From positions 1 to 43,239 of IMG/VR virus record IMGVR_UViG_3300009494_000008: 43,239 nt of DNA. One strand, written 5' to 3'. The translations under genes and the position numbers were made by a program. Below are positions 1 to 43,239 of this stretch, piece by piece. The DNA comes from a virus. How positions within the stretch are numbered: position 1 is the first letter of the stretch; the number at the start of each line of letters is the position of its first letter. The notes under the pieces are model-generated. The model was given only the letters and a program-made list of their open reading frames with translations, ran no database searches and was not told the origin of the DNA.

Positions 1-51
1 TCTCTTGCCGCACTGAGGGCAGGTCTTGGTGGTCTCGGTCTGCTTCGTCAT
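1..51 (-). CDS. Zinc-ribbon protein, N-terminal fragment (circle-junction copy)
   Basis: The first 17 codons of the 61-residue zinc-ribbon protein encoded intact at 42945-43130; the nucleotides are identical. The reading frame runs off the left edge. It is present because the two ends of the window overlap, so it is not a second gene. It keeps the first CxxC pair (CPQC). The start ATG is at 51-49, preceded by a GGAGG ribosome-binding site inside the promoter repeat at 58-130. Confidence 0.85.
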   Translation of the reverse strand, partial: MTKQTETTKTCPQCGKR

Positions 52-57
52 TCTCTC

Positions 58-130
58 ATCCTCCGTTCGGGCCTCTGCTTCTCACTTCCGACTACCTACA
101 GTGCATAGCCCGTGCCAGAACGAGTGTTAC
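58..130 (-). promoter_or_regulatory. Repeated promoter element with sigma-54-like core (copy B)
   Basis: On the minus strand: GTAACA (130-125), 7 bases, then TGGCACGGGCTATGCA (117-102), a conserved downstream block and a GGAGG site before the zinc-ribbon gene. The core has the GG-N10-GC spacing of a -24/-12 sigma-54 promoter and differs from TGGCACGNNNNTTGCA at one position. At least four other full copies and one short copy exist in the window. Confidence 0.65.
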
Positions 131-161
131 AGAGAGTCGATCTCGAGAGTCCCTAGAGCCC

Positions 162-237
162 GAGACCGGGCCCCGGGGAGGAGATCCCGGGAACCCGGTC
201 GCAGATCGCATCGTGCATCGTGCATCGTGCGATCTGC
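162..237. other. Two tandem GC-rich hairpins
   Basis: Two inverted repeats lie between the end of the 286-843 gene and promoter copy B. The first pairs GACCGGG (162-168) with CCCGGTC (194-200) and has CCGGG/CCCGG arms inside. The second is a perfect 10-bp stem, GCAGATCGCA (201-210) with TGCGATCTGC (228-237), whose loop carries direct repeats of CATCGTG. There is no T-tract. With the hairpin at 244-274 they form a row of three that could terminate or insulate the upstream gene. Confidence 0.5.
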
Positions 238-243
238 CTCGAG

Positions 244-274
244 GGCGGGAGGGGTTGCCTGAGCCCCTCCCGCC
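244..274 (-). terminator. GC-rich hairpin after the 286-843 gene
   Basis: Perfect 11-bp stem: GGCGGGAGGGG (244-254) pairs with CCCCTCCCGCC (264-274) around a 9-base loop, 11 bases beyond the stop codon. No U-tract follows, so intrinsic termination is uncertain. Nearly the same stem sequence recurs at 34177-34206 and 39883-39907, always after a gene and before the next ribosome-binding site. Confidence 0.5.
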
Positions 275-285
275 GGCGGTCTGAT

Positions 286-843
286 CTAGTCGCCCTGACC
301 CAAGGCATCGAGGGAGGCGGCGACCTTCATCGCCATTGTCGGCTCGATGCCGCGGGCGATCATGAGAGCGGCGGTCATGCGATCGGCCCAGTCGTCGGCC
401 ACGGCGTCGGTGATTCCGAGGTAGTAGCGGGAGATCGGCCGGGCCTCGGTGCCGCCGGTCACTTGTCGAGTGATCGTGACGCCCGTCGTGGCGAACGTAT
501 AGCTGACCTTCTTCTGACCGTGGAGCTCGAGCACGGCGAATGGGAGGTGATAGTACTTGAGGATCCGGGCGGCCTGTTCGCGCCTCACGTCGTGGGCGGC
601 ACCGCGGGGGCGGTTCTCGCTCGAGGGGATATGTCCGCACCGTCGGGTTTCCTCGTCGACCAAGATTTGATAGGCCGCGGCCTTGAGGGCCTTGAGAGCG
701 TGAACAAGGTCGGTGCGGATCGCGGCGGCGTTCGGGTTCGGGTAGAGTTTGTCGAGTAGGTGGCGCTCGGCGTAGACGCTCAGTAGTTCCAGTCCCTTCG
801 CCGCGTTCTCGGTCACTTCGATTCTGAGGGTGCGCTTCGTCAT
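286..843 (-). CDS. Hypothetical protein, 185 aa
   Basis: Not recognised. The ATG at 843 follows a strong GGAGGAGGAGATC site; the longer open frame upstream is Arg/Pro-rich and is rejected. The N-terminal third is helical and charged (about residues 5-65). The middle carries an Arg/His-rich stretch, and the C-terminal half has beta-like segments followed by an alanine-rich helix ending LDALGQGD. It lies second in the two-gene unit behind promoter copy A, separated from the first gene by the hairpin at 860-882. Probably an early accessory protein from its position. The right end of the window suggests a variant lacking this gene. Confidence 0.75.
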   Translation of the reverse strand: MTKRTLRIEVTENAAKGLELLSVYAERHLLDKLYPNPNAAAIRTDLVHALKALKAAAYQILVDEETRRCGHIPSSENRPRGAAHDVRREQAARILKYYHLPFAVLELHGQKKVSYTFATTGVTITRQVTGGTEARPISRYYLGITDAVADDWADRMTAALMIARGIEPTMAMKVAASLDALGQGD

Positions 844-859
844 GATCTCCTCCTCCGTT

Positions 860-882
860 GGGCCGGGGCAGAGCCCCGGCCC
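860..882 (-). terminator. Intercistronic GC hairpin
   Basis: Perfect 10-bp stem GGGCCGGGGC (860-869) with GCCCCGGCCC (873-882) and a 3-base loop, between the 891-1133 gene and the ribosome-binding site of the 286-843 gene. It lacks a U-tract. It could attenuate transcription, stabilise the upstream message end or mark a processing site. Confidence 0.5.
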
Positions 883-890
883 GGTCTGTG

Positions 891-1133
891 TTATCGGGCG
901 TTCCTGAATACGACCTTGGCGGCCGGGATGAGGTCGGGGTTCTCGGAGCAGTCGACGGTGATCGTGGTAGCCTCGACGCCGCCGATGTAGTCGACCGGGA
1001 AGGGCCGGGCGTCGACGACCGCGCGGGCATCGCTCAGAGTCGGGCAAGTCTGATAGTGCTCGCCGTCGACGGTGACACTCCAGTTCTGCTCGGCCTCGTG
1101 GAACTTGACGTTGATCGTCGTGAATCGCGCCAT
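891..1133 (-). CDS. Hypothetical protein, 80 aa
   Basis: Small unrecognised protein with a mixed beta/alpha pattern: a beta hairpin (residues 4-27, including WSVTVDGEHY), a helix (SDARAVVDA, 33-42) and a second beta segment (TTITVDC). This resembles small phage DUF-type folds, but no family can be named. The ATG at 1133 follows GGAGGATGAGAAG. It is the first gene after promoter copy A and the sigma-70-like promoter at 1236-1265, so it may be well expressed early in infection. Confidence 0.75.
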   Translation of the reverse strand: MARFTTINVKFHEAEQNWSVTVDGEHYQTCPTLSDARAVVDARPFPVDYIGGVEATTITVDCSENPDLIPAAKVVFRNAR

Positions 1134-1138
1134 CTTCT

Positions 1139-1211
1139 CATCCTCCGTTCGGGCCTCTGTTGTCGCTTCCGACTACCTACAGTGCATAGCCCGTGCCAGA
1201 AGTCGTGTTAC
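1139..1211 (-). promoter_or_regulatory. Repeated promoter element with sigma-54-like core (copy A)
   Basis: Same architecture as copy B: GTAACA (1211-1206), 7 bases, TGGCACGGGCTATGCA (1198-1183), then a conserved block and GGAGG. Copy A and the copy at 43136-43208 are identical over the whole element and beyond. A sigma-70-like promoter lies just upstream at 1236-1265, so two sigma factors may read the same leader. Confidence 0.65.
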
Positions 1212-1235
1212 GGAGGACGCTCTCAACCGTGCCCA

Positions 1236-1265
1236 ATCATACCACAGGTTGCCCCCGGGTGTCAA
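1236..1265 (-). promoter_or_regulatory. Sigma-70-type promoter
   Basis: TTGACA (1265-1260), an 18-bp spacer and TATGAT (1241-1236) on the minus strand, directly upstream of promoter copy A. The sequence after the -35 (TTGACACCCGG) is shared with the sigma-70-like promoter at 38898-38926 and in part with 39575-39603. Start of transcription is expected near 1228. Confidence 0.65.
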
Positions 1266-1467
1266 CCCGGAGGCAACAAGGGGCAGATTGCATCGTGGGG
1301 CGTGCATCGTGCGAGGGAGGATCCCCGGGAGGCATGGCGAGCCCTGATCCGGGCGGTCTCGAGGGAGGCTCTCAGGCTGTCAGGAGGGGCCCAAAAACGC
1401 TCTCTCCGGCGACTTCGCCCCGTCCGCGACGCAGAGTGCACCGAGGGGGTCGGAGGGCTCAGAACGC
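1266..1467. other. Non-coding spacer
   Basis: No convincing gene on either strand. It contains degenerate copies of the CATCGTG repeats also seen at 208-229, and separates the late-operon terminator (1468-1502) from the promoter at 1236-1265. It may carry activator sites for that promoter, but none can be recognised. Confidence 0.5.
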
Positions 1468-1502
1468 AAAAACGGGGCCCCGCGGCAGAACGAGGCCCCG
1501 TT
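1468..1502 (-). terminator. Intrinsic terminator of the late operon
   Basis: On the minus strand a 9-bp GC-rich stem, AACGGGGCC (1502-1494) with GGCCCCGTT (1479-1471), is followed by a run of five T (1472-1468). It lies 18 bases after the stop codon of the last lysis-region gene. It is the only hairpin in the window with a clear T-tract. Confidence 0.85.
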
Positions 1503-1520
1503 GCCGGCCGGGCGTTGAGG

Positions 1521-2261
1521 TCAGGACGCTAGAAGGCCGGCGCGCCAATCCGCACATGACGCACGGTCGGCGCTGATCTTGGCGATGTAGGACTCCGGGA
1601 GGTTGTCGGGTCGCTCCCCGATCTCCTCGATCACCCGGTAGCCCGTGGGGTTGTGAACGAACACGGCGCGCTCCCAGTCATTCGGAGCGACGAACCGGCA
1701 CCCGATCTGCTCCTTGAGGTAGGTCCTCTTGATCCCGGGCGGCCACCATCGCCACTTGATCTTGTCGCGAACGAGACCGAGCACCCCGTGACCGATGTCG
1801 CGCCATGTGTAGCAGGAGAGCCACGAGCAGATGTTGTAGCGATCCTGCCGCTTCCAGAACTTGAGTCGGAAGCGTCGGAAGAAGTAGACCGGCCGGCGTA
1901 GGAGCTTGCCGGCGAGCCCGTCCATGAAGTGCTTGGCGATCGCGCACTTGTCGTACTTGGCTTGCATCGCCTCGAACTCGCGGCTCTTGGTCAGAACCGC
2001 CCAATGATCCTCCTGTGTGTAGCCGACGGGCACGACGACCACGCCCCAGTGCTTCGGGGTATCGTACTGCTCGCGCCACTCGCGGAGCTCGTGTGTTCCC
2101 TTGCCCGTCGAATGAATGAGGAAGTCCTGATCCTCGTCGTCGAGGAACCAGTTGCCGGTGTGATCCGAGAAGCCCGGAGGCTCGTCGCCGCTCTGCGTCG
2201 ACCATCGGATCGAGAACCCGAGCGGGGCCCGCTCCATGAGAATCAAGATCCCGGATAGCAT
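1521..2261 (-). CDS. Unknown protein downstream of the endolysin, possibly a permuted NlpC/P60-type hydrolase
   Basis: A 246-residue product is chosen; the ATG at 2261 overlaps the amidase stop (TGATG), and the upstream Arg-rich extension is rejected. An early His-containing segment (HSTGKGTHELREW) and a later YNICSWLSCYTW segment recall the His-before-Cys order of permuted NlpC/P60 (YiiX-like) enzymes. This is a weak pattern match. The middle is rich in Arg and aromatic residues. As last gene before the terminator, right after holin and amidase, it may help lysis or be an independent late accessory gene. Confidence 0.6.
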   Translation of the reverse strand: MLSGILILMERAPLGFSIRWSTQSGDEPPGFSDHTGNWFLDDEDQDFLIHSTGKGTHELREWREQYDTPKHWGVVVVPVGYTQEDHWAVLTKSREFEAMQAKYDKCAIAKHFMDGLAGKLLRRPVYFFRRFRLKFWKRQDRYNICSWLSCYTWRDIGHGVLGLVRDKIKWRWWPPGIKRTYLKEQIGCRFVAPNDWERAVFVHNPTGYRVIEEIGERPDNLPESYIAKISADRASCADWRAGLLAS

Positions 2262-2929
2262 CAGGGACCCTCCCTCCGTTCGTACCACTCTTGAATCGCG
2301 TCGCCGGTCCCGACGCCGAGCTCCTCGAAGAAGGCCCAGTCGTCGCGGATCCGCGCGCGGTCCTCCGGGCTCGTGAGGAACGCACTCTCGAGGAGCACCG
2401 TCGGGCACGCGGTCTTAGCGATCAGATAGACATATCCGCGCTTCCACCTCTGGACGGGTCGCGGATCGAGCCCGTCACCGTAGGCCGCCGGGAGCCCGGA
2501 CGCGGCCCACACACCGGCGACGATCCGGTGTGCTAGGTCGAGGGTTTCGTGGTTGCGCTCGTTGTAGAGCACGCTGACTCCGCGTGCCGCCTCAATCGGG
2601 ATGCTCCCGCGAAGAAACGGAGAACCGGAGCACCCCGGCCAATCTGCGCCTCGGGCTCCCTTCTTGCTCGCGATGTTGAAGTGAACTTCCACGCAGAGAT
2701 CGGGCGCGATCGCATCGACGTATGCCCGCTTCGCGCGGAGGCCCATTGGGTTTCTCTGTCCTGTGGTCCCCGGAATGGCGATCCAACCGAGAGCGGAGAG
2801 CCGGTAGAGGAGGGCCGTCGACACGCGGGCGTTGAGCTCCCACTCGTCGAGCAGACCGAGGGGGTCTTGCCACCACGCCCCGGATCGAGGCCCATAGTGC
2901 CCAGTCAGCACCACAACGCGCTTCGACAT
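2261..2929 (-). CDS. N-acetylmuramoyl-L-alanine amidase (Amidase_3), endolysin
   Basis: 222-residue zinc amidase predicted to cleave the bond between MurNAc and L-Ala in peptidoglycan. Residues in the Amidase_3 arrangement: His11 after VVVLTG, a Glu in DEWELN (29-31), His83 in CVEVHFN, and Glu181 in PTVLLESAFLTSPED. The usual family core fills the whole protein; no cell-wall-binding domain or signal peptide is seen, so release through a holin is expected. It sits directly after the holin candidate. Confidence 0.9.
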   Translation of the reverse strand: MSKRVVVLTGHYGPRSGAWWQDPLGLLDEWELNARVSTALLYRLSALGWIAIPGTTGQRNPMGLRAKRAYVDAIAPDLCVEVHFNIASKKGARGADWPGCSGSPFLRGSIPIEAARGVSVLYNERNHETLDLAHRIVAGVWAASGLPAAYGDGLDPRPVQRWKRGYVYLIAKTACPTVLLESAFLTSPEDRARIRDDWAFFEELGVGTGDAIQEWYERREGP

Positions 2930-2930
2930 G

Positions 2931-3209
2931 TCAGCCTCCCGTGATCTTCGCGAGGATCACCGGCGAGAACAGACCCATGACGGCCGCGATGATCGCGCCG
3001 ATCAGGACCCATGCGGTGCGCTTCCAGTTGGAACCTCGAGACTCGGCACACTCGGTCGTCGTGACGTAGGTCTCGCCGCGTGTCTCGAGGATGGTCAGTC
3101 GTTCGGCGTGTTTCCCGATCGCGCCGTTGGTCTTGTCGGCCTTCCGGTGCAGTCCTCCAAGGCTTGCGTTTATGTGTTTGAGCTCGTTCGTCGTCGCGCC
3201 GTCATGCAC
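2931..3209 (-). CDS. Holin-like membrane protein (XhlA-like layout)
   Basis: 92 residues. A polar, partly heptad-like N-terminal region (NELKHINASLGGLHRKAD, later AERLTILETR) is followed by one hydrophobic segment at about 67-88 (WVLIGAIIAAVMGLFSPVILA) and a short tail. This is the layout of XhlA/haemolysin-type phage lysis proteins. It lies one base from the amidase start and after the tail genes, the normal place for a holin. No second holin is obvious nearby. Confidence 0.75.
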   Translation of the reverse strand: MHDGATTNELKHINASLGGLHRKADKTNGAIGKHAERLTILETRGETYVTTTECAESRGSNWKRTAWVLIGAIIAAVMGLFSPVILAKITGG

Positions 3210-3218
3210 GGGGAGCTC

Positions 3219-6200
3219 CTAGCTGAGCGTGAACCGCTTGAGTTGGCAGTAGCCGGTCTCGCAGACGTAGATGATGTTGTCCCGGATGTCGCCGGCGTAG
3301 GCTTGCAGGAAGCCGGCTCCCGATTCTCCTCCGAGCCCATTGACGTGATCCAAGTATTCGGCGTAGTTGCCGCGATCGGCAAGGATCGTGAGGTAGTTCT
3401 TCGCCGGGTAGGCGCCGGACGCGCCAGAGGATACGATGAGGAGATCCCCGAGCCGGCAAACCGCCCACGGCCATTCCCACTTTCCATTCACCGGATCGAG
3501 GCCCCGTTGACCCCACGTCCAGATCGCGGTATAGGGACTCTCGCGTTTGATCTTCCTGATGCAGTTGGTCGGATCGTCGGTCGCTGATCCTCCGGGGCTC
3601 GTGCAGTACAGATGAGCCTCGTCCCCACTGAGCGTGACATCGTCACATATGTTGTTGGGCGGGGTGTGATCGCTGAATGGCTCGAACTTGCTGACGTACG
3701 TACCGTCCTTCTGAAAGATCCAGACCCACCCGTTGTTGTCGGTCACGTACACGAGATCGCTTCCTGAATACGTGCGCCCAGTGATTGTGCATCCTCGGAG
3801 GGCGTGAGTCAGTGTGCCCGAGCCGATCGACCTGATGAACGTGTACGGGGACGCCTTGAGGTGCACCTTGATTCGCTTGTTGCTCGAGTCCGCGATGTAC
3901 AGGTACGTGTTGTCGTGATCAATGCCCCACGGCTTGTCGAAGTTGGCATCGCCGGTGCCGGTCGTACCGAACTGAGCCGAGTAGACCGGAGGATCGGTGT
4001 TGGTGAGTCGTTGCACGCGGTCGTTGTTGTAGTCCGAGACATAGATGTAGTCGTGATCCACTGAGCAGTCGCGTGGTTGCTTGAACTCGCCGTTGCCGGT
4101 GCCCTCGTCCCCGAAGTTGTCATCCCATGCGAGGGCCGCGGCGGGGGTCTCGTGAGTGAAGCCAACCGCCCATGAACTGAGGCTATTTCCTTCTCCGAGG
4201 TTGACGGCGAACATCAGTTGCCGCTCTCCGTCGAGGTAGGTATCTCCGAACAGAGTCAAGAGCGTTCGCACGTTTCCGGTCGTCCAGTACTCACCATCGC
4301 GTGTCACGGCGACGCCGATCCCTCCCGGGCTCTGAATGTCTACGTTCTTGATCCCACAGGTGTAGTCCTCTTGCTCGTCGGGATCCGGTTCGTAGTAAGC
4401 ACACATCACGTAGTAGTCGCCTTCGGGATCCGGCGCGCTTCCTGACACCTCCCCGTCGCCGTGTATATCCGACGAATCCCACAGGACTTCGGCGGTTCGG
4501 TTCTTGCGGACCTTGACTCGGAACTCTCCCGAGCCGCCGGTGCTCGGAAGCCACACATCGAGCTCGAAGCTATGCGTGCCCGTCCACACGGCGGCATCCG
4601 TGCCGAGACAGACTGTGCCGACTGTCTGAGCATCGGGTGTCGCGCCGGCATCCCACCAATTCGAGTGAAAGGTGCCGGCACTGACCCACCCGAGGGCAAC
4701 CGCGACGTTGCCGGCGGTATCTCCGCTTCGGCGGTGCATCCGAAGGCAGAAGCCAGAGGCAGTCGTAGGATCCGTTGTCGTGGCGGCGAAGATGATGTCG
4801 TAGTAGTGGGCGAGCGTTTTCATCGCACCGTAGGTCGTCGGGTTCGTCGCATCGTCGAGCTTTTCCATTGGGCCCATCCAGACCCGGATTGGCGACTCGG
4901 GCACGCCGCTAGAGTACTTGTAGTTGCAGGTCACGCCCATGCGCCAAGTGTTCGTTGGGATCGAGTAGAGGTGTGGCCGGATACCGAACCAATCACTCCA
5001 CCACTCCCATGTAGCATTAGGTTCTGTGTTCTCGTTGCGTACCCAATGCTCAGAGTCGGCCTGCCAGTAGCTTGCTCCTCCGGTCTTGAGATAGACAATC
5101 GCCGCGCCGGCAGTCAGTCCACTTGGGATCGGGACAATCGCGATCGTGCCGTTGGCGCCCGAGCCGATCGTGCGTTGCTTGTCGGCATCATAATCCCAAC
5201 CGTAGTCCGGGAACGCGGCGGGCTCCTCGAAGTCGCCGTCAGCCCAACCCTCGTCGGTCAGGATCGACTCGATGTTGTCGAGGTTCGTACCCCATATGTT
5301 GCGGATTCCGTGCGTCTGTGCCGCGTGGCGGCGAGCTTCGCGAATGAAGTCGCTGTCGCGCGCGGCGAGCTCGGCCCCACTCCAGAACTCCCGAGCCTGA
5401 GCGACGAGAGTCTCACGGTAGAGATCACCGTAGAGATTCGCGAGGTGCATATCGGGCATGGATCCAATCGAGAACTGACTGTCAACTGTCCCGCTCCCGT
5501 CGACGCTGAGTGAGTATTCGAGACACTTGATCTCGACGGGCGTCCCTCCCGGTTGCAAGAGGACCGAGAGCGGCGCGTCCATGATCTCGTTCGCCCACAC
5601 CTGTTTGCCGAAGCCGGGCACCTTGAAACTGATCCGTTGATCGTTGATCGGTTGCCCCTCGAGCTTCGCGTTCGCCCACTCGTAGGCGTCGGTCGGTGCG
5701 ACGATCTCCGGGATCCGTTCGGTCTTGATCCGGTGCGGAATCGTGCCGTCGGCCGGCGGGATGTAGAGCCACAGATCACCGCCCCCGATCTTCCGCTGAC
5801 AACTGACAAGCATCCCGTTTAGGATCCGATCGCGCGTGATGTACCCTTCGGCCTCCTCGATCGTGTCCTCAACCTCGAAGCCCGGATCAACGGCGGTGTC
5901 GCCCAGTTGGGTGAAGTAGAAGCGGGCGTCGGTCGGCGTGGCCGAGTCCCCGGGAACGACACCGAAGATACAGTCGGGCCCCGCGATGGTGGCAAGCCGC
6001 TTGATCGCCTTGTCGGCGTAGTGGTCGAGGAAGTCGGTTTGAGCGATCTCATAGGACCCGTAGTCGATGTAGGTCGAGTAGCTCGTGATGTCGGTCTTGG
6101 TCGCGAGATCCGCGATCACGCCCTGAGCTATCTGAATCACGGTCTTTGCATCGTAGAACAGGAGGAGGGGCACCTTGCGGAACTGACCGAAGATCCCGGT

Positions 6201-6545
6201 CGCCTCGAGCTTTCGCACCTGTGGATCCGTGCCGTAGGCGGTGTCGACTTTGCGGAGGACGCCCACGTAGCGGTCGAGCAGGTCGGCCTCATCGCCGCAC
6301 TGGAGCCGGATCAGAAGCCGATCATCGGGCAGGAGATCGAGCCCGGCCATATAGGACGCGCTCTGCCCCATGAGGTTGACGTTCGCCTTGCCGCACCCGC
6401 CGGTCGAGGTGTTCGTGAACCCGAACCCGAAGTTGGTCGCGATCGTGTTTTGGAAGGGGTTGTCCGTCATGCCGATCGCGAGCTTCTCGACGCCCTGTCG
6501 GTCTACGACGAGCTCCCAATCCTTGAGGTGTGCGGTCGCCGTCAA
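3219..6545 (-). CDS. Large tail tip/baseplate protein with C-terminal NHL-like repeats
   Basis: About 1108 residues. The chosen TTG at 6545 overlaps the stop of the preceding tail gene (TTGA); the open frame extends further but is Arg-rich there. Residues ~1-420 look like a siphovirus tail-hub region (beta-rich, with DRYVGVLRKVD and WLYIPP segments). The middle (~450-800) looks like a beta-sandwich/lectin-type region. The last ~300 residues contain NHL-like repeats (GNGEFKQPRDCSVDHDYIYVSD; a second with FDKPWGIDHDNTYLYIAD), expected to form a beta-propeller. Its place at the end of the tail module suggests host recognition or glycan binding. Confidence 0.8.
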   Translation of the reverse strand: MTATAHLKDWELVVDRQGVEKLAIGMTDNPFQNTIATNFGFGFTNTSTGGCGKANVNLMGQSASYMAGLDLLPDDRLLIRLQCGDEADLLDRYVGVLRKVDTAYGTDPQVRKLEATGIFGQFRKVPLLLFYDAKTVIQIAQGVIADLATKTDITSYSTYIDYGSYEIAQTDFLDHYADKAIKRLATIAGPDCIFGVVPGDSATPTDARFYFTQLGDTAVDPGFEVEDTIEEAEGYITRDRILNGMLVSCQRKIGGGDLWLYIPPADGTIPHRIKTERIPEIVAPTDAYEWANAKLEGQPINDQRISFKVPGFGKQVWANEIMDAPLSVLLQPGGTPVEIKCLEYSLSVDGSGTVDSQFSIGSMPDMHLANLYGDLYRETLVAQAREFWSGAELAARDSDFIREARRHAAQTHGIRNIWGTNLDNIESILTDEGWADGDFEEPAAFPDYGWDYDADKQRTIGSGANGTIAIVPIPSGLTAGAAIVYLKTGGASYWQADSEHWVRNENTEPNATWEWWSDWFGIRPHLYSIPTNTWRMGVTCNYKYSSGVPESPIRVWMGPMEKLDDATNPTTYGAMKTLAHYYDIIFAATTTDPTTASGFCLRMHRRSGDTAGNVAVALGWVSAGTFHSNWWDAGATPDAQTVGTVCLGTDAAVWTGTHSFELDVWLPSTGGSGEFRVKVRKNRTAEVLWDSSDIHGDGEVSGSAPDPEGDYYVMCAYYEPDPDEQEDYTCGIKNVDIQSPGGIGVAVTRDGEYWTTGNVRTLLTLFGDTYLDGERQLMFAVNLGEGNSLSSWAVGFTHETPAAALAWDDNFGDEGTGNGEFKQPRDCSVDHDYIYVSDYNNDRVQRLTNTDPPVYSAQFGTTGTGDANFDKPWGIDHDNTYLYIADSSNKRIKVHLKASPYTFIRSIGSGTLTHALRGCTITGRTYSGSDLVYVTDNNGWVWIFQKDGTYVSKFEPFSDHTPPNNICDDVTLSGDEAHLYCTSPGGSATDDPTNCIRKIKRESPYTAIWTWGQRGLDPVNGKWEWPWAVCRLGDLLIVSSGASGAYPAKNYLTILADRGNYAEYLDHVNGLGGESGAGFLQAYAGDIRDNIIYVCETGYCQLKRFTLS

Positions 6546-7000
6546 GCGGGAATATCTCCGTTCTCCTCGTACGGCTGAGTGTTGCAGGACAAGGTCGCGC
6601 GGATCCGGGCGACGCGCAACTGTGATCGCTTCACTGTCGTGTGACCGAACAGCACGACCTCGTCGTAGAGCCACGAGTCCACGACCGCGTCGGGATCTGC
6701 GAGGGTGTCAATGAACACGATATACTTCCCCTCGTAGTTGTTGAGCTTCGTCCAGAGGAGCCGGCGCAGAGTCGCGAGATCGGAAGCCAAGTCGTCGTCG
6801 ACCTGAAACGTCACGTCGAGGGTTCCCGGCATGAGCTTCTTGTCGGCGGTGTTGATCCCTCCACTCTTGCCGGGGATCTGTCTCACCGTCTGCTTCTTGC
6901 GCTTCGTGAACCCGGGATACGAGGCATCGAGGGGAAGCACGTACGGGTTCGTCGTGCCGGCCGCGTTGTCTGCGAGGACCACCTTGTAGAGCGCGCCCAT
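6542..7000 (-). CDS. Small tail protein, distal-tail-like
   Basis: 152 residues encoded between the tape measure and the large tail-tip protein, the usual position of a Dit-like protein. The sequence is beta-rich: a basic KRKKQTVRQIPG stretch, LDVTFQVDDD, and a YIVFIDTL strand. It is shorter than a full Dit and no domain is certain, so function rests mainly on gene order. It starts three bases after the tape-measure stop codon. Confidence 0.7.
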   Translation of the reverse strand: MGALYKVVLADNAAGTTNPYVLPLDASYPGFTKRKKQTVRQIPGKSGGINTADKKLMPGTLDVTFQVDDDLASDLATLRRLLWTKLNNYEGKYIVFIDTLADPDAVVDSWLYDEVVLFGHTTVKRSQLRVARIRATLSCNTQPYEENGDIPA

Positions 7001-7003
7001 GAT

Positions 7004-9439
7004 TTATGCTCCGACGTTCAATGCCTGTTCGATCTCATCGCCTATGATCTGCCCGAGCCGGCGGCCGTCTGTCTCAACATCAGACATGGTGGCTTGCCCG
7101 ATCTGCACGGTGACGGTGACTTGCGCGCCTCCGCTGATGTCCCCGCCCGCGGCGTCGAGCGTTGCCCTCCCGTAGCCCCCGCGTTGCACTGTGCTCCGAT
7201 CCATGACGAGCTCGTTCGACTTGAGGAACTTGAAGCCCTCCTCGTAGGGAGCCCCTCCCGTGTGGAACCCGAGCCGGCCCTTGATCGCCTTGATGAGCGC
7301 GATCGTCGCCGCGCCCTTCGCAAGTGCGGGCCCGATCTTCGCCCACGCGGACCAGTCGAACAGTCCTTGCATCGACAGGATGCCGACGGTCTCAGCCTGA
7401 GCCATCAGCGTGTTCGTGACCGCCTTCATGGCGAACTTCTCGACCATGTCGGCGTACGCCTTGCCGACAGTCTTGGCCATCGCGAGCACAAACGTCTTCT
7501 CCTTCTTGATGTTCTCCTCGAGACTCTCCCCGATGTCGACCATGAACGAGGTGAGCGCGCTTCCCGCGAATCTCATTTCCTCCTCGATACGCGAGCGCGT
7601 CGCGGCGAACCGCTCCTCTACCCCGGTCAAAGTCTCGTCCGTTACATCGGCAATCTCTCCGAGCAGGTTCGGCATCGGTACCGCGAGCCCGCCGGCCGTC
7701 AAGGCTTCGGCCGCAACCGCCGTGACCTCCGCGACTCCGTTGACGATCTTCTCCGCTGCGTCCGGCGGTGGCGTGAACAGCTTGTCATAGAAATCTGACG
7801 TCCAAGAGGTCGCGCCCTCTGGAAGATCAACCGGCGCGTTCTCCCATGCCTCTGCCATCAACTGTCCGACGTCGCCAAGCTGGAAGCTCTCAGCGAACTG
7901 ACGCCTCCAGTCAGGGTCGATCCAGTTCTTCGGGTCGAATGCCTCCCCTATTATCTTGGCATCGTTCTTGAGCGCATCGAAGAACGCCGACATCCCCGCG
8001 CCGAGTCGCTGGAAGAAAATGAAGATGTCTGAACCCACTGCCTCCCAATACTCTGGCGAGAACAGTGCCTTCATCATCGCCGCCCACTCGGTCTTGTTGC
8101 GTAGTGCCTCTACCTCTGCCGCGTTCCCGTCTCGAAGTGCGTCGTAGTAATCGGACATGGTCTTGTCTGCGACAGCGTAGGCTGTCGCGAGAGCTCCGAC
8201 CGCAATCGCCAGAATCCCTATAGGTCCAGCGGCCGCGCCCAGAAGCGGCGCCATTCGCCCGACAATTGACAACACCCCAAAGAGCCCGCCGGCTAGAAGT
8301 GCTATCTTCACAACTAGCTCGACAGTGGAATCGCTCAGGCCGTCGAACTTGTCCATCAACCCTTGGAGCCATCCGGTCAGCGTCCTGACGTGCGGCAGGA
8401 GCTTCTCCCCGATCTTGATGCCGAGCGTGATCACCGTGTTCTTGAGGATCTTCGCTTGCGCGGCGACGGTGTCCATCTGACGCGCGAGCATTTCGCTGGC
8501 GCGGTTCGTGCCGGTGATCATGCCCTCGAACTCGTCCAAGCCGTCGCCGGCCTCGAGGAGAGCGAGCAGAGCGGGAGCCCCGCGGAGTCCGAAGTCTTGG
8601 AACGCTGACGCGGCGTCGAGCCCCGCCGTGTTCAAGACCTTCATGATCTCGCTCATCGAGTGCATCCGAGGATCGACGGCGCCGAGACTGAGACCGAGAT
8701 CCCCGATCCGCTTCTTGAGGCTCTCGGTTGGATCGAGGAGTGACGCGAGGATACGACGGAGCGATGTTCCCGCGGCCGAGCCGTCGAGGCCGGCGTTGTA
8801 GAGAACCATCAGAGCGGCCGACGTTTCTTCGATGCTGAGCCCGGCGCTCCTAGCGACCGGGCCGATGTAGGCGAACGACGCCGAGAGCTTATCCATCTTC
8901 GCGAGGGATCCCCCGATCGAAGCCGCCATGACGTTGACGATCCGCTCGGTGTCCTCCGCGGTGAGGCCGAAGGCGTTCATAGTCGAGACCACGGTCGACG
9001 TGGTCTCGGAGAGTCCGTACTGCGTGGCGTCCGCGAGCTTGATCACGGACGGAAGTGTAGAGTAGATCTGTGCGGCCCGCTGTCCCGAGGACGCGAGCTC
9101 ATACATCGCGCCGGCGGCCTCAGTCGCAGATCGCGTGGTGGTCGTGCTCATGTCGTACGCGAGGTTCTTGAGCCGACCGAACTCCTCCCCCGTGGTCTTG
9201 GCGACGGAGTCCATGTTCGCCATCGACTGCTCGAAGTCAGCCGCGGCCTTCACGGACAGGCCGAGGCCGGCACCTATGATGCCAGCCCCGGCCGCGAACT
9301 TGAGCGAGGAGCGGTGCATGAAGGCGTTGAAGCCGCCCATCTTCCGCTCCATCTGATCTATGCTGTTTAGAAACTGCTTGTTGCCGAGTGTGACGGCCGT
9401 TCGCAGGGCCATCTCACCGCCGAAACCCACGAGTGGCAC
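7004..9439 (-). CDS. Tail tape measure protein
   Basis: 811 residues starting at GTG 9439, with GAGGAA upstream. The N-terminal third has the TP901-type tape-measure core (FEQSMANMDSVAKTTGEEF; LSIEETSAALMVLYNAGLDGSAAGTSLRRIL). A long hydrophobic stretch (~375-430) follows, then an Ala-rich helical region and a C-terminus with a GGDISGG hinge. It sets tail length and is fed by the chaperone pair just upstream. At roughly 1.5 angstrom per residue this implies a tail of about 120 nm. Confidence 0.93.
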   Translation of the reverse strand: MPLVGFGGEMALRTAVTLGNKQFLNSIDQMERKMGGFNAFMHRSSLKFAAGAGIIGAGLGLSVKAAADFEQSMANMDSVAKTTGEEFGRLKNLAYDMSTTTTRSATEAAGAMYELASSGQRAAQIYSTLPSVIKLADATQYGLSETTSTVVSTMNAFGLTAEDTERIVNVMAASIGGSLAKMDKLSASFAYIGPVARSAGLSIEETSAALMVLYNAGLDGSAAGTSLRRILASLLDPTESLKKRIGDLGLSLGAVDPRMHSMSEIMKVLNTAGLDAASAFQDFGLRGAPALLALLEAGDGLDEFEGMITGTNRASEMLARQMDTVAAQAKILKNTVITLGIKIGEKLLPHVRTLTGWLQGLMDKFDGLSDSTVELVVKIALLAGGLFGVLSIVGRMAPLLGAAAGPIGILAIAVGALATAYAVADKTMSDYYDALRDGNAAEVEALRNKTEWAAMMKALFSPEYWEAVGSDIFIFFQRLGAGMSAFFDALKNDAKIIGEAFDPKNWIDPDWRRQFAESFQLGDVGQLMAEAWENAPVDLPEGATSWTSDFYDKLFTPPPDAAEKIVNGVAEVTAVAAEALTAGGLAVPMPNLLGEIADVTDETLTGVEERFAATRSRIEEEMRFAGSALTSFMVDIGESLEENIKKEKTFVLAMAKTVGKAYADMVEKFAMKAVTNTLMAQAETVGILSMQGLFDWSAWAKIGPALAKGAATIALIKAIKGRLGFHTGGAPYEEGFKFLKSNELVMDRSTVQRGGYGRATLDAAGGDISGGAQVTVTVQIGQATMSDVETDGRRLGQIIGDEIEQALNVGA

Positions 9440-9443
9440 TTGG

Positions 9444-9752
9444 CTATTCCTCGTCGTCGAAGAAGGCCGCGAGGTCGTACTCGCCGTCGGGTGTTCGTGC
9501 CACCTCGACGTGCTCCCCGGGCGTATCGAGTATGCGCCGGAGGAAGGGTTCCGGTTTCTCGCCCTTGGCCTTGATCGGGTCGTTGATCCTGCTCGGATCG
9601 TCCCCGATCAGATAGGCCGCGAGCTCTGCGATCTTGCCGGAAGTCCCGCACGCGGCGGCGATTCCGACGTGGAATATGTCCTCCTTCGTGACAGCCTGAG
9701 CGGTGCGATAGCCCTCGATCGCGTCGCGGGCTTCTAGCTCGTCGAACCCTCG
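9444..9752 (-). CDS. Tail assembly chaperone C-terminal extension (gpGT-like, -1 frameshift product)
   Basis: A 102-residue frame with no suitable start codon, lying between the gpG-like gene and the tape measure. It begins in the -1 frame at the slip site 9752-9758 and runs RGFDELEARDAIEGYR through to AAFFDDEE before TAG. Joined to the first 274 residues of the upstream protein it gives a 376-residue fusion. The size, position and frame relation match the lambda G/GT system. It has no Shine-Dalgarno site, so independent translation is unlikely. Confidence 0.8.
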   Translation of the reverse strand, partial: RGFDELEARDAIEGYRTAQAVTKEDIFHVGIAAACGTSGKIAELAAYLIGDDPSRINDPIKAKGEKPEPFLRRILDTPGEHVEVARTPDGEYDLAAFFDDEE

Positions 9753-10573
9753 GGGCCCGAGGCCGTAGAGTCGGACGACGGCTCCGCGGACTCTGCGCCC
9801 GACGGTGCGGGCGTAGACGCTGTAGCCTCCTTGCTGTCGTCCTCCTCCTCGTCCTCCTCGACCACTTCTGTTCCGAGGATCGAAAGGGATTCCCCCAAGT
9901 AGTCGCGCACCTCACCGATCACGATAGCCGCGCGGGTGATCCGCATAGCCTCACCCGGAAGAAGATTCTCCTCGGCCCATGCGCGATCCTGTCCGACCGC
10001 GAGGCCCGCGAGCTCGTACATCAGGTTCGACTCGGCCGAGACCTTGGCCGCGGCGATCACCGCCATCCTCCCGCGCTCTGCGACATATCTCTGCACGGCG
10101 ACGCCGGCGACGCGCTCGGGGTGCCAGTCCGGGTGCTCGTCCCTGATCTGAGTCTGGAAGTGGTCGATCGGGGGAGTTTCGGCCCGCTCCATGAGCCCGG
10201 CGAAGGCCGTCGAGACCACCTCAATGAAGGTCCCCATCGGCTTGATCACGAGCGGATCGGGAACGTACTTCACGTTGTAGGTCCCGGCCTCGACGATCTT
10301 CTCGATCTCGGCCTCGATCCGTTCCTTGCGCTTCTCTGCCGCCGTTTTCTTCTTCGGCTTCTTGGGGACCTCGTCGGCCACCTCGGGCGGCACTTCAACG
10401 TCGAGCGTGATGTCCGGGGGGGCGTCAGCCGTGGCCTCCCCGGCCGGCTTCTCGTTCGGTTCGGCCTCGACTACAACGCGACGGAGGAGCTTCTTCGCTC
10501 CGTCCGTTTTCACCTCACTTGTGGGTGAGTCCTCGGGCCCCGATTCGGGCTTCTTCTCCTCTGACTGCGACAC
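9734..10573 (-). CDS. Tail assembly chaperone (gpG-like)
   Basis: 279 residues. The GTG at 10573 is preceded by AGGAGATCCCGA; the open frame extends upstream but without a site. The N-terminus (~1-95) is charged and Pro/Lys/Glu-rich, probably disordered. A helical core follows (~95-235, with FIEVVSTAFAGLMERAE and YVAERGRMAVIAAAKV), then an acidic Ser/Ala/Pro tail. It overlaps the preceding gene by 59 bases. The extra N-terminal region is unusual for a gpG protein. It is expected to coat the tape measure before tube assembly. Confidence 0.8.
   Translation of the reverse strand: MSQSEEKKPESGPEDSPTSEVKTDGAKKLLRRVVVEAEPNEKPAGEATADAPPDITLDVEVPPEVADEVPKKPKKKTAAEKRKERIEAEIEKIVEAGTYNVKYVPDPLVIKPMGTFIEVVSTAFAGLMERAETPPIDHFQTQIRDEHPDWHPERVAGVAVQRYVAERGRMAVIAAAKVSAESNLMYELAGLAVGQDRAWAEENLLPGEAMRITRAAIVIGEVRDYLGESLSILGTEVVEEDEEEDDSKEATASTPAPSGAESAEPSSDSTASGPEGSTS
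9752..9758 (-). other. Probable -1 ribosomal frameshift site GGGCCCC
   Basis: Read in the gpG frame as tcG GGC CCC, this heptamer fits the X XXY YYZ rule and lets both tRNAs re-pair after a one-base backward slip. It lies 15 bases before the gpG-frame TAG stop. Slippage opens the 102-codon extension without any stop until 9446-9444. Confidence 0.7.
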
Positions 10574-11120
10574 TCGGGATCTCCTGTTCTTCTGCCGAGA
10601 GTTCTGATCTCTCGGAGGCCAACCGCGCGATGCCATCGACTAGGTTGACGGCAAACGCCTTATTCTGGAGGCTCGTCGGTCGGCCGGTTTTCCGCTCGAA
10701 CTCCTCCCGTAGCTGTTCGACTATCCGCATCAGTGCATGATGCTGGACACCGTAGACAGGAGGGCTAAACAGTGTGCCGTTGAACCACATATCCTTCTTC
10801 GCTTTGGCGAGTCGGTGCGAGTGCTCGAACGGCGCGAGCGCAAACATCACGACGGGCTTCCATTCTCGGAGCTCCCGTCGCCGCACATCCTCGGGCCCCT
10901 CGTATACGAGCCGGTTCTTGCCGGACGTGCCCCGTCGCCGCTTCTTCGGAATCTTCCTCGGCTTGAGCTCGATGTACGCGAACGCGAGCTCTACCGGCGG
11001 GAGTGCATCCTCCGAGTCGATCACGCCATCCTTGATGATGTAGTTCTCGATCATCATGGCGGCGACGAGGTTGACGTCCGAACAGCACCAGTAGCCCTTC
11101 GTTATCTGCCACAGTGCCAT
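10515..11120 (-). CDS. Hypothetical tail-region protein, 201 aa
   Basis: Not recognised. It lies between the major tail protein and the tail chaperone. The N-terminus MALWQITKGYWCCSDVN precedes a hydrophobic/helical region, a basic stretch (KPRKIPKKRRRGTSGK, ~53-68) and a C-terminal helical region with heptad character (MRIVEQLREEFERKTG). The last 59 bases overlap the chaperone start. It could be a chaperone-associated or tail-completion protein; only its position supports this. Confidence 0.7.
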   Translation of the reverse strand: MALWQITKGYWCCSDVNLVAAMMIENYIIKDGVIDSEDALPPVELAFAYIELKPRKIPKKRRRGTSGKNRLVYEGPEDVRRRELREWKPVVMFALAPFEHSHRLAKAKKDMWFNGTLFSPPVYGVQHHALMRIVEQLREEFERKTGRPTSLQNKAFAVNLVDGIARLASERSELSAEEQEIPSVAVRGEEARIGARGLTHK

Positions 11121-11158
11121 TGTCGGCCTTTCTTCTTCGGCCGTAGTTTAGGTGGAGG

Positions 11159-11668
11159 CTACGCGGCGGCGTCAGTCATGGCGCCGATCGTGTTGTCAGC
11201 GGCATCGCAGAGCGACCGCCACTTAGCCCCGACGTTGTGCTCGGCTTCCCGCGACATGACCCAGTCGCCGGGCTCAACGGGGATCGCCTGATTGAACACG
11301 ATCGCCCGCTGAAACCCGCCGGGACACGTCCCGTAAACCGTGAGCTCGACCTCCGTGCACTCGTCGGTGCCTCCAAAGTCGTCGGGCGTCACCGCATCGT
11401 AGGTTCCGTCCCCGCCGAACACCATCAGGTCGATGTTCCGCGTGGTCAGTTCCCAAATCGTGAAGGCAATCACGTACGATTCGCTCGTCGGGTATCCCTT
11501 GATCGGCCCCATAGTCTGCTCGGGGTGAATCAGGAGAATCTCCGGCTCGCGCGTGACTGTCACGCCTCCCGGTGCGAGAGCCCCAACATCCACAGCCGAT
11601 CCGTCGGCGGCGGTCTTGGTCAACGCCGTTCCCGGTCCGTTGCAGATGTTGTCCCTTGTGACGCTCAC
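11159..11668 (-). CDS. Probable major tail (tube) protein
   Basis: 169 residues with a GTG start at 11668 directly after the preceding stop codon. Predominantly beta (GGVTVTREPEILLIH, YVIAFTIWELTTRNIDLMVFGG, CTEVELTVYG), of suitable length for a siphovirus tube subunit. It stands between the putative tail terminator and the chaperone/tape-measure block, exactly where the tube gene is expected. No sheath gene is present, which supports a non-contractile tail. Identity rests on order and fold pattern. Confidence 0.7.
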   Translation of the reverse strand: MSVTRDNICNGPGTALTKTAADGSAVDVGALAPGGVTVTREPEILLIHPEQTMGPIKGYPTSESYVIAFTIWELTTRNIDLMVFGGDGTYDAVTPDDFGGTDECTEVELTVYGTCPGGFQRAIVFNQAIPVEPGDWVMSREAEHNVGAKWRSLCDAADNTIGAMTDAAA

Positions 11669-11836
11669 CTAGCTATCGTCCTCCTCTCCTGTCGGGAGCG
11701 GTTCGGTAGCCGCGCCCGGGTCAGTTGCCGGCGGGGTCGACGTCGTCTTGCGCCGAGCTCGCCGCTTGGCCGTGGGCTTCTCTGCCTCGGCCTCCCTCTT
11801 GTATCTCGCGTGTAGTATCTGAAACGGGGTCGGCAT
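11669..11836 (-). CDS. Small basic hypothetical protein, 55 aa
   Basis: A short gene filling the gap between two tail genes. The ATG at 11836 has GGAGGACCA upstream, and the TAG is immediately followed by the GTG of the tube gene. The N-terminal half is helical and basic (residues 11-31, including KRRARRK); the second half is Thr/Pro/Glu-rich and acidic. No family is recognised. Tight packing and a good ribosome-binding site support it as real; it may be a tail assembly cofactor. Confidence 0.65.
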   Translation of the reverse strand: MPTPFQILHARYKREAEAEKPTAKRRARRKTTSTPPATDPGAATEPLPTGEEDDS

Positions 11837-11844
11837 TGGTCCTC

Positions 11845-12663
11845 CTACGTGACGTCCTGCCCCACGAACGCGCGGAGCATAACACGATTGAGCTTGTGGT
11901 AGAACTTCCCCGCGTGCTCATCGGACCCGACGTCCCTCTGAGTGCCGATCGGTCGCTCGAGCCAACCAACGAGCCCGTCGAGGTCGTTGAAGCGAATCAG
12001 ATTCTTTACGGCGACTGTCATAGCCTCGAGCCCTTCGTCGTCGGTCAGGAGGCCCTCAGCGCCCTTGCCCTCCATTGTGACGCACGGGTAGAGCGCGATG
12101 TGGTAGTAGAGCCCGAACGTCTGAGTCTCGGTGCCGTCGGCCCGTAGTCCCTGACCCTGATCCGCGCCTCCGCGATGCTCGTCAAGGATCGGACAGACAT
12201 AGACCGTGCGGAGCCCTGATCCCTCGAGATCCGGCATCGTCGACTCATAGCACCTCACCGCGGGTTGCCAACCGGCCATAGCCGTGAGGGTCGGATCCGC
12301 GTCGAGAACGGCCTTGAGAGCGTCGGCCACCTCCATAATCTCCGGGATCGTGCCCGGGTAGCTCGTCGGTTTGAGTGGAATCGTCCAATCCCTCCGGCCG
12401 GCAAGAGTCACCTCCGAGAGCACTGATCGGTGCCCCGGGGCGGTGATCAAGAGCGAATACGCGCCGGCGGCGAACTCGGTCTCGGTGATGATCCCGCCCC
12501 CGTCCGTGATCAGAGCCGTGGATCCGATCGTGACGGTCGCCCCCTCGATCGCCGCGCCTACCTCGTCGATCACCCGCACCATGACGGGGCAGTAGTTGAG
12601 AAACGCCGTGTTGTAGCCCGAGGCGTGCCCGTCGGTCAAGAGCCCCACAGGATCGAAGCTCAT
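11845..12663 (-). CDS. Probable tail terminator with N-terminal Ig/carboxypeptidase-regulatory-like domain
   Basis: 272 residues. Residues ~25-100 look like a beta-sandwich of the CarboxypepD-regulatory type (VRVIDEVGAAIEGATVTIGS, AAGAYSLLITAPGHRS). From ~105 the sequence changes to an alpha/beta domain (MEVADALKAVLDADPTL; FGLYYHIALYPCVTMEGK) resembling tail terminator proteins that cap the tube. It precedes the tube gene and overlaps the upstream gene by an ATGA. The extra Ig-like domain may decorate the neck. Confidence 0.65.
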   Translation of the reverse strand: MSFDPVGLLTDGHASGYNTAFLNYCPVMVRVIDEVGAAIEGATVTIGSTALITDGGGIITETEFAAGAYSLLITAPGHRSVLSEVTLAGRRDWTIPLKPTSYPGTIPEIMEVADALKAVLDADPTLTAMAGWQPAVRCYESTMPDLEGSGLRTVYVCPILDEHRGGADQGQGLRADGTETQTFGLYYHIALYPCVTMEGKGAEGLLTDDEGLEAMTVAVKNLIRFNDLDGLVGWLERPIGTQRDVGSDEHAGKFYHKLNRVMLRAFVGQDVT

Positions 12664-13643
12664 TCGCGCGTCACCTCCGCGGACGTGTCAGTGACGACGA
12701 CGGAGGTCAGAGGCGTGTCGTCGGCCATCGTGATTACGAGCCCGCCCGTGGTCTTGTTGAACGTCACTTTGATGTCGTGCACGGCCTCTGCGATCTGTGC
12801 GACCGTGGGAGCCGCGCCCCCGCCGGCGGCCGACACCTGCAAGTCGAGGAAGTAGCCGAAGGTCCCCGGCGTCGTGTAGCCGGCCTGTAGCTCGGTCCAC
12901 ACGCCGGCCACGATCGCCGCCACAGTCGGATCGTTGAGAGCCGCGATCGCAGACACGATCGAGGCGATGTCCGCGCCAGCAAACTTGACGGAGTCCGTTG
13001 TGATTGCCGCGAGGATCTCAGCCGCGCTGAGATCGTTCATGAGAGCGATCACATCAGCCGCGGCGTGGGAGCTCCTCGTCGTGATCGCCGCATCGAGATT
13101 GGCGATCAGGGTCCCGGCGAACTTCGTCGAGTCTGTCGTGATCGCCGCGAGGATCTCCGCGGCGTTGAGGTCGTTCATGAGAGCGACCACATCAGCCGCG
13201 GCGTGGGAGCTCCTCGAGGAGATCGTAGCGTTGAGATTCGCGCCGGCCCACTTCGTCGAGTCCGTCGTGAGAGCCGCGAGCACCGCGGCCGCGTCCAGAT
13301 CGTTGAGCGCGTCGATCGTCGTGTCGAGATCGTCAAGGAGATTCGCGCTGACCACGAGAGAGCCGTAGTAGTTGATACAGGAGGCGTGCTCTACGACGAA
13401 GTCGAAGCGGCCCACGGTGTTGAGATCCGTCGTCGACCACGAGATCAGGTATGCACCCTTGCCGGGGGTGATCTCCGTCCAGTTGCCCGTCGCCGTCTTG
13501 GAGGACCACGCCGTAGCGCCCTCTTTGCGATAGCTGATCGTCACCGATGCGGCAAGCGCCCCGGTCTCGGGCGTCTGCCCGTCGGCACTCTGGATCAGAA
13601 GGCAAGGAATCGCTCGAGCCACACCCTGCTTGACGATCTCCAT
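12660..13643 (-). CDS. Repeat-containing virion protein, 327 aa
   Basis: An N-terminal beta-sandwich (~1-100; TISYRKEGATAWSSKTA, AYLISWSTTDLNTVGRFDFVVEH) is followed by three tandem ~43-46-residue units whose cores begin at 114, 157 and 203 (NDLNAAEILAAITTDSTKFAG type). A C-terminal beta region ends with DTSAEVTRE. The arrangement suggests a fibrous or whisker-like virion component with a helical repeat shaft. It is encoded in the neck/tail region and overlaps the next gene by 4 bases. No named family. Confidence 0.75.
   Translation of the reverse strand: MEIVKQGVARAIPCLLIQSADGQTPETGALAASVTISYRKEGATAWSSKTATGNWTEITPGKGAYLISWSTTDLNTVGRFDFVVEHASCINYYGSLVVSANLLDDLDTTIDALNDLDAAAVLAALTTDSTKWAGANLNATISSRSSHAAADVVALMNDLNAAEILAAITTDSTKFAGTLIANLDAAITTRSSHAAADVIALMNDLSAAEILAAITTDSVKFAGADIASIVSAIAALNDPTVAAIVAGVWTELQAGYTTPGTFGYFLDLQVSAAGGGAAPTVAQIAEAVHDIKVTFNKTTGGLVITMADDTPLTSVVVTDTSAEVTRE
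12975..13304 (-). repeat. Three in-frame tandem repeats within the 327-aa virion protein
   Basis: The segment coding for residues 114-223 holds three copies of an Ala/Asp/Thr-rich unit, two of which also share SSHAAADV(V/I)ALMNDL. The unit spacing is 43 and 46 residues. Nucleotide similarity is also high (repeated gtgatcgccgcgaggatctc-type blocks), so copy number could change by recombination. Confidence 0.85.
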
Positions 13644-13647
13644 TTGG

Positions 13648-14322
13648 TTACGCCTCCGCGGATCTCAGCCGGCCGGGAATCCGGGCCATCACCTTGATGT
13701 CGCCCGAGGGAAGGATCACCGCCGCGATCACACTTGAGAATCCCGGCATGGCCGGGAGCTTCCAGTTCCAACGGTTGAACAGTCCCGTTGGTACAGTGTA
13801 GGTGACGTCTATCCACATCATCAAGCCCGGGAACCACTTCGCGTGGAAGTACCATTCCGGGCCAGCGGCGGTCTCTGTCCACGCGGAATCGTCCTGCACT
13901 TCTAGGTCCGTATCTCCGGTGAGATTGACGCACGCCTTGATGAGCGTGACGTCGATGTTCGCCGGCAACGAGGGGAGCGTGCCGCCGTAGGACTTCGAGC
14001 CGCACTGTACGTAGCCTCCCCAGTCGTCGGTCGTGATGCTGTTCCCTATCCGCGCATCGTCGTACAAGACCACGAACTTGTAGTTGCCAACGTCAATCCC
14101 GAACGGCTCGTCGACAAGTCTCAGGTAGAGCCGGAAGGTGACGTCGTCGACGGTTGCGTTGTTCGGGATCGGCGCGGTGTTGAAAGAGTAGTAAGCGCGC
14201 TCCTCGATCGTCGCAGTACACACCCCCTGAGCGGCGATCGTGCCGGTCTGATCGTAGGCGGTGAGTCCTCCGTCGTCCCTGATAAACCCGTACGGGCTCG
14301 GGGTGAATCGGTCAGTAGCCAC
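13648..14322 (-). CDS. Hypothetical beta-rich virion protein, 224 aa
   Basis: The start is set at GTG 14322 because AGGAGG lies 8 bases upstream; an in-frame TTG further upstream has no site. The protein is beta-rich (YYSFNTAPIPNNATVDDVTFRLYLRL, YKFVVLYDD, WYFHAKWFPGLMMWIDVTYTV), like a jelly-roll or carbohydrate-binding sandwich. The pattern of a strand after 'NATVDDVTFRLYL' recalls DNRLRE/TGF-propeptide-like modules in secreted and phage proteins. Located in the neck/tail region; a surface or decoration role is inferred. Confidence 0.7.
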   Translation of the reverse strand: MATDRFTPSPYGFIRDDGGLTAYDQTGTIAAQGVCTATIEERAYYSFNTAPIPNNATVDDVTFRLYLRLVDEPFGIDVGNYKFVVLYDDARIGNSITTDDWGGYVQCGSKSYGGTLPSLPANIDVTLIKACVNLTGDTDLEVQDDSAWTETAAGPEWYFHAKWFPGLMMWIDVTYTVPTGLFNRWNWKLPAMPGFSSVIAAVILPSGDIKVMARIPGRLRSAEA

Positions 14323-14343
14323 GACCGCGACCTCCTGCAAGAC

Positions 14344-14700
14344 TCAACCCTTGATATACTCCACGACGACGCGGCTCGTTCCGCTCGCGCTCGAGTCCGC
14401 GACGATCCCGACGAGAAGTGTCTGTCCGATCTCGACCGGCACCACGAGGTTGACCGGCTCGGTGAGATTCGGATGTGCGAGCGGCTTCAACTGATCTTCA
14501 CCATCGAGCCTGATCGCGTAGATCACCGTGTTTGTCGAATCGTTCACGAAGGTGAAGCGGAGAGCAAGGATCGCCTCGGTCGCCGTGTGCTGAAAGAGAA
14601 TGGCGCCCGGCTCGGCTGTCGGGTTGTCAACCTCGTTGCTCGTGAACACTTCGGTCATGCCGTGATCGGCCAACCACTCTAGGATCTCTTGGCTCGGCAA
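14344..14700 (-). CDS. Hypothetical virion protein, 118 aa
   Basis: TTG start with GGGAGGTAGACC upstream. The N-terminus forms a short helix (QEILEWLADHGMTEVF); the remainder is beta-sandwich-like (AILALRFTFVNDSTNTVIYAIRL, VNLVVPVEIGQTLLVGIVADSS, RVVVEYIKG). It is encoded between the morphogenesis protein and other beta-rich proteins. It may be a small decoration or fibre-base protein. No family recognised. Confidence 0.7.
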   Translation of the reverse strand: MPSQEILEWLADHGMTEVFTSNEVDNPTAEPGAILFQHTATEAILALRFTFVNDSTNTVIYAIRLDGEDQLKPLAHPNLTEPVNLVVPVEIGQTLLVGIVADSSASGTSRVVVEYIKG

Positions 14701-14703
14701 GGT

Positions 14704-15216
14704 CTACCTCCCGCCTTTCTTGATCTGCGATTCGAGAGCTCTCTTGATTCGGATAGACAGAGGAGCCGTCCAACCCGTCGGCAGGAACGCCCGCGCGGCG
14801 ATCCCACGCGCGGCGTCCCCGAACTGATGAGTCCGTGCGTATATGATATTCGTGCCGATCCACACGGTCGGCGGGAGAGCGGTTTTCTTGATCGTGATAG
14901 AGCCCCGGAGGCGGCCGGTGTCGAGGAGGATCTTCGCGCTGTGCCGCTTGGTGGTCTTGCGCTTCCCCTTGGGCCGGCGGGCGGTCGTCGCCTTCGCGAG
15001 CGGCTTCCACGGCCGGCGGTGTTGGGGTTCGGCTTGGAGCTCAAACGACTTGAGAGTTTCGACCCGAACGGCTTCGCCCGCGAGCGTGAGGAACGGTTCC
15101 GGGTTCATGACGTTGATCCGAAGCCGGTTGAGCAGACCCGTGAACTTGAGCAGATCGCCCTTGTCCATGACAAAGGCGGCTCCCTGTCGGGTCGCTCCTG
15201 CTTGATAGCCGGGCAC
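14704..15216 (-). CDS. Phage virion morphogenesis protein (gpG/Phage_tail_S-like)
   Basis: 170 residues from GTG 15216 (AGGAGGCGAC upstream). It matches the family pattern seen in Mu gpG and related proteins: an N-terminal helical region, RRPWKPLAKAT, LLDTGRLRGSITIK (~96-109), VWIGTNIIYARTHQFG and ARAFLPTGW near the end. Members act at the head-tail junction or in tail completion. It follows the gp36-like adaptor, as in Mu-like heads. The internal basic stretch (RRPKGKRKTTKRH) is typical. Confidence 0.82.
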   Translation of the reverse strand: MPGYQAGATRQGAAFVMDKGDLLKFTGLLNRLRINVMNPEPFLTLAGEAVRVETLKSFELQAEPQHRRPWKPLAKATTARRPKGKRKTTKRHSAKILLDTGRLRGSITIKKTALPPTVWIGTNIIYARTHQFGDAARGIAARAFLPTGWTAPLSIRIKRALESQIKKGGR

Positions 15217-15224
15217 GTCGCCTC

Positions 15225-15938
15225 CTACGGATCCAGTCCGGTGTCAGTGTTCGCGTCCTCATCGCGTGCGGGATGATTCTCGTCGAAGCCCCATGTCACA
15301 GGGTGATCGACATTGATCGCCGGCTCGGTCTCGTAGGTGCTCATGTATCCGACGGTCTGAGCGTCCGCACCCGTGAGATCTGCCGTGCCGTCGCGGACGA
15401 GCCCGCCCCACTCGACGGCCGACTCATACGCCTTGACGATCGGATCCGTCGCGTCCTGTAGTGAACTCACATCGGTGTGGCCGTAGTAGCGACTAACGAC
15501 GAGGGCCTTCGCGTGAACTTCCGGGGGAGGGCCGACGACGCGGATCGTGCGCCCACTCGACACCGTCACGTCCGAGTAGACAGCGATCTCGTCGCCGGCC
15601 GCGATCCCAGTCAACCCCGAGATTGTGATAGTCGCCGTGCTCACGGTGCTGACTGTGCCGGCGCTCTGCCCCATTTTCTGCTCGGAGTTGTCGTAGAACA
15701 TGATCGTGTCACCGGCCTTGAGGTAGCCCACGTCCTGTAGGTCGATGGTCAGAGTCGATCCCTCCACGGCGTTGACGTGCAACCACGGACAGAACGGGAC
15801 GTCGAACACCGTCCCGATCCAAGCGTCGATCGTATCCATAGCACGCTTGCGGAGATCCGCGAGCTCGTCGTACTCCGTGTCCTCGTGAAGCGTTTTCCAC
15901 GCGCGCCGTAGCTGACCATCGGTGCAGTATGCCGGCAT
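15225..15938 (-). CDS. Head-tail adaptor, Mu gp36/DUF1320-like with inserted beta domain
   Basis: 237 residues. The ATG at 15938 is chosen because GAGGGACGAATC lies upstream; an earlier start would overlap the previous gene. The opening MPAYCTDGQLRRAW...LADLRKRAMDTIDAWIGTVF has the pattern of DUF1320/gp36 proteins that join head and tail. Residues ~60-140 form an inserted beta-rich segment (STLTIDLQDVGYLKAGDTIMFYD; TITISGLTGI), after which helices resume. The insert makes it longer than typical members. Confidence 0.7.
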   Translation of the reverse strand: MPAYCTDGQLRRAWKTLHEDTEYDELADLRKRAMDTIDAWIGTVFDVPFCPWLHVNAVEGSTLTIDLQDVGYLKAGDTIMFYDNSEQKMGQSAGTVSTVSTATITISGLTGIAAGDEIAVYSDVTVSSGRTIRVVGPPPEVHAKALVVSRYYGHTDVSSLQDATDPIVKAYESAVEWGGLVRDGTADLTGADAQTVGYMSTYETEPAINVDHPVTWGFDENHPARDEDANTDTGLDP

Positions 15939-15948
15939 GATTCGTCCC

Positions 15949-16332
15949 TCAGTCGGTGAGATCGGCGGCACCGTCGCCGCCCCCGAGCGTCGGAGCCGCG
16001 CCCCCGGGATCCTTGATCTCGTCGCCGGTCTCTGGCACGACGTGGTGAATGTCGACGCCGCCTTGGCCGGGCTTGACCTGATCCTTCGGGTGTCGGGCGT
16101 TCCAATCGGCCCCGTGATACATCCGATACATGCCCTCCTCGATCAGAAGGCCCGCTTGAAACCAGTCCGCGACCATCTCTGCCGGGAGATCCTCGACCGG
16201 GACGTACTGTCCCGGAGCGAACACGCCTTGCTCGCACTGGAGTACGTCACCCTGTGGGTGCACGAATATCCGGTTGCGGTTCGCCTTGCACCGCTTCTGT
16301 GCGGCTCCCTTCTTCTTCTTCGACTTCGCCAC
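15949..16332 (-). CDS. Hypothetical head/connector-region protein, 127 aa
   Basis: GTG start at 16332 with AGGAGG upstream; the longer frame before it is an Arg/His-rich shadow. A basic N-terminus (AKSKKKKGAAQKRCKANRNR) is followed by a compact middle (IFVHPQGDVLQCEQGVFAPGQYVPVEDLPAEMVADWFQAGLL) and a Gly/Pro/Asp-rich tail. The middle resembles small phage connector-region proteins encoded after the capsid gene, but no family can be named with certainty. Confidence 0.7.
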   Translation of the reverse strand: MAKSKKKKGAAQKRCKANRNRIFVHPQGDVLQCEQGVFAPGQYVPVEDLPAEMVADWFQAGLLIEEGMYRMYHGADWNARHPKDQVKPGQGGVDIHHVVPETGDEIKDPGGAAPTLGGGDGAADLTD

Positions 16333-16412
16333 GCTTGACCTCCTTCGCCGCCGGGGGCGCGCCGTCCGGGCCCTTCCTCCCATTCGACGCACCCCTAGCA
16401 TCCCGCCGCAGC

Positions 16413-17372
16413 CTAGATGACGTTCGAGATCTCTCGAGCCATGTAGACGTTGACGGTTTTCATGGTGTCCTGCTTCTCGACCTGAATGTACGTCCCGCCA
16501 CCGATGCCCACGGACTCGTCGTCGTATCTCCTGACACGCTGACGGGTCGTGGCGAAGGTGTACATGAACGAGGCATCCATGATCGCCGGGCGAGGGTTCA
16601 CCCAAAGCAGGTACACGTTGTCACCCCACACCGAGGCGAGAGTGGGTGTTCCCCCCGGGCCGAGGCCATCCGACACGCCGGGCGAGCCGGAGAGCTTCAA
16701 CTGCGAGGGCACAAACGGCACCATGCCGTCGATGATGGGCGGGAGCCCCGAGTAGTTCCCGATGCGCTTCGCCGCGCCCTCTGTGCCGGTGGAGTAGACG
16801 TCCCTCCACTCGTCACACAGGATCATCGCGGCTTTGCACTGGTCGGGAATCACGATCACGTTCGCCTGACGCCCGCACGCGCGGGCGAAGTTGAACTTGG
16901 CGGTCGCGATGTCGGTCAGCGGCTTTCCCGTCGTCCCGCCGGCGGCCCAGTCCGTGCCCGCCGTGGTCGCACTGGTCGCGGTGATCGCGGCCGAGACTGC
17001 GGCCACACACCTGACCTCCGCGGCGAGATCGAGGGCCCGAATGATCTTCTCGGTCCCTGTGGTCTCAAGCTGGATCACAGGATCCGCGTTCTCGCGGTCC
17101 TCCGTCCCGATGAACGTCCGAAGGCCGCGAGCCACGGTCCTGTACATCGCCGTGGTCGTGTGCCACTCGAGCTCGTTCGCGGGAGATCGCCGGCCGAGGG
17201 TGTCGTTCATGACGCGAAGCTCCTCACGTCCGAACACGTAGTAGCGGCCGGTGATCCGCTTGACGTCCACGATCGGCGCGATGTGCTGATTCACCGTGCC
17301 CTCGTGGTGGTAGTACGAGGCTATGTTATTCAGAACCTCGTCCTGCGCCTGAACTTCTGTCGGGGCAGGCAT
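16413..17372 (-). CDS. Major capsid protein (HK97 fold)
   Basis: 319 residues encoded after the protease/scaffold and decoration genes, the standard place. Features fitting an HK97-type coat protein: an N-terminal arm (to ~40), a VFGREELRVMNDTLGRRSPANELEW segment, a long central A-domain with NVIVIPDQCKAAMILCDEW, and a C-terminal TFATTRQRVRRYDDESVGIGGGTYIQVEKQDTMKTVNVYMAREISNVI with P-domain-like strands. It is short, so precursor processing is probably limited. A structured RNA element lies just upstream. Confidence 0.85.
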   Translation of the reverse strand: MPAPTEVQAQDEVLNNIASYYHHEGTVNQHIAPIVDVKRITGRYYVFGREELRVMNDTLGRRSPANELEWHTTTAMYRTVARGLRTFIGTEDRENADPVIQLETTGTEKIIRALDLAAEVRCVAAVSAAITATSATTAGTDWAAGGTTGKPLTDIATAKFNFARACGRQANVIVIPDQCKAAMILCDEWRDVYSTGTEGAAKRIGNYSGLPPIIDGMVPFVPSQLKLSGSPGVSDGLGPGGTPTLASVWGDNVYLLWVNPRPAIMDASFMYTFATTRQRVRRYDDESVGIGGGTYIQVEKQDTMKTVNVYMAREISNVI

Positions 17373-17403
17373 GGTCCTCCCTCCGTGGTCTGCATCCGTA
17401 GTT

Positions 17404-17475
17404 GAGGCAGGATCCCGGCGCTCTGCGAAGCAGAGGCCGTCCCGAGGAACTCGGGGAGCCGGAGTCCTCTTGCCT
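17404..17475 (-). ncRNA. Structured intercistronic RNA element before the capsid gene
   Basis: In the minus-strand transcript an outer imperfect stem (17475-17458 with 17419-17405; AGGCA/TGCCT ends plus CCGGC/GCCGG) encloses two perfect hairpins: CCCGAG-ttc-CTCGGG (17455-17441) and CTCTGC-ttc-GCAGAG (17435-17421). The result looks like a three-way junction. It sits in the only large gap (123 bases) in the head operon. It could stabilise or boost capsid mRNA, or be a processing site; no known family is recognised. Confidence 0.55.
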
Positions 17476-17495
17476 GATCTATTCGGTCAGTCGGC

Positions 17496-17981
17496 CTACG
17501 TCGTGGCCGAGTAGTACGGCACGTTGAGGTGGATCACGATGTGACCCCACTCTCCGTCCGCGTCCGGGTCGTCCTGTGCGATGCCGTGAGTGACATAGAG
17601 CGTGTTCGAGGTCGCGCCGGCGTCGACGAGTCGACCGTCGGTGCCCTCAAGCACCTGCCACATGCCGTAGGTCACGCTCGTGTTGGCACCACAGATGAAG
17701 CGCGTCGCGCCGTGGAACATGACCGGGATACGGAAGATCGGCATAGCCACAGCGGCCGCGCCATCCCCGGAGTAGTCGGTCTGAGCGGCGGTGCACGACT
17801 GCTGAGCGAAGCCCGCGAGTCGTCCCTCCGTCGCCACAGTCGTGCTCGTGATGTAGCCCGGCGTCGCGCCGTACGCCACACCCTGATAGAGCACTACCGC
17901 GTCGTCCTCGGTGACTGCATACTGAATGTCCTCACGGTACTGGCCGTGCTGACACACTTCGTCGTATGCGGTATCTGCCAT
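17496..17981 (-). CDS. Capsid decoration/stabilisation protein
   Basis: 161 residues, mostly beta with many small residues (AVVLYQGVAYGATPGYITSTTVATEG; AVAMPIFRIPVMFHGATRFICG; HIVIHLNVPY). Small beta-rich genes between scaffold and capsid commonly encode head-decorating proteins such as lambda gpD or the DUF2190 type. The EGRLAGFAQQS and V.HGIAQ segments resemble DUF2190-like proteins, but this is not certain. Starts with ATG after GGGAGGTGTT. Confidence 0.7.
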   Translation of the reverse strand: MADTAYDEVCQHGQYREDIQYAVTEDDAVVLYQGVAYGATPGYITSTTVATEGRLAGFAQQSCTAAQTDYSGDGAAAVAMPIFRIPVMFHGATRFICGANTSVTYGMWQVLEGTDGRLVDAGATSNTLYVTHGIAQDDPDADGEWGHIVIHLNVPYYSATT

Positions 17982-18012
17982 TGTTGGAACACCTCCCCTC
18001 GGCAGAGGATAC

Positions 18013-18027
18013 GGGGGCTCGGCCCCC
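18013..18027 (-). terminator. Small GC hairpin after protease/scaffold gene
   Basis: Six-base-pair stem GGGGGC (18013-18018) with GCCCCC (18022-18027) and a 3-base loop, 20 bases after the scaffold stop and before the decoration gene. No U-tract. Probably adjusts message levels between the low-copy protease/scaffold and the high-copy decoration and capsid genes. Confidence 0.45.
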
Positions 18028-18046
18028 TACGTGAAACGTGCAAATC

Positions 18047-19678
18047 CTACTTCTTCTCGTCCTTCTCCTTCTTGGGCTCCTCGAGGCCCTCCGGCGGCAC
18101 GTAGGCATCGGTGCCGAAGCGGGCGCGCCCGAGCTCGACCGCGGCCACTGACATGGCCGTGCCCTTGTCGAGTGAGTCGTCCTTGCTCATGAGGAAGGTC
18201 GCGAGCTTCTTCTGCTCGACCGCCATCGCGGTTCGCGAGGCGATACCGCCGCGCTGGAGCTCCACGACATCGTCGGTCTTGCCCTCCTTGGGCTCGTCGC
18301 CCTTCTCCTCCTCGGCCTTCTTGGCGGCCGCGGCATCGTCCGCGACCTTCTTCGCGGCCTTCTCCTCGTCCGTCATGTGCTCCTGATCCTTCCCGCCCTC
18401 GGGCGCCTTCTCGTCCTGTAGCTCGATCGCCTTCCCGAGCTTGCCGACGATCGTCGCGAGAGCAACGAGCGGATCCTTCTTGACGGTCTCGGTGCTGATT
18501 CCGTCTGCCGCCGGGCGAGCGAACTCGACCGGGGCGCTCCGTTCCGCGAGGCCCATGTGCACCACACGGAAGTCGTCATGCAGAGCCGGCGGGATCTTCT
18601 CCGCGGCCTTCGCGATCATGCCATTCGCCGCGGCGAGTCGGATCTGACCCCGCGCGGCCTCGAGCTCGATCTTCGAGTCACTCTCGATCTTGTCTGCCTC
18701 CGCGGCCTTCGTGACCTTCGCGCGGAGCTCGGCGTCGCTCGTCACCCCGTAGGATGCAAGCTGTTCCGGCGTCAACTGGTCGGGCATTGTCGCTCCTCCC
18801 TCCTTCTCGCCATCGGGCTTGAGCCCCGCATCCTCGAATAGATACGCGGCACTCACTGTCACACCGTCCCTAGCGGCCATCTCGTTTTCGTAGAGCCTGT
18901 GGATCCCGCTGATCCCCTTCAAGCCCATGACGGCCGGGTGAGATACACCGAGCACGGCGACATGGTCGATCGCCAGTGGTGCGGTGAACTCGCCCACTTT
19001 CACATCCTCGTATAACCCCGAACTCACGCGATCATAGCCGCCGGCCTCCATGATGTCGGCAAACAGATTCGGCACGCCGGCGAGATCGCTCGAGATCTTC
19101 CACTTGGGCCCGCCGACTGCGTTCTCGTCGTACCACGCCCGCGGGTTGATCGGCCATCCGAGCGACGGGAATCCCGACGCGAGCGGGTGATCCGGGTCGT
19201 GGGTCAGTCTGACCGACGGCCGGAATCCAACCGCGGCGAGCTCCCGGTACGCGCCCGGGATCGCTTTGATCTTGACCTCGTCGACCACGAGCACCCGGTG
19301 ATGCCGGTCGACGTGCACGCCTTCCTCGAGGAGCTCGACGTCCTTCACGGTTCTTGTGCCGGCCGGGGCGTCGAACTCGAAGGGCATACGCTCGTCGTCG
19401 GCCAGATCTACGCCCTCGAAGATGTGTGCCGCGAGCGCCTCCTCGGCCGCGCTGAGTTCCTTCTTCGGCTTCTTTTCAACCCACTTGCCGCCCTCGATCT
19501 TGTGCGACTTCTTGAAGGCTGAGATCGCGACCGCGTAGGGGGAGTCGACCTTGTCCTCGGACTTCAATCGGTCGGCCACGGCCGCGATCGCGTTGATCTG
19601 CGGGAGGCTGAGCTTCGCACCGTCGAGCTCCACGGTTGCGCCGGCCTTCTCGGCTTCTGCTCTCGATCTGTAGGGCAT
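18047..19678 (-). CDS. Prohead protease/scaffold fusion (Mu gpI-like)
   Basis: 543 residues. Residues ~1-70 form a helical region with IAAVADRLKSEDKVDSPYAVAISAFKKSHKIEGGKW. Residues ~90-290 look like the Mu gpI-type protease region (VDRHHRVLVVDEVKIKAIP; VSSGLYEDVKVGEFTAPLAIDHVAVLGVSHPAVMGL). From ~300 the protein is helical, Ala/Glu/Lys-rich and charged, typical of internal scaffold, ending in a Lys/Glu tail. An internal ATG at MPDQLTPEQL (~18785, with GGAGGGAGCGAC upstream) could give scaffold alone, as in Mu I/Z. Self-cleavage during head maturation is inferred. Confidence 0.8.
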   Translation of the reverse strand: MPYRSRAEAEKAGATVELDGAKLSLPQINAIAAVADRLKSEDKVDSPYAVAISAFKKSHKIEGGKWVEKKPKKELSAAEEALAAHIFEGVDLADDERMPFEFDAPAGTRTVKDVELLEEGVHVDRHHRVLVVDEVKIKAIPGAYRELAAVGFRPSVRLTHDPDHPLASGFPSLGWPINPRAWYDENAVGGPKWKISSDLAGVPNLFADIMEAGGYDRVSSGLYEDVKVGEFTAPLAIDHVAVLGVSHPAVMGLKGISGIHRLYENEMAARDGVTVSAAYLFEDAGLKPDGEKEGGATMPDQLTPEQLASYGVTSDAELRAKVTKAAEADKIESDSKIELEAARGQIRLAAANGMIAKAAEKIPPALHDDFRVVHMGLAERSAPVEFARPAADGISTETVKKDPLVALATIVGKLGKAIELQDEKAPEGGKDQEHMTDEEKAAKKVADDAAAAKKAEEEKGDEPKEGKTDDVVELQRGGIASRTAMAVEQKKLATFLMSKDDSLDKGTAMSVAAVELGRARFGTDAYVPPEGLEEPKKEKDEKK

Positions 19679-19735
19679 GATCCCTCCGAGGTCGGGGCCC
19701 CTTAGCTGTGGTCGCGAGTCACAGGCGAGCGCGCT

Positions 19736-20323
19736 CTATCCGGCCGCGTGAGTTGGGCCGGACTGAGAATGGGCCGCGTCCTCCTGTGGTGCGTTCGGCA
19801 CGGTCGCGGTCGAGTGATCTACAGCCGGGGCCCCTATCCTGTTGAGGCGCTCGATCAAGAGCTCCTCCATAGCGGCCACGATGAGCTTGTCCTTGAAACG
19901 GCGACGGATCACGGGGAACGGAACATGTCCCTTGCGGAACCCGGGCTCCGTCACCCTCCCCGATCTCTGGAGCGCGCCGAGCATTGACAGGATCTTGGCC
20001 TCTACCTCGTCGTCGGTGATCAGAGACAGGAGCGCCTCCTCCTGTGCCGTCCATTCGGCCGTTGCCCTGATCATGTCGAGGCCCGATCCGTCGAAGTTGG
20101 TCTTGAGACACTTCACGCAGAGCCGATAGGAGGGGACCGCGATCAACCCGGCCTCGTTGCGGACGGGTGCCACGCGGTAGGTCTTGCGTTTCCACTTGTC
20201 GCACACGTCGCACCACATCGCGTTATCGTGCGGACGCTTCGGTGCCGCGAGGATGATCCACATTCTCGGATGAACGATCTGTCGCCGGTCTCGGCGCTTC
20301 CCCTTGCGCTTCCGCTTCGGCAC
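19736..20323 (-). CDS. Hypothetical zinc-finger protein, 195 aa
   Basis: GTG start at 20323 after AGGAGGATCA. A very basic N-terminus (KRKRKGKRRDRRQ) precedes a potential zinc-binding set of two Cys pairs: CDVC at about 38-41 and CVKC at about 69-72. A helical region with AEWTAQEEALLSLITDDEVEAKILSMLGALQRSG and a basic segment follow, then a low-complexity tail. Encoded between portal and protease genes. Nucleic-acid binding is inferred; it may aid packaging or head assembly. Confidence 0.7.
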   Translation of the reverse strand: MPKRKRKGKRRDRRQIVHPRMWIILAAPKRPHDNAMWCDVCDKWKRKTYRVAPVRNEAGLIAVPSYRLCVKCLKTNFDGSGLDMIRATAEWTAQEEALLSLITDDEVEAKILSMLGALQRSGRVTEPGFRKGHVPFPVIRRRFKDKLIVAAMEELLIERLNRIGAPAVDHSTATVPNAPQEDAAHSQSGPTHAAG

Positions 20324-20331
20324 TGATCCTC

Positions 20332-20553
20332 CTAGTGTGCGGCCGGCGATGCCGGCGCGACGGCGCGTAGAGCGTCCATTCCGGTGAGCCGGAACTGCGT
20401 CGAGGCGAGCTCCTCGGAATCACCTTGCCAACCACAGTCGCAGACGAACAGAGCACCCGGGGGCGCCTTGTCTACGGCCTCCGAAGCGACGCGCATCCCG
20501 CACTTCGGACAGTGGAAGCGTTGGATGTTGGTCGTGTAGTCGTCAACTCTCAT
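20332..20553 (-). CDS. Small zinc-ribbon protein, 73 aa
   Basis: The ATG at 20553 overlaps the portal gene stop (ATGA). Cysteine pairs HCPKC (~15-18) and VCDCGW (~38-40) form a short zinc-ribbon pattern; the remainder is a helix (GMDALRAVAPASPAAH). Translationally coupled to the portal-MuF gene. Role unknown; a DNA- or protein-binding head cofactor is possible. Confidence 0.7.
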   Translation of the reverse strand: MRVDDYTTNIQRFHCPKCGMRVASEAVDKAPPGALFVCDCGWQGDSEELASTQFRLTGMDALRAVAPASPAAH

Positions 20554-23105
20554 AGCGCGCCCATGACCCCGCTCGTGAATTGTGCATCCCGCATCCCGCC
20601 AAAGCGACTGAGGACCTCTTGATCGGCCATCTTGTACGACATTCCCCGGAGGACCGCAACTACAATCGAGCGGCACTGATGATGCGCCGGCGGCCACTCG
20701 ACCTGTCCCGGTGCGAACACGAGCCCGTCCATGCCGTCGCAGAAGTCGGTCGTCCGCTCGTCGATGATCGAGGCCCACTGGTAGGCTTCGATCCACTCGC
20801 GGGCTTGCTTGAATGTCTCGTACCGGCCGGCGTTGTAGGAGCGCATCGTCGCGTTCCGTACGATCACATGCGTGTGCCACGGGGTGAAGATCTGTCCCTC
20901 TGCGACGACGCGGCCGGCGCCGATCCACTCCTCGAACAGACGGTTGATCGAGCTCTCGACCGCGTTCCAGTTGCCGTGACGGTAGCCCTGCCGGATCACT
21001 TCCTTGACTTGCCGGAGGAGCTCGCCGTGATCGTCGAGATACAGGCCCGTGATCCAGAACGCCTCGGCCTTGTAGCCAAGCGCGATGTCCTTCGGGAGCG
21101 GGATCAGCTTGCTCCAGAACTCGCGGGCCTCGTTCGGCTCGATGAGGAACTCGGGCCGGAGCTCGGCAAACTCCATGACGGGGATCCCGCCGAAGATCTC
21201 GAACTCGAGGGATCGGCCGAGGCCCTTCTCGAGCTCGGCCTTCGCGGTGAGGGCCCCGTTGACGTAGCCGGTGAGGAGCGTCCTGTGCAATCCGTCGGTG
21301 AGGTTCTTCTTCGCGGTGCCGTTGAGCCCGCCGTAGCCCCACAGATCGGCCATCGAAGCGGACCCGTCGAGGAGGCCCTTGCGCTCGAGTTGCGGGATGA
21401 GCTTCTCCCGGACGAGGGAGAACGCGCTAGTGACCTCACGCGAGCCGGCCTCCTCGATCTTGTCGATCCGCTTCGCATACTCCTTGGGTCTGATCCCCTG
21501 TTCTCGCTCCGGGGCGGTGAGCTCCCGGAGGTAGTTAGCGTTGTCGTGCTGACCCGCCTTGGTCGCGCGGTGCAAGGTCTCGCGCACGAACGGCTGATGC
21601 CGGGCGAACACGAATGGGTCCGCGGAGGCGAGTTGAACGATCTTCTCCTTGTCGCCGGCGGTCTTGGTCCCGTCGACGGCGACCGCGGTCTTGCTGTCGT
21701 CCTTCTCCTTGATCGTGTCGTCGTCGCCGGCCTCGTCCGGTGCAAACGCCTTCTTGATCTCGGTCGGTTGTGCGACGCCGGCCGCCTTCTGCTCATCCCA
21801 CTCTTTCTGTGAGATCTCGGGATGTCCGAGCCGGCGTCGCGCTGTGTTCACATCGTCGAGTTGGATCTCTCCGAGGCCCTTCCCCTCGATGAGCTTTCCG
21901 TACGCGGCCACGAGCTTGATCGCATCATCGGAGGATCGCTCCTTGTGCTTCCATGTCGGGTAGCCGATCTGAGCGGCGTTGGGGAAGTTGTTGTCGCAGA
22001 AGCGGCGAACGATCTGCTCGTTGACGGCCGCGGTGAGATCGGAGTCGCCGTCGTCCATGACCCATTCGTATATCTGTCGGTGGATCCGGGCCTTCGCTTG
22101 GGAGCCAACCTGTGTCTCGGGGCCGATCCCAACCTGACTCGGGACGAGCATTGAGCGGAGGATCGTCGTTTCGCAGTAGACCGTGAACCGCTCGAACTCC
22201 TCGTGACTGTCGCCCTTCTTCTCGGCCCACTCGAGCATGACATCGTCGGGCACGGCCAGTCCGGCGGCGGTCTGGAGCTTCTTGATCATCTTCTCGTAGC
22301 GCGCGCGTTCGCCGGGTCGGAGTCCACGCTTGTACTTGATAACGGGGATGCCCGACGCGGTGCGCTCGACGAACACTCCCCGCATACGGAACACGAGGAG
22401 CAGAGCCTTCCAATAGTCGTAGGCCGGCCGGAGTTGAGAGCGGCCGAACGGTGAGCCGAACACGGAGCCGACGTCATGGGCGTAGATAACCCACTTCTTG
22501 AGATTCGTAAACTCCTCGAGGTCGCCGGTGATAGGTAGGTGTGTGATCGCCTCGAGGTTGCCGAACGTGTCGCGCTTGAAGCCGTACGAGAAGGGGGGCT
22601 TGGTCTTGACGTCCATGATGCCCCACTTGCCGGCCCACGGCCCGTCCTCGATGATACCCCACTTCAACGCGGACAGGGAGAAACCGTAGTCCCTCCCTGT
22701 CAGGATCCCGAGCTCCACGTTCTTGAACGCGCCGGGGAGCTCTCGGAAGTTCCAATCGACCGCGTCTGCCATTTCCTGTGCGGCCCGCTCGCCTGACATC
22801 GCGGCGGTGACTTCCCAACCGGGGCCGACGATGCCGAGAGCGGTCAGCCGGGACCCGGCCTTGACTGTTGGGTACGTCAACATCTTCTCGTACGTGCGGA
22901 GGCCCACCTTGCGAACGAGATCGTCCGGGTTGCTCTCGAACTCAGCATCCCACTTCGTCTGAATCGCGCCGACCTCTGTCAGATCCGGGCCGGCGCTCGT
23001 GCGGGCGAGCTCAATCGGCATGGCGTCGGGCGGCAGGTCAACGATGTAGGGTGTGCGACTCGGCGGGTGATAACCGAGGAGTTTGTTTCCGATGCGGAGC
23101 GGCAA
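20550..23105 (-). CDS. Portal protein fused to MuF-like minor head protein
   Basis: 851 residues from TTG 23105 (AGGAGGCCGGCT upstream). Residues ~1-460 resemble the Mu gp29/DUF935 portal family (YEKMLTYPTVKAGSRL; ELGILTGRDYGFSLSALKW; VPSQVGIGPETQVGSQAKARIHRQI). A charged linker (~460-530, KEKDDSKTAVAVDGTKTAGDKEK) leads to a MuF-type domain ending in YNAGRYETF, IIDERTTDFCDGMDGLVF and PPAHHQCRSI. The portal forms the dodecameric DNA channel; MuF is normally a separate minor head protein. Here both are one chain. Confidence 0.85.
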   Translation of the reverse strand: MPLRIGNKLLGYHPPSRTPYIVDLPPDAMPIELARTSAGPDLTEVGAIQTKWDAEFESNPDDLVRKVGLRTYEKMLTYPTVKAGSRLTALGIVGPGWEVTAAMSGERAAQEMADAVDWNFRELPGAFKNVELGILTGRDYGFSLSALKWGIIEDGPWAGKWGIMDVKTKPPFSYGFKRDTFGNLEAITHLPITGDLEEFTNLKKWVIYAHDVGSVFGSPFGRSQLRPAYDYWKALLLVFRMRGVFVERTASGIPVIKYKRGLRPGERARYEKMIKKLQTAAGLAVPDDVMLEWAEKKGDSHEEFERFTVYCETTILRSMLVPSQVGIGPETQVGSQAKARIHRQIYEWVMDDGDSDLTAAVNEQIVRRFCDNNFPNAAQIGYPTWKHKERSSDDAIKLVAAYGKLIEGKGLGEIQLDDVNTARRRLGHPEISQKEWDEQKAAGVAQPTEIKKAFAPDEAGDDDTIKEKDDSKTAVAVDGTKTAGDKEKIVQLASADPFVFARHQPFVRETLHRATKAGQHDNANYLRELTAPEREQGIRPKEYAKRIDKIEEAGSREVTSAFSLVREKLIPQLERKGLLDGSASMADLWGYGGLNGTAKKNLTDGLHRTLLTGYVNGALTAKAELEKGLGRSLEFEIFGGIPVMEFAELRPEFLIEPNEAREFWSKLIPLPKDIALGYKAEAFWITGLYLDDHGELLRQVKEVIRQGYRHGNWNAVESSINRLFEEWIGAGRVVAEGQIFTPWHTHVIVRNATMRSYNAGRYETFKQAREWIEAYQWASIIDERTTDFCDGMDGLVFAPGQVEWPPAHHQCRSIVVAVLRGMSYKMADQEVLSRFGGMRDAQFTSGVMGAL

Positions 23106-23173
23106 AGCCGGCCTCCTGTCTCACTGGGGAGCCGACGAGGAACCCGCCGGCAGAGACAACCGAGGCCGTGCTA

Positions 23174-24733
23174 TCACATGTCCGGGTCAGCGTCAAGCCC
23201 GGATTCCTCCATGTCGTCGTCGAACGAACCGAACTCGGAGGGAACGTCGATCACTTCGCCGGCCTCACCCTCGAGTTGACGGATCTTGTTGACCGTGATC
23301 CAGAACGACATGACGCCGTCCGTTGTGCCGGCCGGGAACCATCGGAGCTCGCGTAGAAACACGCATAGCGGACACTCGCAGGATGGGTCGGAACCGTCGT
23401 GCCCCCCCGCGGTAGGGATAACGATGCGGCGCTGTTGGAACAGAGGCGCGAGCCCCGGGAGTCCAACGTAGGGATCCATCTTGGACTTGCCCGTTGTGTG
23501 CGCCTCAACGGGGATGTCGGGGTGCTCGAACTGTAGTTGCTCAACGAGAGCCTCCTGATAGACGTTGTTCTCGACCATGTGGTAGAGCGCGCGCCAGTCC
23601 TTGTGAAACTGCACGACCGTTCCGACCTGTTCCCTGAATGGGATCCGCGCGCGGAGCATCCCGAGAATGACGATCTTCCCCCCGCCGGCCCGGCCGAGCG
23701 TGGTCCCGAAGAAGTGGCTCGCGTGTGCGGACTTGCCAATCGCGAGATCGTAGCCGCTGACCCTGATCCGGGTTCGGAACGGCTCCTCCCCGAGTGTGAG
23801 CGTGGGATCCATGCACGCCTTGACATCATCCCAGTTGACGAGGGACTCCTTGTCCCCGAACGGGCGGTTGTTGAACCCGCGCTCGAACTCGCGTTCCTCG
23901 TTCCGTAGGCTCTCCTCGAGGGCCTCGAGATCCCACTTCCCGGGCCAGAGCACCGTCATGGGCCCGCCGGGCTCCTCTTGGATTCGGAAGATCGCCCACG
24001 CCCAATCGTCCTTGCGCTTCTGGAGTTGCGCGTTCGCGTCGAGCTCGTGCCACGCGGTGCCGATCGCACACCAACGGGTCCACGGCTCGCGGAGGTTGAA
24101 TACTACGGCGTCGAGCGTGAGGAGGATCTTCGCCCGTGTCGCGGGCTCGAGAACGCTGTTCCTGAGATCGCAGACGTCGTCGAGGAAGATCATGTCGGCA
24201 CGGCCGCCGGTCGACGAGGACAGGATCCCGCGGCCCTCGAAGGAGGCGTCGGGGAGGTTCTCGGGGCGTTCAATGTAGATCTTGTGGTCGGTCCACTTGC
24301 CGCGGCGTGAGGGCTTGAGACCGGGGAACAGGCGCCGGAGGGCATCGTTCGACTCGATGTCCTGTGCTACCTGCCCGACGATCTCCGCGGCGAGCTCGTG
24401 GGTGTTCTTAAACAGCTTGATTCGTAGGTTCTGCCGCCACGCGAGCCGCGGCATGGTCGATCGGGCGAGCTCGTACACGATCCGGGCCCGCATCTGTTGG
24501 GTCTTGCCGTGATCGCGGGGAGCCATGATCCCGGGGCGCATCCCGGCGGCCCAAGACTCCTCGATGTGACGAGACCACTTGTGGTGCAAGGGTACGACTG
24601 GCCGGCCTTCGGGGTCGAAAGCCGGCCAACCATAGACGTATTCGCAGAAGTGGGGGAAGCTACGACGAGCACGCTCCCGGCGCGCGAGCTCAGCCCGAGC
24701 CCCCGCCGGCGTGTGCTGAGTCGTCGTCGTCAA
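23174..24733 (-). CDS. Terminase large subunit
   Basis: 519 residues. The ATPase domain has a Walker A-like APRDHGKT (71-78), a Walker B MIFLDD (181-186) and a coupling motif near AIGTAWHE (~223-230). The nuclease domain begins around VSGYDLAIGKSAHASHFFG with a metal-binding Asp, and a second acidic residue in HMVENNVYQEAL. It packages and cuts DNA at the portal. TTG start 24733 has GAGG six bases upstream and overlaps the small subunit candidate by 44 bases. The packaging strategy cannot be deduced reliably. Confidence 0.9.
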   Translation of the reverse strand: MTTTTQHTPAGARAELARRERARRSFPHFCEYVYGWPAFDPEGRPVVPLHHKWSRHIEESWAAGMRPGIMAPRDHGKTQQMRARIVYELARSTMPRLAWRQNLRIKLFKNTHELAAEIVGQVAQDIESNDALRRLFPGLKPSRRGKWTDHKIYIERPENLPDASFEGRGILSSSTGGRADMIFLDDVCDLRNSVLEPATRAKILLTLDAVVFNLREPWTRWCAIGTAWHELDANAQLQKRKDDWAWAIFRIQEEPGGPMTVLWPGKWDLEALEESLRNEEREFERGFNNRPFGDKESLVNWDDVKACMDPTLTLGEEPFRTRIRVSGYDLAIGKSAHASHFFGTTLGRAGGGKIVILGMLRARIPFREQVGTVVQFHKDWRALYHMVENNVYQEALVEQLQFEHPDIPVEAHTTGKSKMDPYVGLPGLAPLFQQRRIVIPTAGGHDGSDPSCECPLCVFLRELRWFPAGTTDGVMSFWITVNKIRQLEGEAGEVIDVPSEFGSFDDDMEESGLDADPDM

Positions 24734-25262
24734 TGATGTCCTCGAGTTGCGCGTCGGTGAGGTCCTCGTACCGTGTACTCGCGACCTCGTCGCCTGTTAC
24801 GTCCGCGATCTTCTGAATGTCGAGGCCGCGGATCTTGTGTGCAAGAGCCAAGCACGCGGCGAGCGCGGAGGCCGCCTGACCCGGGTCGCGGTAGGGCGGG
24901 ACAAACTCTCGGCGTTCCTTCGCGGGGGTCCCGGGGGGCGGTTTGTACTGGTCGAGGTAGCGTTCCGCACCCCTCACGACTCGCTCGAGTGTCCTCGTGT
25001 AGCGTTCGATCACCCTGTGGTGAGCGTCCGCGGTTGCGTCGAGTTCTTTCTCGGTCGTAAGTTTGCGTGCACGTTCCCAGTGCTCGAGCCGAAGATCGCG
25101 CCACTTCTCACGCGCGCATCGCTTCTTGAGGTGCCCCTCAGAGAATCCGTCGCGGCTCTCCTTGTGCCACTTCAACGCGAGCGCCGGAACCGTGATCGGC
25201 TCCGGCGAGCGAACGTACTCGTCCTTCGGGTCGAGGTAGGTTGGCGGTTTCTTCCTAGCCAC
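24690..25262 (-). CDS. Putative terminase small subunit
   Basis: 190 residues, GTG start at 25262. An HTH-like N-terminal region (ITVPALALKWHKESRDGFSEGHLKKRCAREKWRDLR, ~23-58) is followed by long helices (ERYTRTLERVVRGAERYLDQY; AASALAACLALAHKIRGLDIQKIADV) and an acidic tail (LEDIIDDDD). This layout, the size and the position directly before the large subunit fit a TerS that recognises the packaging site and oligomerises. Confidence 0.75.
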   Translation of the reverse strand: MARKKPPTYLDPKDEYVRSPEPITVPALALKWHKESRDGFSEGHLKKRCAREKWRDLRLEHWERARKLTTEKELDATADAHHRVIERYTRTLERVVRGAERYLDQYKPPPGTPAKERREFVPPYRDPGQAASALAACLALAHKIRGLDIQKIADVTGDEVASTRYEDLTDAQLEDIIDDDDSAHAGGGSG

Positions 25263-25668
25263 TGGGGCCCTCGAATGTGTAGGTCCCGTCGGAATCGCGC
25301 GGCATGATCACGTCCGACACGAGCTTGGGAGGGATGCTGTAGCGACGCGCGATCGCAAAGAGCCTGAGCGCCTCGAGGTCGATGTTGCCGTGATCGACGA
25401 CCTCCCCGAGCTCGATCGCGTAGACCATCCCCACGGGGCCGGCGTCCCCGGGCCCGGGGGAGCGATAGACTGTGGTGATCTCGCGGATCTCGACGAGCAT
25501 CCACGGTCTGCCAGCACCATAACCGTTGACGAGCCGAACGTGCGTGTGCTCCTTGCCGTCGATCCGGCTCTGCCAGTGAGGAGAGCACGCCCTGTACTCG
25601 ACTCGCTTCTCCCCGACCGCGATCAGGTCAAACCATCTACGGCTGATCGGCAGATGTAGCGTCGTCAA
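25255..25668 (-). CDS. ASCH/PUA-like domain protein
   Basis: 137 residues with TTG start at 25668 (GGGGGAGCGACG upstream). The opening LHLPISRRWFDLIAVGEKRVEYR...WQSRI matches the ASCH signature, with the conserved basic/acidic residues in GEKRVEYR, followed by VRLVNGYG and MLVEIREITTVY strands. ASCH proteins bind RNA or modified nucleotides; phage members are thought to act on RNA or base modifications. It lies between exported-protein genes and the terminase. Confidence 0.8.
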   Translation of the reverse strand: MTTLHLPISRRWFDLIAVGEKRVEYRACSPHWQSRIDGKEHTHVRLVNGYGAGRPWMLVEIREITTVYRSPGPGDAGPVGMVYAIELGEVVDHGNIDLEALRLFAIARRYSIPPKLVSDVIMPRDSDGTYTFEGPSG

Positions 25669-25927
25669 CGTCGCTCCCCCCCTCTTGCTCCATGATCGCC
25701 CGTGATTCCTCCCATGACAGGAATCGACGGACGCAGATCGGGCCGAACCACCACCAACGAAAGACCGGACTCGTGGGGGTGAAGGTATTCCTCCGGCACG
25801 CCCACCACAGATGCACCCCGAGGTCGTAGTTGTTGTCGGTGTCGTCCTCGAGGAGCCTGTGAATCGTGAACGGCCACGGGTAGAGAATAATCTGCCAGTT
25901 GCGCCACTTGAACGCTCGGCCGATCAT
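25637..25927 (-). CDS. Trp-rich hypothetical protein, 96 aa
   Basis: ATG at 25927; the last 32 bases overlap the ASCH gene. Unusually rich in Trp, Phe, Tyr and Arg (FKWRNWQIILYPWPFTI; LWWACRRNTFTPTSPVFRWWWFGPICVRRF), ending in an acidic tail. The hydrophobic stretches are interrupted by Arg, so it may be peripheral to the membrane rather than spanning it. No family recognised. Adjacent to a secreted protein gene. Confidence 0.65.
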   Translation of the reverse strand: MIGRAFKWRNWQIILYPWPFTIHRLLEDDTDNNYDLGVHLWWACRRNTFTPTSPVFRWWWFGPICVRRFLSWEESRAIMEQEGGSDVDDATSADQP

Positions 25928-26380
25928 CTACTCTCTCGAGACCACGGACACGACAACGCCGACGCTCCACTCGTTCGTGTCGAAGTCGTAGCGTCCGCAC
26001 AGGCCGGCGTTCGCGCTGATGAACTTCGCCCAACTGACCCCGACGCCGAGCTTCTCGAGGTTCGTAACCGGCACGGTGAGCCCGATCAGCGCGTCGTCAA
26101 AGCCCTTCTTCTCCGTTTCCTCGTCGATGTCGAATGTCACCCCCGCGATCACGCTGACGTTCTTGTAGGAGGTGAGCTCCGGCGCGATGTAGGGTTGACT
26201 GGCTCCGGTCTTGAAGTCGAACAGGAACCCGCCTTGTCCGACAATGGCGGCCTCCCAATCCGAGGCCGGCTCCTCTGCCGGCACGGGAGGCGTGACCCCC
26301 AGTGAGTCGGGCATCTGTGCCCAAGCTCCCGGCGCGAGCAGTAGAACGACGGCCATCACGATTACGATGCACCTTGCCAT
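25928..26380 (-). CDS. Secreted beta-rich protein, 150 aa
   Basis: The ATG at 26380 gives a classical signal peptide: MARC, a hydrophobic core of about 14 residues and an AWA-Q cleavage site near 21/22. The mature part has alternating beta segments (YIAPELTSYKNVSVIAGVTFDID; ALIGLTVPVTNLEKLGVGVSWAKF; EWSVGVVVSVVSRE), like a small outer-membrane beta-barrel or periplasmic protein. It may act at the host envelope, for example superinfection exclusion. The upstream Arg-rich extension is rejected. Confidence 0.7.
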   Translation of the reverse strand: MARCIVIVMAVVLLLAPGAWAQMPDSLGVTPPVPAEEPASDWEAAIVGQGGFLFDFKTGASQPYIAPELTSYKNVSVIAGVTFDIDEETEKKGFDDALIGLTVPVTNLEKLGVGVSWAKFISANAGLCGRYDFDTNEWSVGVVVSVVSRE

Positions 26381-26473
26381 CAGGACCGCTCCTTTCCTTC
26401 GACGTGCTCTCCCTCCCGGCGAACCGGCGCCGGCTCCGTGTACGAGCCGAGATACCATGTCGCGCCGTTCTCG

Positions 26474-26716
26474 TCAAGGGCGTTCCTTCGCCAGCACTTC
26501 CTCGAGGGGGATTTCTATGAACTTCGGGAGGAGGATCTTGGGCGTCACATCCTTGGGCCCGTAGCGGTAGAACATGGGCCACCAGTACTCGTGACCCCAC
26601 GTCGCGACCATCACCTCGGCCACACCGTCGGAGAAGAAACAGATCGAGCGCACGGCATCGGCCCCGCGAGCGAACTCGTCAAGGAAGTGGCGATTGCGGA
26701 ACACGCGAACGCTCAT
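26474..26716 (-). CDS. Hypothetical protein, 80 aa
   Basis: ATG at 26716 overlaps the preceding stop (TGATG), so the two are coupled. Mixed alpha/beta (FLDEFARGADAVRSICFFSDGVAEVMVATWGHEYW...). Residues ~20-60 could form a small beta-sheet domain. No family recognised. Part of the cluster of small genes after the GT4 glycosyltransferase. The 93 bases after it hold no gene, only a GC-rich imperfect inverted repeat near 26418-26436. Confidence 0.6.
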   Translation of the reverse strand: MSVRVFRNRHFLDEFARGADAVRSICFFSDGVAEVMVATWGHEYWWPMFYRYGPKDVTPKILLPKFIEIPLEEVLAKERP

Positions 26717-26961
26717 CAGTTGATCTCCTCCTTCCTGAGATCTATCTGCTCAGATGAACCATCACGCCGCCGATGAACGGCGAACGTCGTGTGATCAACC
26801 CACTCGTCGTCCTCCGGGGTTGCGGTGATCACATCCTCCGGCCCCGGGGGGCCCGGCGTGTCGAGGCCGATCTTGTAGCACGGGCGGCAGTCGCGGATCT
26901 CCCGGAAGCGGCGTCGAATACTAACGACGATCCTCCTCCACAATTCTCTGAGCAAAAACAC
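26716..26961 (-). CDS. Hypothetical protein, 81 aa
   Basis: GTG start at 26961 preceded by AAGGAGGACGCGC. The N-terminus is amphipathic and basic (LLRELWRRIVVSIRRRFREIRD), a possible membrane-surface helix. A short DCRPCYKIG motif and a Pro/Asp-rich middle follow, then a beta segment (TTFAVHRRRDG). No family recognised. It overlaps the 44-aa gene upstream by 41 bases in another frame. Confidence 0.6.
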   Translation of the reverse strand: MFLLRELWRRIVVSIRRRFREIRDCRPCYKIGLDTPGPPGPEDVITATPEDDEWVDHTTFAVHRRRDGSSEQIDLRKEEIN

Positions 26962-27055
26962 GCGCGTCCTCCTTGGTCAGTAGTTCCGGGGCACGGACTG
27001 TCCGCATCACCCGCCGCGCGAGCCAATAGAGGAAGCGGAGGATCAGATGTCGCAT
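26921..27055 (-). CDS. Small basic amphipathic protein, 44 aa
   Basis: ATG at 27055 with GGAGGCGATCGAGCG upstream, starting within the last codons of the glycosyltransferase gene and overlapping the next gene. The N-terminal helix (LILRFLYWLARRVMRTV, 4-20) is hydrophobic/basic; the C-terminal half is charged. The two overlaps make it less certain than its neighbours, but spacing and ribosome-binding site are good. Confidence 0.5.
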   Translation of the reverse strand: MRHLILRFLYWLARRVMRTVRAPELLTKEDARVFAQRIVEEDRR

Positions 27056-28185
27056 CGCTCGATCGCCTCCTCGTAGAGCTCGTGATACCGGAGGCCAGCT
27101 TTCGTGTGGGGCTCGAGGGACTTCGCGAAGTAGGCCGAGGGCTTGGGGTTCTCGATCGCGTCCATGATCCGGGCGGCGATCGCCTCCGGCTCGGGCTCCG
27201 TCGTCATGCAGTTGAACCCGGGCTCGAGTTGGCCGAAGAAGTCGTCGCCGGCGAAGTCGGTCCCGATCACCGGCATGACCTGATAATCCCACGCTTCGAG
27301 GATCGGGTATTCGGTGCGGCCGGTGTCGCTCTCATCGAACATCGTCATATTGACGACGACGGCCGCCGTGCCGTAGATCTCCCGGATCTGCGTATCTTCC
27401 CATGCTCCGTGATCGTCGCAGTTAGCCATCCCGGGGAGATTCTCGACCATGTCCTCAACGTAGCCCACACCGTCACCGCTCCAGAACTCGAGCGGCATGA
27501 TCTTTCCTCCCTCCCTGTGAGGAGGTGTCAGGAGAGCGGCGTCGGCGGGATCTCGGCTGACTGGGAGGTGGCCGGCGGCCTTCACGATGAGGTCAATCCG
27601 CTTGACCGGCCTCCACGCGGAGGTGCACACGGCCCGTCTGAGCTTGAGGAGGGGCTCCGTGGGATTGGTGCGCCTCACGTACGGTTGCAGAGCCGATCGG
27701 GCCTTGTCGGCCATCGTCGGCGTGTCGACGTAGCCGGCACTCACGAAGTGTTGCATGTACCGTGGGCTCAGGAACGTGACGATGTCCGCGACCTCACACA
27801 ACCTGATCAGCGTCGGGCCGAGGACCTCGATCTCGTGTGGATCGTGCACGGTGAGGACGAGCGGGCCATGCTTGGTCGCGAATAGCTGATCCCAGTCGAA
27901 CCCGAGGTGCAAGCTCCCGGGGTTCGTGATGTGCACCACATCGTGCCGGCTCCAGAGATCCTCCCAACCACAGGTCAACCGCTCCTCCGCTATGAACTTC
28001 TCGTCGGGGCGCTTGATACATCCCTTGTCGACACAGATGATCCGGCCCTTCTTCTCGTCCGTCCGGCCAATCCGGTATTGAGATACGTCATTCCCTGTTC
28101 CCCGGAGTTGGGCCGCGAGGTGATCCTGAAACGACGCGGCCCCGCCGTACTTGGCGAGACTGGTCGTGCACAGTGCTATTCGCAT
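27043..28185 (-). CDS. Glycosyltransferase, GT4 family-like (GT-B fold)
   Basis: 380 residues; the ATG at 28185 overlaps the preceding gene by 10 bases, and the longer open frame is an Arg-rich shadow. The start MRIALCTTSLAKYGGAASFQDHLA has the nucleotide-sugar GT-B opening with a Gly-Gly loop. Further features are HDVVHITNPGS, LVLTVHDPHE, CTSAWRPVKRIDLIVKAA and EYPILEAWDYQVMPVIGTDFAGD, which resembles the conserved donor-binding acidic region. It would transfer a sugar from an NDP donor to host surface glycan, a virion protein or DNA; the substrate cannot be told. Confidence 0.82.
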   Translation of the reverse strand: MRIALCTTSLAKYGGAASFQDHLAAQLRGTGNDVSQYRIGRTDEKKGRIICVDKGCIKRPDEKFIAEERLTCGWEDLWSRHDVVHITNPGSLHLGFDWDQLFATKHGPLVLTVHDPHEIEVLGPTLIRLCEVADIVTFLSPRYMQHFVSAGYVDTPTMADKARSALQPYVRRTNPTEPLLKLRRAVCTSAWRPVKRIDLIVKAAGHLPVSRDPADAALLTPPHREGGKIMPLEFWSGDGVGYVEDMVENLPGMANCDDHGAWEDTQIREIYGTAAVVVNMTMFDESDTGRTEYPILEAWDYQVMPVIGTDFAGDDFFGQLEPGFNCMTTEPEPEAIAARIMDAIENPKPSAYFAKSLEPHTKAGLRYHELYEEAIERCDI

Positions 28186-28994
28186 CGTTCGCCGTCCTTC
28201 CACGGGGGCCATTTCTCGAGGAAGCGATCGCGGTCCTCCTGCACGTCGGGGCGTGTGATCCACCACGGCTCCTCGTCGAATCGGCCGCCCTGAGTCGCGC
28301 CCTCGAAGTGATAGATCCACTCGTCCTGCACGCAGACAACCGGCCGGCCAGTTGTGTGCCGGAGAGTGAGGGAGAGATCCACGTCCTGCCAGAGCGTGCG
28401 GTAGCCGACATCGAACCCGCCGACGAGCTCGAAGTCTGCCGGCGTGACGAGCACGCACGCGCCGGTCACGGCCCACGTTTCAACCCAGTCAGGGGAGGAG
28501 AACGCGGGAGAGTCCTTGTCGGCGTAGAGGCCGCGATGCGTCCCGGTGCCGCTGTGTCCCCGGTGGTGCCCACAGTGCTGAATCTTGCCCGGCGCGACTC
28601 GATCCTCCGGGTAGATCAGCTTCAAGCCGACCTCGGAGGCGTGCGCTTCCCCGTGCGCGCGGATCATCGACGTGAGCCAATTCGATTCGTCGGGCGCCTT
28701 CACGTCGTCGTTGAGGAACAGGAGGTAGTCGAGGTTTGAGTGATTGGCGCCGTACCGCTGAGTCAGGATCCGCGCGAGCTCGTTGTTGAAGCCGGCGAAG
28801 GAGAACGCCTGATCGTCGAAGAAGCGAACCACGTCGACATCGGGGAAGTCGTCCGTCGCAGTCGGATCGACCTTGTAGAGCCCGAGGGCGAACGCGATCG
28901 CGACACCCTCGGGGCAAGTCCGCTTGACCGACCGCATCGCCTGAGCGGCGAGCGCCGGCGTGCTCGTCAGCATCACGCAACCGACTAGGATCAT
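28176..28994 (-). CDS. Glycosyltransferase, GT2 family-like (GT-A fold)
   Basis: 272 residues; the ATG at 28994 overlaps the previous stop (ATGA). Features: a Rossmann-like start MILVGCVMLTS; a DxD-type LFLNDDVK (N95-D96-D97) for metal/NDP-sugar binding; and GACVLVTPADFELVGGFDVGYRTLWQDVDLSLTLR, the acceptor-side block typical of GT2 enzymes of the rhamnosyltransferase type with a catalytic Asp. Paired with the GT4 enzyme it suggests two-step glycan synthesis. Confidence 0.85.
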   Translation of the reverse strand: MILVGCVMLTSTPALAAQAMRSVKRTCPEGVAIAFALGLYKVDPTATDDFPDVDVVRFFDDQAFSFAGFNNELARILTQRYGANHSNLDYLLFLNDDVKAPDESNWLTSMIRAHGEAHASEVGLKLIYPEDRVAPGKIQHCGHHRGHSGTGTHRGLYADKDSPAFSSPDWVETWAVTGACVLVTPADFELVGGFDVGYRTLWQDVDLSLTLRHTTGRPVVCVQDEWIYHFEGATQGGRFDEEPWWITRPDVQEDRDRFLEKWPPWKDGERCE

Positions 28995-29395
28995 TCGGGC
29001 CTCACTCCACACGCACCCGGACAGACGACGAAGATCTTGACGTCCACGACCTCACACAAGGCGGTGAACGTCTGTCCGTCAAGCTCGGCCGTGCATGTCA
29101 CCCTGTAGTCGTAGCCCTCGAAGTCCGGGAGAGTGAAGGTCTGAGTGTGCTCGACACCGACGCCGAGGTGCGGGACGTTGTCGACAAGGACGGTATAGAG
29201 CTCCGAACCAGTCAGTGCGAACTCGAACGTGTAGTGAACGGTCGCCTCGGTGGGGAACTCCTCACAGCCGGGCCCACCGAAGCCGGCCCAGTAGAACACG
29301 CCGAAGGCGTCGGGGAGATAGGTCGTCGCGTTCGCCCACGCGGGGCTCAGAACGCAGATTGCCACGAGCAGGATCACAACCTGAAACGTCCGCAT
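28991..29395 (-). CDS. Secreted Cys-containing protein with C-terminal CPGACGVRP motif
   Basis: 134 residues with a signal peptide (MRTFQVVILLVAICVLSPAWANA; cleavage near 21-23). The mature region is Ig-like and beta-rich (VHYTFEFALTGSELYTVLVDN; HTQTFTLPDFEGYDYRVTCTAEL) and carries several Cys that could form disulfides outside the cytoplasm. It ends VVCPGACGVRPE. The next protein ends in almost the same motif, so the two form a pair. Function unknown; perhaps anchored or recognised through the C-terminal motif. Confidence 0.7.
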   Translation of the reverse strand: MRTFQVVILLVAICVLSPAWANATTYLPDAFGVFYWAGFGGPGCEEFPTEATVHYTFEFALTGSELYTVLVDNVPHLGVGVEHTQTFTLPDFEGYDYRVTCTAELDGQTFTALCEVVDVKIFVVCPGACGVRPE

Positions 29396-29398
29396 TGA

Positions 29399-29662
29399 TC
29401 AATCCTCCTGCGGCCTCACGCCGCACTCGCCGGGGCAGATCACGAATCCTGTCGTGTCGCACCCTGTGTTGATCGTGACCGTGTGACGGCCCGCCGGAAG
29501 GGACTCGACGATCGCGAACTCGAGAATCCCGAGAGCGTCAGCCGCGTGATCCCCCGGGACAGACGCACCGTCAACGGTCACGGTGTAGCAGGTATCCGGC
29601 TCGACGCCGATCAGGACGTGGTCGCCGGCACGAGCGGGCGTCCCCGCGACGATCACCGCCAC
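29399..29662 (-). CDS. Probable secreted protein, C-terminal CPGECGVRP motif; start uncertain
   Basis: The frame encodes a hydrophobic leader (IARAFLVAVIVAGTPARA), a beta-rich Ig-like region (YTVTVDGASV; LEFAIVESLPAGRHTVTINTG) and the end VICPGECGVRPQED, paralogous to the neighbour. The first usable start is GTG 29662 (87 aa), which would shorten the leader. A full signal peptide needs initiation near 29686, where no ATG/GTG/TTG is seen. An in-frame ATG at 29794 lies inside the preceding gene in shifted frame. Rare-codon initiation or a +1 shift from the dockerin-like gene is possible. Confidence 0.5.
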   Translation of the reverse strand: MAVIVAGTPARAGDHVLIGVEPDTCYTVTVDGASVPGDHAADALGILEFAIVESLPAGRHTVTINTGCDTTGFVICPGECGVRPQED

Positions 29663-29687
29663 GAGGAACGCCCGCGCGATCGGAACC

Positions 29688-29879
29688 CTACATCGGCCAG
29701 TCGTCCCAGTTGGTCGTCCAGTAGTAAACCAACCAGTCCCACAGGTCCCAGTTGTCGTCGTCGCCGTTGACGTCGGCCGCGATCGCGACATCACCGGGCA
29801 CCGACACCGGCAAGCTGGCCGTCACCATCGGCCCGAAGGCTATCAGGCAAACGACGAGCAGGATCAGGGTGAGCTTCAT
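29688..29879 (-). CDS. Secreted 63-aa protein with dockerin-like half repeat
   Basis: A signal peptide (MKLTLILLVVCLIAFGPMVTAS) is followed by a short mature part holding AADVNGDDDNWDLWDWL. The spacing of acidic residues, DVNGDDDNWDLWDW, resembles one calcium-binding half of a type-I dockerin; the second half is missing. It ends with a Trp/Asp-rich tail. The ATG at 29879 has GGGAGGCTCAG upstream. A role in extracellular attachment or as a decoy is speculative. The last base pairs carry ATGTAG. Confidence 0.65.
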   Translation of the reverse strand: MKLTLILLVVCLIAFGPMVTASLPVSVPGDVAIAADVNGDDDNWDLWDWLVYYWTTNWDDWPM

Positions 29880-30465
29880 CTGAGCCTCCCTCCTGCACCT
29901 CCGCAAAGTCGGGGGGCACAACCCCCCACCTATTGCCGCCCCACAAGAGCCACTTCCGCTCCGGGCGGGGCAGAGAACCCGGAGCGAATCGCAGATATGC
30001 ACGGTAGCCGCCGTCGGTCGACCGGGCCAACTCAACCCCTGTCGATCCGACGACGACTCCGCTCCGCGAGCAGAGGACGGCGCGCCCGTCCGCGGTCGGG
30101 AACACTACTTCTAGTGTCCCGATCTCTCCGGTCGGGTAGAAGAACACAACTCGCGTGTTCCCAGTCAATGACCATCGCGAACCGTCCTCGACGTAGACGA
30201 TCATCCGAAGATAATCGCCCTTATTCTCGAACATGTAACGGTAGACATCTAGCCGGCCGGCGGTGAGGAGCTTGTGCCCGGTTGCGTCGAGTGCGGCCGG
30301 GCTCGGATCGACGATGCTCCACACAGCCATCGTGTCGCCGGGTGTGATCTCGAGTGTCGTCAACCAGTCGATGTGTGCGGGGGGGCCGGCGAACGCCCCA
30401 CACATCCCGAGGATGCCCACTTGCACCGCGGCCATGATCAGCATGATCGTGAGCGCCTTCACCAT
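29791..30465 (-). CDS. Secreted hypothetical protein, 224 aa
   Basis: The ATG at 30465 is favoured (GAGGG nine bases before it; another ATG lies three codons earlier). Signal peptide: a hydrophobic run ALTIMLIMAAVQVGILGMCGAFA. The mature part is beta-rich (DWLTTLEITPGDTMAVWSIVD; YLRMIVYVEDGSRWSLTG; TRVVFFYPTGEIGTLEVVFP; RAYLRFAPGSLP), resembling a fibronectin/Ig-like extracellular domain. The last ~30 residues overlap the dockerin-like gene, and a GGGGGG/CCCCCC hairpin (29911-29927) lies in the overlap. Confidence 0.65.
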   Translation of the reverse strand: MVKALTIMLIMAAVQVGILGMCGAFAGPPAHIDWLTTLEITPGDTMAVWSIVDPSPAALDATGHKLLTAGRLDVYRYMFENKGDYLRMIVYVEDGSRWSLTGNTRVVFFYPTGEIGTLEVVFPTADGRAVLCSRSGVVVGSTGVELARSTDGGYRAYLRFAPGSLPRPERKWLLWGGNRWGVVPPDFAEVQEGGSDEAHPDPARRLPDSLRADGDGQLAGVGAR

Positions 30466-30635
30466 GTGCGGCATCCCTCCCCCTCGAGGCCCTTCCGTAG
30501 CAGATCGACCACGAGATCCTTGACTACGCACAGAGCTAGAACGAGGAGCCACCACACAGCCGCGACGAAGTGGTAGAAGGCGCGCGGGAGGTCGGACCAC
30601 GTCGTGTCCTCGTATCCTTCCGGGATCTTCCTCAT
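30459..30635 (-). CDS. Small single-pass membrane protein, 58 aa
   Basis: ATG at 30635 overlaps the methyltransferase stop region; the stop overlaps the next start. Residues ~21-46 (YHFVAAVWWLLVLALCVVKDLVVDLL) form one membrane helix; the termini are charged. No family recognised. Close coupling on both sides supports it as real. Confidence 0.65.
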   Translation of the reverse strand: MRKIPEGYEDTTWSDLPRAFYHFVAAVWWLLVLALCVVKDLVVDLLRKGLEGEGCRTW

Positions 30636-31228
30636 GGTAGTGTGACCGCCTTCGGGTCCTTGTGAATGATCGTCGTCGCGTCGCGCTCGGTGCCCGCGAA
30701 ACTGGTCAACGAGAACCCGAGCTCCAACCGGAGGCGGCCGAGCATTGTCTCGGTCGTTTCCGGCGCGTCCTGCCGGCCGAACCCGTCGAGCCGGCTCGTG
30801 TGTGTGTCCTCTATCACGTAGAAGCCGCCGGATCTGACCGACGGCCAGAGGGCCGCGAAGCTGAGTTGTTGTTGCCACATCGTGTGGCCGCCATCGTCGA
30901 GGATGATGTCGAACCGGCCGCCGGCACGGAGTACGACACTCCAGAGATCGGGCACTCGCGCTTGGTCGCCGGCGAAGATCGTCACGCGATCCCCGCGCGG
31001 CCAGAGGTCGGGGTTCCCCATGTTGCCGTTCTCGAGTCCGAAGATATGCGCGTTCGGGAAGTAGTCGAGCCACATCCGAAGGGAGGCCCCGTCCTTGACA
31101 CCGAGCTCGAGCACCTTCGTGACGCGGTCGCGGTAGGGACCGAACACCTGCTCGTAGAACGGGCAGTAGCCGTGGCAAGCCTTGTCCGTGCCGTGCTTGA
31201 CTGCCAACTCGTGTAGAGTCTCGGCCAT
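30632..31228 (-). CDS. SAM-dependent methyltransferase (macrocin O-methyltransferase-like)
   Basis: 198 residues. ELAVKHGTDKACHGYCPFYEQVF at the start and the SAM-binding LELGVKDGASL (40-50), FPNAHIFGLE, and FDIILDDGGH (106-115, likely metal/catalytic Asp and His) match the MycE/TylF-related sugar O-methyltransferase group. GGFYVIEDTHTS follows as in the family. It would methylate a hydroxyl on a sugar or other small acceptor with SAM. Placed upstream of two glycosyltransferases, it probably caps the same glycan. Confidence 0.85.
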   Translation of the reverse strand: MAETLHELAVKHGTDKACHGYCPFYEQVFGPYRDRVTKVLELGVKDGASLRMWLDYFPNAHIFGLENGNMGNPDLWPRGDRVTIFAGDQARVPDLWSVVLRAGGRFDIILDDGGHTMWQQQLSFAALWPSVRSGGFYVIEDTHTSRLDGFGRQDAPETTETMLGRLRLELGFSLTSFAGTERDATTIIHKDPKAVTLP

Positions 31229-31230
31229 GC

Positions 31231-31491
31231 TCAGACCTCCTCGTAGTCCTCAAGGAGCGGACCCCAATTCTCGCAGACCTGAATCGCGTCGCGGAGTCCC
31301 TCTTGCCGAGCAGAGCTCGTCGAGGCTGACGACGAGCATCCGTATGAGCACACGACGCTGTAGACCGGACCATCCCACTGTTTGCCATCGGATGCTTCGA
31401 TCTCGATTTCGTTCGCGTGCTTCCGGTCGATCACCACCAACCCGAAGGGGAGAGCCGCACGCTTGACGTGCGCGATTGTGAGGTTCGGCAT
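31231..31491 (-). CDS. Hypothetical protein, 86 aa
   Basis: Unrecognised. ATG at 31491; ends two bases before the methyltransferase start. N-terminal beta segments (LTIAHVKRAALPFGLVVIDRKHANEIEIEAS), then a Ser/Cys-rich middle (CSYGCSSSASTSSARQ) and a helix. The two Cys pairs are too weak to call a metal site. Confidence 0.6.
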   Translation of the reverse strand: MPNLTIAHVKRAALPFGLVVIDRKHANEIEIEASDGKQWDGPVYSVVCSYGCSSSASTSSARQEGLRDAIQVCENWGPLLEDYEEV

Positions 31492-31504
31492 GATTCCCCC
31501 TTGT

Positions 31505-31627
31505 CTAGTCGTCGAGGTTCGGCATGATCAGGACCTTGATCACGACGACTACCAGAACGATTGCGAGGCCGCAAGTCCAAACCATCGGACTGAGGGCGCT
31601 CAGATAGTCAGTGAAGGTCGTCAGCAT
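31505..31627 (-). CDS. Small membrane protein, 40 aa
   Basis: ATG at 31627 overlaps the stop of the preceding gene (31621) by 7 bases. Almost the whole chain is one hydrophobic helix (MVWTCGLAIVLVVVVIKVLIM, ~15-35) with a short polar N-terminus and an acidic end. Second gene after the sigma-54-like promoter. Could be a pinholin-like or envelope peptide; no family. Confidence 0.55.
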   Translation of the reverse strand: MLTTFTDYLSALSPMVWTCGLAIVLVVVVIKVLIMPNLDD

Positions 31628-31773
31628 GTCCTCGTGCTCCTCATCAGGTCCCGGATCCCGTCGGCCGCTAGGGCGACTGTGAGGGCGATCGCGGCGAGCA
31701 TCAGGATCATCGAGGTCGAAAGCGTGAGCGCGAGCGGTCCTGCTATTCCGAGTGTCAGTGTGAGCGTTCTCAT
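31621..31773 (-). CDS. Small membrane/leader protein, 50 aa
   Basis: ATG at 31773 preceded by GGGAGGACGGA. A hydrophobic segment (IAGPLALTLSTSMILMLAAIALTVALAA, ~11-38) and a charged tail (DGIRDLMRSTRTC). It could be a signal-anchored peptide. First gene of the long operon that begins at the sigma-54-like promoter 31801-31829; an in-frame upstream extension crosses that promoter and is rejected. Confidence 0.6.
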   Translation of the reverse strand: MRTLTLTLGIAGPLALTLSTSMILMLAAIALTVALAADGIRDLMRSTRTC

Positions 31774-31800
31774 TCCGTCCTCCCTTCTGCCCTGTTGTAG

Positions 31801-31829
31801 TGCAAGCCCCGTGCCAATCGCTCTGTTAC
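31801..31829 (-). promoter_or_regulatory. Sigma-54-like promoter of the late operon (core-only copy F)
   Basis: GTAACA (31829-31824), 7 bases, TGGCACGGGGCTTGCA (31816-31801) on the minus strand. The core matches the sigma-54 consensus fully, with GG-N10-GC spacing. Unlike the other copies it lacks the conserved downstream block, which shows that the GTAACA and TGGCAC/TTGCA parts are the selected elements. The next gene starts 28 bases downstream, and no other promoter is obvious before the terminator at 1468-1502. Confidence 0.7.
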
Positions 31830-31858
31830 AGGATACCACGGGAGCACCCCGGGTGCAA
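31830..31858 (-). promoter_or_regulatory. Weak sigma-70-like promoter
   Basis: TTGCAC (31858-31853), 17-bp spacer, TATCCT (31835-31830), directly abutting the GTAACA of the sigma-54-like copy F. The -35 flank (ACCCGGG) resembles the three stronger sigma-70 promoters of this genome, but the -10 is poor. It may give basal transcription or be a decayed copy. Confidence 0.4.
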
Positions 31859-31872
31859 CCCTATTCTCTGCC

Positions 31873-32340
31873 CTAGTCGGGCATCTTCCCCGGTAGGGTG
31901 ATCGCCCCGTCGGGCCGGTCGGGCCGATCGGGCACATCGCCAAGTTCCGTTGCGTTCTGCATTATCAGATCCACGAGCTTGTCGATCATGCCCCGGGTCG
32001 TTTCAACGATCGAGTCGAGGCCGCCGGGATCCTTCAAGGTGTCCCCGAGGACCTCTTTGCACGCCTCGTCGAGCTCCGCGAGCGCCGACTTGAAACGCGC
32101 GCCGGCGAGCACGATCCGAGGGACACCTTGGATCTCCGTGATGTGCCCGAACTTCAACCCGGCGTAGGTCCGCGCGATCTCGAGCTCGGCGTCCTCCGCT
32201 TTGCGGTAGGCAATAAGCTCCGCGAGGATCCCGGCAAAGATCCCATTCCTGATCTGCCCGAGCTCCTCGGGTCGGCCGGCCGCGAACACATCGAGGATCT
32301 TCCCGAGACTATCGGTGGTCTCTCTGCTCTTGGGTCTCAT
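31873..32340 (-). CDS. Hypothetical helical protein, 155 aa
   Basis: Unrecognised. Largely helical (TDSLGKILDVFAAGRPEELGQIRNGIFAGILAELIAYRKAEDAELEIARTY, then FKSALAELDEACKEVLG), ending in DRPDRPDGAITLPGKMPD. The helices could form a coiled-coil or four-helix bundle. Last gene of the early operon before the 31.8-kb promoter. ATG at 32340 overlaps the previous stop. Confidence 0.65.
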   Translation of the reverse strand: MRPKSRETTDSLGKILDVFAAGRPEELGQIRNGIFAGILAELIAYRKAEDAELEIARTYAGLKFGHITEIQGVPRIVLAGARFKSALAELDEACKEVLGDTLKDPGGLDSIVETTRGMIDKLVDLIMQNATELGDVPDRPDRPDGAITLPGKMPD

Positions 32341-32990
32341 CAGTGGGCCTCCCCCTCGGTCGGCTCGAGCATCGCATCGGGCGGCTGTTGACCGCTCATC
32401 GGATCGAGGATCCCGACCTGCACGATCTCACCGTCCTTGAACCCGGAATCGAGGAGCGCGCTGTAGCACTCATGGGGGATCTGAATTGCGGCGACCGGCT
32501 CGAGGAGTGCGCTCTGCCCGTCACCGCCGGCGGGACCAATCAGCCGCCGGAGCTCACCCTTCGCGACCGCGGCCGGCACGACGAGCTTCGCCTTGCCAAG
32601 CAGACGCGCGACGATCCGACCGAACATCTGCCAAGTGCCGGCGTCAGGCTCCGCGGGGAATCGGATATTGCCATCCTCCGCTTGCCTGATCGGATAGGTG
32701 GCTAGGATCTCCTCCGCGACAATCATCCCGAGAGCGATCGCGAGCTCCTCCGGGCGCTTGAGAACGAAGGTCATACCTCCGTTCGTGAGCACACCCTGAG
32801 CCGCGGCGAGCCAACCGCCCTGCTCGGTCTCGGGGAGATCGACGAACGGCGTCACCTGATCCTCGGGGCGCTTCTCGGGATCGAGTCCCTCCTCGTTCTT
32901 GAGCTTCGTCACGGCGTAGCTCATGTAGGCCGCGCGGGCCAGAGCATCGACGGGAATCCCGATCGGAACGACTCTAGGTGCTTGGGGCAT
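32340..32990 (-). CDS. Hypothetical protein, 216 aa
   Basis: Unrecognised. The ATG at 32990 is preferred over GTG 32996 because GGGAGG lies just upstream. Helical N-terminus (VDALARAAYMSYAVTKLKNEEG), then VTPFVDLPETEQGGWLAAAQGVLTNGG and a helical middle (LAIALGMIVAEEILATYPI). The Pro/Gly-rich end resembles an exposed tail. Overlaps the upstream gene by 17 bases. Confidence 0.65.
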   Translation of the reverse strand: MPQAPRVVPIGIPVDALARAAYMSYAVTKLKNEEGLDPEKRPEDQVTPFVDLPETEQGGWLAAAQGVLTNGGMTFVLKRPEELAIALGMIVAEEILATYPIRQAEDGNIRFPAEPDAGTWQMFGRIVARLLGKAKLVVPAAVAKGELRRLIGPAGGDGQSALLEPVAAIQIPHECYSALLDSGFKDGEIVQVGILDPMSGQQPPDAMLEPTEGEAH

Positions 32991-33360
32991 CGTCACCTCC
33001 CGGTGTGGCGAACACCGTCGCTTGGGTGTACGTCTCGACGATCCTCGTCAGGCTTCTAACGAGGTGGCTCAGTTGCCGAAGCGCGTTGTGTTGCTGGCTG
33101 ATGAGGATGTTCTGTCGCGTGTAGGTCTCGTCCTCCTTCACCTCGAGCTCCCCCGTGGAGATCTCGGGGATCATCACGCCGACGGGCCATGCGATAAGGT
33201 GCACGGTGCGGTCGTCGACCGCGAGCATGGTCCCTGCCTCCTCGACGATCGCGAGGTCCGCGACCTTCGCCTTCTCGAGCGCGTCGATCACTAGCACTTT
33301 CGTGTGGTCGTCCATGTCCGTGTTCGACAAGACGGCCGCGCGGATCGTGTGTCTGCTCAC
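32974..33360 (-). CDS. Hypothetical protein, 128 aa
   Basis: GTG start at 33360 with GGAGGGAGGAGCGA upstream. Alpha/beta N-terminal half (TKVLVIDALEKAKVADLAIVEEAGTMLAVDDRTVHLIAW), then a helical C-terminal part (NALRQLSHLVRSLTRIVETYTQA). No family recognised. Overlaps the preceding stop by four bases (GTGA). Confidence 0.65.
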   Translation of the reverse strand: MSRHTIRAAVLSNTDMDDHTKVLVIDALEKAKVADLAIVEEAGTMLAVDDRTVHLIAWPVGVMIPEISTGELEVKEDETYTRQNILISQQHNALRQLSHLVRSLTRIVETYTQATVFATPGGDDAPST

Positions 33361-33965
33361 TCGCTCCTCCCTCCGGGCCCGGGAGCGGTGCGATCCCACT
33401 CCCAACCTATGCGCTCCTCCTTCGGCAACCACAGAGGGTGCGCGCTGAGATCGTCGTATGCGATCTGATAGTAGTAACCGTCGCCCACGAGCGCCCGGAC
33501 CAACGGCCGTTGGAAGCCATCGAGGACTTCATACTTCCACTGGGCGACGTGAGCTCCGGGTGTCATGTAGGGCCCGAACTCCGGTCGGCTTCTGTACTTC
33601 CTGATCTCTCCCTTCGGGCTCCACTTGATCCGCTTGCATGATGCGGCGATCGCCTCGAGATCCCGGCGAACGATCAGCACTGATAGGTGAGCCTTGCAGA
33701 GCCGCGGATCTCCGAGGAGGTGCGACTCAGCACACAGACCGGGCGCGTGGAGCACACTCGATTCGCGTTCGAGGATCTCGATTGCGCGTCTGACGTTGGC
33801 TATGTCGATCGCGCGCTCGTCGTAGTAGTCGTAGCCGAGGTCGGCCGCGACCATCTTCGCCGCGATCCGGGTCCCCGATCGATGGGGCCCAGTGACGAGG
33901 ATCGACGTCGGGCGAACTGGGCCGCGGCAACCACTGGTGAACACTCTGTCGAAGATCGAAGTCAA
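33357..33965 (-). CDS. P-loop sulfotransferase-like protein
   Basis: 202 residues, TTG start at 33965 (GGGAGGGAAGCCGAG upstream). SILVTGPHRSGTRIAAKMVA (~21-40) resembles the PAPS 5'-phosphosulfate-binding loop; HLSVLIVRRDLEAIAASCKRI resembles the 3'-phosphate-binding segment with its Arg/Ser; YYYQIAYDDLSAHPLWLPKEERIGWEW is like the C-terminal end of sulfotransferases. A small kinase of similar fold cannot be excluded. Sulfation of a glycan or other acceptor is a possible role. Confidence 0.6.
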   Translation of the reverse strand: MTSIFDRVFTSGCRGPVRPTSILVTGPHRSGTRIAAKMVAADLGYDYYDERAIDIANVRRAIEILERESSVLHAPGLCAESHLLGDPRLCKAHLSVLIVRRDLEAIAASCKRIKWSPKGEIRKYRSRPEFGPYMTPGAHVAQWKYEVLDGFQRPLVRALVGDGYYYQIAYDDLSAHPLWLPKEERIGWEWDRTAPGPGGRSE

Positions 33966-34162
33966 CTCGGCTTCCCTCCCTTGTGGCCGCGGATCCGCAC
34001 GATCTCGGCGTCACACTCGCGGGCGTCGTTGATAATCCGGCGCCCGTGCTCTAGGTGCACGCTCCAGTTCCCCGAGCTCGGGCCGCCTACACTCTGTGCG
34101 CTCGCGTCGATTCCCGCGCGGTGCGCCTTCGTCATGAGTCTGATCGCCGTATTCTCTGTCAT
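33962..34162 (-). CDS. Hypothetical protein, 66 aa
   Basis: ATG at 34162 (GGGGGGAATC upstream) instead of the longer Pro-rich frame. Short alpha/beta protein (TAIRLMTKAHRAGIDASAQSV; NWSVHLEHGRRIINDARECDAEIVRI). No family recognised. Separated from the upstream gene by a hairpin and from the next by a four-base overlap. Confidence 0.6.
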   Translation of the reverse strand: MTENTAIRLMTKAHRAGIDASAQSVGGPSSGNWSVHLEHGRRIINDARECDAEIVRIRGHKGGKPS

Positions 34163-34176
34163 GATTCCCCCCAGTG

Positions 34177-34206
34177 GCGGGAGGGGAGGCACGACTCCCC
34201 TCCCGC
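34177..34206 (-). terminator. GC-rich hairpin after the 462-aa gene
   Basis: Perfect 11-bp stem GCGGGAGGGGA (34177-34187) with TCCCCTCCCGC (34196-34206) and an 8-base loop. No U-tract. The stem core matches the hairpins at 244-274 and 39883-39907, so this is a recurring intergenic part. Confidence 0.55.
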
Positions 34207-34215
34207 GGGTCTGAG

Positions 34216-35604
34216 CTACTCTGTCGCCTCCTCGGCGTCCTCCTCGAGATCCGGGGCGGTGCCGTCCTCCTTGATCTCGTCGCCCGAGGGCGGCTCTGCC
34301 GCTTCCGCGGACTTGATCGTGCCGGCTTCGTCGGCTCCGACGAGCGGGAACTTTTCGATGTGACCGGCCTCATCCGTTGCCAAGATCAGCACGTTCGCCC
34401 GAGGATCCTCACCGGGCACGCTGACCTTGTCGAGCACCTCGGCCGCGATCTGCTGACACCACAACTCCGCGGCCTCGTCGTTGCGCTCCTCGGCGGGAAT
34501 GTCGCCCGCCGGGACTGTGATCACTACGCGCCAACTCCCTTTCACTCGATGCTCCTTCCTCCGGGCCCTCATCTGCCTGAAAAACTCTCGGGTCGGGGAG
34601 GGCCCCCACACCGGCCCTGAGAGCTCCAAATCGGCGCTCTGAGGGACGATCTCCCCCTCGAGCGGCTCCTGTGTAGCCTCGGCCTCCTCGGGCTCAGGGA
34701 GCCAAACTGTGAGCTCCCCCGATTCGGCGTTGATCCCGGCGTTCTCGCCCATTCTGGCCGATCGCTTCATGTGCCCGGTGTCGAAGTAGCGACGAGCGAA
34801 TCCCGGGAAGTCCCGCACGCCGAGCTCGGCGCGCGTGCTCTCGCGATCGCCGGCCTCGACGTGCTCGGGCTTGAGGAGGCTCGCGGGAATCAGCATCGGA
34901 GCGCGCGCCTCGGCCTTGAGCATTTCCTCGTACTGCCTCATCCCCTCCCGCTTGCCGTGCGACCGTGCTTGCATGACATAGGTCCCGGGCTTCGATAGGA
35001 CGTCGATCAGGGAGTAGCCGAATCGACGCGGCGGCACCATGACGTACTCGAGGTTGATCCCGTTGGGGAGAACGATGCTCGGCCCCTCGACGAACTCGAT
35101 CAGTTTCTTCTTGAGCTCCTCCACGCACCGTAGGTAGTCGTCGGCATAGAAGCCGAACTTGACAAGGATCTTCGCGGTCTCGCGCATCGACTGGCCGGCA
35201 CGGAGGAACGGGGCCCGGTAGCCGGTCGCGAGGGACGGCCAGTGCTCGAGGAGCCAACGCCAATCCTTCGCGTGACCACAGGTCCCGTCATGAACCCAAG
35301 TCTCGTAGCCGGCGAAAGACTGCCACCACTTCGGGAGGCTCGCTCGGATGAGCGGGACGCGAAGATAGTAGTCGATGGTCTGCTTCACAATGCCGAGCTT
35401 CATTCGATCCCGCGCGTAGTTGTGCCGGACGAGCGGAACCACGATCTGCCTGTTGATCGCCTCCGCAATCGTCGAGGAGGATACCCCGAGGACCTCATGA
35501 CAGTGTGCCGTTATAAGGTCGACGAGGACGGCGAAACGCGCTCCCACTCTACGCGCCCACGCGGTCGACCAGTGGAACGGCGATCTATACTCGAGGTTCG
35601 TCAT
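34216..35604 (-). CDS. Large unknown protein, 462 aa
   Basis: Not recognised. Residues ~1-160 are helical with many Trp/Tyr/Arg (HWSTAWARRVGARFAVLVDLITAHCHEVLGVSSSTIAEAIN; WWQSFAGYETWVHDGTCGHAKDWRWLLEHWPS). A central domain (~165-290) includes IVLPNGINLEYVMVPPRRFGYSLIDVLS. The rest is acidic with one structured block (SWRVVITVPAGDIPAEERNDEAAELWCQQIAAEVLDKV) and a Glu/Asp-rich end. It is the largest unknown in the early operon, so a replication, recombination or host-takeover role is possible. Confidence 0.75.
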   Translation of the reverse strand: MTNLEYRSPFHWSTAWARRVGARFAVLVDLITAHCHEVLGVSSSTIAEAINRQIVVPLVRHNYARDRMKLGIVKQTIDYYLRVPLIRASLPKWWQSFAGYETWVHDGTCGHAKDWRWLLEHWPSLATGYRAPFLRAGQSMRETAKILVKFGFYADDYLRCVEELKKKLIEFVEGPSIVLPNGINLEYVMVPPRRFGYSLIDVLSKPGTYVMQARSHGKREGMRQYEEMLKAEARAPMLIPASLLKPEHVEAGDRESTRAELGVRDFPGFARRYFDTGHMKRSARMGENAGINAESGELTVWLPEPEEAEATQEPLEGEIVPQSADLELSGPVWGPSPTREFFRQMRARRKEHRVKGSWRVVITVPAGDIPAEERNDEAAELWCQQIAAEVLDKVSVPGEDPRANVLILATDEAGHIEKFPLVGADEAGTIKSAEAAEPPSGDEIKEDGTAPDLEEDAEEATE

Positions 35605-36193
35605 TGAGGCCCTCGTAGCCGGTCAGATTCAGGATGCGCGCGCCCCATTCGACGCCCCATTCTTCCCGCGGATAGGGCCCGTGTATGTGCACGGCGACGA
35701 AAGCCTCCTCCGCACGATCGCGGAAGTCAAGCATCCGGGCGAGCACGAGCCCGTCGCCCGGGGATTCCTTGATCTGCTCGAAGCGCCACACCGGCCGGAA
35801 CTGACCTCCGGGACGGTGCGTCGGGGGCTTGGGGAATAGCGCATCTGCGATCGTGCTCGCGACATGGTCGGCGTCCGAGTGCCGGCGGCCGCGGAACTGC
35901 ACGGCGACGTCGACGATCACCTTGTGCTTCTTCTCGTGGAGGAGCGGCCATATCTCGTTGAACAGGATCCGGCGATCATCGGCACTGAGGGCCGCGCGGA
36001 CATGCTCGAGGTAGTCCTGATAGCGGGCGTAGTGAGTCAGACGCGGAGGGAGGAGCTTGCCCGTGGCCTTGCTGATCCGAGCCTTCGTGTACCGGAAGTG
36101 CTTTTGCGTCTGTGTCGTCCGTGCGTAGCACGTCGGGTTCTCGAGCTTCCCGTCGTGAGGTCCTCCGAGAACGAGGAATCCGAACTCTGTCAT
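35585..36193 (-). CDS. Putative RusA-like endonuclease
   Basis: 202 residues; ATG at 36193, upstream frame rejected. The stretch VIVDVAVQFRGRRHSDADHVASTIADALFP (~92-121) resembles RusA-type resolvases, where Asp residues in a D-x-D-N/H...DAL pattern bind metal. The match is partial: the usual Asn is replaced by His. The rest (YLEHVRAALSADDRRILFNEIWPLL; HIHGPYPREEWG) gives no other hint. It overlaps the next gene by 20 bases. If correct, it would resolve branched DNA during replication or packaging. Confidence 0.45.
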   Translation of the reverse strand: MTEFGFLVLGGPHDGKLENPTCYARTTQTQKHFRYTKARISKATGKLLPPRLTHYARYQDYLEHVRAALSADDRRILFNEIWPLLHEKKHKVIVDVAVQFRGRRHSDADHVASTIADALFPKPPTHRPGGQFRPVWRFEQIKESPGDGLVLARMLDFRDRAEEAFVAVHIHGPYPREEWGVEWGARILNLTGYEGLNDEPRV

Positions 36194-36375
36194 TCGCGTC
36201 CGTCCTCCTTGTTGGGATCGAGCTCGTCGATGTAGGCGAACACGACGCGCGCGTACTCGTCGTTCTCCTCCGTTGGCTCCTTGATGATGAGCCACGCGGC
36301 GTAGAGCCGGGCTCCTTGCCGGCCGGCCTCGGTTGTGAGATCAAGCGTGATGGTCTTGTTTGCTCGGTCTAGCAT
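36190..36375 (-). CDS. Hypothetical protein, 61 aa
   Basis: ATG at 36375 with GGAGGT seven bases before; an upstream GTG lies within that site and is rejected. Beta strand (NKTITLDLTTEAG), then a helix (ARLYAAWLIIKE) and another helix (EYARVVFAYIDEL). No family recognised. Stop overlaps the next ATG by four bases. Confidence 0.6.
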   Translation of the reverse strand: MLDRANKTITLDLTTEAGRQGARLYAAWLIIKEPTEENDEYARVVFAYIDELDPNKEDGRE

Positions 36376-36553
36376 CGAGCGCACCTCCACATGCGTGACA
36401 GTGGGTCGGCCGGACGCCTCCGACGAGCCACGGGTTCAACCTCCGGCACGACGGGCAGATCTCAATGTGGAGGCCCATCGTATTCTCCGGCGTGTTCTGA
36501 GTGAACCGGCCGTTGCGCCGGCGCGCCTGTCGTCGCTTATGTCTCATCGGCAT
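36341..36553 (-). CDS. Small zinc-ribbon protein, 70 aa
   Basis: ATG at 36553 (GAGGTCAAGATCA upstream), overlapping the end of the previous gene by 17 bases. A basic N-terminus (RHKRRQARRRNGR) precedes a zinc ribbon with CPSC and CHAC about 18 residues apart. Likely nucleic-acid- or protein-binding. Overlaps the next gene by 35 bases. Confidence 0.65.
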   Translation of the reverse strand: MPMRHKRRQARRRNGRFTQNTPENTMGLHIEICPSCRRLNPWLVGGVRPTHCHACGGALDARPSKQDHHA

Positions 36554-36890
36554 TGATCTTGACCTCGTCACCAACCGTTCCCATTCTGTCGAGAATGGCA
36601 CCCTTGGTCTCGTCCTTGCTAAGCTCGGTGATCGGCACGAATCCTCGGCCCTTGCATCGCGGGCAGAGGGCCGCGCGGCTCGGAACGAGGAAGCCCGGCG
36701 GTGTGTAGTACTTGACCACGTCACCTCTACACGTCGGACAGAGCGCGCGTCGCTTACTATGGATCACGAGAATGTCGACTACTTCGCCCGGTTCACCAAT
36801 CACGAACCGCCGGCCGTCGGGTTCTACGATCTCAAGCCACACCGCATCGGCCACGCCGCTGATCTGCAAGACACCCTTCGTTCTCGGCAC
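36537..36890 (-). CDS. Zinc-ribbon protein, DnaJ-like CxxC pairs, 117 aa
   Basis: GTG at 36890 preceded by AGGAGGTCGT. An N-terminal beta segment (VLQISGVADAVWLEIVEPDGRRFVIGEPGEVVDILVIH) is followed by CPTC and CPRCKGRGF, which recall the CxxCxGxG zinc modules of DnaJ. The C-terminus is acidic (ELSKDETKGAILDRMGTVGDEVKI). It follows the iteron-like region at 36901-37076, so it may bind DNA there; this is inference. Confidence 0.65.
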   Translation of the reverse strand: MPRTKGVLQISGVADAVWLEIVEPDGRRFVIGEPGEVVDILVIHSKRRALCPTCRGDVVKYYTPPGFLVPSRAALCPRCKGRGFVPITELSKDETKGAILDRMGTVGDEVKINADET

Positions 36891-36900
36891 ACGACCTCCT

Positions 36901-37076
36901 CGGTGCACAATCGGTTGATAACTTGGGGAGGGGCGGTGCATGGAGCGTGGGCAAGAGTGGATCGCCCCTTTTCGGTCCACAGTCCTGCACCGTCGTGCAC
37001 ATGTTATGCACCGCTCCGCGTGCTCGGCTCCCCAGTAAAGCGCGCGCACTTACGCCGCCCCGTCCACATATCCACA
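36901..37076. promoter_or_regulatory. Iteron-like intergenic region, possible replication origin or operator
   Basis: The 199-base gap holds four copies of CGGTGCA: two direct (36901-36907, 36934-36940) and two inverted (36986-36992, 37007-37013). The second and fourth extend to a 9-base inverted pair GCGGTGCAT/ATGCACCGC. DnaA-box-like sequences ATATCCACA (37068-37076) and TTATGCACC (37004-37012) each match 8 of 9 positions of TTWTNCACA. It contains no gene and lies next to the putative recombination protein. Confidence 0.45.
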
Positions 37077-37089
37077 CCCCCTACTACTA

Positions 37090-38622
37090 CTACTGTCCTT
37101 GTTGTACATCCGTACTAGAAGAAGGTCTTGTCAAGAGCTCTCGTTGTGGAGCGGGCCGAACCAACTCCGATGTCAGATAGCGTCCCGACTTGAGCCACAG
37201 GATGATCGCGCGCTCGTCATGCTCGAGGAGCTCGGTCAGGCGGTGTAGGTCCTGCACGCTGAGGTGCTCGGTGTATTCCGTGCGGCCCTTGGTCCCGACT
37301 CTGACCAATGCCTTGATCATGGCAGTCTGTACTCGAGCGACGGCCCGTTCCCGATCCTTCGCGGTCTTGCCGATTCCTTCGATCGCGACGGCCTCGAGGA
37401 TCCGGCCGACGACCTCGGCCGCGGCTTCCCGGGCGGCGTCGAGATCCTCCGGTTCGTCCTCGTCGGCCGGGCTCTCCTCCTGTGAGTCCGGGGCCGGCGA
37501 GCTCTCGGCCGACGGTTCGGGCTCGCCGCCGTCCTCGTCGTCCAGCTCCTCCGGTCCCGGATCGTCATGCTTCTCGAGCTCCTCCTCTGCCGGGGCGGCT
37601 TCTCCGTCCCCGTTGGGAGTGATTGGCCGGTTGGCCTCAGAGGCCCCGGCAGAGCTCGCATCGTCCAATGGAGGGGGAGGCGTAGCCCCGGAGTTGTCCT
37701 CCCCCTCCTGAGCGACCGGCGTCGGCTTTGTCAGTTCCGCGCGGTCACTTCCATGCTCGAGTACATCCTCCCAGTCGTCACCCCGCAACCATGTTGAGAT
37801 CTCGTTGTCCTTCTTCTCTGCACGCTCGATCCTACGAATCAGACTGATGAGGCGCTCGTTCGGCATTTCGAGGGCGGTGTAGAACGCGGTTTGAGTGCCA
37901 CGACGGACGATCGCGCGAACCATGTCTCGCTTCACTTCGTCGTCGTCGCGGTCGGTGAGATTGGGAATCACGTTGACGATGTCTGCGACAATGCCGTTGA
38001 AGTAGTCGAGCGATTCGTCCTTGGTCGGCGGGTTCGACGGCGCGCGGGATCTCCGCGGGGCCCTCCCGGGCGGCGGGCGATCGCCCTTCTTGCGGCCGTC
38101 GTCGTCGCCCTTCCCCTTCCACGGCGGGTCGATCTGCTCGGTGCTCCCGACCTCCATAGCGTGCGAGATCATGCCGGCGGTCTGTTCCGGGGTGAGGAGC
38201 GCCTTGATCGCGTTCCTCATCGCGAGGCTGACCGCCTTCCTCCTGCCGAACCGATCGACCTTGCCCCACTTGTTGAGGAGGCTCGAGCTCGCAGATCCGA
38301 CGCGACGGAGGCTAGTCGTGAGGCTCTCGCCCTCCTGCTCGGCGTGCCAGTAACCCTCCGACTGGGTGACACGGAGGCCGTCGATCGGACAGTTGACTCC
38401 TCCTCCGAGCCGGCCGGCCTCCTCAATCCCGCTCTTGCTGAGGGCAAAGGTGCGTTCGCCGGTCTCGTCGTCGATCCAGAAGTGGGCCAGTGCTTGCACG
38501 AGGTGTAGGCCGCGGCACTCGGCGTCGATCGCGTCGAGATCGCGATTCTCGAAGGCATCGAATGACGTGTCGCCGTCCTCATGGACCTTGGGCGGCCGTT
38601 CTTCCGGGGGCTTCTCGCTCAT
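37090..38622 (-). CDS. Putative DNA recombination/annealing protein, 510 aa
   Basis: The ATG at 38622 overlaps the stop of a small upstream gene; the upstream Arg/His-rich frame is rejected. Residues ~20-160 include HLVQALAHFWIDDETGERTFALSKSGIEEAGRLGG, GLRVTQSEGYWHAEQEG and RRKAVSLAMRNAIKALLTPEQ. The last recalls the 'AxRNAxxxxiP' helix of ERF/Rad52-like annealing proteins. A basic linker, a helical region (IVADIVNVIPNLTDRDDDEVKRDM) and a long acidic low-complexity stretch (~300-410) follow, then a helical C-terminal domain. Family assignment is weak. Confidence 0.55.
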   Translation of the reverse strand: MSEKPPEERPPKVHEDGDTSFDAFENRDLDAIDAECRGLHLVQALAHFWIDDETGERTFALSKSGIEEAGRLGGGVNCPIDGLRVTQSEGYWHAEQEGESLTTSLRRVGSASSSLLNKWGKVDRFGRRKAVSLAMRNAIKALLTPEQTAGMISHAMEVGSTEQIDPPWKGKGDDDGRKKGDRPPPGRAPRRSRAPSNPPTKDESLDYFNGIVADIVNVIPNLTDRDDDEVKRDMVRAIVRRGTQTAFYTALEMPNERLISLIRRIERAEKKDNEISTWLRGDDWEDVLEHGSDRAELTKPTPVAQEGEDNSGATPPPPLDDASSAGASEANRPITPNGDGEAAPAEEELEKHDDPGPEELDDEDGGEPEPSAESSPAPDSQEESPADEDEPEDLDAAREAAAEVVGRILEAVAIEGIGKTAKDRERAVARVQTAMIKALVRVGTKGRTEYTEHLSVQDLHRLTELLEHDERAIILWLKSGRYLTSELVRPAPQRELLTRPSSSTDVQQGQ

Positions 38623-38780
38623 GTCGTCCTCGGGCCAGTCGTGCCGGCGGGGCGCGTCGTGGCGCTCACCGCGGCGACGGCGTCTATGCTTGGGTCGTCT
38701 GTTCTTGTGTGCGTGCCGGCGGTGAACTCGCGGGATCCGGCGTGGGTCTTTCTCGGCGGGCACTGGGCGTGCTCCCTCAT
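38619..38780 (-). CDS. Small hypothetical protein, 53 aa
   Basis: ATG at 38780 after a G-rich site (GGGGGGGATC, as in other genes here). The stop overlaps the next ATG (ATGA). The product is Thr/Ala/Arg-rich without clear structure, with one CP motif. It may be a leader peptide coupling translation to the 510-aa gene. Only moderate coding evidence. Confidence 0.4.
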   Translation of the reverse strand: MREHAQCPPRKTHAGSREFTAGTHTRTDDPSIDAVAAVSATTRPAGTTGPRTT

Positions 38781-38807
38781 GATCCCCCCCCCTACAAGAT
38801 CCGACGG

Positions 38808-38884
38808 CCCCCCAAACGAGAGCCGGAGCGACGGCGCGGCTAGAGAACCCGCCTGTTGTCAGCTCCGGCTTCGTCGATGGGGGG
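38808..38884 (-). promoter_or_regulatory. Structured leader of the 510-aa gene operon
   Basis: In the minus-strand transcript starting near 38891, CCCCCC (38884-38879) can pair with GGGGGG (38813-38808), enclosing a GCCGGAGC/GCTCCGGC stem (38869-38862 with 38829-38822). The result is a long stem-loop at the very 5' end. It could protect the message or regulate translation of the 38619-38780 and 37090-38622 genes. Confidence 0.45.
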
Positions 38885-38897
38885 AACCATCGGTCGT

Positions 38898-38926
38898 ATC
38901 ATGCTATCTGCTCCTCCGGGTGTCAA
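38898..38926 (-). promoter_or_regulatory. Sigma-70-type promoter
   Basis: TTGACA (38926-38921), 17-bp spacer, CATGAT (38903-38898). The -35 and most of the spacer lie within the last codons of the 38904-39341 gene. It shares TTGACACCCGG with the promoter at 1236-1265. Likely drives the 38.8-31.9 kb operon. Confidence 0.65.
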
Positions 38927-39341
38927 GCCACTTGCGGAAGCCGGGATCGTTGATCCACTCGGTGCGAGGGATCGCGAGGGGACCTCGAGGTCCCCATAGA
39001 TTCATGAACGCCGTCACCCCTGTGCGGTTGTGCCGGGGGTCGCCCAAGGTCTGCTTGATGAGCTCGGCGTTGGCGAGCACGATGTCGACCGACCACGGCT
39101 CCTGTTGATTGCGGGGCATGTAGACGTGCGGGCGTAGCTTCGGCCACACCTCCGGCCGCGCGCTGATCCCCCACTCCGGGTGATCCATGAGATAGCCGCG
39201 GAGCGCACCGTCGTTGATCTGACTCGTAGGCTGTCCGGTCCTCCGCTCGATCTCCTCGGCATCGCGCGTGTGCGTGAATGTCGCCAAGAGATAGCCGCGG
39301 AAGTCGGCCCACATCAGGGGCCGGAATCTACGCTTTGCCAC
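38904..39341 (-). CDS. Hypothetical protein, 145 aa
   Basis: GTG at 39341. Unrecognised. A basic N-terminus (KRRFRPLMWADFRGYLLATFTHTRDAEEIERRTGQPTSQINDGALRGYL) shows a helix-turn pattern like a DNA-binding segment. Further on are HVYMPRNQQEPWSVDIVLANAELIKQTLG and WGPRGPLAIPRTEWINDPGFRKWLD. It overlaps the regulator gene by 14 bases and its 3' end contains the next promoter. Confidence 0.65.
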   Translation of the reverse strand: MAKRRFRPLMWADFRGYLLATFTHTRDAEEIERRTGQPTSQINDGALRGYLMDHPEWGISARPEVWPKLRPHVYMPRNQQEPWSVDIVLANAELIKQTLGDPRHNRTGVTAFMNLWGPRGPLAIPRTEWINDPGFRKWLDTRRSR

Positions 39342-39546
39342 TTCGCCTCCGCTTGGTGATGAGTCGACGCTCGCGGTCGACCTCTCGGGTGAGGAGTGTC
39401 CTCACGAGCTTGCTCATATCGTAGTCCGCGCCCTTGCGCTTCGACCACGAGGCCGCGAGAGCCCCGACGTCGGCCTTGAACTGATCATCACACTTGACCC
39501 TGATCGACGTTGGGAATCTCGGTCCCTCCTGCTTGCGCTTCGTCAA
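39328..39546 (-). CDS. Ribbon-helix-helix-like regulator, 72 aa
   Basis: TTG at 39546 (AAGGAGGACAG upstream). The order beta strand (TSIRVKCD, 13-20), helix (DQFKADVGALAASWSK), helix (DMSKLVRTLLTREVDRER, 43-60) with basic ends is that of MetJ/Arc-type RHH dimers. The strand residues I-R-V would contact DNA. It is expressed from the consensus promoter at 39575-39603, so autoregulation is likely. Candidate early repressor or switch protein. Confidence 0.6.
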   Translation of the reverse strand: MTKRKQEGPRFPTSIRVKCDDQFKADVGALAASWSKRKGADYDMSKLVRTLLTREVDRERRLITKRRRSGKA

Positions 39547-39574
39547 CTGTCCTCCTTCCCGGGGCGTTGGCACG

Positions 39575-39603
39575 ATTATACCGGGAGGGGCACTCGGTGT
39601 CAA
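39575..39603 (-). promoter_or_regulatory. Consensus sigma-70 promoter
   Basis: TTGACA (39603-39598), 17-bp spacer and TATAAT (39580-39575): both hexamers perfect. It directly precedes the ribbon-helix-helix gene; the expected start near 39568 gives a leader of about 20 bases. The spacer contains the imperfect palindrome CCGAG...CCCGG, a possible operator. Confidence 0.8.
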
Positions 39604-39863
39604 CCCTGATTTGTGCGGACGATGTAGGTCCCGCGATAGAGGAATTGCACGGTCCCGGTATCATTCCGTCGGAGGGTCACGCCGTCGTTCCACACGGCGA
39701 TGATCGTCGCCTCGATGGTCTCGGACTCAGAAACGAACTCGATCGTGCCGGCCGGGCGCTCGAAGGTCCCGATCGCGATTGATCTCCTGATCTTGGATCC
39801 GGGGCCCCGCGGGAGATCGCGCGTCGGCATGGTCGGCTTCTGTCGTTTGGTGGGATGCGTCAT
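39600..39863 (-). CDS. Hypothetical protein, 87 aa
   Basis: ATG at 39863. A basic, disordered N-terminus (~1-28) is followed by a small beta barrel pattern (GTIEFVSESETIEATIIAVWNDGVTLRRNDTGTVQFLYRGTYIV). This could be an OB- or SH3-like nucleic-acid binding fold, but no family is certain. The gene ends at the -35 of the consensus promoter. Confidence 0.65.
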   Translation of the reverse strand: MTHPTKRQKPTMPTRDLPRGPGSKIRRSIAIGTFERPAGTIEFVSESETIEATIIAVWNDGVTLRRNDTGTVQFLYRGTYIVRTNQG

Positions 39864-39882
39864 GTTCTCGTCCTCCTCCTGT

Positions 39883-39907
39883 CGGCGGGAGGTCCTCCCT
39901 CCCGCCG
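39883..39907 (-). terminator. GC-rich hairpin after the 163-aa zinc-ribbon gene
   Basis: Perfect 10-bp stem CGGCGGGAGG (39883-39892) with CCTCCCGCCG (39898-39907) and a 5-base loop, 10 bases after the stop codon. It lacks a U-tract. Same core as the hairpins at 244-274 and 34177-34206. Confidence 0.5.
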
Positions 39908-39917
39908 GTCTTGGGCC

Positions 39918-40409
39918 TTAGCCGATCTGCACTACGTGGTCGCAGAACTCGCACCTGTAGTGGTGCTTGTGGATCTCGGGATGCTCGCCGTCGTCGAAGA
40001 AGATCGGCGCCTTGGACTTGCCACACTGGCACCACATCGCGTCCTCGGCCTTGAGCGCCTCGAGGGCCTCCGGGGTGAGCTTGCCGACCTCGTGACAGTA
40101 GACGCACCCGAGGTCGAGCTTCCGGGTCACGCCGGCCTCAGTGACCGTGACGGGCAGTCTGCCCGAGCCCTTGCACTTGGGGCAATCGACCATCGCGGCC
40201 GTGTCGCGGGGATCCTCGTCGATGTCGAGGGCCCTGATCTTGGAACCCGGAACCTCAACGCTCCGGCCTTCGTCGAGATCGACGACGTAGACCACGCGCG
40301 AACCGAACTTGTAGACGCCGTAGACGGTGCCGGCGAGCTCGCCGCGCTTGCTCGTGACACTCACTCGATCCGTCGCCTCGGCCTTGAAGTTGTTGGTCTG
40401 CTCGCTCAT
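39918..40409 (-). CDS. Multi-zinc-ribbon protein, 163 aa
   Basis: ATG at 40409 in the cassette behind promoter copy C. The N-terminal half is beta-rich (VSVTSKRGELAGTVYGVYKFGSRVVYVVDLDEGRSVEVPGS), like a small barrel. The C-terminal half has Cys pairs C76/C79 (CPKCKGSGR), C102/C105, C127/C129 and C153/C156, enough for two zinc sites; the first resembles DnaJ-type modules. Probably a nucleic-acid- or host-protein-binding early protein. Confidence 0.75.
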   Translation of the reverse strand: MSEQTNNFKAEATDRVSVTSKRGELAGTVYGVYKFGSRVVYVVDLDEGRSVEVPGSKIRALDIDEDPRDTAAMVDCPKCKGSGRLPVTVTEAGVTRKLDLGCVYCHEVGKLTPEALEALKAEDAMWCQCGKSKAPIFFDDGEHPEIHKHHYRCEFCDHVVQIG

Positions 40410-40416
40410 CGTGCTC

Positions 40417-40488
40417 TCCTCCGTTGGGGCCTCTGCTTCTCACTTCCGACTACCTACAGTGCAAGCCCCGTGCCAGAACTCGTGTTAC
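40417..40488 (-). promoter_or_regulatory. Repeated promoter element with sigma-54-like core (copy C)
   Basis: GTAACA (40488-40483), 7 bases, TGGCACGGGGCTTGCA (40475-40460): a full match to the sigma-54 consensus with correct spacing. The downstream block CTGTAGGTAGTCGGAAG and GGAGGAG lead to the zinc-ribbon gene 39918-40409. It follows immediately after the hairpin at 40492-40522. Confidence 0.7.
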
Positions 40489-40491
40489 AGA

Positions 40492-40522
40492 GGCCGGCCG
40501 GGGAGGAGATCCCCGGCCGGCC
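40492..40522 (-). terminator. Strong GC hairpin after the 119-aa gene
   Basis: Perfect 12-bp stem GGCCGGCCGGGG (40492-40503) with CCCCGGCCGGCC (40511-40522) and a 7-base loop. Placed 5 bases after the stop codon and directly before promoter copy C. No U-tract, but the stem is very stable. Confidence 0.6.
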
Positions 40523-40527
40523 GGATC

Positions 40528-40887
40528 CTAGAAACCGCGTCCCTCGGGCCGGTAGACCCACAGGTGATTGTGGGCGTTCTGCGTCGCCATGTAGAGCTTC
40601 TTGCCCTTCGGGCGCCTGAGCACGAGGTGAGCCACGATCCCGACCTCCTCCATGCGACGGGCGACGTTCGGGTAGCCGTCCGCGTTGTGATCGCGGGCAT
40701 CATCGGCCTTCTGGACGATGAACACGACGTAGTCCTGATCCCTGACCTTGTCACCGACGCGGACCTTGCGTCCCTCGGTCTTGGCGTCGGTCGTGTTCTG
40801 CTCGCACTCGCGGTATTCGTCCTGCTTGACAGCCTGTCGCTTCTCCCAACGCTCCCAAGCTCTCTGCTCCTTCGGCGTCCGCTCCAT
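40528..40887 (-). CDS. Hypothetical protein, 119 aa
   Basis: ATG at 40887, GGAGGAGAAA upstream, behind promoter copy D. A charged helical N-terminus (RTPKEQRAWERWEKRQAVKQDEYRECEQN) precedes a beta-rich C-terminal region (KVRVGDKVRDQDYVVFIVQKADD; VGIVAHLVLRRPKGKKLYMATQN; LWVYRPEG). No family recognised. Single-gene cassette closed by a hairpin. Confidence 0.7.
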   Translation of the reverse strand: MERTPKEQRAWERWEKRQAVKQDEYRECEQNTTDAKTEGRKVRVGDKVRDQDYVVFIVQKADDARDHNADGYPNVARRMEEVGIVAHLVLRRPKGKKLYMATQNAHNHLWVYRPEGRGF

Positions 40888-40892
40888 TTTCT

Positions 40893-40967
40893 CTCCTCCG
40901 GTCTTAGGGCCTCTGTTGTCGCTTCCGACTACCTACAGTGCAAGGCCCGTGCCAGAGTCCGTGTTAC
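40893..40967 (-). promoter_or_regulatory. Repeated promoter element with sigma-54-like core (copy D)
   Basis: GTAACA (40967-40962), 7 bases, TGGCACGGGCCTTGCA (40954-40939): full sigma-54 consensus match. GTAACA and the core lie in the last codons of the DUF5131 gene, whose TAG stop (40935-40933) comes from the conserved CTGTAGG block. One sequence thus serves coding and promoter roles. Confidence 0.7.
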
Positions 40968-41667
40968 GGGGGCGCTGAGTCCAGATCTGCCCGTCGAGCT
41001 CCGGGAGCTTCTCGAGAACCCCTCCGACGACCATCTGCTTGAGGAAGAACGGCACGCCGGCCTCGACGCACTGATCCTTGATCTCGCGGATCCACTCGAT
41101 CTCGGTCCTCCGGGCGCCCGGCCCAGTCTCGCATCCTGCAATCACCCAGTGCAGATCGCGAAGCCCGATGATCTTCCCAAGCGGACTCAGAAGTGGCTCG
41201 AGGGACAGGAACTTGACATGTGCCGGAGTCGCTCGGAGGTAGTCGATCCGCTCGCGGCACCACGCGGTCTCGACGGTGACGCCGGCCCACACGTTGTGGG
41301 GGAGTTTGTGCTCGAGCGCGAACTGCCGCATCCGGGGCGCTCGCTTAGTGAGGAGGTAGAACGTGTGCCGCTGACAGATCCGGGCGACGTCGATCACGCG
41401 CTTGACGAACTCGAACGGCACCTCGGCGTGGAACAGATCGCCCATTGAGCACACGAAGATTCGTCGCGGTTGCCTCCAGTGAAGCGGGACCTCGAGACGG
41501 TCAGGGTGACATCTGACCGCGAACCCGTCCTCATAGCCGCGGGTGCCCATAGCCTTGAGGCGGCCCGCCATCCGTCGTGCATAGCACTTCTCGCATCCCT
41601 CACTGACAGGGTCACAGCCGGTGACGGGATTCCAAGTCTCGTCGGCCCATTCAATCTTCGTCGTCAT
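40933..41667 (-). CDS. DUF5131 protein (phage Gp37/Gp68 family)
   Basis: 244 residues. The family signature is complete at the start: IEWADETWNPVTGCDPVSEGCEKCYARRMAGR with Cys18, Cys25 and Cys28, a three-Cys arrangement like a radical-SAM iron-sulfur site. Then FVCSMGDLFH, FYLLTKRAPRM, VWAGVTVE and FLSLEPLLSPLG are also typical. The biochemical role is unsettled; members occur in many phages. The last ~12 residues are encoded by promoter copy D. Confidence 0.88.
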   Translation of the reverse strand: MTTKIEWADETWNPVTGCDPVSEGCEKCYARRMAGRLKAMGTRGYEDGFAVRCHPDRLEVPLHWRQPRRIFVCSMGDLFHAEVPFEFVKRVIDVARICQRHTFYLLTKRAPRMRQFALEHKLPHNVWAGVTVETAWCRERIDYLRATPAHVKFLSLEPLLSPLGKIIGLRDLHWVIAGCETGPGARRTEIEWIREIKDQCVEAGVPFFLKQMVVGGVLEKLPELDGQIWTQRPRNTDSGTGLAL

Positions 41668-42148
41668 GAGTCTTGCCTCCCAGTGGTCGCCACGAGGGGA
41701 CCTCCCACATCTTGATCACAGCCTCGATCATGTTGTTCTCGATCGCCCGGAGGGCGTCGGATCCAAGCACCTCCTCGAGCTCGGCGTGCGACCGGCCGGG
41801 CCCGTTCTCGAACGTGCTCCACCACCACGAGCTCTTGCCGTGACGCCGGGCCCACGCGCGGAGCGGGATGTCGAGGATGATCCGCGTCCAACGGACCATA
41901 ACGCCGGCGAGCGGGCCGTCGAGCTCGTGATGCGCGAGGATGCGGAACACGCCATGCGGGCAAGGCGTGAGCTCCGCGACAATCGCCCGGGCCTTGTGCC
42001 GGAGCTCGTGTAGGTCTCGGAACGCGCCCTCACCCGTGAAAAACTCCCACGCGCGATTCGGGTCCTCCAATCCGATGAGCTTCCCGAGCTCCTTCTGCTC
42101 CATGCCGGCGAGCTCGACTCGTATCCTGACCTGCTCGATTGCGGTCAC
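41651..42148 (-). CDS. HTH-like protein, 165 aa
   Basis: GTG at 42148. Residues ~1-58 (IEQVRIRVELAGMEQKELGKLIGLEDPNRAWEFFTGEGAFRDLHELRHKARAI) have the helix pattern of XRE-type regulators. The middle is Trp/Arg-rich (WARRHGKSSWWWSTFENGPG) and the end helical (LEEVLGSDALRAIENNMIEAVIKMW). A regulatory role in early transcription is possible. It overlaps the DUF5131 start by 17 bases. Confidence 0.55.
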   Translation of the reverse strand: MTAIEQVRIRVELAGMEQKELGKLIGLEDPNRAWEFFTGEGAFRDLHELRHKARAIVAELTPCPHGVFRILAHHELDGPLAGVMVRWTRIILDIPLRAWARRHGKSSWWWSTFENGPGRSHAELEEVLGSDALRAIENNMIEAVIKMWEVPSWRPLGGKTHDDED

Positions 42149-42157
42149 TGGTCCCTC

Positions 42158-42376
42158 CTACGCGGCGGTCAGAAGTTCCGAATGGAGCTCCACGGCCCAA
42201 CTGTCACGGCGGGCCCGGCACTCCTCGAGCGACTCCGCGACCGTCGAGAACAGGATCCCCTCCGCGGTGCGGTAGTCGTACTGCACGCGGACGTTCCCGC
42301 GTGTGGTGGTGAAGCTATCCCAACGCTCGTCCCCCGCGGTGCAGATCGAGCATCCTCTGTCGTCGTTCATTCTCAC
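42158..42376 (-). CDS. Hypothetical protein, 72 aa
   Basis: GTG at 42376 has GGGAGG five bases before; an ATG two codons later is an alternative start. It has a CSIC pair near the start, a beta segment (GNVRVQYDYRTAEGILFSTV) and a helix (SLEECRARRDSWAVELHSELL). No family recognised. Lies between the hairpin at 42394-42415 and the HTH-like gene. Confidence 0.6.
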   Translation of the reverse strand: MRMNDDRGCSICTAGDERWDSFTTTRGNVRVQYDYRTAEGILFSTVAESLEECRARRDSWAVELHSELLTAA

Positions 42377-42393
42377 GTTGACCTCCCAGTGAG

Positions 42394-42415
42394 GGGGGGC
42401 GGTTGCCCGCCCCCC
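42394..42415 (-). terminator. GC-rich hairpin after the 146-aa gene
   Basis: Perfect 9-bp stem GGGGGGCGG (42394-42402) with CCGCCCCCC (42407-42415) and a 4-base loop, 14 bases after the stop codon. No U-tract. Confidence 0.5.
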
Positions 42416-42429
42416 GATCTGATCTCCGA

Positions 42430-42870
42430 TTAGATCCAAGCCTGATCCCAACAACCGATCGTTTCTACGCAGTCGTCAGAGTCCTCTATCAGCATCATGA
42501 GCGCGTGCGCGACCTCGATCACCTCGACATCGCTCTTGAGATACCACTTCGGTGTGAGGATGCACCCTTCGAGATTGCCGACGAGCACGTACCACGCGGA
42601 GTCGTCGACGATCTGAATGATTCCGCGGGTCTCGCCTGTGGGCCTCGGATGCGCGATCGCCGTCATGCCGTGGCGGTTCGGGAGCTCCGCGCGATCGAGC
42701 GGGATCTCAACCTGCCCGGTCGACCTGATCGCGTCGTTGACCGCGGCGGCGAGTCTGTTCGCGTCCTGCTCCGTCATGTGGGTGTCGCTGATCCTGCTCT
42801 CGTCCTCGTAGCCCTTGAAGTTCTCGTCGTTCATGTCGGTGACTCTCTGAGCTCTCGTCGCGTCCTTCAT
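42430..42870 (-). CDS. Hypothetical protein, 146 aa
   Basis: ATG at 42870 behind promoter copy E. Polar N-terminus, then a helix (TEQDANRLAAAVNDAIRSTG), a beta block (ETRGIIQIVDDSAWYVLVGNLEGCILTPKWYLKSDVEVIEVAHALMMLI) and an acidic/Cys end. No family recognised. First gene of a run leading to the HTH-like and DUF5131 genes. Confidence 0.7.
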   Translation of the reverse strand: MKDATRAQRVTDMNDENFKGYEDESRISDTHMTEQDANRLAAAVNDAIRSTGQVEIPLDRAELPNRHGMTAIAHPRPTGETRGIIQIVDDSAWYVLVGNLEGCILTPKWYLKSDVEVIEVAHALMMLIEDSDDCVETIGCWDQAWI

Positions 42871-42875
42871 TCTCT

Positions 42876-42948
42876 CGTCCTCCGTTGGGGCCTCGATTGT
42901 CGCTTCCGACTACCTACAGTGCATAGCGTGTGCCAGTCGGCGTGTTAC
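42876..42948 (-). promoter_or_regulatory. Repeated promoter element with sigma-54-like core (copy E)
   Basis: GTAACA (42948-42943), 7 bases, TGGCACACGCTATGCA (42935-42920). The GG-N10-GC spacing is kept but the middle diverges most of all copies. The TAA in GTAACA is the stop codon of the zinc-ribbon gene upstream. Confidence 0.6.
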
Positions 42949-43130
42949 ATCCCCCGCGGGTTCACCCTTCTGTCGGGCGGGCCGTTGAGGGGCACACCGT
43001 GGTCGTGCTTCCAAGCACAGCCGGCACAAGCCTTGCCACGAGCCGGATAGTACATATGGAGGTCTACGAGGAATCGAACTCTCTTGCCGCACTGAGGGCA
43101 GGTCTTGGTGGTCTCGGTCTGCTTCGTCAT
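42945..43130 (-). CDS. Zinc-ribbon protein, 61 aa
   Basis: ATG at 43130. CPQC (C11, C14) and CAGC (C35, C38) form a complete zinc ribbon. The N-terminus is Thr/Lys-rich and the C-terminus basic (RRVNPRGM). A single-gene cassette between two promoter elements; the stop codon lies inside the next element. Its 5' end is repeated at 1-51. DNA- or RNA-binding is probable from the fold only. Confidence 0.8.
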   Translation of the reverse strand: MTKQTETTKTCPQCGKRVRFLVDLHMYYPARGKACAGCAWKHDHGVPLNGPPDRRVNPRGM

Positions 43131-43162
43131 TCTCTCATCCTCCGTTCGGGCCTCTGTTGTCG
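43080..43162. repeat. Terminal redundancy with bases 1-83
   Basis: Identical to bases 1-83, showing that the ends of the window join in a circle or that the genome is circularly permuted. From about 43134 on the sequence instead equals 1135-1241. The two matches share the 24-base promoter-leader segment that starts at 55, 1136 and 43134. Confidence 0.85.
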
Positions 43163-43208
43163 CTTCCGACTACCTACAGTGCATAGCCCGTGCCAGAAGT
43201 CGTGTTAC
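43136..43208 (-). promoter_or_regulatory. Repeated promoter element (end copy G, identical to copy A)
   Basis: GTAACA (43208-43203), 7 bases, TGGCACGGGCTATGCA (43195-43180). Identical to copy A and followed by the same bases up to the -10 TATGAT at the window's edge. It stands in front of the intact zinc-ribbon gene, whereas at the left end that gene is preceded by copy B. Confidence 0.6.
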
Positions 43209-43239
43209 GGAGGACGCTCTCAACCGTGCCCAATCATAC

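Follow-up and report, generated by a model that had tools for sequence, protein, structure and literature searches.

Organization of the block

Do sugar-modifying enzymes and exported proteins encoded side by side in a phage genome act in one pathway, or do they mainly share a position? This question is raised by a block on the minus strand (31228-25928) of the 43,239-nucleotide virus sequence that we analysed as a whole (IMG/VR record IMGVR_UViG_3300009494_000008; hereafter the window). The block lies just before the DNA-packaging genes of an uncultured bacteria-infecting virus and encodes a MycE/TylE-like methyltransferase, two glycosyltransferases (one GT2-like, one GT4-like) and five small proteins proposed to be exported. 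Its genes all run in one direction with short gaps, and genes for an ASCH-like protein, TerS and TerL follow the GT4-like gene on the same strand. The minus strand also encodes a small hydrophobic protein of 50 aa (31621-31773; dN/dS 0.17) and a hydrophobic, single-span-like protein of 40 aa (31505-31627; dN/dS 0.35), both conserved in the nearest relative (G001), as well as a 58-aa protein with a hydrophobic stretch that looks membrane-like by eye (30459-30635; positional counterpart L002:8353-8526 in G001). Between the window and G001, dN/dS ranges from 0.13 to 0.56 over the 12 gene pairs computed out of 13, the 58-aa gene being the one left out. Searches of bacterial genomes for a host gave no match with either TerL or the GT4-like protein. 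In the phage reference collection, the window terminase had weak matches only and the 33965 protein had no match.

A promoter-like site with a sigma-54-like -24/-12 arrangement (TGGCACG-N4-TTGCA) lies upstream of the block (31780-31816, minus strand). Six such sites occur in the window at one mismatch or fewer, against 0.29 expected in shuffled sequences, the match being to the consensus only. G001 retains TGG and TTGCA with identical spacing at this site. Just upstream, a sigma-70-like TTGCAC-17-TATCCT can be seen by eye. Among the titles listed by our literature search, none concerns sigma-54 promoters in phages.

Conservation in related phages

We compared five related phages: the window and four relatives (G001 to G004). 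The terminase of G001 is 83% identical to that of the window, and its gene order is the same, with the methyltransferase, four exported proteins, GT2 and GT4 (71-90% protein identity for the block genes). In G002 and G004, whose terminases are 55-57% identical, a 29683-family exported protein lies upstream of GT2, which is followed by GT4. The order of 29683-family protein, GT2 and GT4 is thus found in four of the five phages, the window included; exported proteins are immediate neighbours of GT2 in the window and G001, and in G002 and G004 they are encoded upstream of it. G003 has neither GT2 nor GT4 but keeps a protein of the 29395 family. The gene set looks like a real module, not a chance neighbourhood, and the scattering of single genes among relatives, which would have refuted the first-pass annotation, was for the most part not seen.

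The module is not indivisible. The methyltransferase is present in only two of the five phages, and the exported and enzyme layers are separable because G003 has the exported family without the glycosyltransferases. The first-pass annotation had described a system that builds and caps a glycan and displays small proteins outside the cytoplasm. The recurring gene order supports this in part, but the capping enzyme and the lone exported protein of G003 speak against a single pathway. Membership of the methyltransferase and the 26380 protein in one coupled set was likewise not confirmed; the latter is displaced in G002 and was not found in the G001 stretch searched.

The glycan enzymes

The methyltransferase (30632-31228, minus strand; PF13578, above the family cut-off, and phrog_21658; dN/dS 0.20) is a sugar O-methyltransferase by homology. 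It matches MycE (3ssm, E 2.8e-24) and TylE (8ia9, E 4.3e-21) in phmmer searches, significantly over residues 5-167, the methyltransferase domain. At 198 aa, however, it is half the length of these enzymes (397-419 aa). In the Mycobacterium prophage prophiFSIL01-1, a homologue with 38% identity directly follows a glycosyltransferase gene, upstream of TerS/TerL.

The GT2-like protein (28176-28994, minus strand) occurs in four of the five phages including the window (three of the eight other records searched). For the window protein there is no Pfam match, and one of four close family members has one (0.0035), whereas all three distant homologues tested match PF00535. FxNDD and QDxDL are invariant in the family. 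The window protein can therefore be called GT2-like through its relatives. The GT-B (GT4-like) protein (27043-28185, minus strand), which contains an invariant DTGRTEYPILE stretch, has the same distribution (four of five phages; three of the eight other records). All four members match Glyco_transf_4 (PF13439), weakly, at E up to 0.01, the best at 5.3e-8; the window member, at 0.0082, falls below the curated Pfam cut-off. The GT4-like family matched nothing in PHROGs, and when run against solved structures the GT2 and GT4 profiles found matches at chance level only. Hydropathy predicts no membrane span in either glycosyltransferase.

The exported proteins

When the complete minus strand was scanned mechanically for signal peptides, five hits resulted. 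Of these, four lie inside the block and correspond to four of the five proposed exported proteins (30474, 29879, 29395 and 26380, each with a signal-like N terminus); the fifth is an internal start within the tape measure gene. The 29683 protein has a signal-like stretch, but no ATG, GTG or TTG at its start. The proposed combination of glycan enzymes and exported proteins is confirmed in part and holds in its essentials.

The 30474 protein (29791-30474, minus strand; 227 aa) is 76% identical in G001 and has a positional look-alike in G002. Its structure model (pLDDT 49) was of too low quality for a fold search. An early impression by eye of a CBM9-like protein is backed by no analysis and was dropped. 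The tiny 29879 protein (29688-29879, minus strand; 63 aa) has a Trp-rich C terminus and is 89-90% identical in G001; short Trp-ended, exported-looking peptides resemble it in G002 and G004, with no significant score. The counterparts of these two proteins in G002 and G004 are assigned by position and look only, since profile searches gave them no support. The small 29683 protein (29399-29683, minus strand) ends in CPGECGVRPQED. Its family is counted in four of the five phages including the window with a profile built from those same members; with an independent two-sequence profile, G002 (E 7.4e-4) and G004 (E 0.036) were the top matches.

The 29395 protein (28991-29395, minus strand) ends in CPGACGVRPE, and a C-terminal CPGxCGVRP motif is common to the exported proteins. 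Profile searches matched its family in G003 (E 1.5e-13) and G004 (E 0.008); the G002 counterpart, for which the profile search gave no support, is assigned by position and look. An AlphaFold2 model predicts a beta-sandwich-like fold (pLDDT 74, pTM 0.59). Fold searches gave background-level hits (best Foldseek E 0.037; best VIA Z 6.9, rmsd 2.3 over 74 residues), with no significant match to Fn3/Ig or other folds. The 26380 protein (25928-26380, minus strand) has a homologue in G002 between TerL and portal and a single viral relative, and is probably an independent neighbour outside the core set. Searches of the phage collection with the 29395, 30474 and 26380 proteins gave no match.

Alternative explanations

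We weighed several explanations for this arrangement. One coupled pathway, in which the three enzymes together make and cap a glycan destined for the exported proteins or for altering the host envelope, would fit the position of exported proteins next to GT2 (window, G001) or upstream of it (G002, G004), and the short gaps between codirectional genes. We nevertheless consider it unlikely: the methyltransferase is in two of five phages, the 29395 family occurs without transferases in G003, no membrane span is predicted in the transferases, and a GtrA flippase was found in none of the five phages at E up to 1 (the control was positive in 13 of 14 genomes, and the phage records may be fragments). 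According to a passage of PMC11436027, P22-type GtrABC brings about O-antigen conversion; there too the glycosyltransferase is carried by the phage, but the block has neither a GtrA-type flippase nor a membrane-bound transferase. We thus rejected membership of the Gtr-type O-antigen conversion family, and the suggested receptor modification, if of this kind, has no such flippase or transferase to back it. A variant is that the exported proteins receive their glycan, with an O-methyl cap in some phages, from GT2 and GT4 in the cytoplasm before Sec takes them to the envelope, where they would mask receptors against rival phages. The CPGxCGVRP motif could then serve as a candidate tag for recognition or anchoring, but we regard this variant as improbable. 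Alternatively, the genes might be independent morons that collected where gene content varies, between the replication and the packaging genes, their shared order reflecting common descent only. In the stretch from GT4 to TerL, or immediately before TerL, the relatives differ in their extra genes (some names assigned by eye): G001 has ParB-like and B12-binding/radical SAM genes, G002 encodes a Mom-like DAM/GNAT protein, and G003 carries genes of the radical SAM and 7-deazaguanine type. The 26380 protein also changes position. The core order, however, is kept in four of the five phages at TerL identities down to 55%, and we give this explanation a low probability.

The tiny Trp-rich peptide, the several small hydrophobic proteins and the late position could also suggest lysis accessories (spanins, disruption peptides) beside an unrelated insertion of glycosyltransferases. 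This is hard to reconcile with an endolysin (Amidase_3, 2929-2261) distant from the block; the amidase and an adjoining small membrane-like protein (3209-2261) are about 26 kb away. None of ten proteins scanned matched spanin families in PHROGs or Pfam, and we hold a lysis role to be quite improbable. Hypermodification of phage DNA by the transferases and the methyltransferase, which the DNA-modification-like neighbouring genes of the relatives would favour, appears highly improbable. A further point in its favour is the RTEYPILE stretch of the GT4-like protein, the sole piece that aligns with T4 alpha-glucosyltransferase (19 columns, E 0.2, not significant). Against hypermodification, the methyltransferase resembles sugar enzymes, and no phage in the reference collection matches the GT4-like protein. 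A thymidylate-synthase-like hydroxymethylase was found in none of the five phages, nor was TET/JBP, whose model stayed below its cut-off in all 14 controls too; classical hydroxymethyl-base DNA glycosylation is accordingly disfavoured.

A proposed late cargo block with two layers

The reading that we favour, tentatively and at somewhat less than an even chance, is a cargo block transcribed late in a lineage of tailed phages, with two layers produced simultaneously, cytoplasmic glycan enzymes and exported envelope proteins. The soluble GT2-like and GT4-like enzymes would assemble a short glycan on an acceptor in the cytoplasm; in two phages, the MycE/TylE-like enzyme would O-methylate one of its sugars. 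The most likely acceptor would be a protein of the virion, by the precedent of glycosylated mycobacteriophages; the transferases without a predicted membrane span and the search that found no GtrA speak for this reading. The small proteins, one a predicted beta-sandwich, would be exported by Sec to the host envelope late in infection, where they most likely counter competing phages or act at the receptor. What would unite the two layers is their position and probably a transcript, not a common biochemical pathway. This two-layer reading is supported by the order kept in G001 and by the exported-GT2-GT4 order in two distant relatives, and is favoured by the remote endolysin. The homology of the methyltransferase to sugar enzymes, its homologue beside a glycosyltransferase gene in prophiFSIL01-1 and the separation of the layers in G003 also count in its favour. 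The same co-location of export and glycan genes at 55-57% TerL identity could, against two layers, indicate one pathway.

In virion glycosylation of the mycobacteriophage type, the glycan would be expected on the C terminus of the capsid or tail tube protein. A prediction of Ser/Thr-rich C termini on these proteins in GT-bearing phages failed: none was obvious on capsid or tail-tube proteins, and a Ser/Thr-rich tail is present on the presumed tail chaperone. This weakens the two-layer reading. So does the Cosmo region examined, which has the methyltransferase but no annotated glycosyltransferase within 4 kb, and so does the lack of a match between the block glycosyltransferases and the few glycosyltransferases compared by profile, the profiles being shallow.

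Passages of PMC12363180 and PMC11256854 describe mycobacteriophages whose own glycosyltransferases add glycans to the capsid and tail tube proteins, and cite Freeman et al. 2023 for virion glycosylation in Che8, Corndog and Myrna. A passage of PMC13313380 takes a glycosyltransferase with a methyltransferase in Rhodococcus phages to suggest glycosylated virions. By analogy, virion decoration is the best-precedented option. The block resembles the mycobacteriophage systems in its phage-encoded soluble glycosyltransferases (the GT2/GT4 family calls being tentative) and, through prophiFSIL01-1, in a homologous methyltransferase adjoining a glycosyltransferase upstream of terminase. It differs in the exported proteins beside the enzymes, in having no obvious Ser/Thr-rich capsid or tail-tube C terminus and in being known from genes alone; its glycosyltransferases are also not detectably related to that of prophiFSIL01-1 (four-sequence, shallow profiles). 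The exported layer can be likened, by description and not by sequence, to lambda Bor/Lom and T5 Llp. These are exported phage morons or superinfection-exclusion proteins; in the block, too, the small exported proteins belong to a late region. One literature search that combined superinfection exclusion with glycosyltransferases gave no paper.

Phage virion glycosylation has been reported only recently, in actinobacteriophages in the literature that we found. If our reading is true, a conserved glycan block beside exported proteins in an uncultured lineage would widen this field, and virion glycans and envelope effects could be tested directly with the genes named here.

Gene content of the late region

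The 43,239-base viral record has a GC content of 63%, and its late genes lie on the minus strand: TerS (named by position), TerL (phrog_38), a portal fused to a head morphogenesis domain, a tape measure, an NHL-repeat tail protein and an Amidase_3 endolysin. Upstream of TerS, on the same strand, we found a block that starts at 31228 with a 198-aa methyltransferase and continues downward with a 58-aa membrane-like protein (30635-30459), four exported proteins (named by their gene starts 30474, 29879, 29683 and 29395), GT2 (28994-28176) and a GT4-like gene (28185-27043). Two small genes, another exported protein (26380-25928), an ASCH-like gene, TerS and TerL follow. The first-pass annotation had named a methyltransferase, GT2/GT4 glycosyltransferases and exported proteins here, and this choice of genes was correct.

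Elsewhere in the record, an exact 77-base direct repeat at both ends (1-77 and 43080-43156) belongs to a larger family of imperfect repeats; it may represent terminal redundancy, or each end may carry a copy of the repeat. The presumed tail chaperone-region protein (9734-10636, minus strand) has a Ser/Thr/Pro/Gly-rich C-terminal tail, as in the relatives G001 and G002. A minus-strand protein at 33357-33965 (61% identity in G001) contains a P-loop-like GPHRSGTR stretch. It has no match in Pfam, PHROG or the phage collection, and by eye is possibly sulfotransferase-like.

Glycan enzymes and exported proteins

The methyltransferase matches PF13578 above its cut-off. It also matches MycE (E 2.8e-24), whose structure entry is titled 'Methyltransferase', and TylE (E 4.3e-21). 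Both are sugar O-methyltransferases. The GT4-like protein weakly matches Glyco_transf_4, as found in four of four family members (best 5.3e-8). GT2 has no Pfam match of its own; a weak one is seen in one of four close family members, and all three more distant homologues tested match PF00535. Because of these family-level matches, both proteins are predicted with moderate confidence to be glycosyltransferases. The maximum 19-residue hydropathy is 1.58 for GT2, 1.53 for GT4 and 0.92 for the methyltransferase. Four of the exported proteins reach 2.1-2.5, and the 29683 protein, in the reading used here, has 1.42.

When every minus-strand ORF was scanned mechanically for signal peptides, five matches came up: 30474, 29879 (entered with a start further upstream), 29395, 26380 and an internal start within the tape measure gene. 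All but the last lie inside one 4.5 kb stretch, the glycan/export block. The scan missed the 29683 protein because its signal-like stretch has no standard start codon ahead of it; the sequence around this stretch is nearly identical in G001. At 29660-29690 (minus strand), the signal sequence lacks ATG, GTG or TTG, and an ATC codon follows AGGG both here and in G001. Translation may begin at a non-standard codon, or the protein may be extended by about 36 aa at its N terminus. The 29395 protein is a predicted beta-sandwich (pLDDT 74), and its predicted structure has no significant structural match. Two adjacent exported proteins share a C-terminal CPGxCGVRP motif (29399-29440 and 28991-29030, minus strand), through which tblastn joins the 29683 and 29395 families (E about 6e-4); the G003 homologue ends in SGSCGVKRL.

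Conservation among relatives

Four clear relatives emerged when viral contigs were scanned with GT2, TerL and GT4: G001 (IMGVR 3300009494_000005; TerL identity 83%), G002 (3300011118_000010; 57%), G004 (3300028883_000080; 55%), found through the GT2 rather than the TerL scan, and G003 (3300028920_000137; 49%). Altogether, scanning with TerL yielded 15 loci, 12 of them at 20-29% identity. Searched with 28 genes of the record (tblastn, E 0.01), these 12 matched TerL only, and the more distant GT2-found contigs matched GT2 only, plus a weak TerL piece once.

G001 keeps the whole order from the methyltransferase to GT4. Both GT2 and GT4 are found in G002 and G004, with a 29683 family member upstream of GT2 (independent profile, E 7.4e-4 and 0.036, respectively); in G004, GT4 lies about 4 kb from GT2 and adjoins one of the tiny Trp-ended, exported-looking peptides that occur in both phages without significant score. 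G003 has a significant match to the 29395 family (1.5e-13) and G004 a weak one (0.008); in G002 the counterpart is positional only. GT2 and GT4 of these families are both absent from G003. The methyltransferase family occurs in two of the five phages, and the 26380 counterpart in G002 is displaced to between TerL and the portal (no match in the G001 stretch searched). What is conserved is therefore an exported-GT2-GT4 core, to which the other genes are optional additions.

Against the nearest relative, dN/dS was 0.13-0.56 in 12 of 13 compared gene pairs, the 58-aa gene being left out. Nucleotide identity to G001 climbs to 76-93% across 29400-30100, and dS is low (0.33-0.38) in the 30474, 29879 and 29683 genes, the remaining nine genes computed having 0.67-1.28. 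Frames that partly overlap, a recent exchange or some other constraint could account for this. In G003, L009:3623-8772 holds genes resembling, by eye, QueD, QueE, FolE and a DpdA-type enzyme. A GT-B-like protein and a radical SAM protein (PF04055) are encoded there as well, and the set probably serves 7-deazaguanine DNA modification. In G002, the product of L004:6993-8354 combines a phage DAM-like domain with a GNAT-like one (PF22555, PF22559) and is a Mom-like antirestriction candidate.

Promoter-like sites

A TGGCACG-N4-TTGCA site lies at 31816-31801. With up to one mismatch, six such sites occur in the record versus 0.29 expected, all near-identical TGGCACG-N4-(T/A)TGCA on the minus strand (102-117, 1183-1198, 31801-31816, 40460-40475, 40939-40954 and 43180-43195). 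A conserved TGTAGGTAGTCGGAAG stretch follows five of them. The examined stretches of the four relatives have no close match bar a single-mismatch one in G003; G001 retains TGG and TTGCA at the position of the 31816-31801 site, equally far apart. Judged against the sigma-54 consensus, these sites resemble a family of sigma-54-like promoters, unexpected in a phage.

Possible role of the block

Since the transferases are soluble and lie in the late region, their acceptor would most likely be cytoplasmic, during virion assembly. Passages of PMC12363180 and PMC11256854 describe mycobacteriophages that glycosylate capsid and tail tube proteins, and a passage of PMC13313380 takes the pairing of a glycosyltransferase with a methyltransferase to point to glycosylated virions. 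The methyltransferase matches 14 records in the phage reference collection, nine of them Mycobacterium phages. Two of the 14 neighbourhoods were examined: in prophiFSIL01-1, the homologue (38% identity) comes immediately after a glycosyltransferase gene and ahead of TerS/TerL, whereas Cosmo has no annotated glycosyltransferase within 4 kb. Against virion glycosylation, neither the capsid nor the tail-tube protein, both assigned by gene position and appearance, has a Ser/Thr-rich C terminus. Against other known systems, GtrA, TET/JBP and a thymidylate-synthase-like enzyme were found in none of the five phages, whose records may all be fragments; the TET/JBP result is weaker because none of the 14 control genomes brought that model up to its cut-off.

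The exported proteins would arrive in the host periplasm or membrane, where we infer that they might be active against competing phages. A single pathway that builds and caps a glycan and displays the exported proteins, as first proposed, is a possible but not the favoured reading. With its function as a system still putative, the block falls within known phage glycan modification as a variant, and is a real, partly conserved glycan-plus-export block of an uncultured phage lineage.

Follow-up and report, generated by a model that had tools for sequence, protein, structure and literature searches.

The 43,239-base IMG/VR phage sequence analysed here (hereafter the window, i.e. the whole stretch) contains a repeated cassette that lies on a single strand at regular distances upstream of start codons. 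It has constrained blocks at a defined spacing, and its architecture is conserved in the closest relative of the phage. The cassette may be a phage-specific cis element of promoter type, at which transcription of the downstream gene is started or gated; we hold this reading tentatively. The preliminary description of this sequence was centred on sigma-54 promoters and offered a phage-specific promoter type that resembles them as the alternative. The alternative fits better, given that the sigma-54 likeness is lost from the cassettes of the relative.

Distribution of the cassettes

Seven exact GTAACA-N7-TGGCAC sites are present in the window, as compared with 0.00 in shuffled sequences, and a re-scan placed all of them at the coordinates reported in the preliminary description. 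With three mismatches permitted, 10 sites were found against 7.2 by chance; only the exact class is informative, because the three-mismatch count is at chance level. All seven cassettes are on the minus strand, which is the coding strand of nearly all genes in the window, and the co-oriented sites precede start codons by 50-80 bp. Their positions are as follows.

Cassette A: 52..130 (core 102-130), minus strand, leader up to the ATG at 49-51
Cassette B: 1134..1211 (core 1183-1211), minus strand, leader up to the ATG at 1131-1133; the cassette that leads the early region
Cassette C: 31774..31829 (core 31801-31829), minus strand, short leader up to the ATG at 31771-31773; orthologue at about 29035 in the closest relative, G6
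Cassette D: 40410..40488 (core 40460-40488), minus strand, leader up to the ATG at 40407-40409
Cassette E: 40888..40967 (core 40939-40967), minus strand, leader up to the ATG at 40885-40887
Cassette F: 42871..42948 (core 42920-42948), minus strand, leader up to the ATG at 42868-42870
Seventh copy: 43131..43208 (core 43180-43208), minus strand, contig-end duplicate joining the cassette A gene to cassette B

Cassettes E and F each share sequence with the end of the gene before them: the ORF at 40933-41667 runs into cassette E, and the GTAACA of cassette F contains the stop codon TAA of the gene before it.

Seven sites had been reported and all are present, but only six are independent loci. Positions 43080-43156 repeat positions 1-77 exactly and positions 43133-43239 repeat positions 1136-1242 exactly, so that the site at 43180-43208 does not represent a locus of its own. 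A 24-bp stretch common to leaders A and B is the route by which the contig end re-reads the contig start, and the jump reflects either mis-joining during assembly or a deletion variant generated by recombination between cassettes A and B. Probably, the record represents a complete circular map with its end attached to cassette B where cassette A would be expected, so that about 1.08 kb with two genes is skipped.

Structure of the cassette

Numbering the G of GTAACA as position 1, no differences were found among cassettes A, B, D, E, and F at positions 1-6 (GTAACA), 14-19 (TGGCAC), and 26-46, the last of which form an invariant 21-bp block, TGCACTGTAGGTAGTCGGAAG. The spacers between these blocks vary among the same five cassettes, with differences at one to four of the seven positions 7-13 and at zero to five of the six positions 20-25, and the 20 bp upstream of the cassettes are mostly unrelated. 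In cassettes other than C, conservation of the leader extends through the ribosome-binding site up to the start codon, although part of this identity within the window could be due to recent duplication; cassette C shares only the core and GGGCAGAAGG downstream of it. The constrained unit, GTAACA - 7 - TGGCAC - 6 - TGCACTGTAGGTAGTCGGAAG, is thus larger than a sigma-54 core. The core itself is as originally described, but the true unit is longer, given the invariance of positions 26-46. A triple direct repeat, TNRCAC with 12/11 bp spacing, was also considered; it fits the window but was rejected, as the middle copy reads TGGAAT in G6.

Cassettes in related phages

TerL searches identified IMGVR_UViG_3300009494_000005 (G6; 83% TerL identity) as the closest relative, followed by the more distant G7 (57%) and G9 (49%). 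The G6 genome is collinear with the window across most of the window's length and contains four cassettes, at 18289, 20375, 21609, and about 29035. The first three are located in a variable region that matches the cassette region of the window but carries other genes, and the fourth is by alignment the orthologue of cassette C, with GTAATA and a spacer of 8 in place of GTAACA-N7. Except at cassette C, the genes behind the G6 cassettes are non-homologous to those in the window.

GTAACA, TGG-A, TGCAC, and GAAG/GAAC are kept in the G6 cassettes, and the consensus at positions 39-46 is GGCAGAAG in both phages. The middle block differs: all four G6 cassettes have TGGAATC where the window has TGGCACG. 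Such a concerted switch is expected if the specificity of the reading factor has changed, and since one block differs at every site of the two sister phages, including the orthologous one, the question of which phage protein reads the element can be tested directly.

The element is absent from G7 and G9, in which no start-associated repeats were found above the level of shuffled sequences, apart from one local duplication in G9. Pattern scans of IMG/VR viral contigs detected several copies only in G6, other matches being single or unrelated, and blastn did not find the element in isolated phages. In the G6 contig (L106-L108), moreover, the block of head and tail genes is present twice in diverged form (1-12.5 kb and 41-52 kb), and the contig is possibly a chimera of two related phages.

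Resemblance to sigma-54 promoters

The sequence TGGCACG-N4-TTGCA is present without mismatches in cassettes C, D, and E. The complete consensus had been ascribed to C, D, and F; this holds for C and D, but cassette F (42920) reads TGGCACACGCTATGCA, which has two mismatches, and E takes its place. Three or four further sites are near-exact. When scored with a matrix built from 29 ChIP-supported intergenic Salmonella sites (PMC3844500), the seven window sites reach 14.5-14.9 bits and are the best matches in the window, the next best position scoring 10.2; the weakest of the 29 known sites, at 15.0 bits, is just above them. With the same Salmonella matrix, the four G6 cassettes score only 4.2-8.2 bits and rank 8, 24, 54, and 68 in the G6 genome. 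Position 17, which is C in 29/29 known sites, is A in all G6 cassettes, and position 20 is C in the G6 cassettes and in 0/29 known sites. The likeness on which the sigma-54 reading was based is therefore real in the window, where scores approach those of known sites, but is not retained at the homologous sites of G6. Sites in one phage can thus match a bacterial promoter consensus perfectly and still fail the simplest comparative test.

The geometry is nevertheless conserved. Each of the ten distinct sites in the two phages has GG at -24 and GC at -12, separated by ten bases, and the bases reported to be contacted by RpoN, GG, A, and TGC (PMC3844500), are retained in 10/10 (the A at position 18). 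We consider it unlikely that the cassettes are host RpoN promoters, at which the phage would borrow the sigma-54 holoenzyme and an ATP-driven host activator so that its small early genes follow a host signal. The low scores of the G6 cassettes weaken RpoN binding as a hypothesis in spite of the retained contact bases, and sigma-54 does not account for GTAACA, for the block at 31-46, or for C30, which is invariant in the cassettes though C is rare there among the 29 known sites. No bEBP (sigma-54 activator) domain was found in the four related phage records, in a search that matched control genomes. A search for the host via prophage relatives of TerL and portal found none. Accessory-gene matches lean to Gordonia and Mycobacterium phages, a weak and sampling-biased host pointer. 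Actinobacteria are not known to carry rpoN, and the best-matching accessory gene, which points weakly to actinophages, counts to that extent against RpoN. Because G6 keeps the cassette and loses the likeness, a control element of the phage's own is more likely.

Promoters, terminator, and hairpins around the cassettes

The following elements were identified near the cassettes and the early genes.

1236..1265, minus strand, sigma-70-type promoter TTGACA-N18-TATGAT, 24 bp upstream of the GTAACA of cassette B
31830..31858, minus strand, weaker sigma-70-like promoter TTGCAC-N17-TATCCT, abutting the GTAACA of cassette C
39575..39603, minus strand, perfect sigma-70 consensus TTGACA-N17-TATAAT, perfect also in G6; drives the gene for a 72-aa basic protein
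1471..1502, minus strand, intrinsic terminator that closes the late operon; the early promoter and cassette B lie downstream of it
40492..40522, minus strand, 13-bp GC-rich hairpin directly upstream of cassette D (-33.1 kcal/mol, z -4.5)
141..274, minus strand, strong hairpin cluster between the gene at 286-843 and cassette A (z -5.1)

Along the minus strand, the order is terminator (1502-1471), promoter (1265-1236), cassettes B, A, F, E, and D, and conserved early genes, and G6 shows this order too. The first G6 cassette (G6-1) is preceded at 25 bp by TTGACA-N18-TAGACT, and the G6 counterpart of the promoter at C, TTGCCC-N17-TAGGGT, nearly abuts its cassette (G6-C). Adjoining sigma-70 promoters were detected at B, C, G6-1, and G6-C only; none was found at A, D, E, F, or the second and third G6 cassettes. 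Repeated GCATCGTGCATCGTGC stretches are present upstream of cassettes A and B (201-238 and 1283-1314), one of them inside a long palindrome.

Such promoters would also suit an operator or stoperator family, in which a phage repressor would bind the asymmetric sites, acting as a roadblock to elongation at the internal ones and blocking the sigma-70 promoters of B and C. The cassette lies at or just past the -10 of the sigma-70-like promoter at C and 24-25 bp past the promoter at B and G6-1, and a single orientation is maintained throughout. In Cluster A phages, the motifs of repressor sites shift along with the repressors (PMC6550527), and the shift of the cassette motif between the window phage and G6 parallels this. 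However, no repressor or integrase was recognised among the scanned proteins, the constraint reaches 20 bp downstream into the leader, and the distance to start codons is fixed, which stoperators do not need; we therefore assign this explanation a low probability.

An RNA element in the 5' untranslated region, acting in translation control or RNA-protein binding and resembling sigma-54 sites by accident, is rather improbable. Conservation does reach the ribosome-binding site, the cassette would be inside transcripts from promoter B, and the ribosome-binding site of cassette B is complementary to the bases that precede its GTAACA. Against this, the consensus fold lacks covarying pairs, individual folds and arm complementarity are mostly at chance, and there is no Rfam match. 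An RNA hairpin joining the core to the leader was rejected on the same grounds, i.e. chance-level complementarity and absent covariation. It is very doubtful that the cassettes are true sigma-54 promoters of a set of early genes in which GTAACA is an extra fixed upstream contact for a phage-encoded activator, and that the -24 block and this factor have been re-specified jointly in the sister phage; such an arrangement would amount to a start switch of sigma-54-like type controlled by the phage.

Proposed mode of action and candidate regulators

The phage-specific promoter-type element is favoured by several observations: the constrained blocks, the co-orientation, and the placement of the G6 cassettes at the same genome places; the restriction of sigma-70 promoters to four cassettes and the hairpins upstream of A and D; and the absence of the element from the distant relatives G7 and G9. 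Counting against it, no recognisable sigma-70 region 4 or bEBP was found, database searches did not back the candidate regulator described below, only two phages have the element, and recent duplication may explain part of the leader identity in the window. In such a system, a DNA-binding factor, probably phage-encoded, would read three blocks under constraint, all on one strand (GTAACA, TGG-A, and TGCAC on to GAAG) and spaced by about one helical turn. The last block would span the transcription start, since a start 11-12 bp beyond TGC would lie in GGCAGAAG at 39-46, and the factor would differ between the window phage and G6. The first transcripts would come from host sigma-70 promoters that precede the two lead cassettes, B and C; subsequently the factor, acting at the cassettes, would either switch on small early genes or set their level. 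An early-to-later switch would be possible, since the lead cassettes are positioned on or behind such promoters.

A candidate for the regulator is the 72-aa basic protein:

39328..39546, minus strand, 72-aa basic protein, 56% identical in G6 (L107:2343-2558)

Among the IMG/VR records searched, this protein is confined to the window phage and G6, and the promoter ahead of its gene (39575-39603; about L107 2286-2314 in G6) is the only perfect TTGACA-N17-TATAAT in each genome. The gene has a TTG/GTG start. By eye, the protein has a ribbon-helix-helix-like sequence pattern, and in a two-sequence AlphaFold model (pLDDT 70) two helices agree with that layout. Pfam (RHH_1), Foldseek, and PDB sequence searches were all empty, and the ribbon-helix-helix identity was not adopted. 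Furthermore, the strand with which it would face DNA does not differ between the two phages, and the protein therefore does not explain the change in the middle block. The structure prediction for a 145-aa protein at 38904 was of low confidence. The four phage records were also negative for sigma-70 region 4, in a search that matched control genomes, and Pfam RNA_pol (phage single-subunit RNA polymerase) gave no match, in a search whose control likewise matched nowhere.

Comparison with known repeat families

In the way it works, the cassette is akin to actinophage start-associated repeats, but it has no tested sequence in common with them and belongs to none of the families compared here. The ESAS/SAS elements of Cluster K mycobacteriophages are repeated, intergenic, mostly co-oriented, and located just upstream of the starts of diverse genes; ESAS, whose consensus varies between subclusters at fixed positions and which is regarded as promoter-bearing in Adephagia, contains 17-bp imperfect inverted repeats together with SigA-like hexamers, and the 13-bp SAS is GGGATAGGAGCCC (PMC3203893, PMC11373665, PMC12699233). 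The window cassettes are likewise repeated, co-oriented, and directly upstream of start codons, with a consensus that shifts between relatives. Unlike ESAS, they are asymmetric, comprise three spaced blocks, and lack internal sigma-70 hexamers; the only inverted repeat found in cassettes B and D was an 8-bp pair in B with arms 61 bp apart. The SAS motif gave one match with two mismatches, as compared with 1.3 expected, and is thus at chance level.

The repeats of Microbacterium phage clusters EC, EI, and EF are co-oriented and mostly among non-structural genes, and their function is not known; the EC motif is asymmetric and 18 bp long, with 12 copies 21-30 bp upstream of starts, and EC phages encode a sigma factor (PMC7302621). 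The cassette resembles the EC motif in asymmetry, co-orientation, and position upstream of starts, whereas its sequence is unrelated to the EC, EI, and EF repeats and no sigma factor was detected in the phage. Short start-associated repeats recur in actinobacterial phages, with no reader yet known.

Cluster A mycobacteriophage stoperators are asymmetric and mostly in one orientation relative to transcription, and their motif follows the repressor of the phage (PMC6550527, PMC9283540). The cassettes share the asymmetry and the single orientation, but are fewer, longer, and fixed to gene starts, and no repressor was identified. With sigma-54 promoters, they share the GG-N10-GC geometry and, at three window sites, the exact consensus; they differ in the extra invariant blocks, in the loss of the likeness in the sister phage, and in that no activator was found.

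Other features of the window and contigs

Between the replication and packaging genes lies a block at 27043-33965 that perhaps serves modification of virion or surface glycans. Pfam and PHROGs identify a methyltransferase in it; by eye, several other products resemble glycosyltransferases and one may be a sulfotransferase or kinase. A DUF3873 domain protein is encoded at 42158-42454 and is also found near the cassette region in G6 and G7. A 138-bp tandem duplication with copies 78% identical is present at 12942-13217. In an unrelated low-GC phage contig (L009, 500-700), tandem sigma-54-like sites alternate between TGGCACGATTCCTGCA and TTGGCATGCTTTATGCA.
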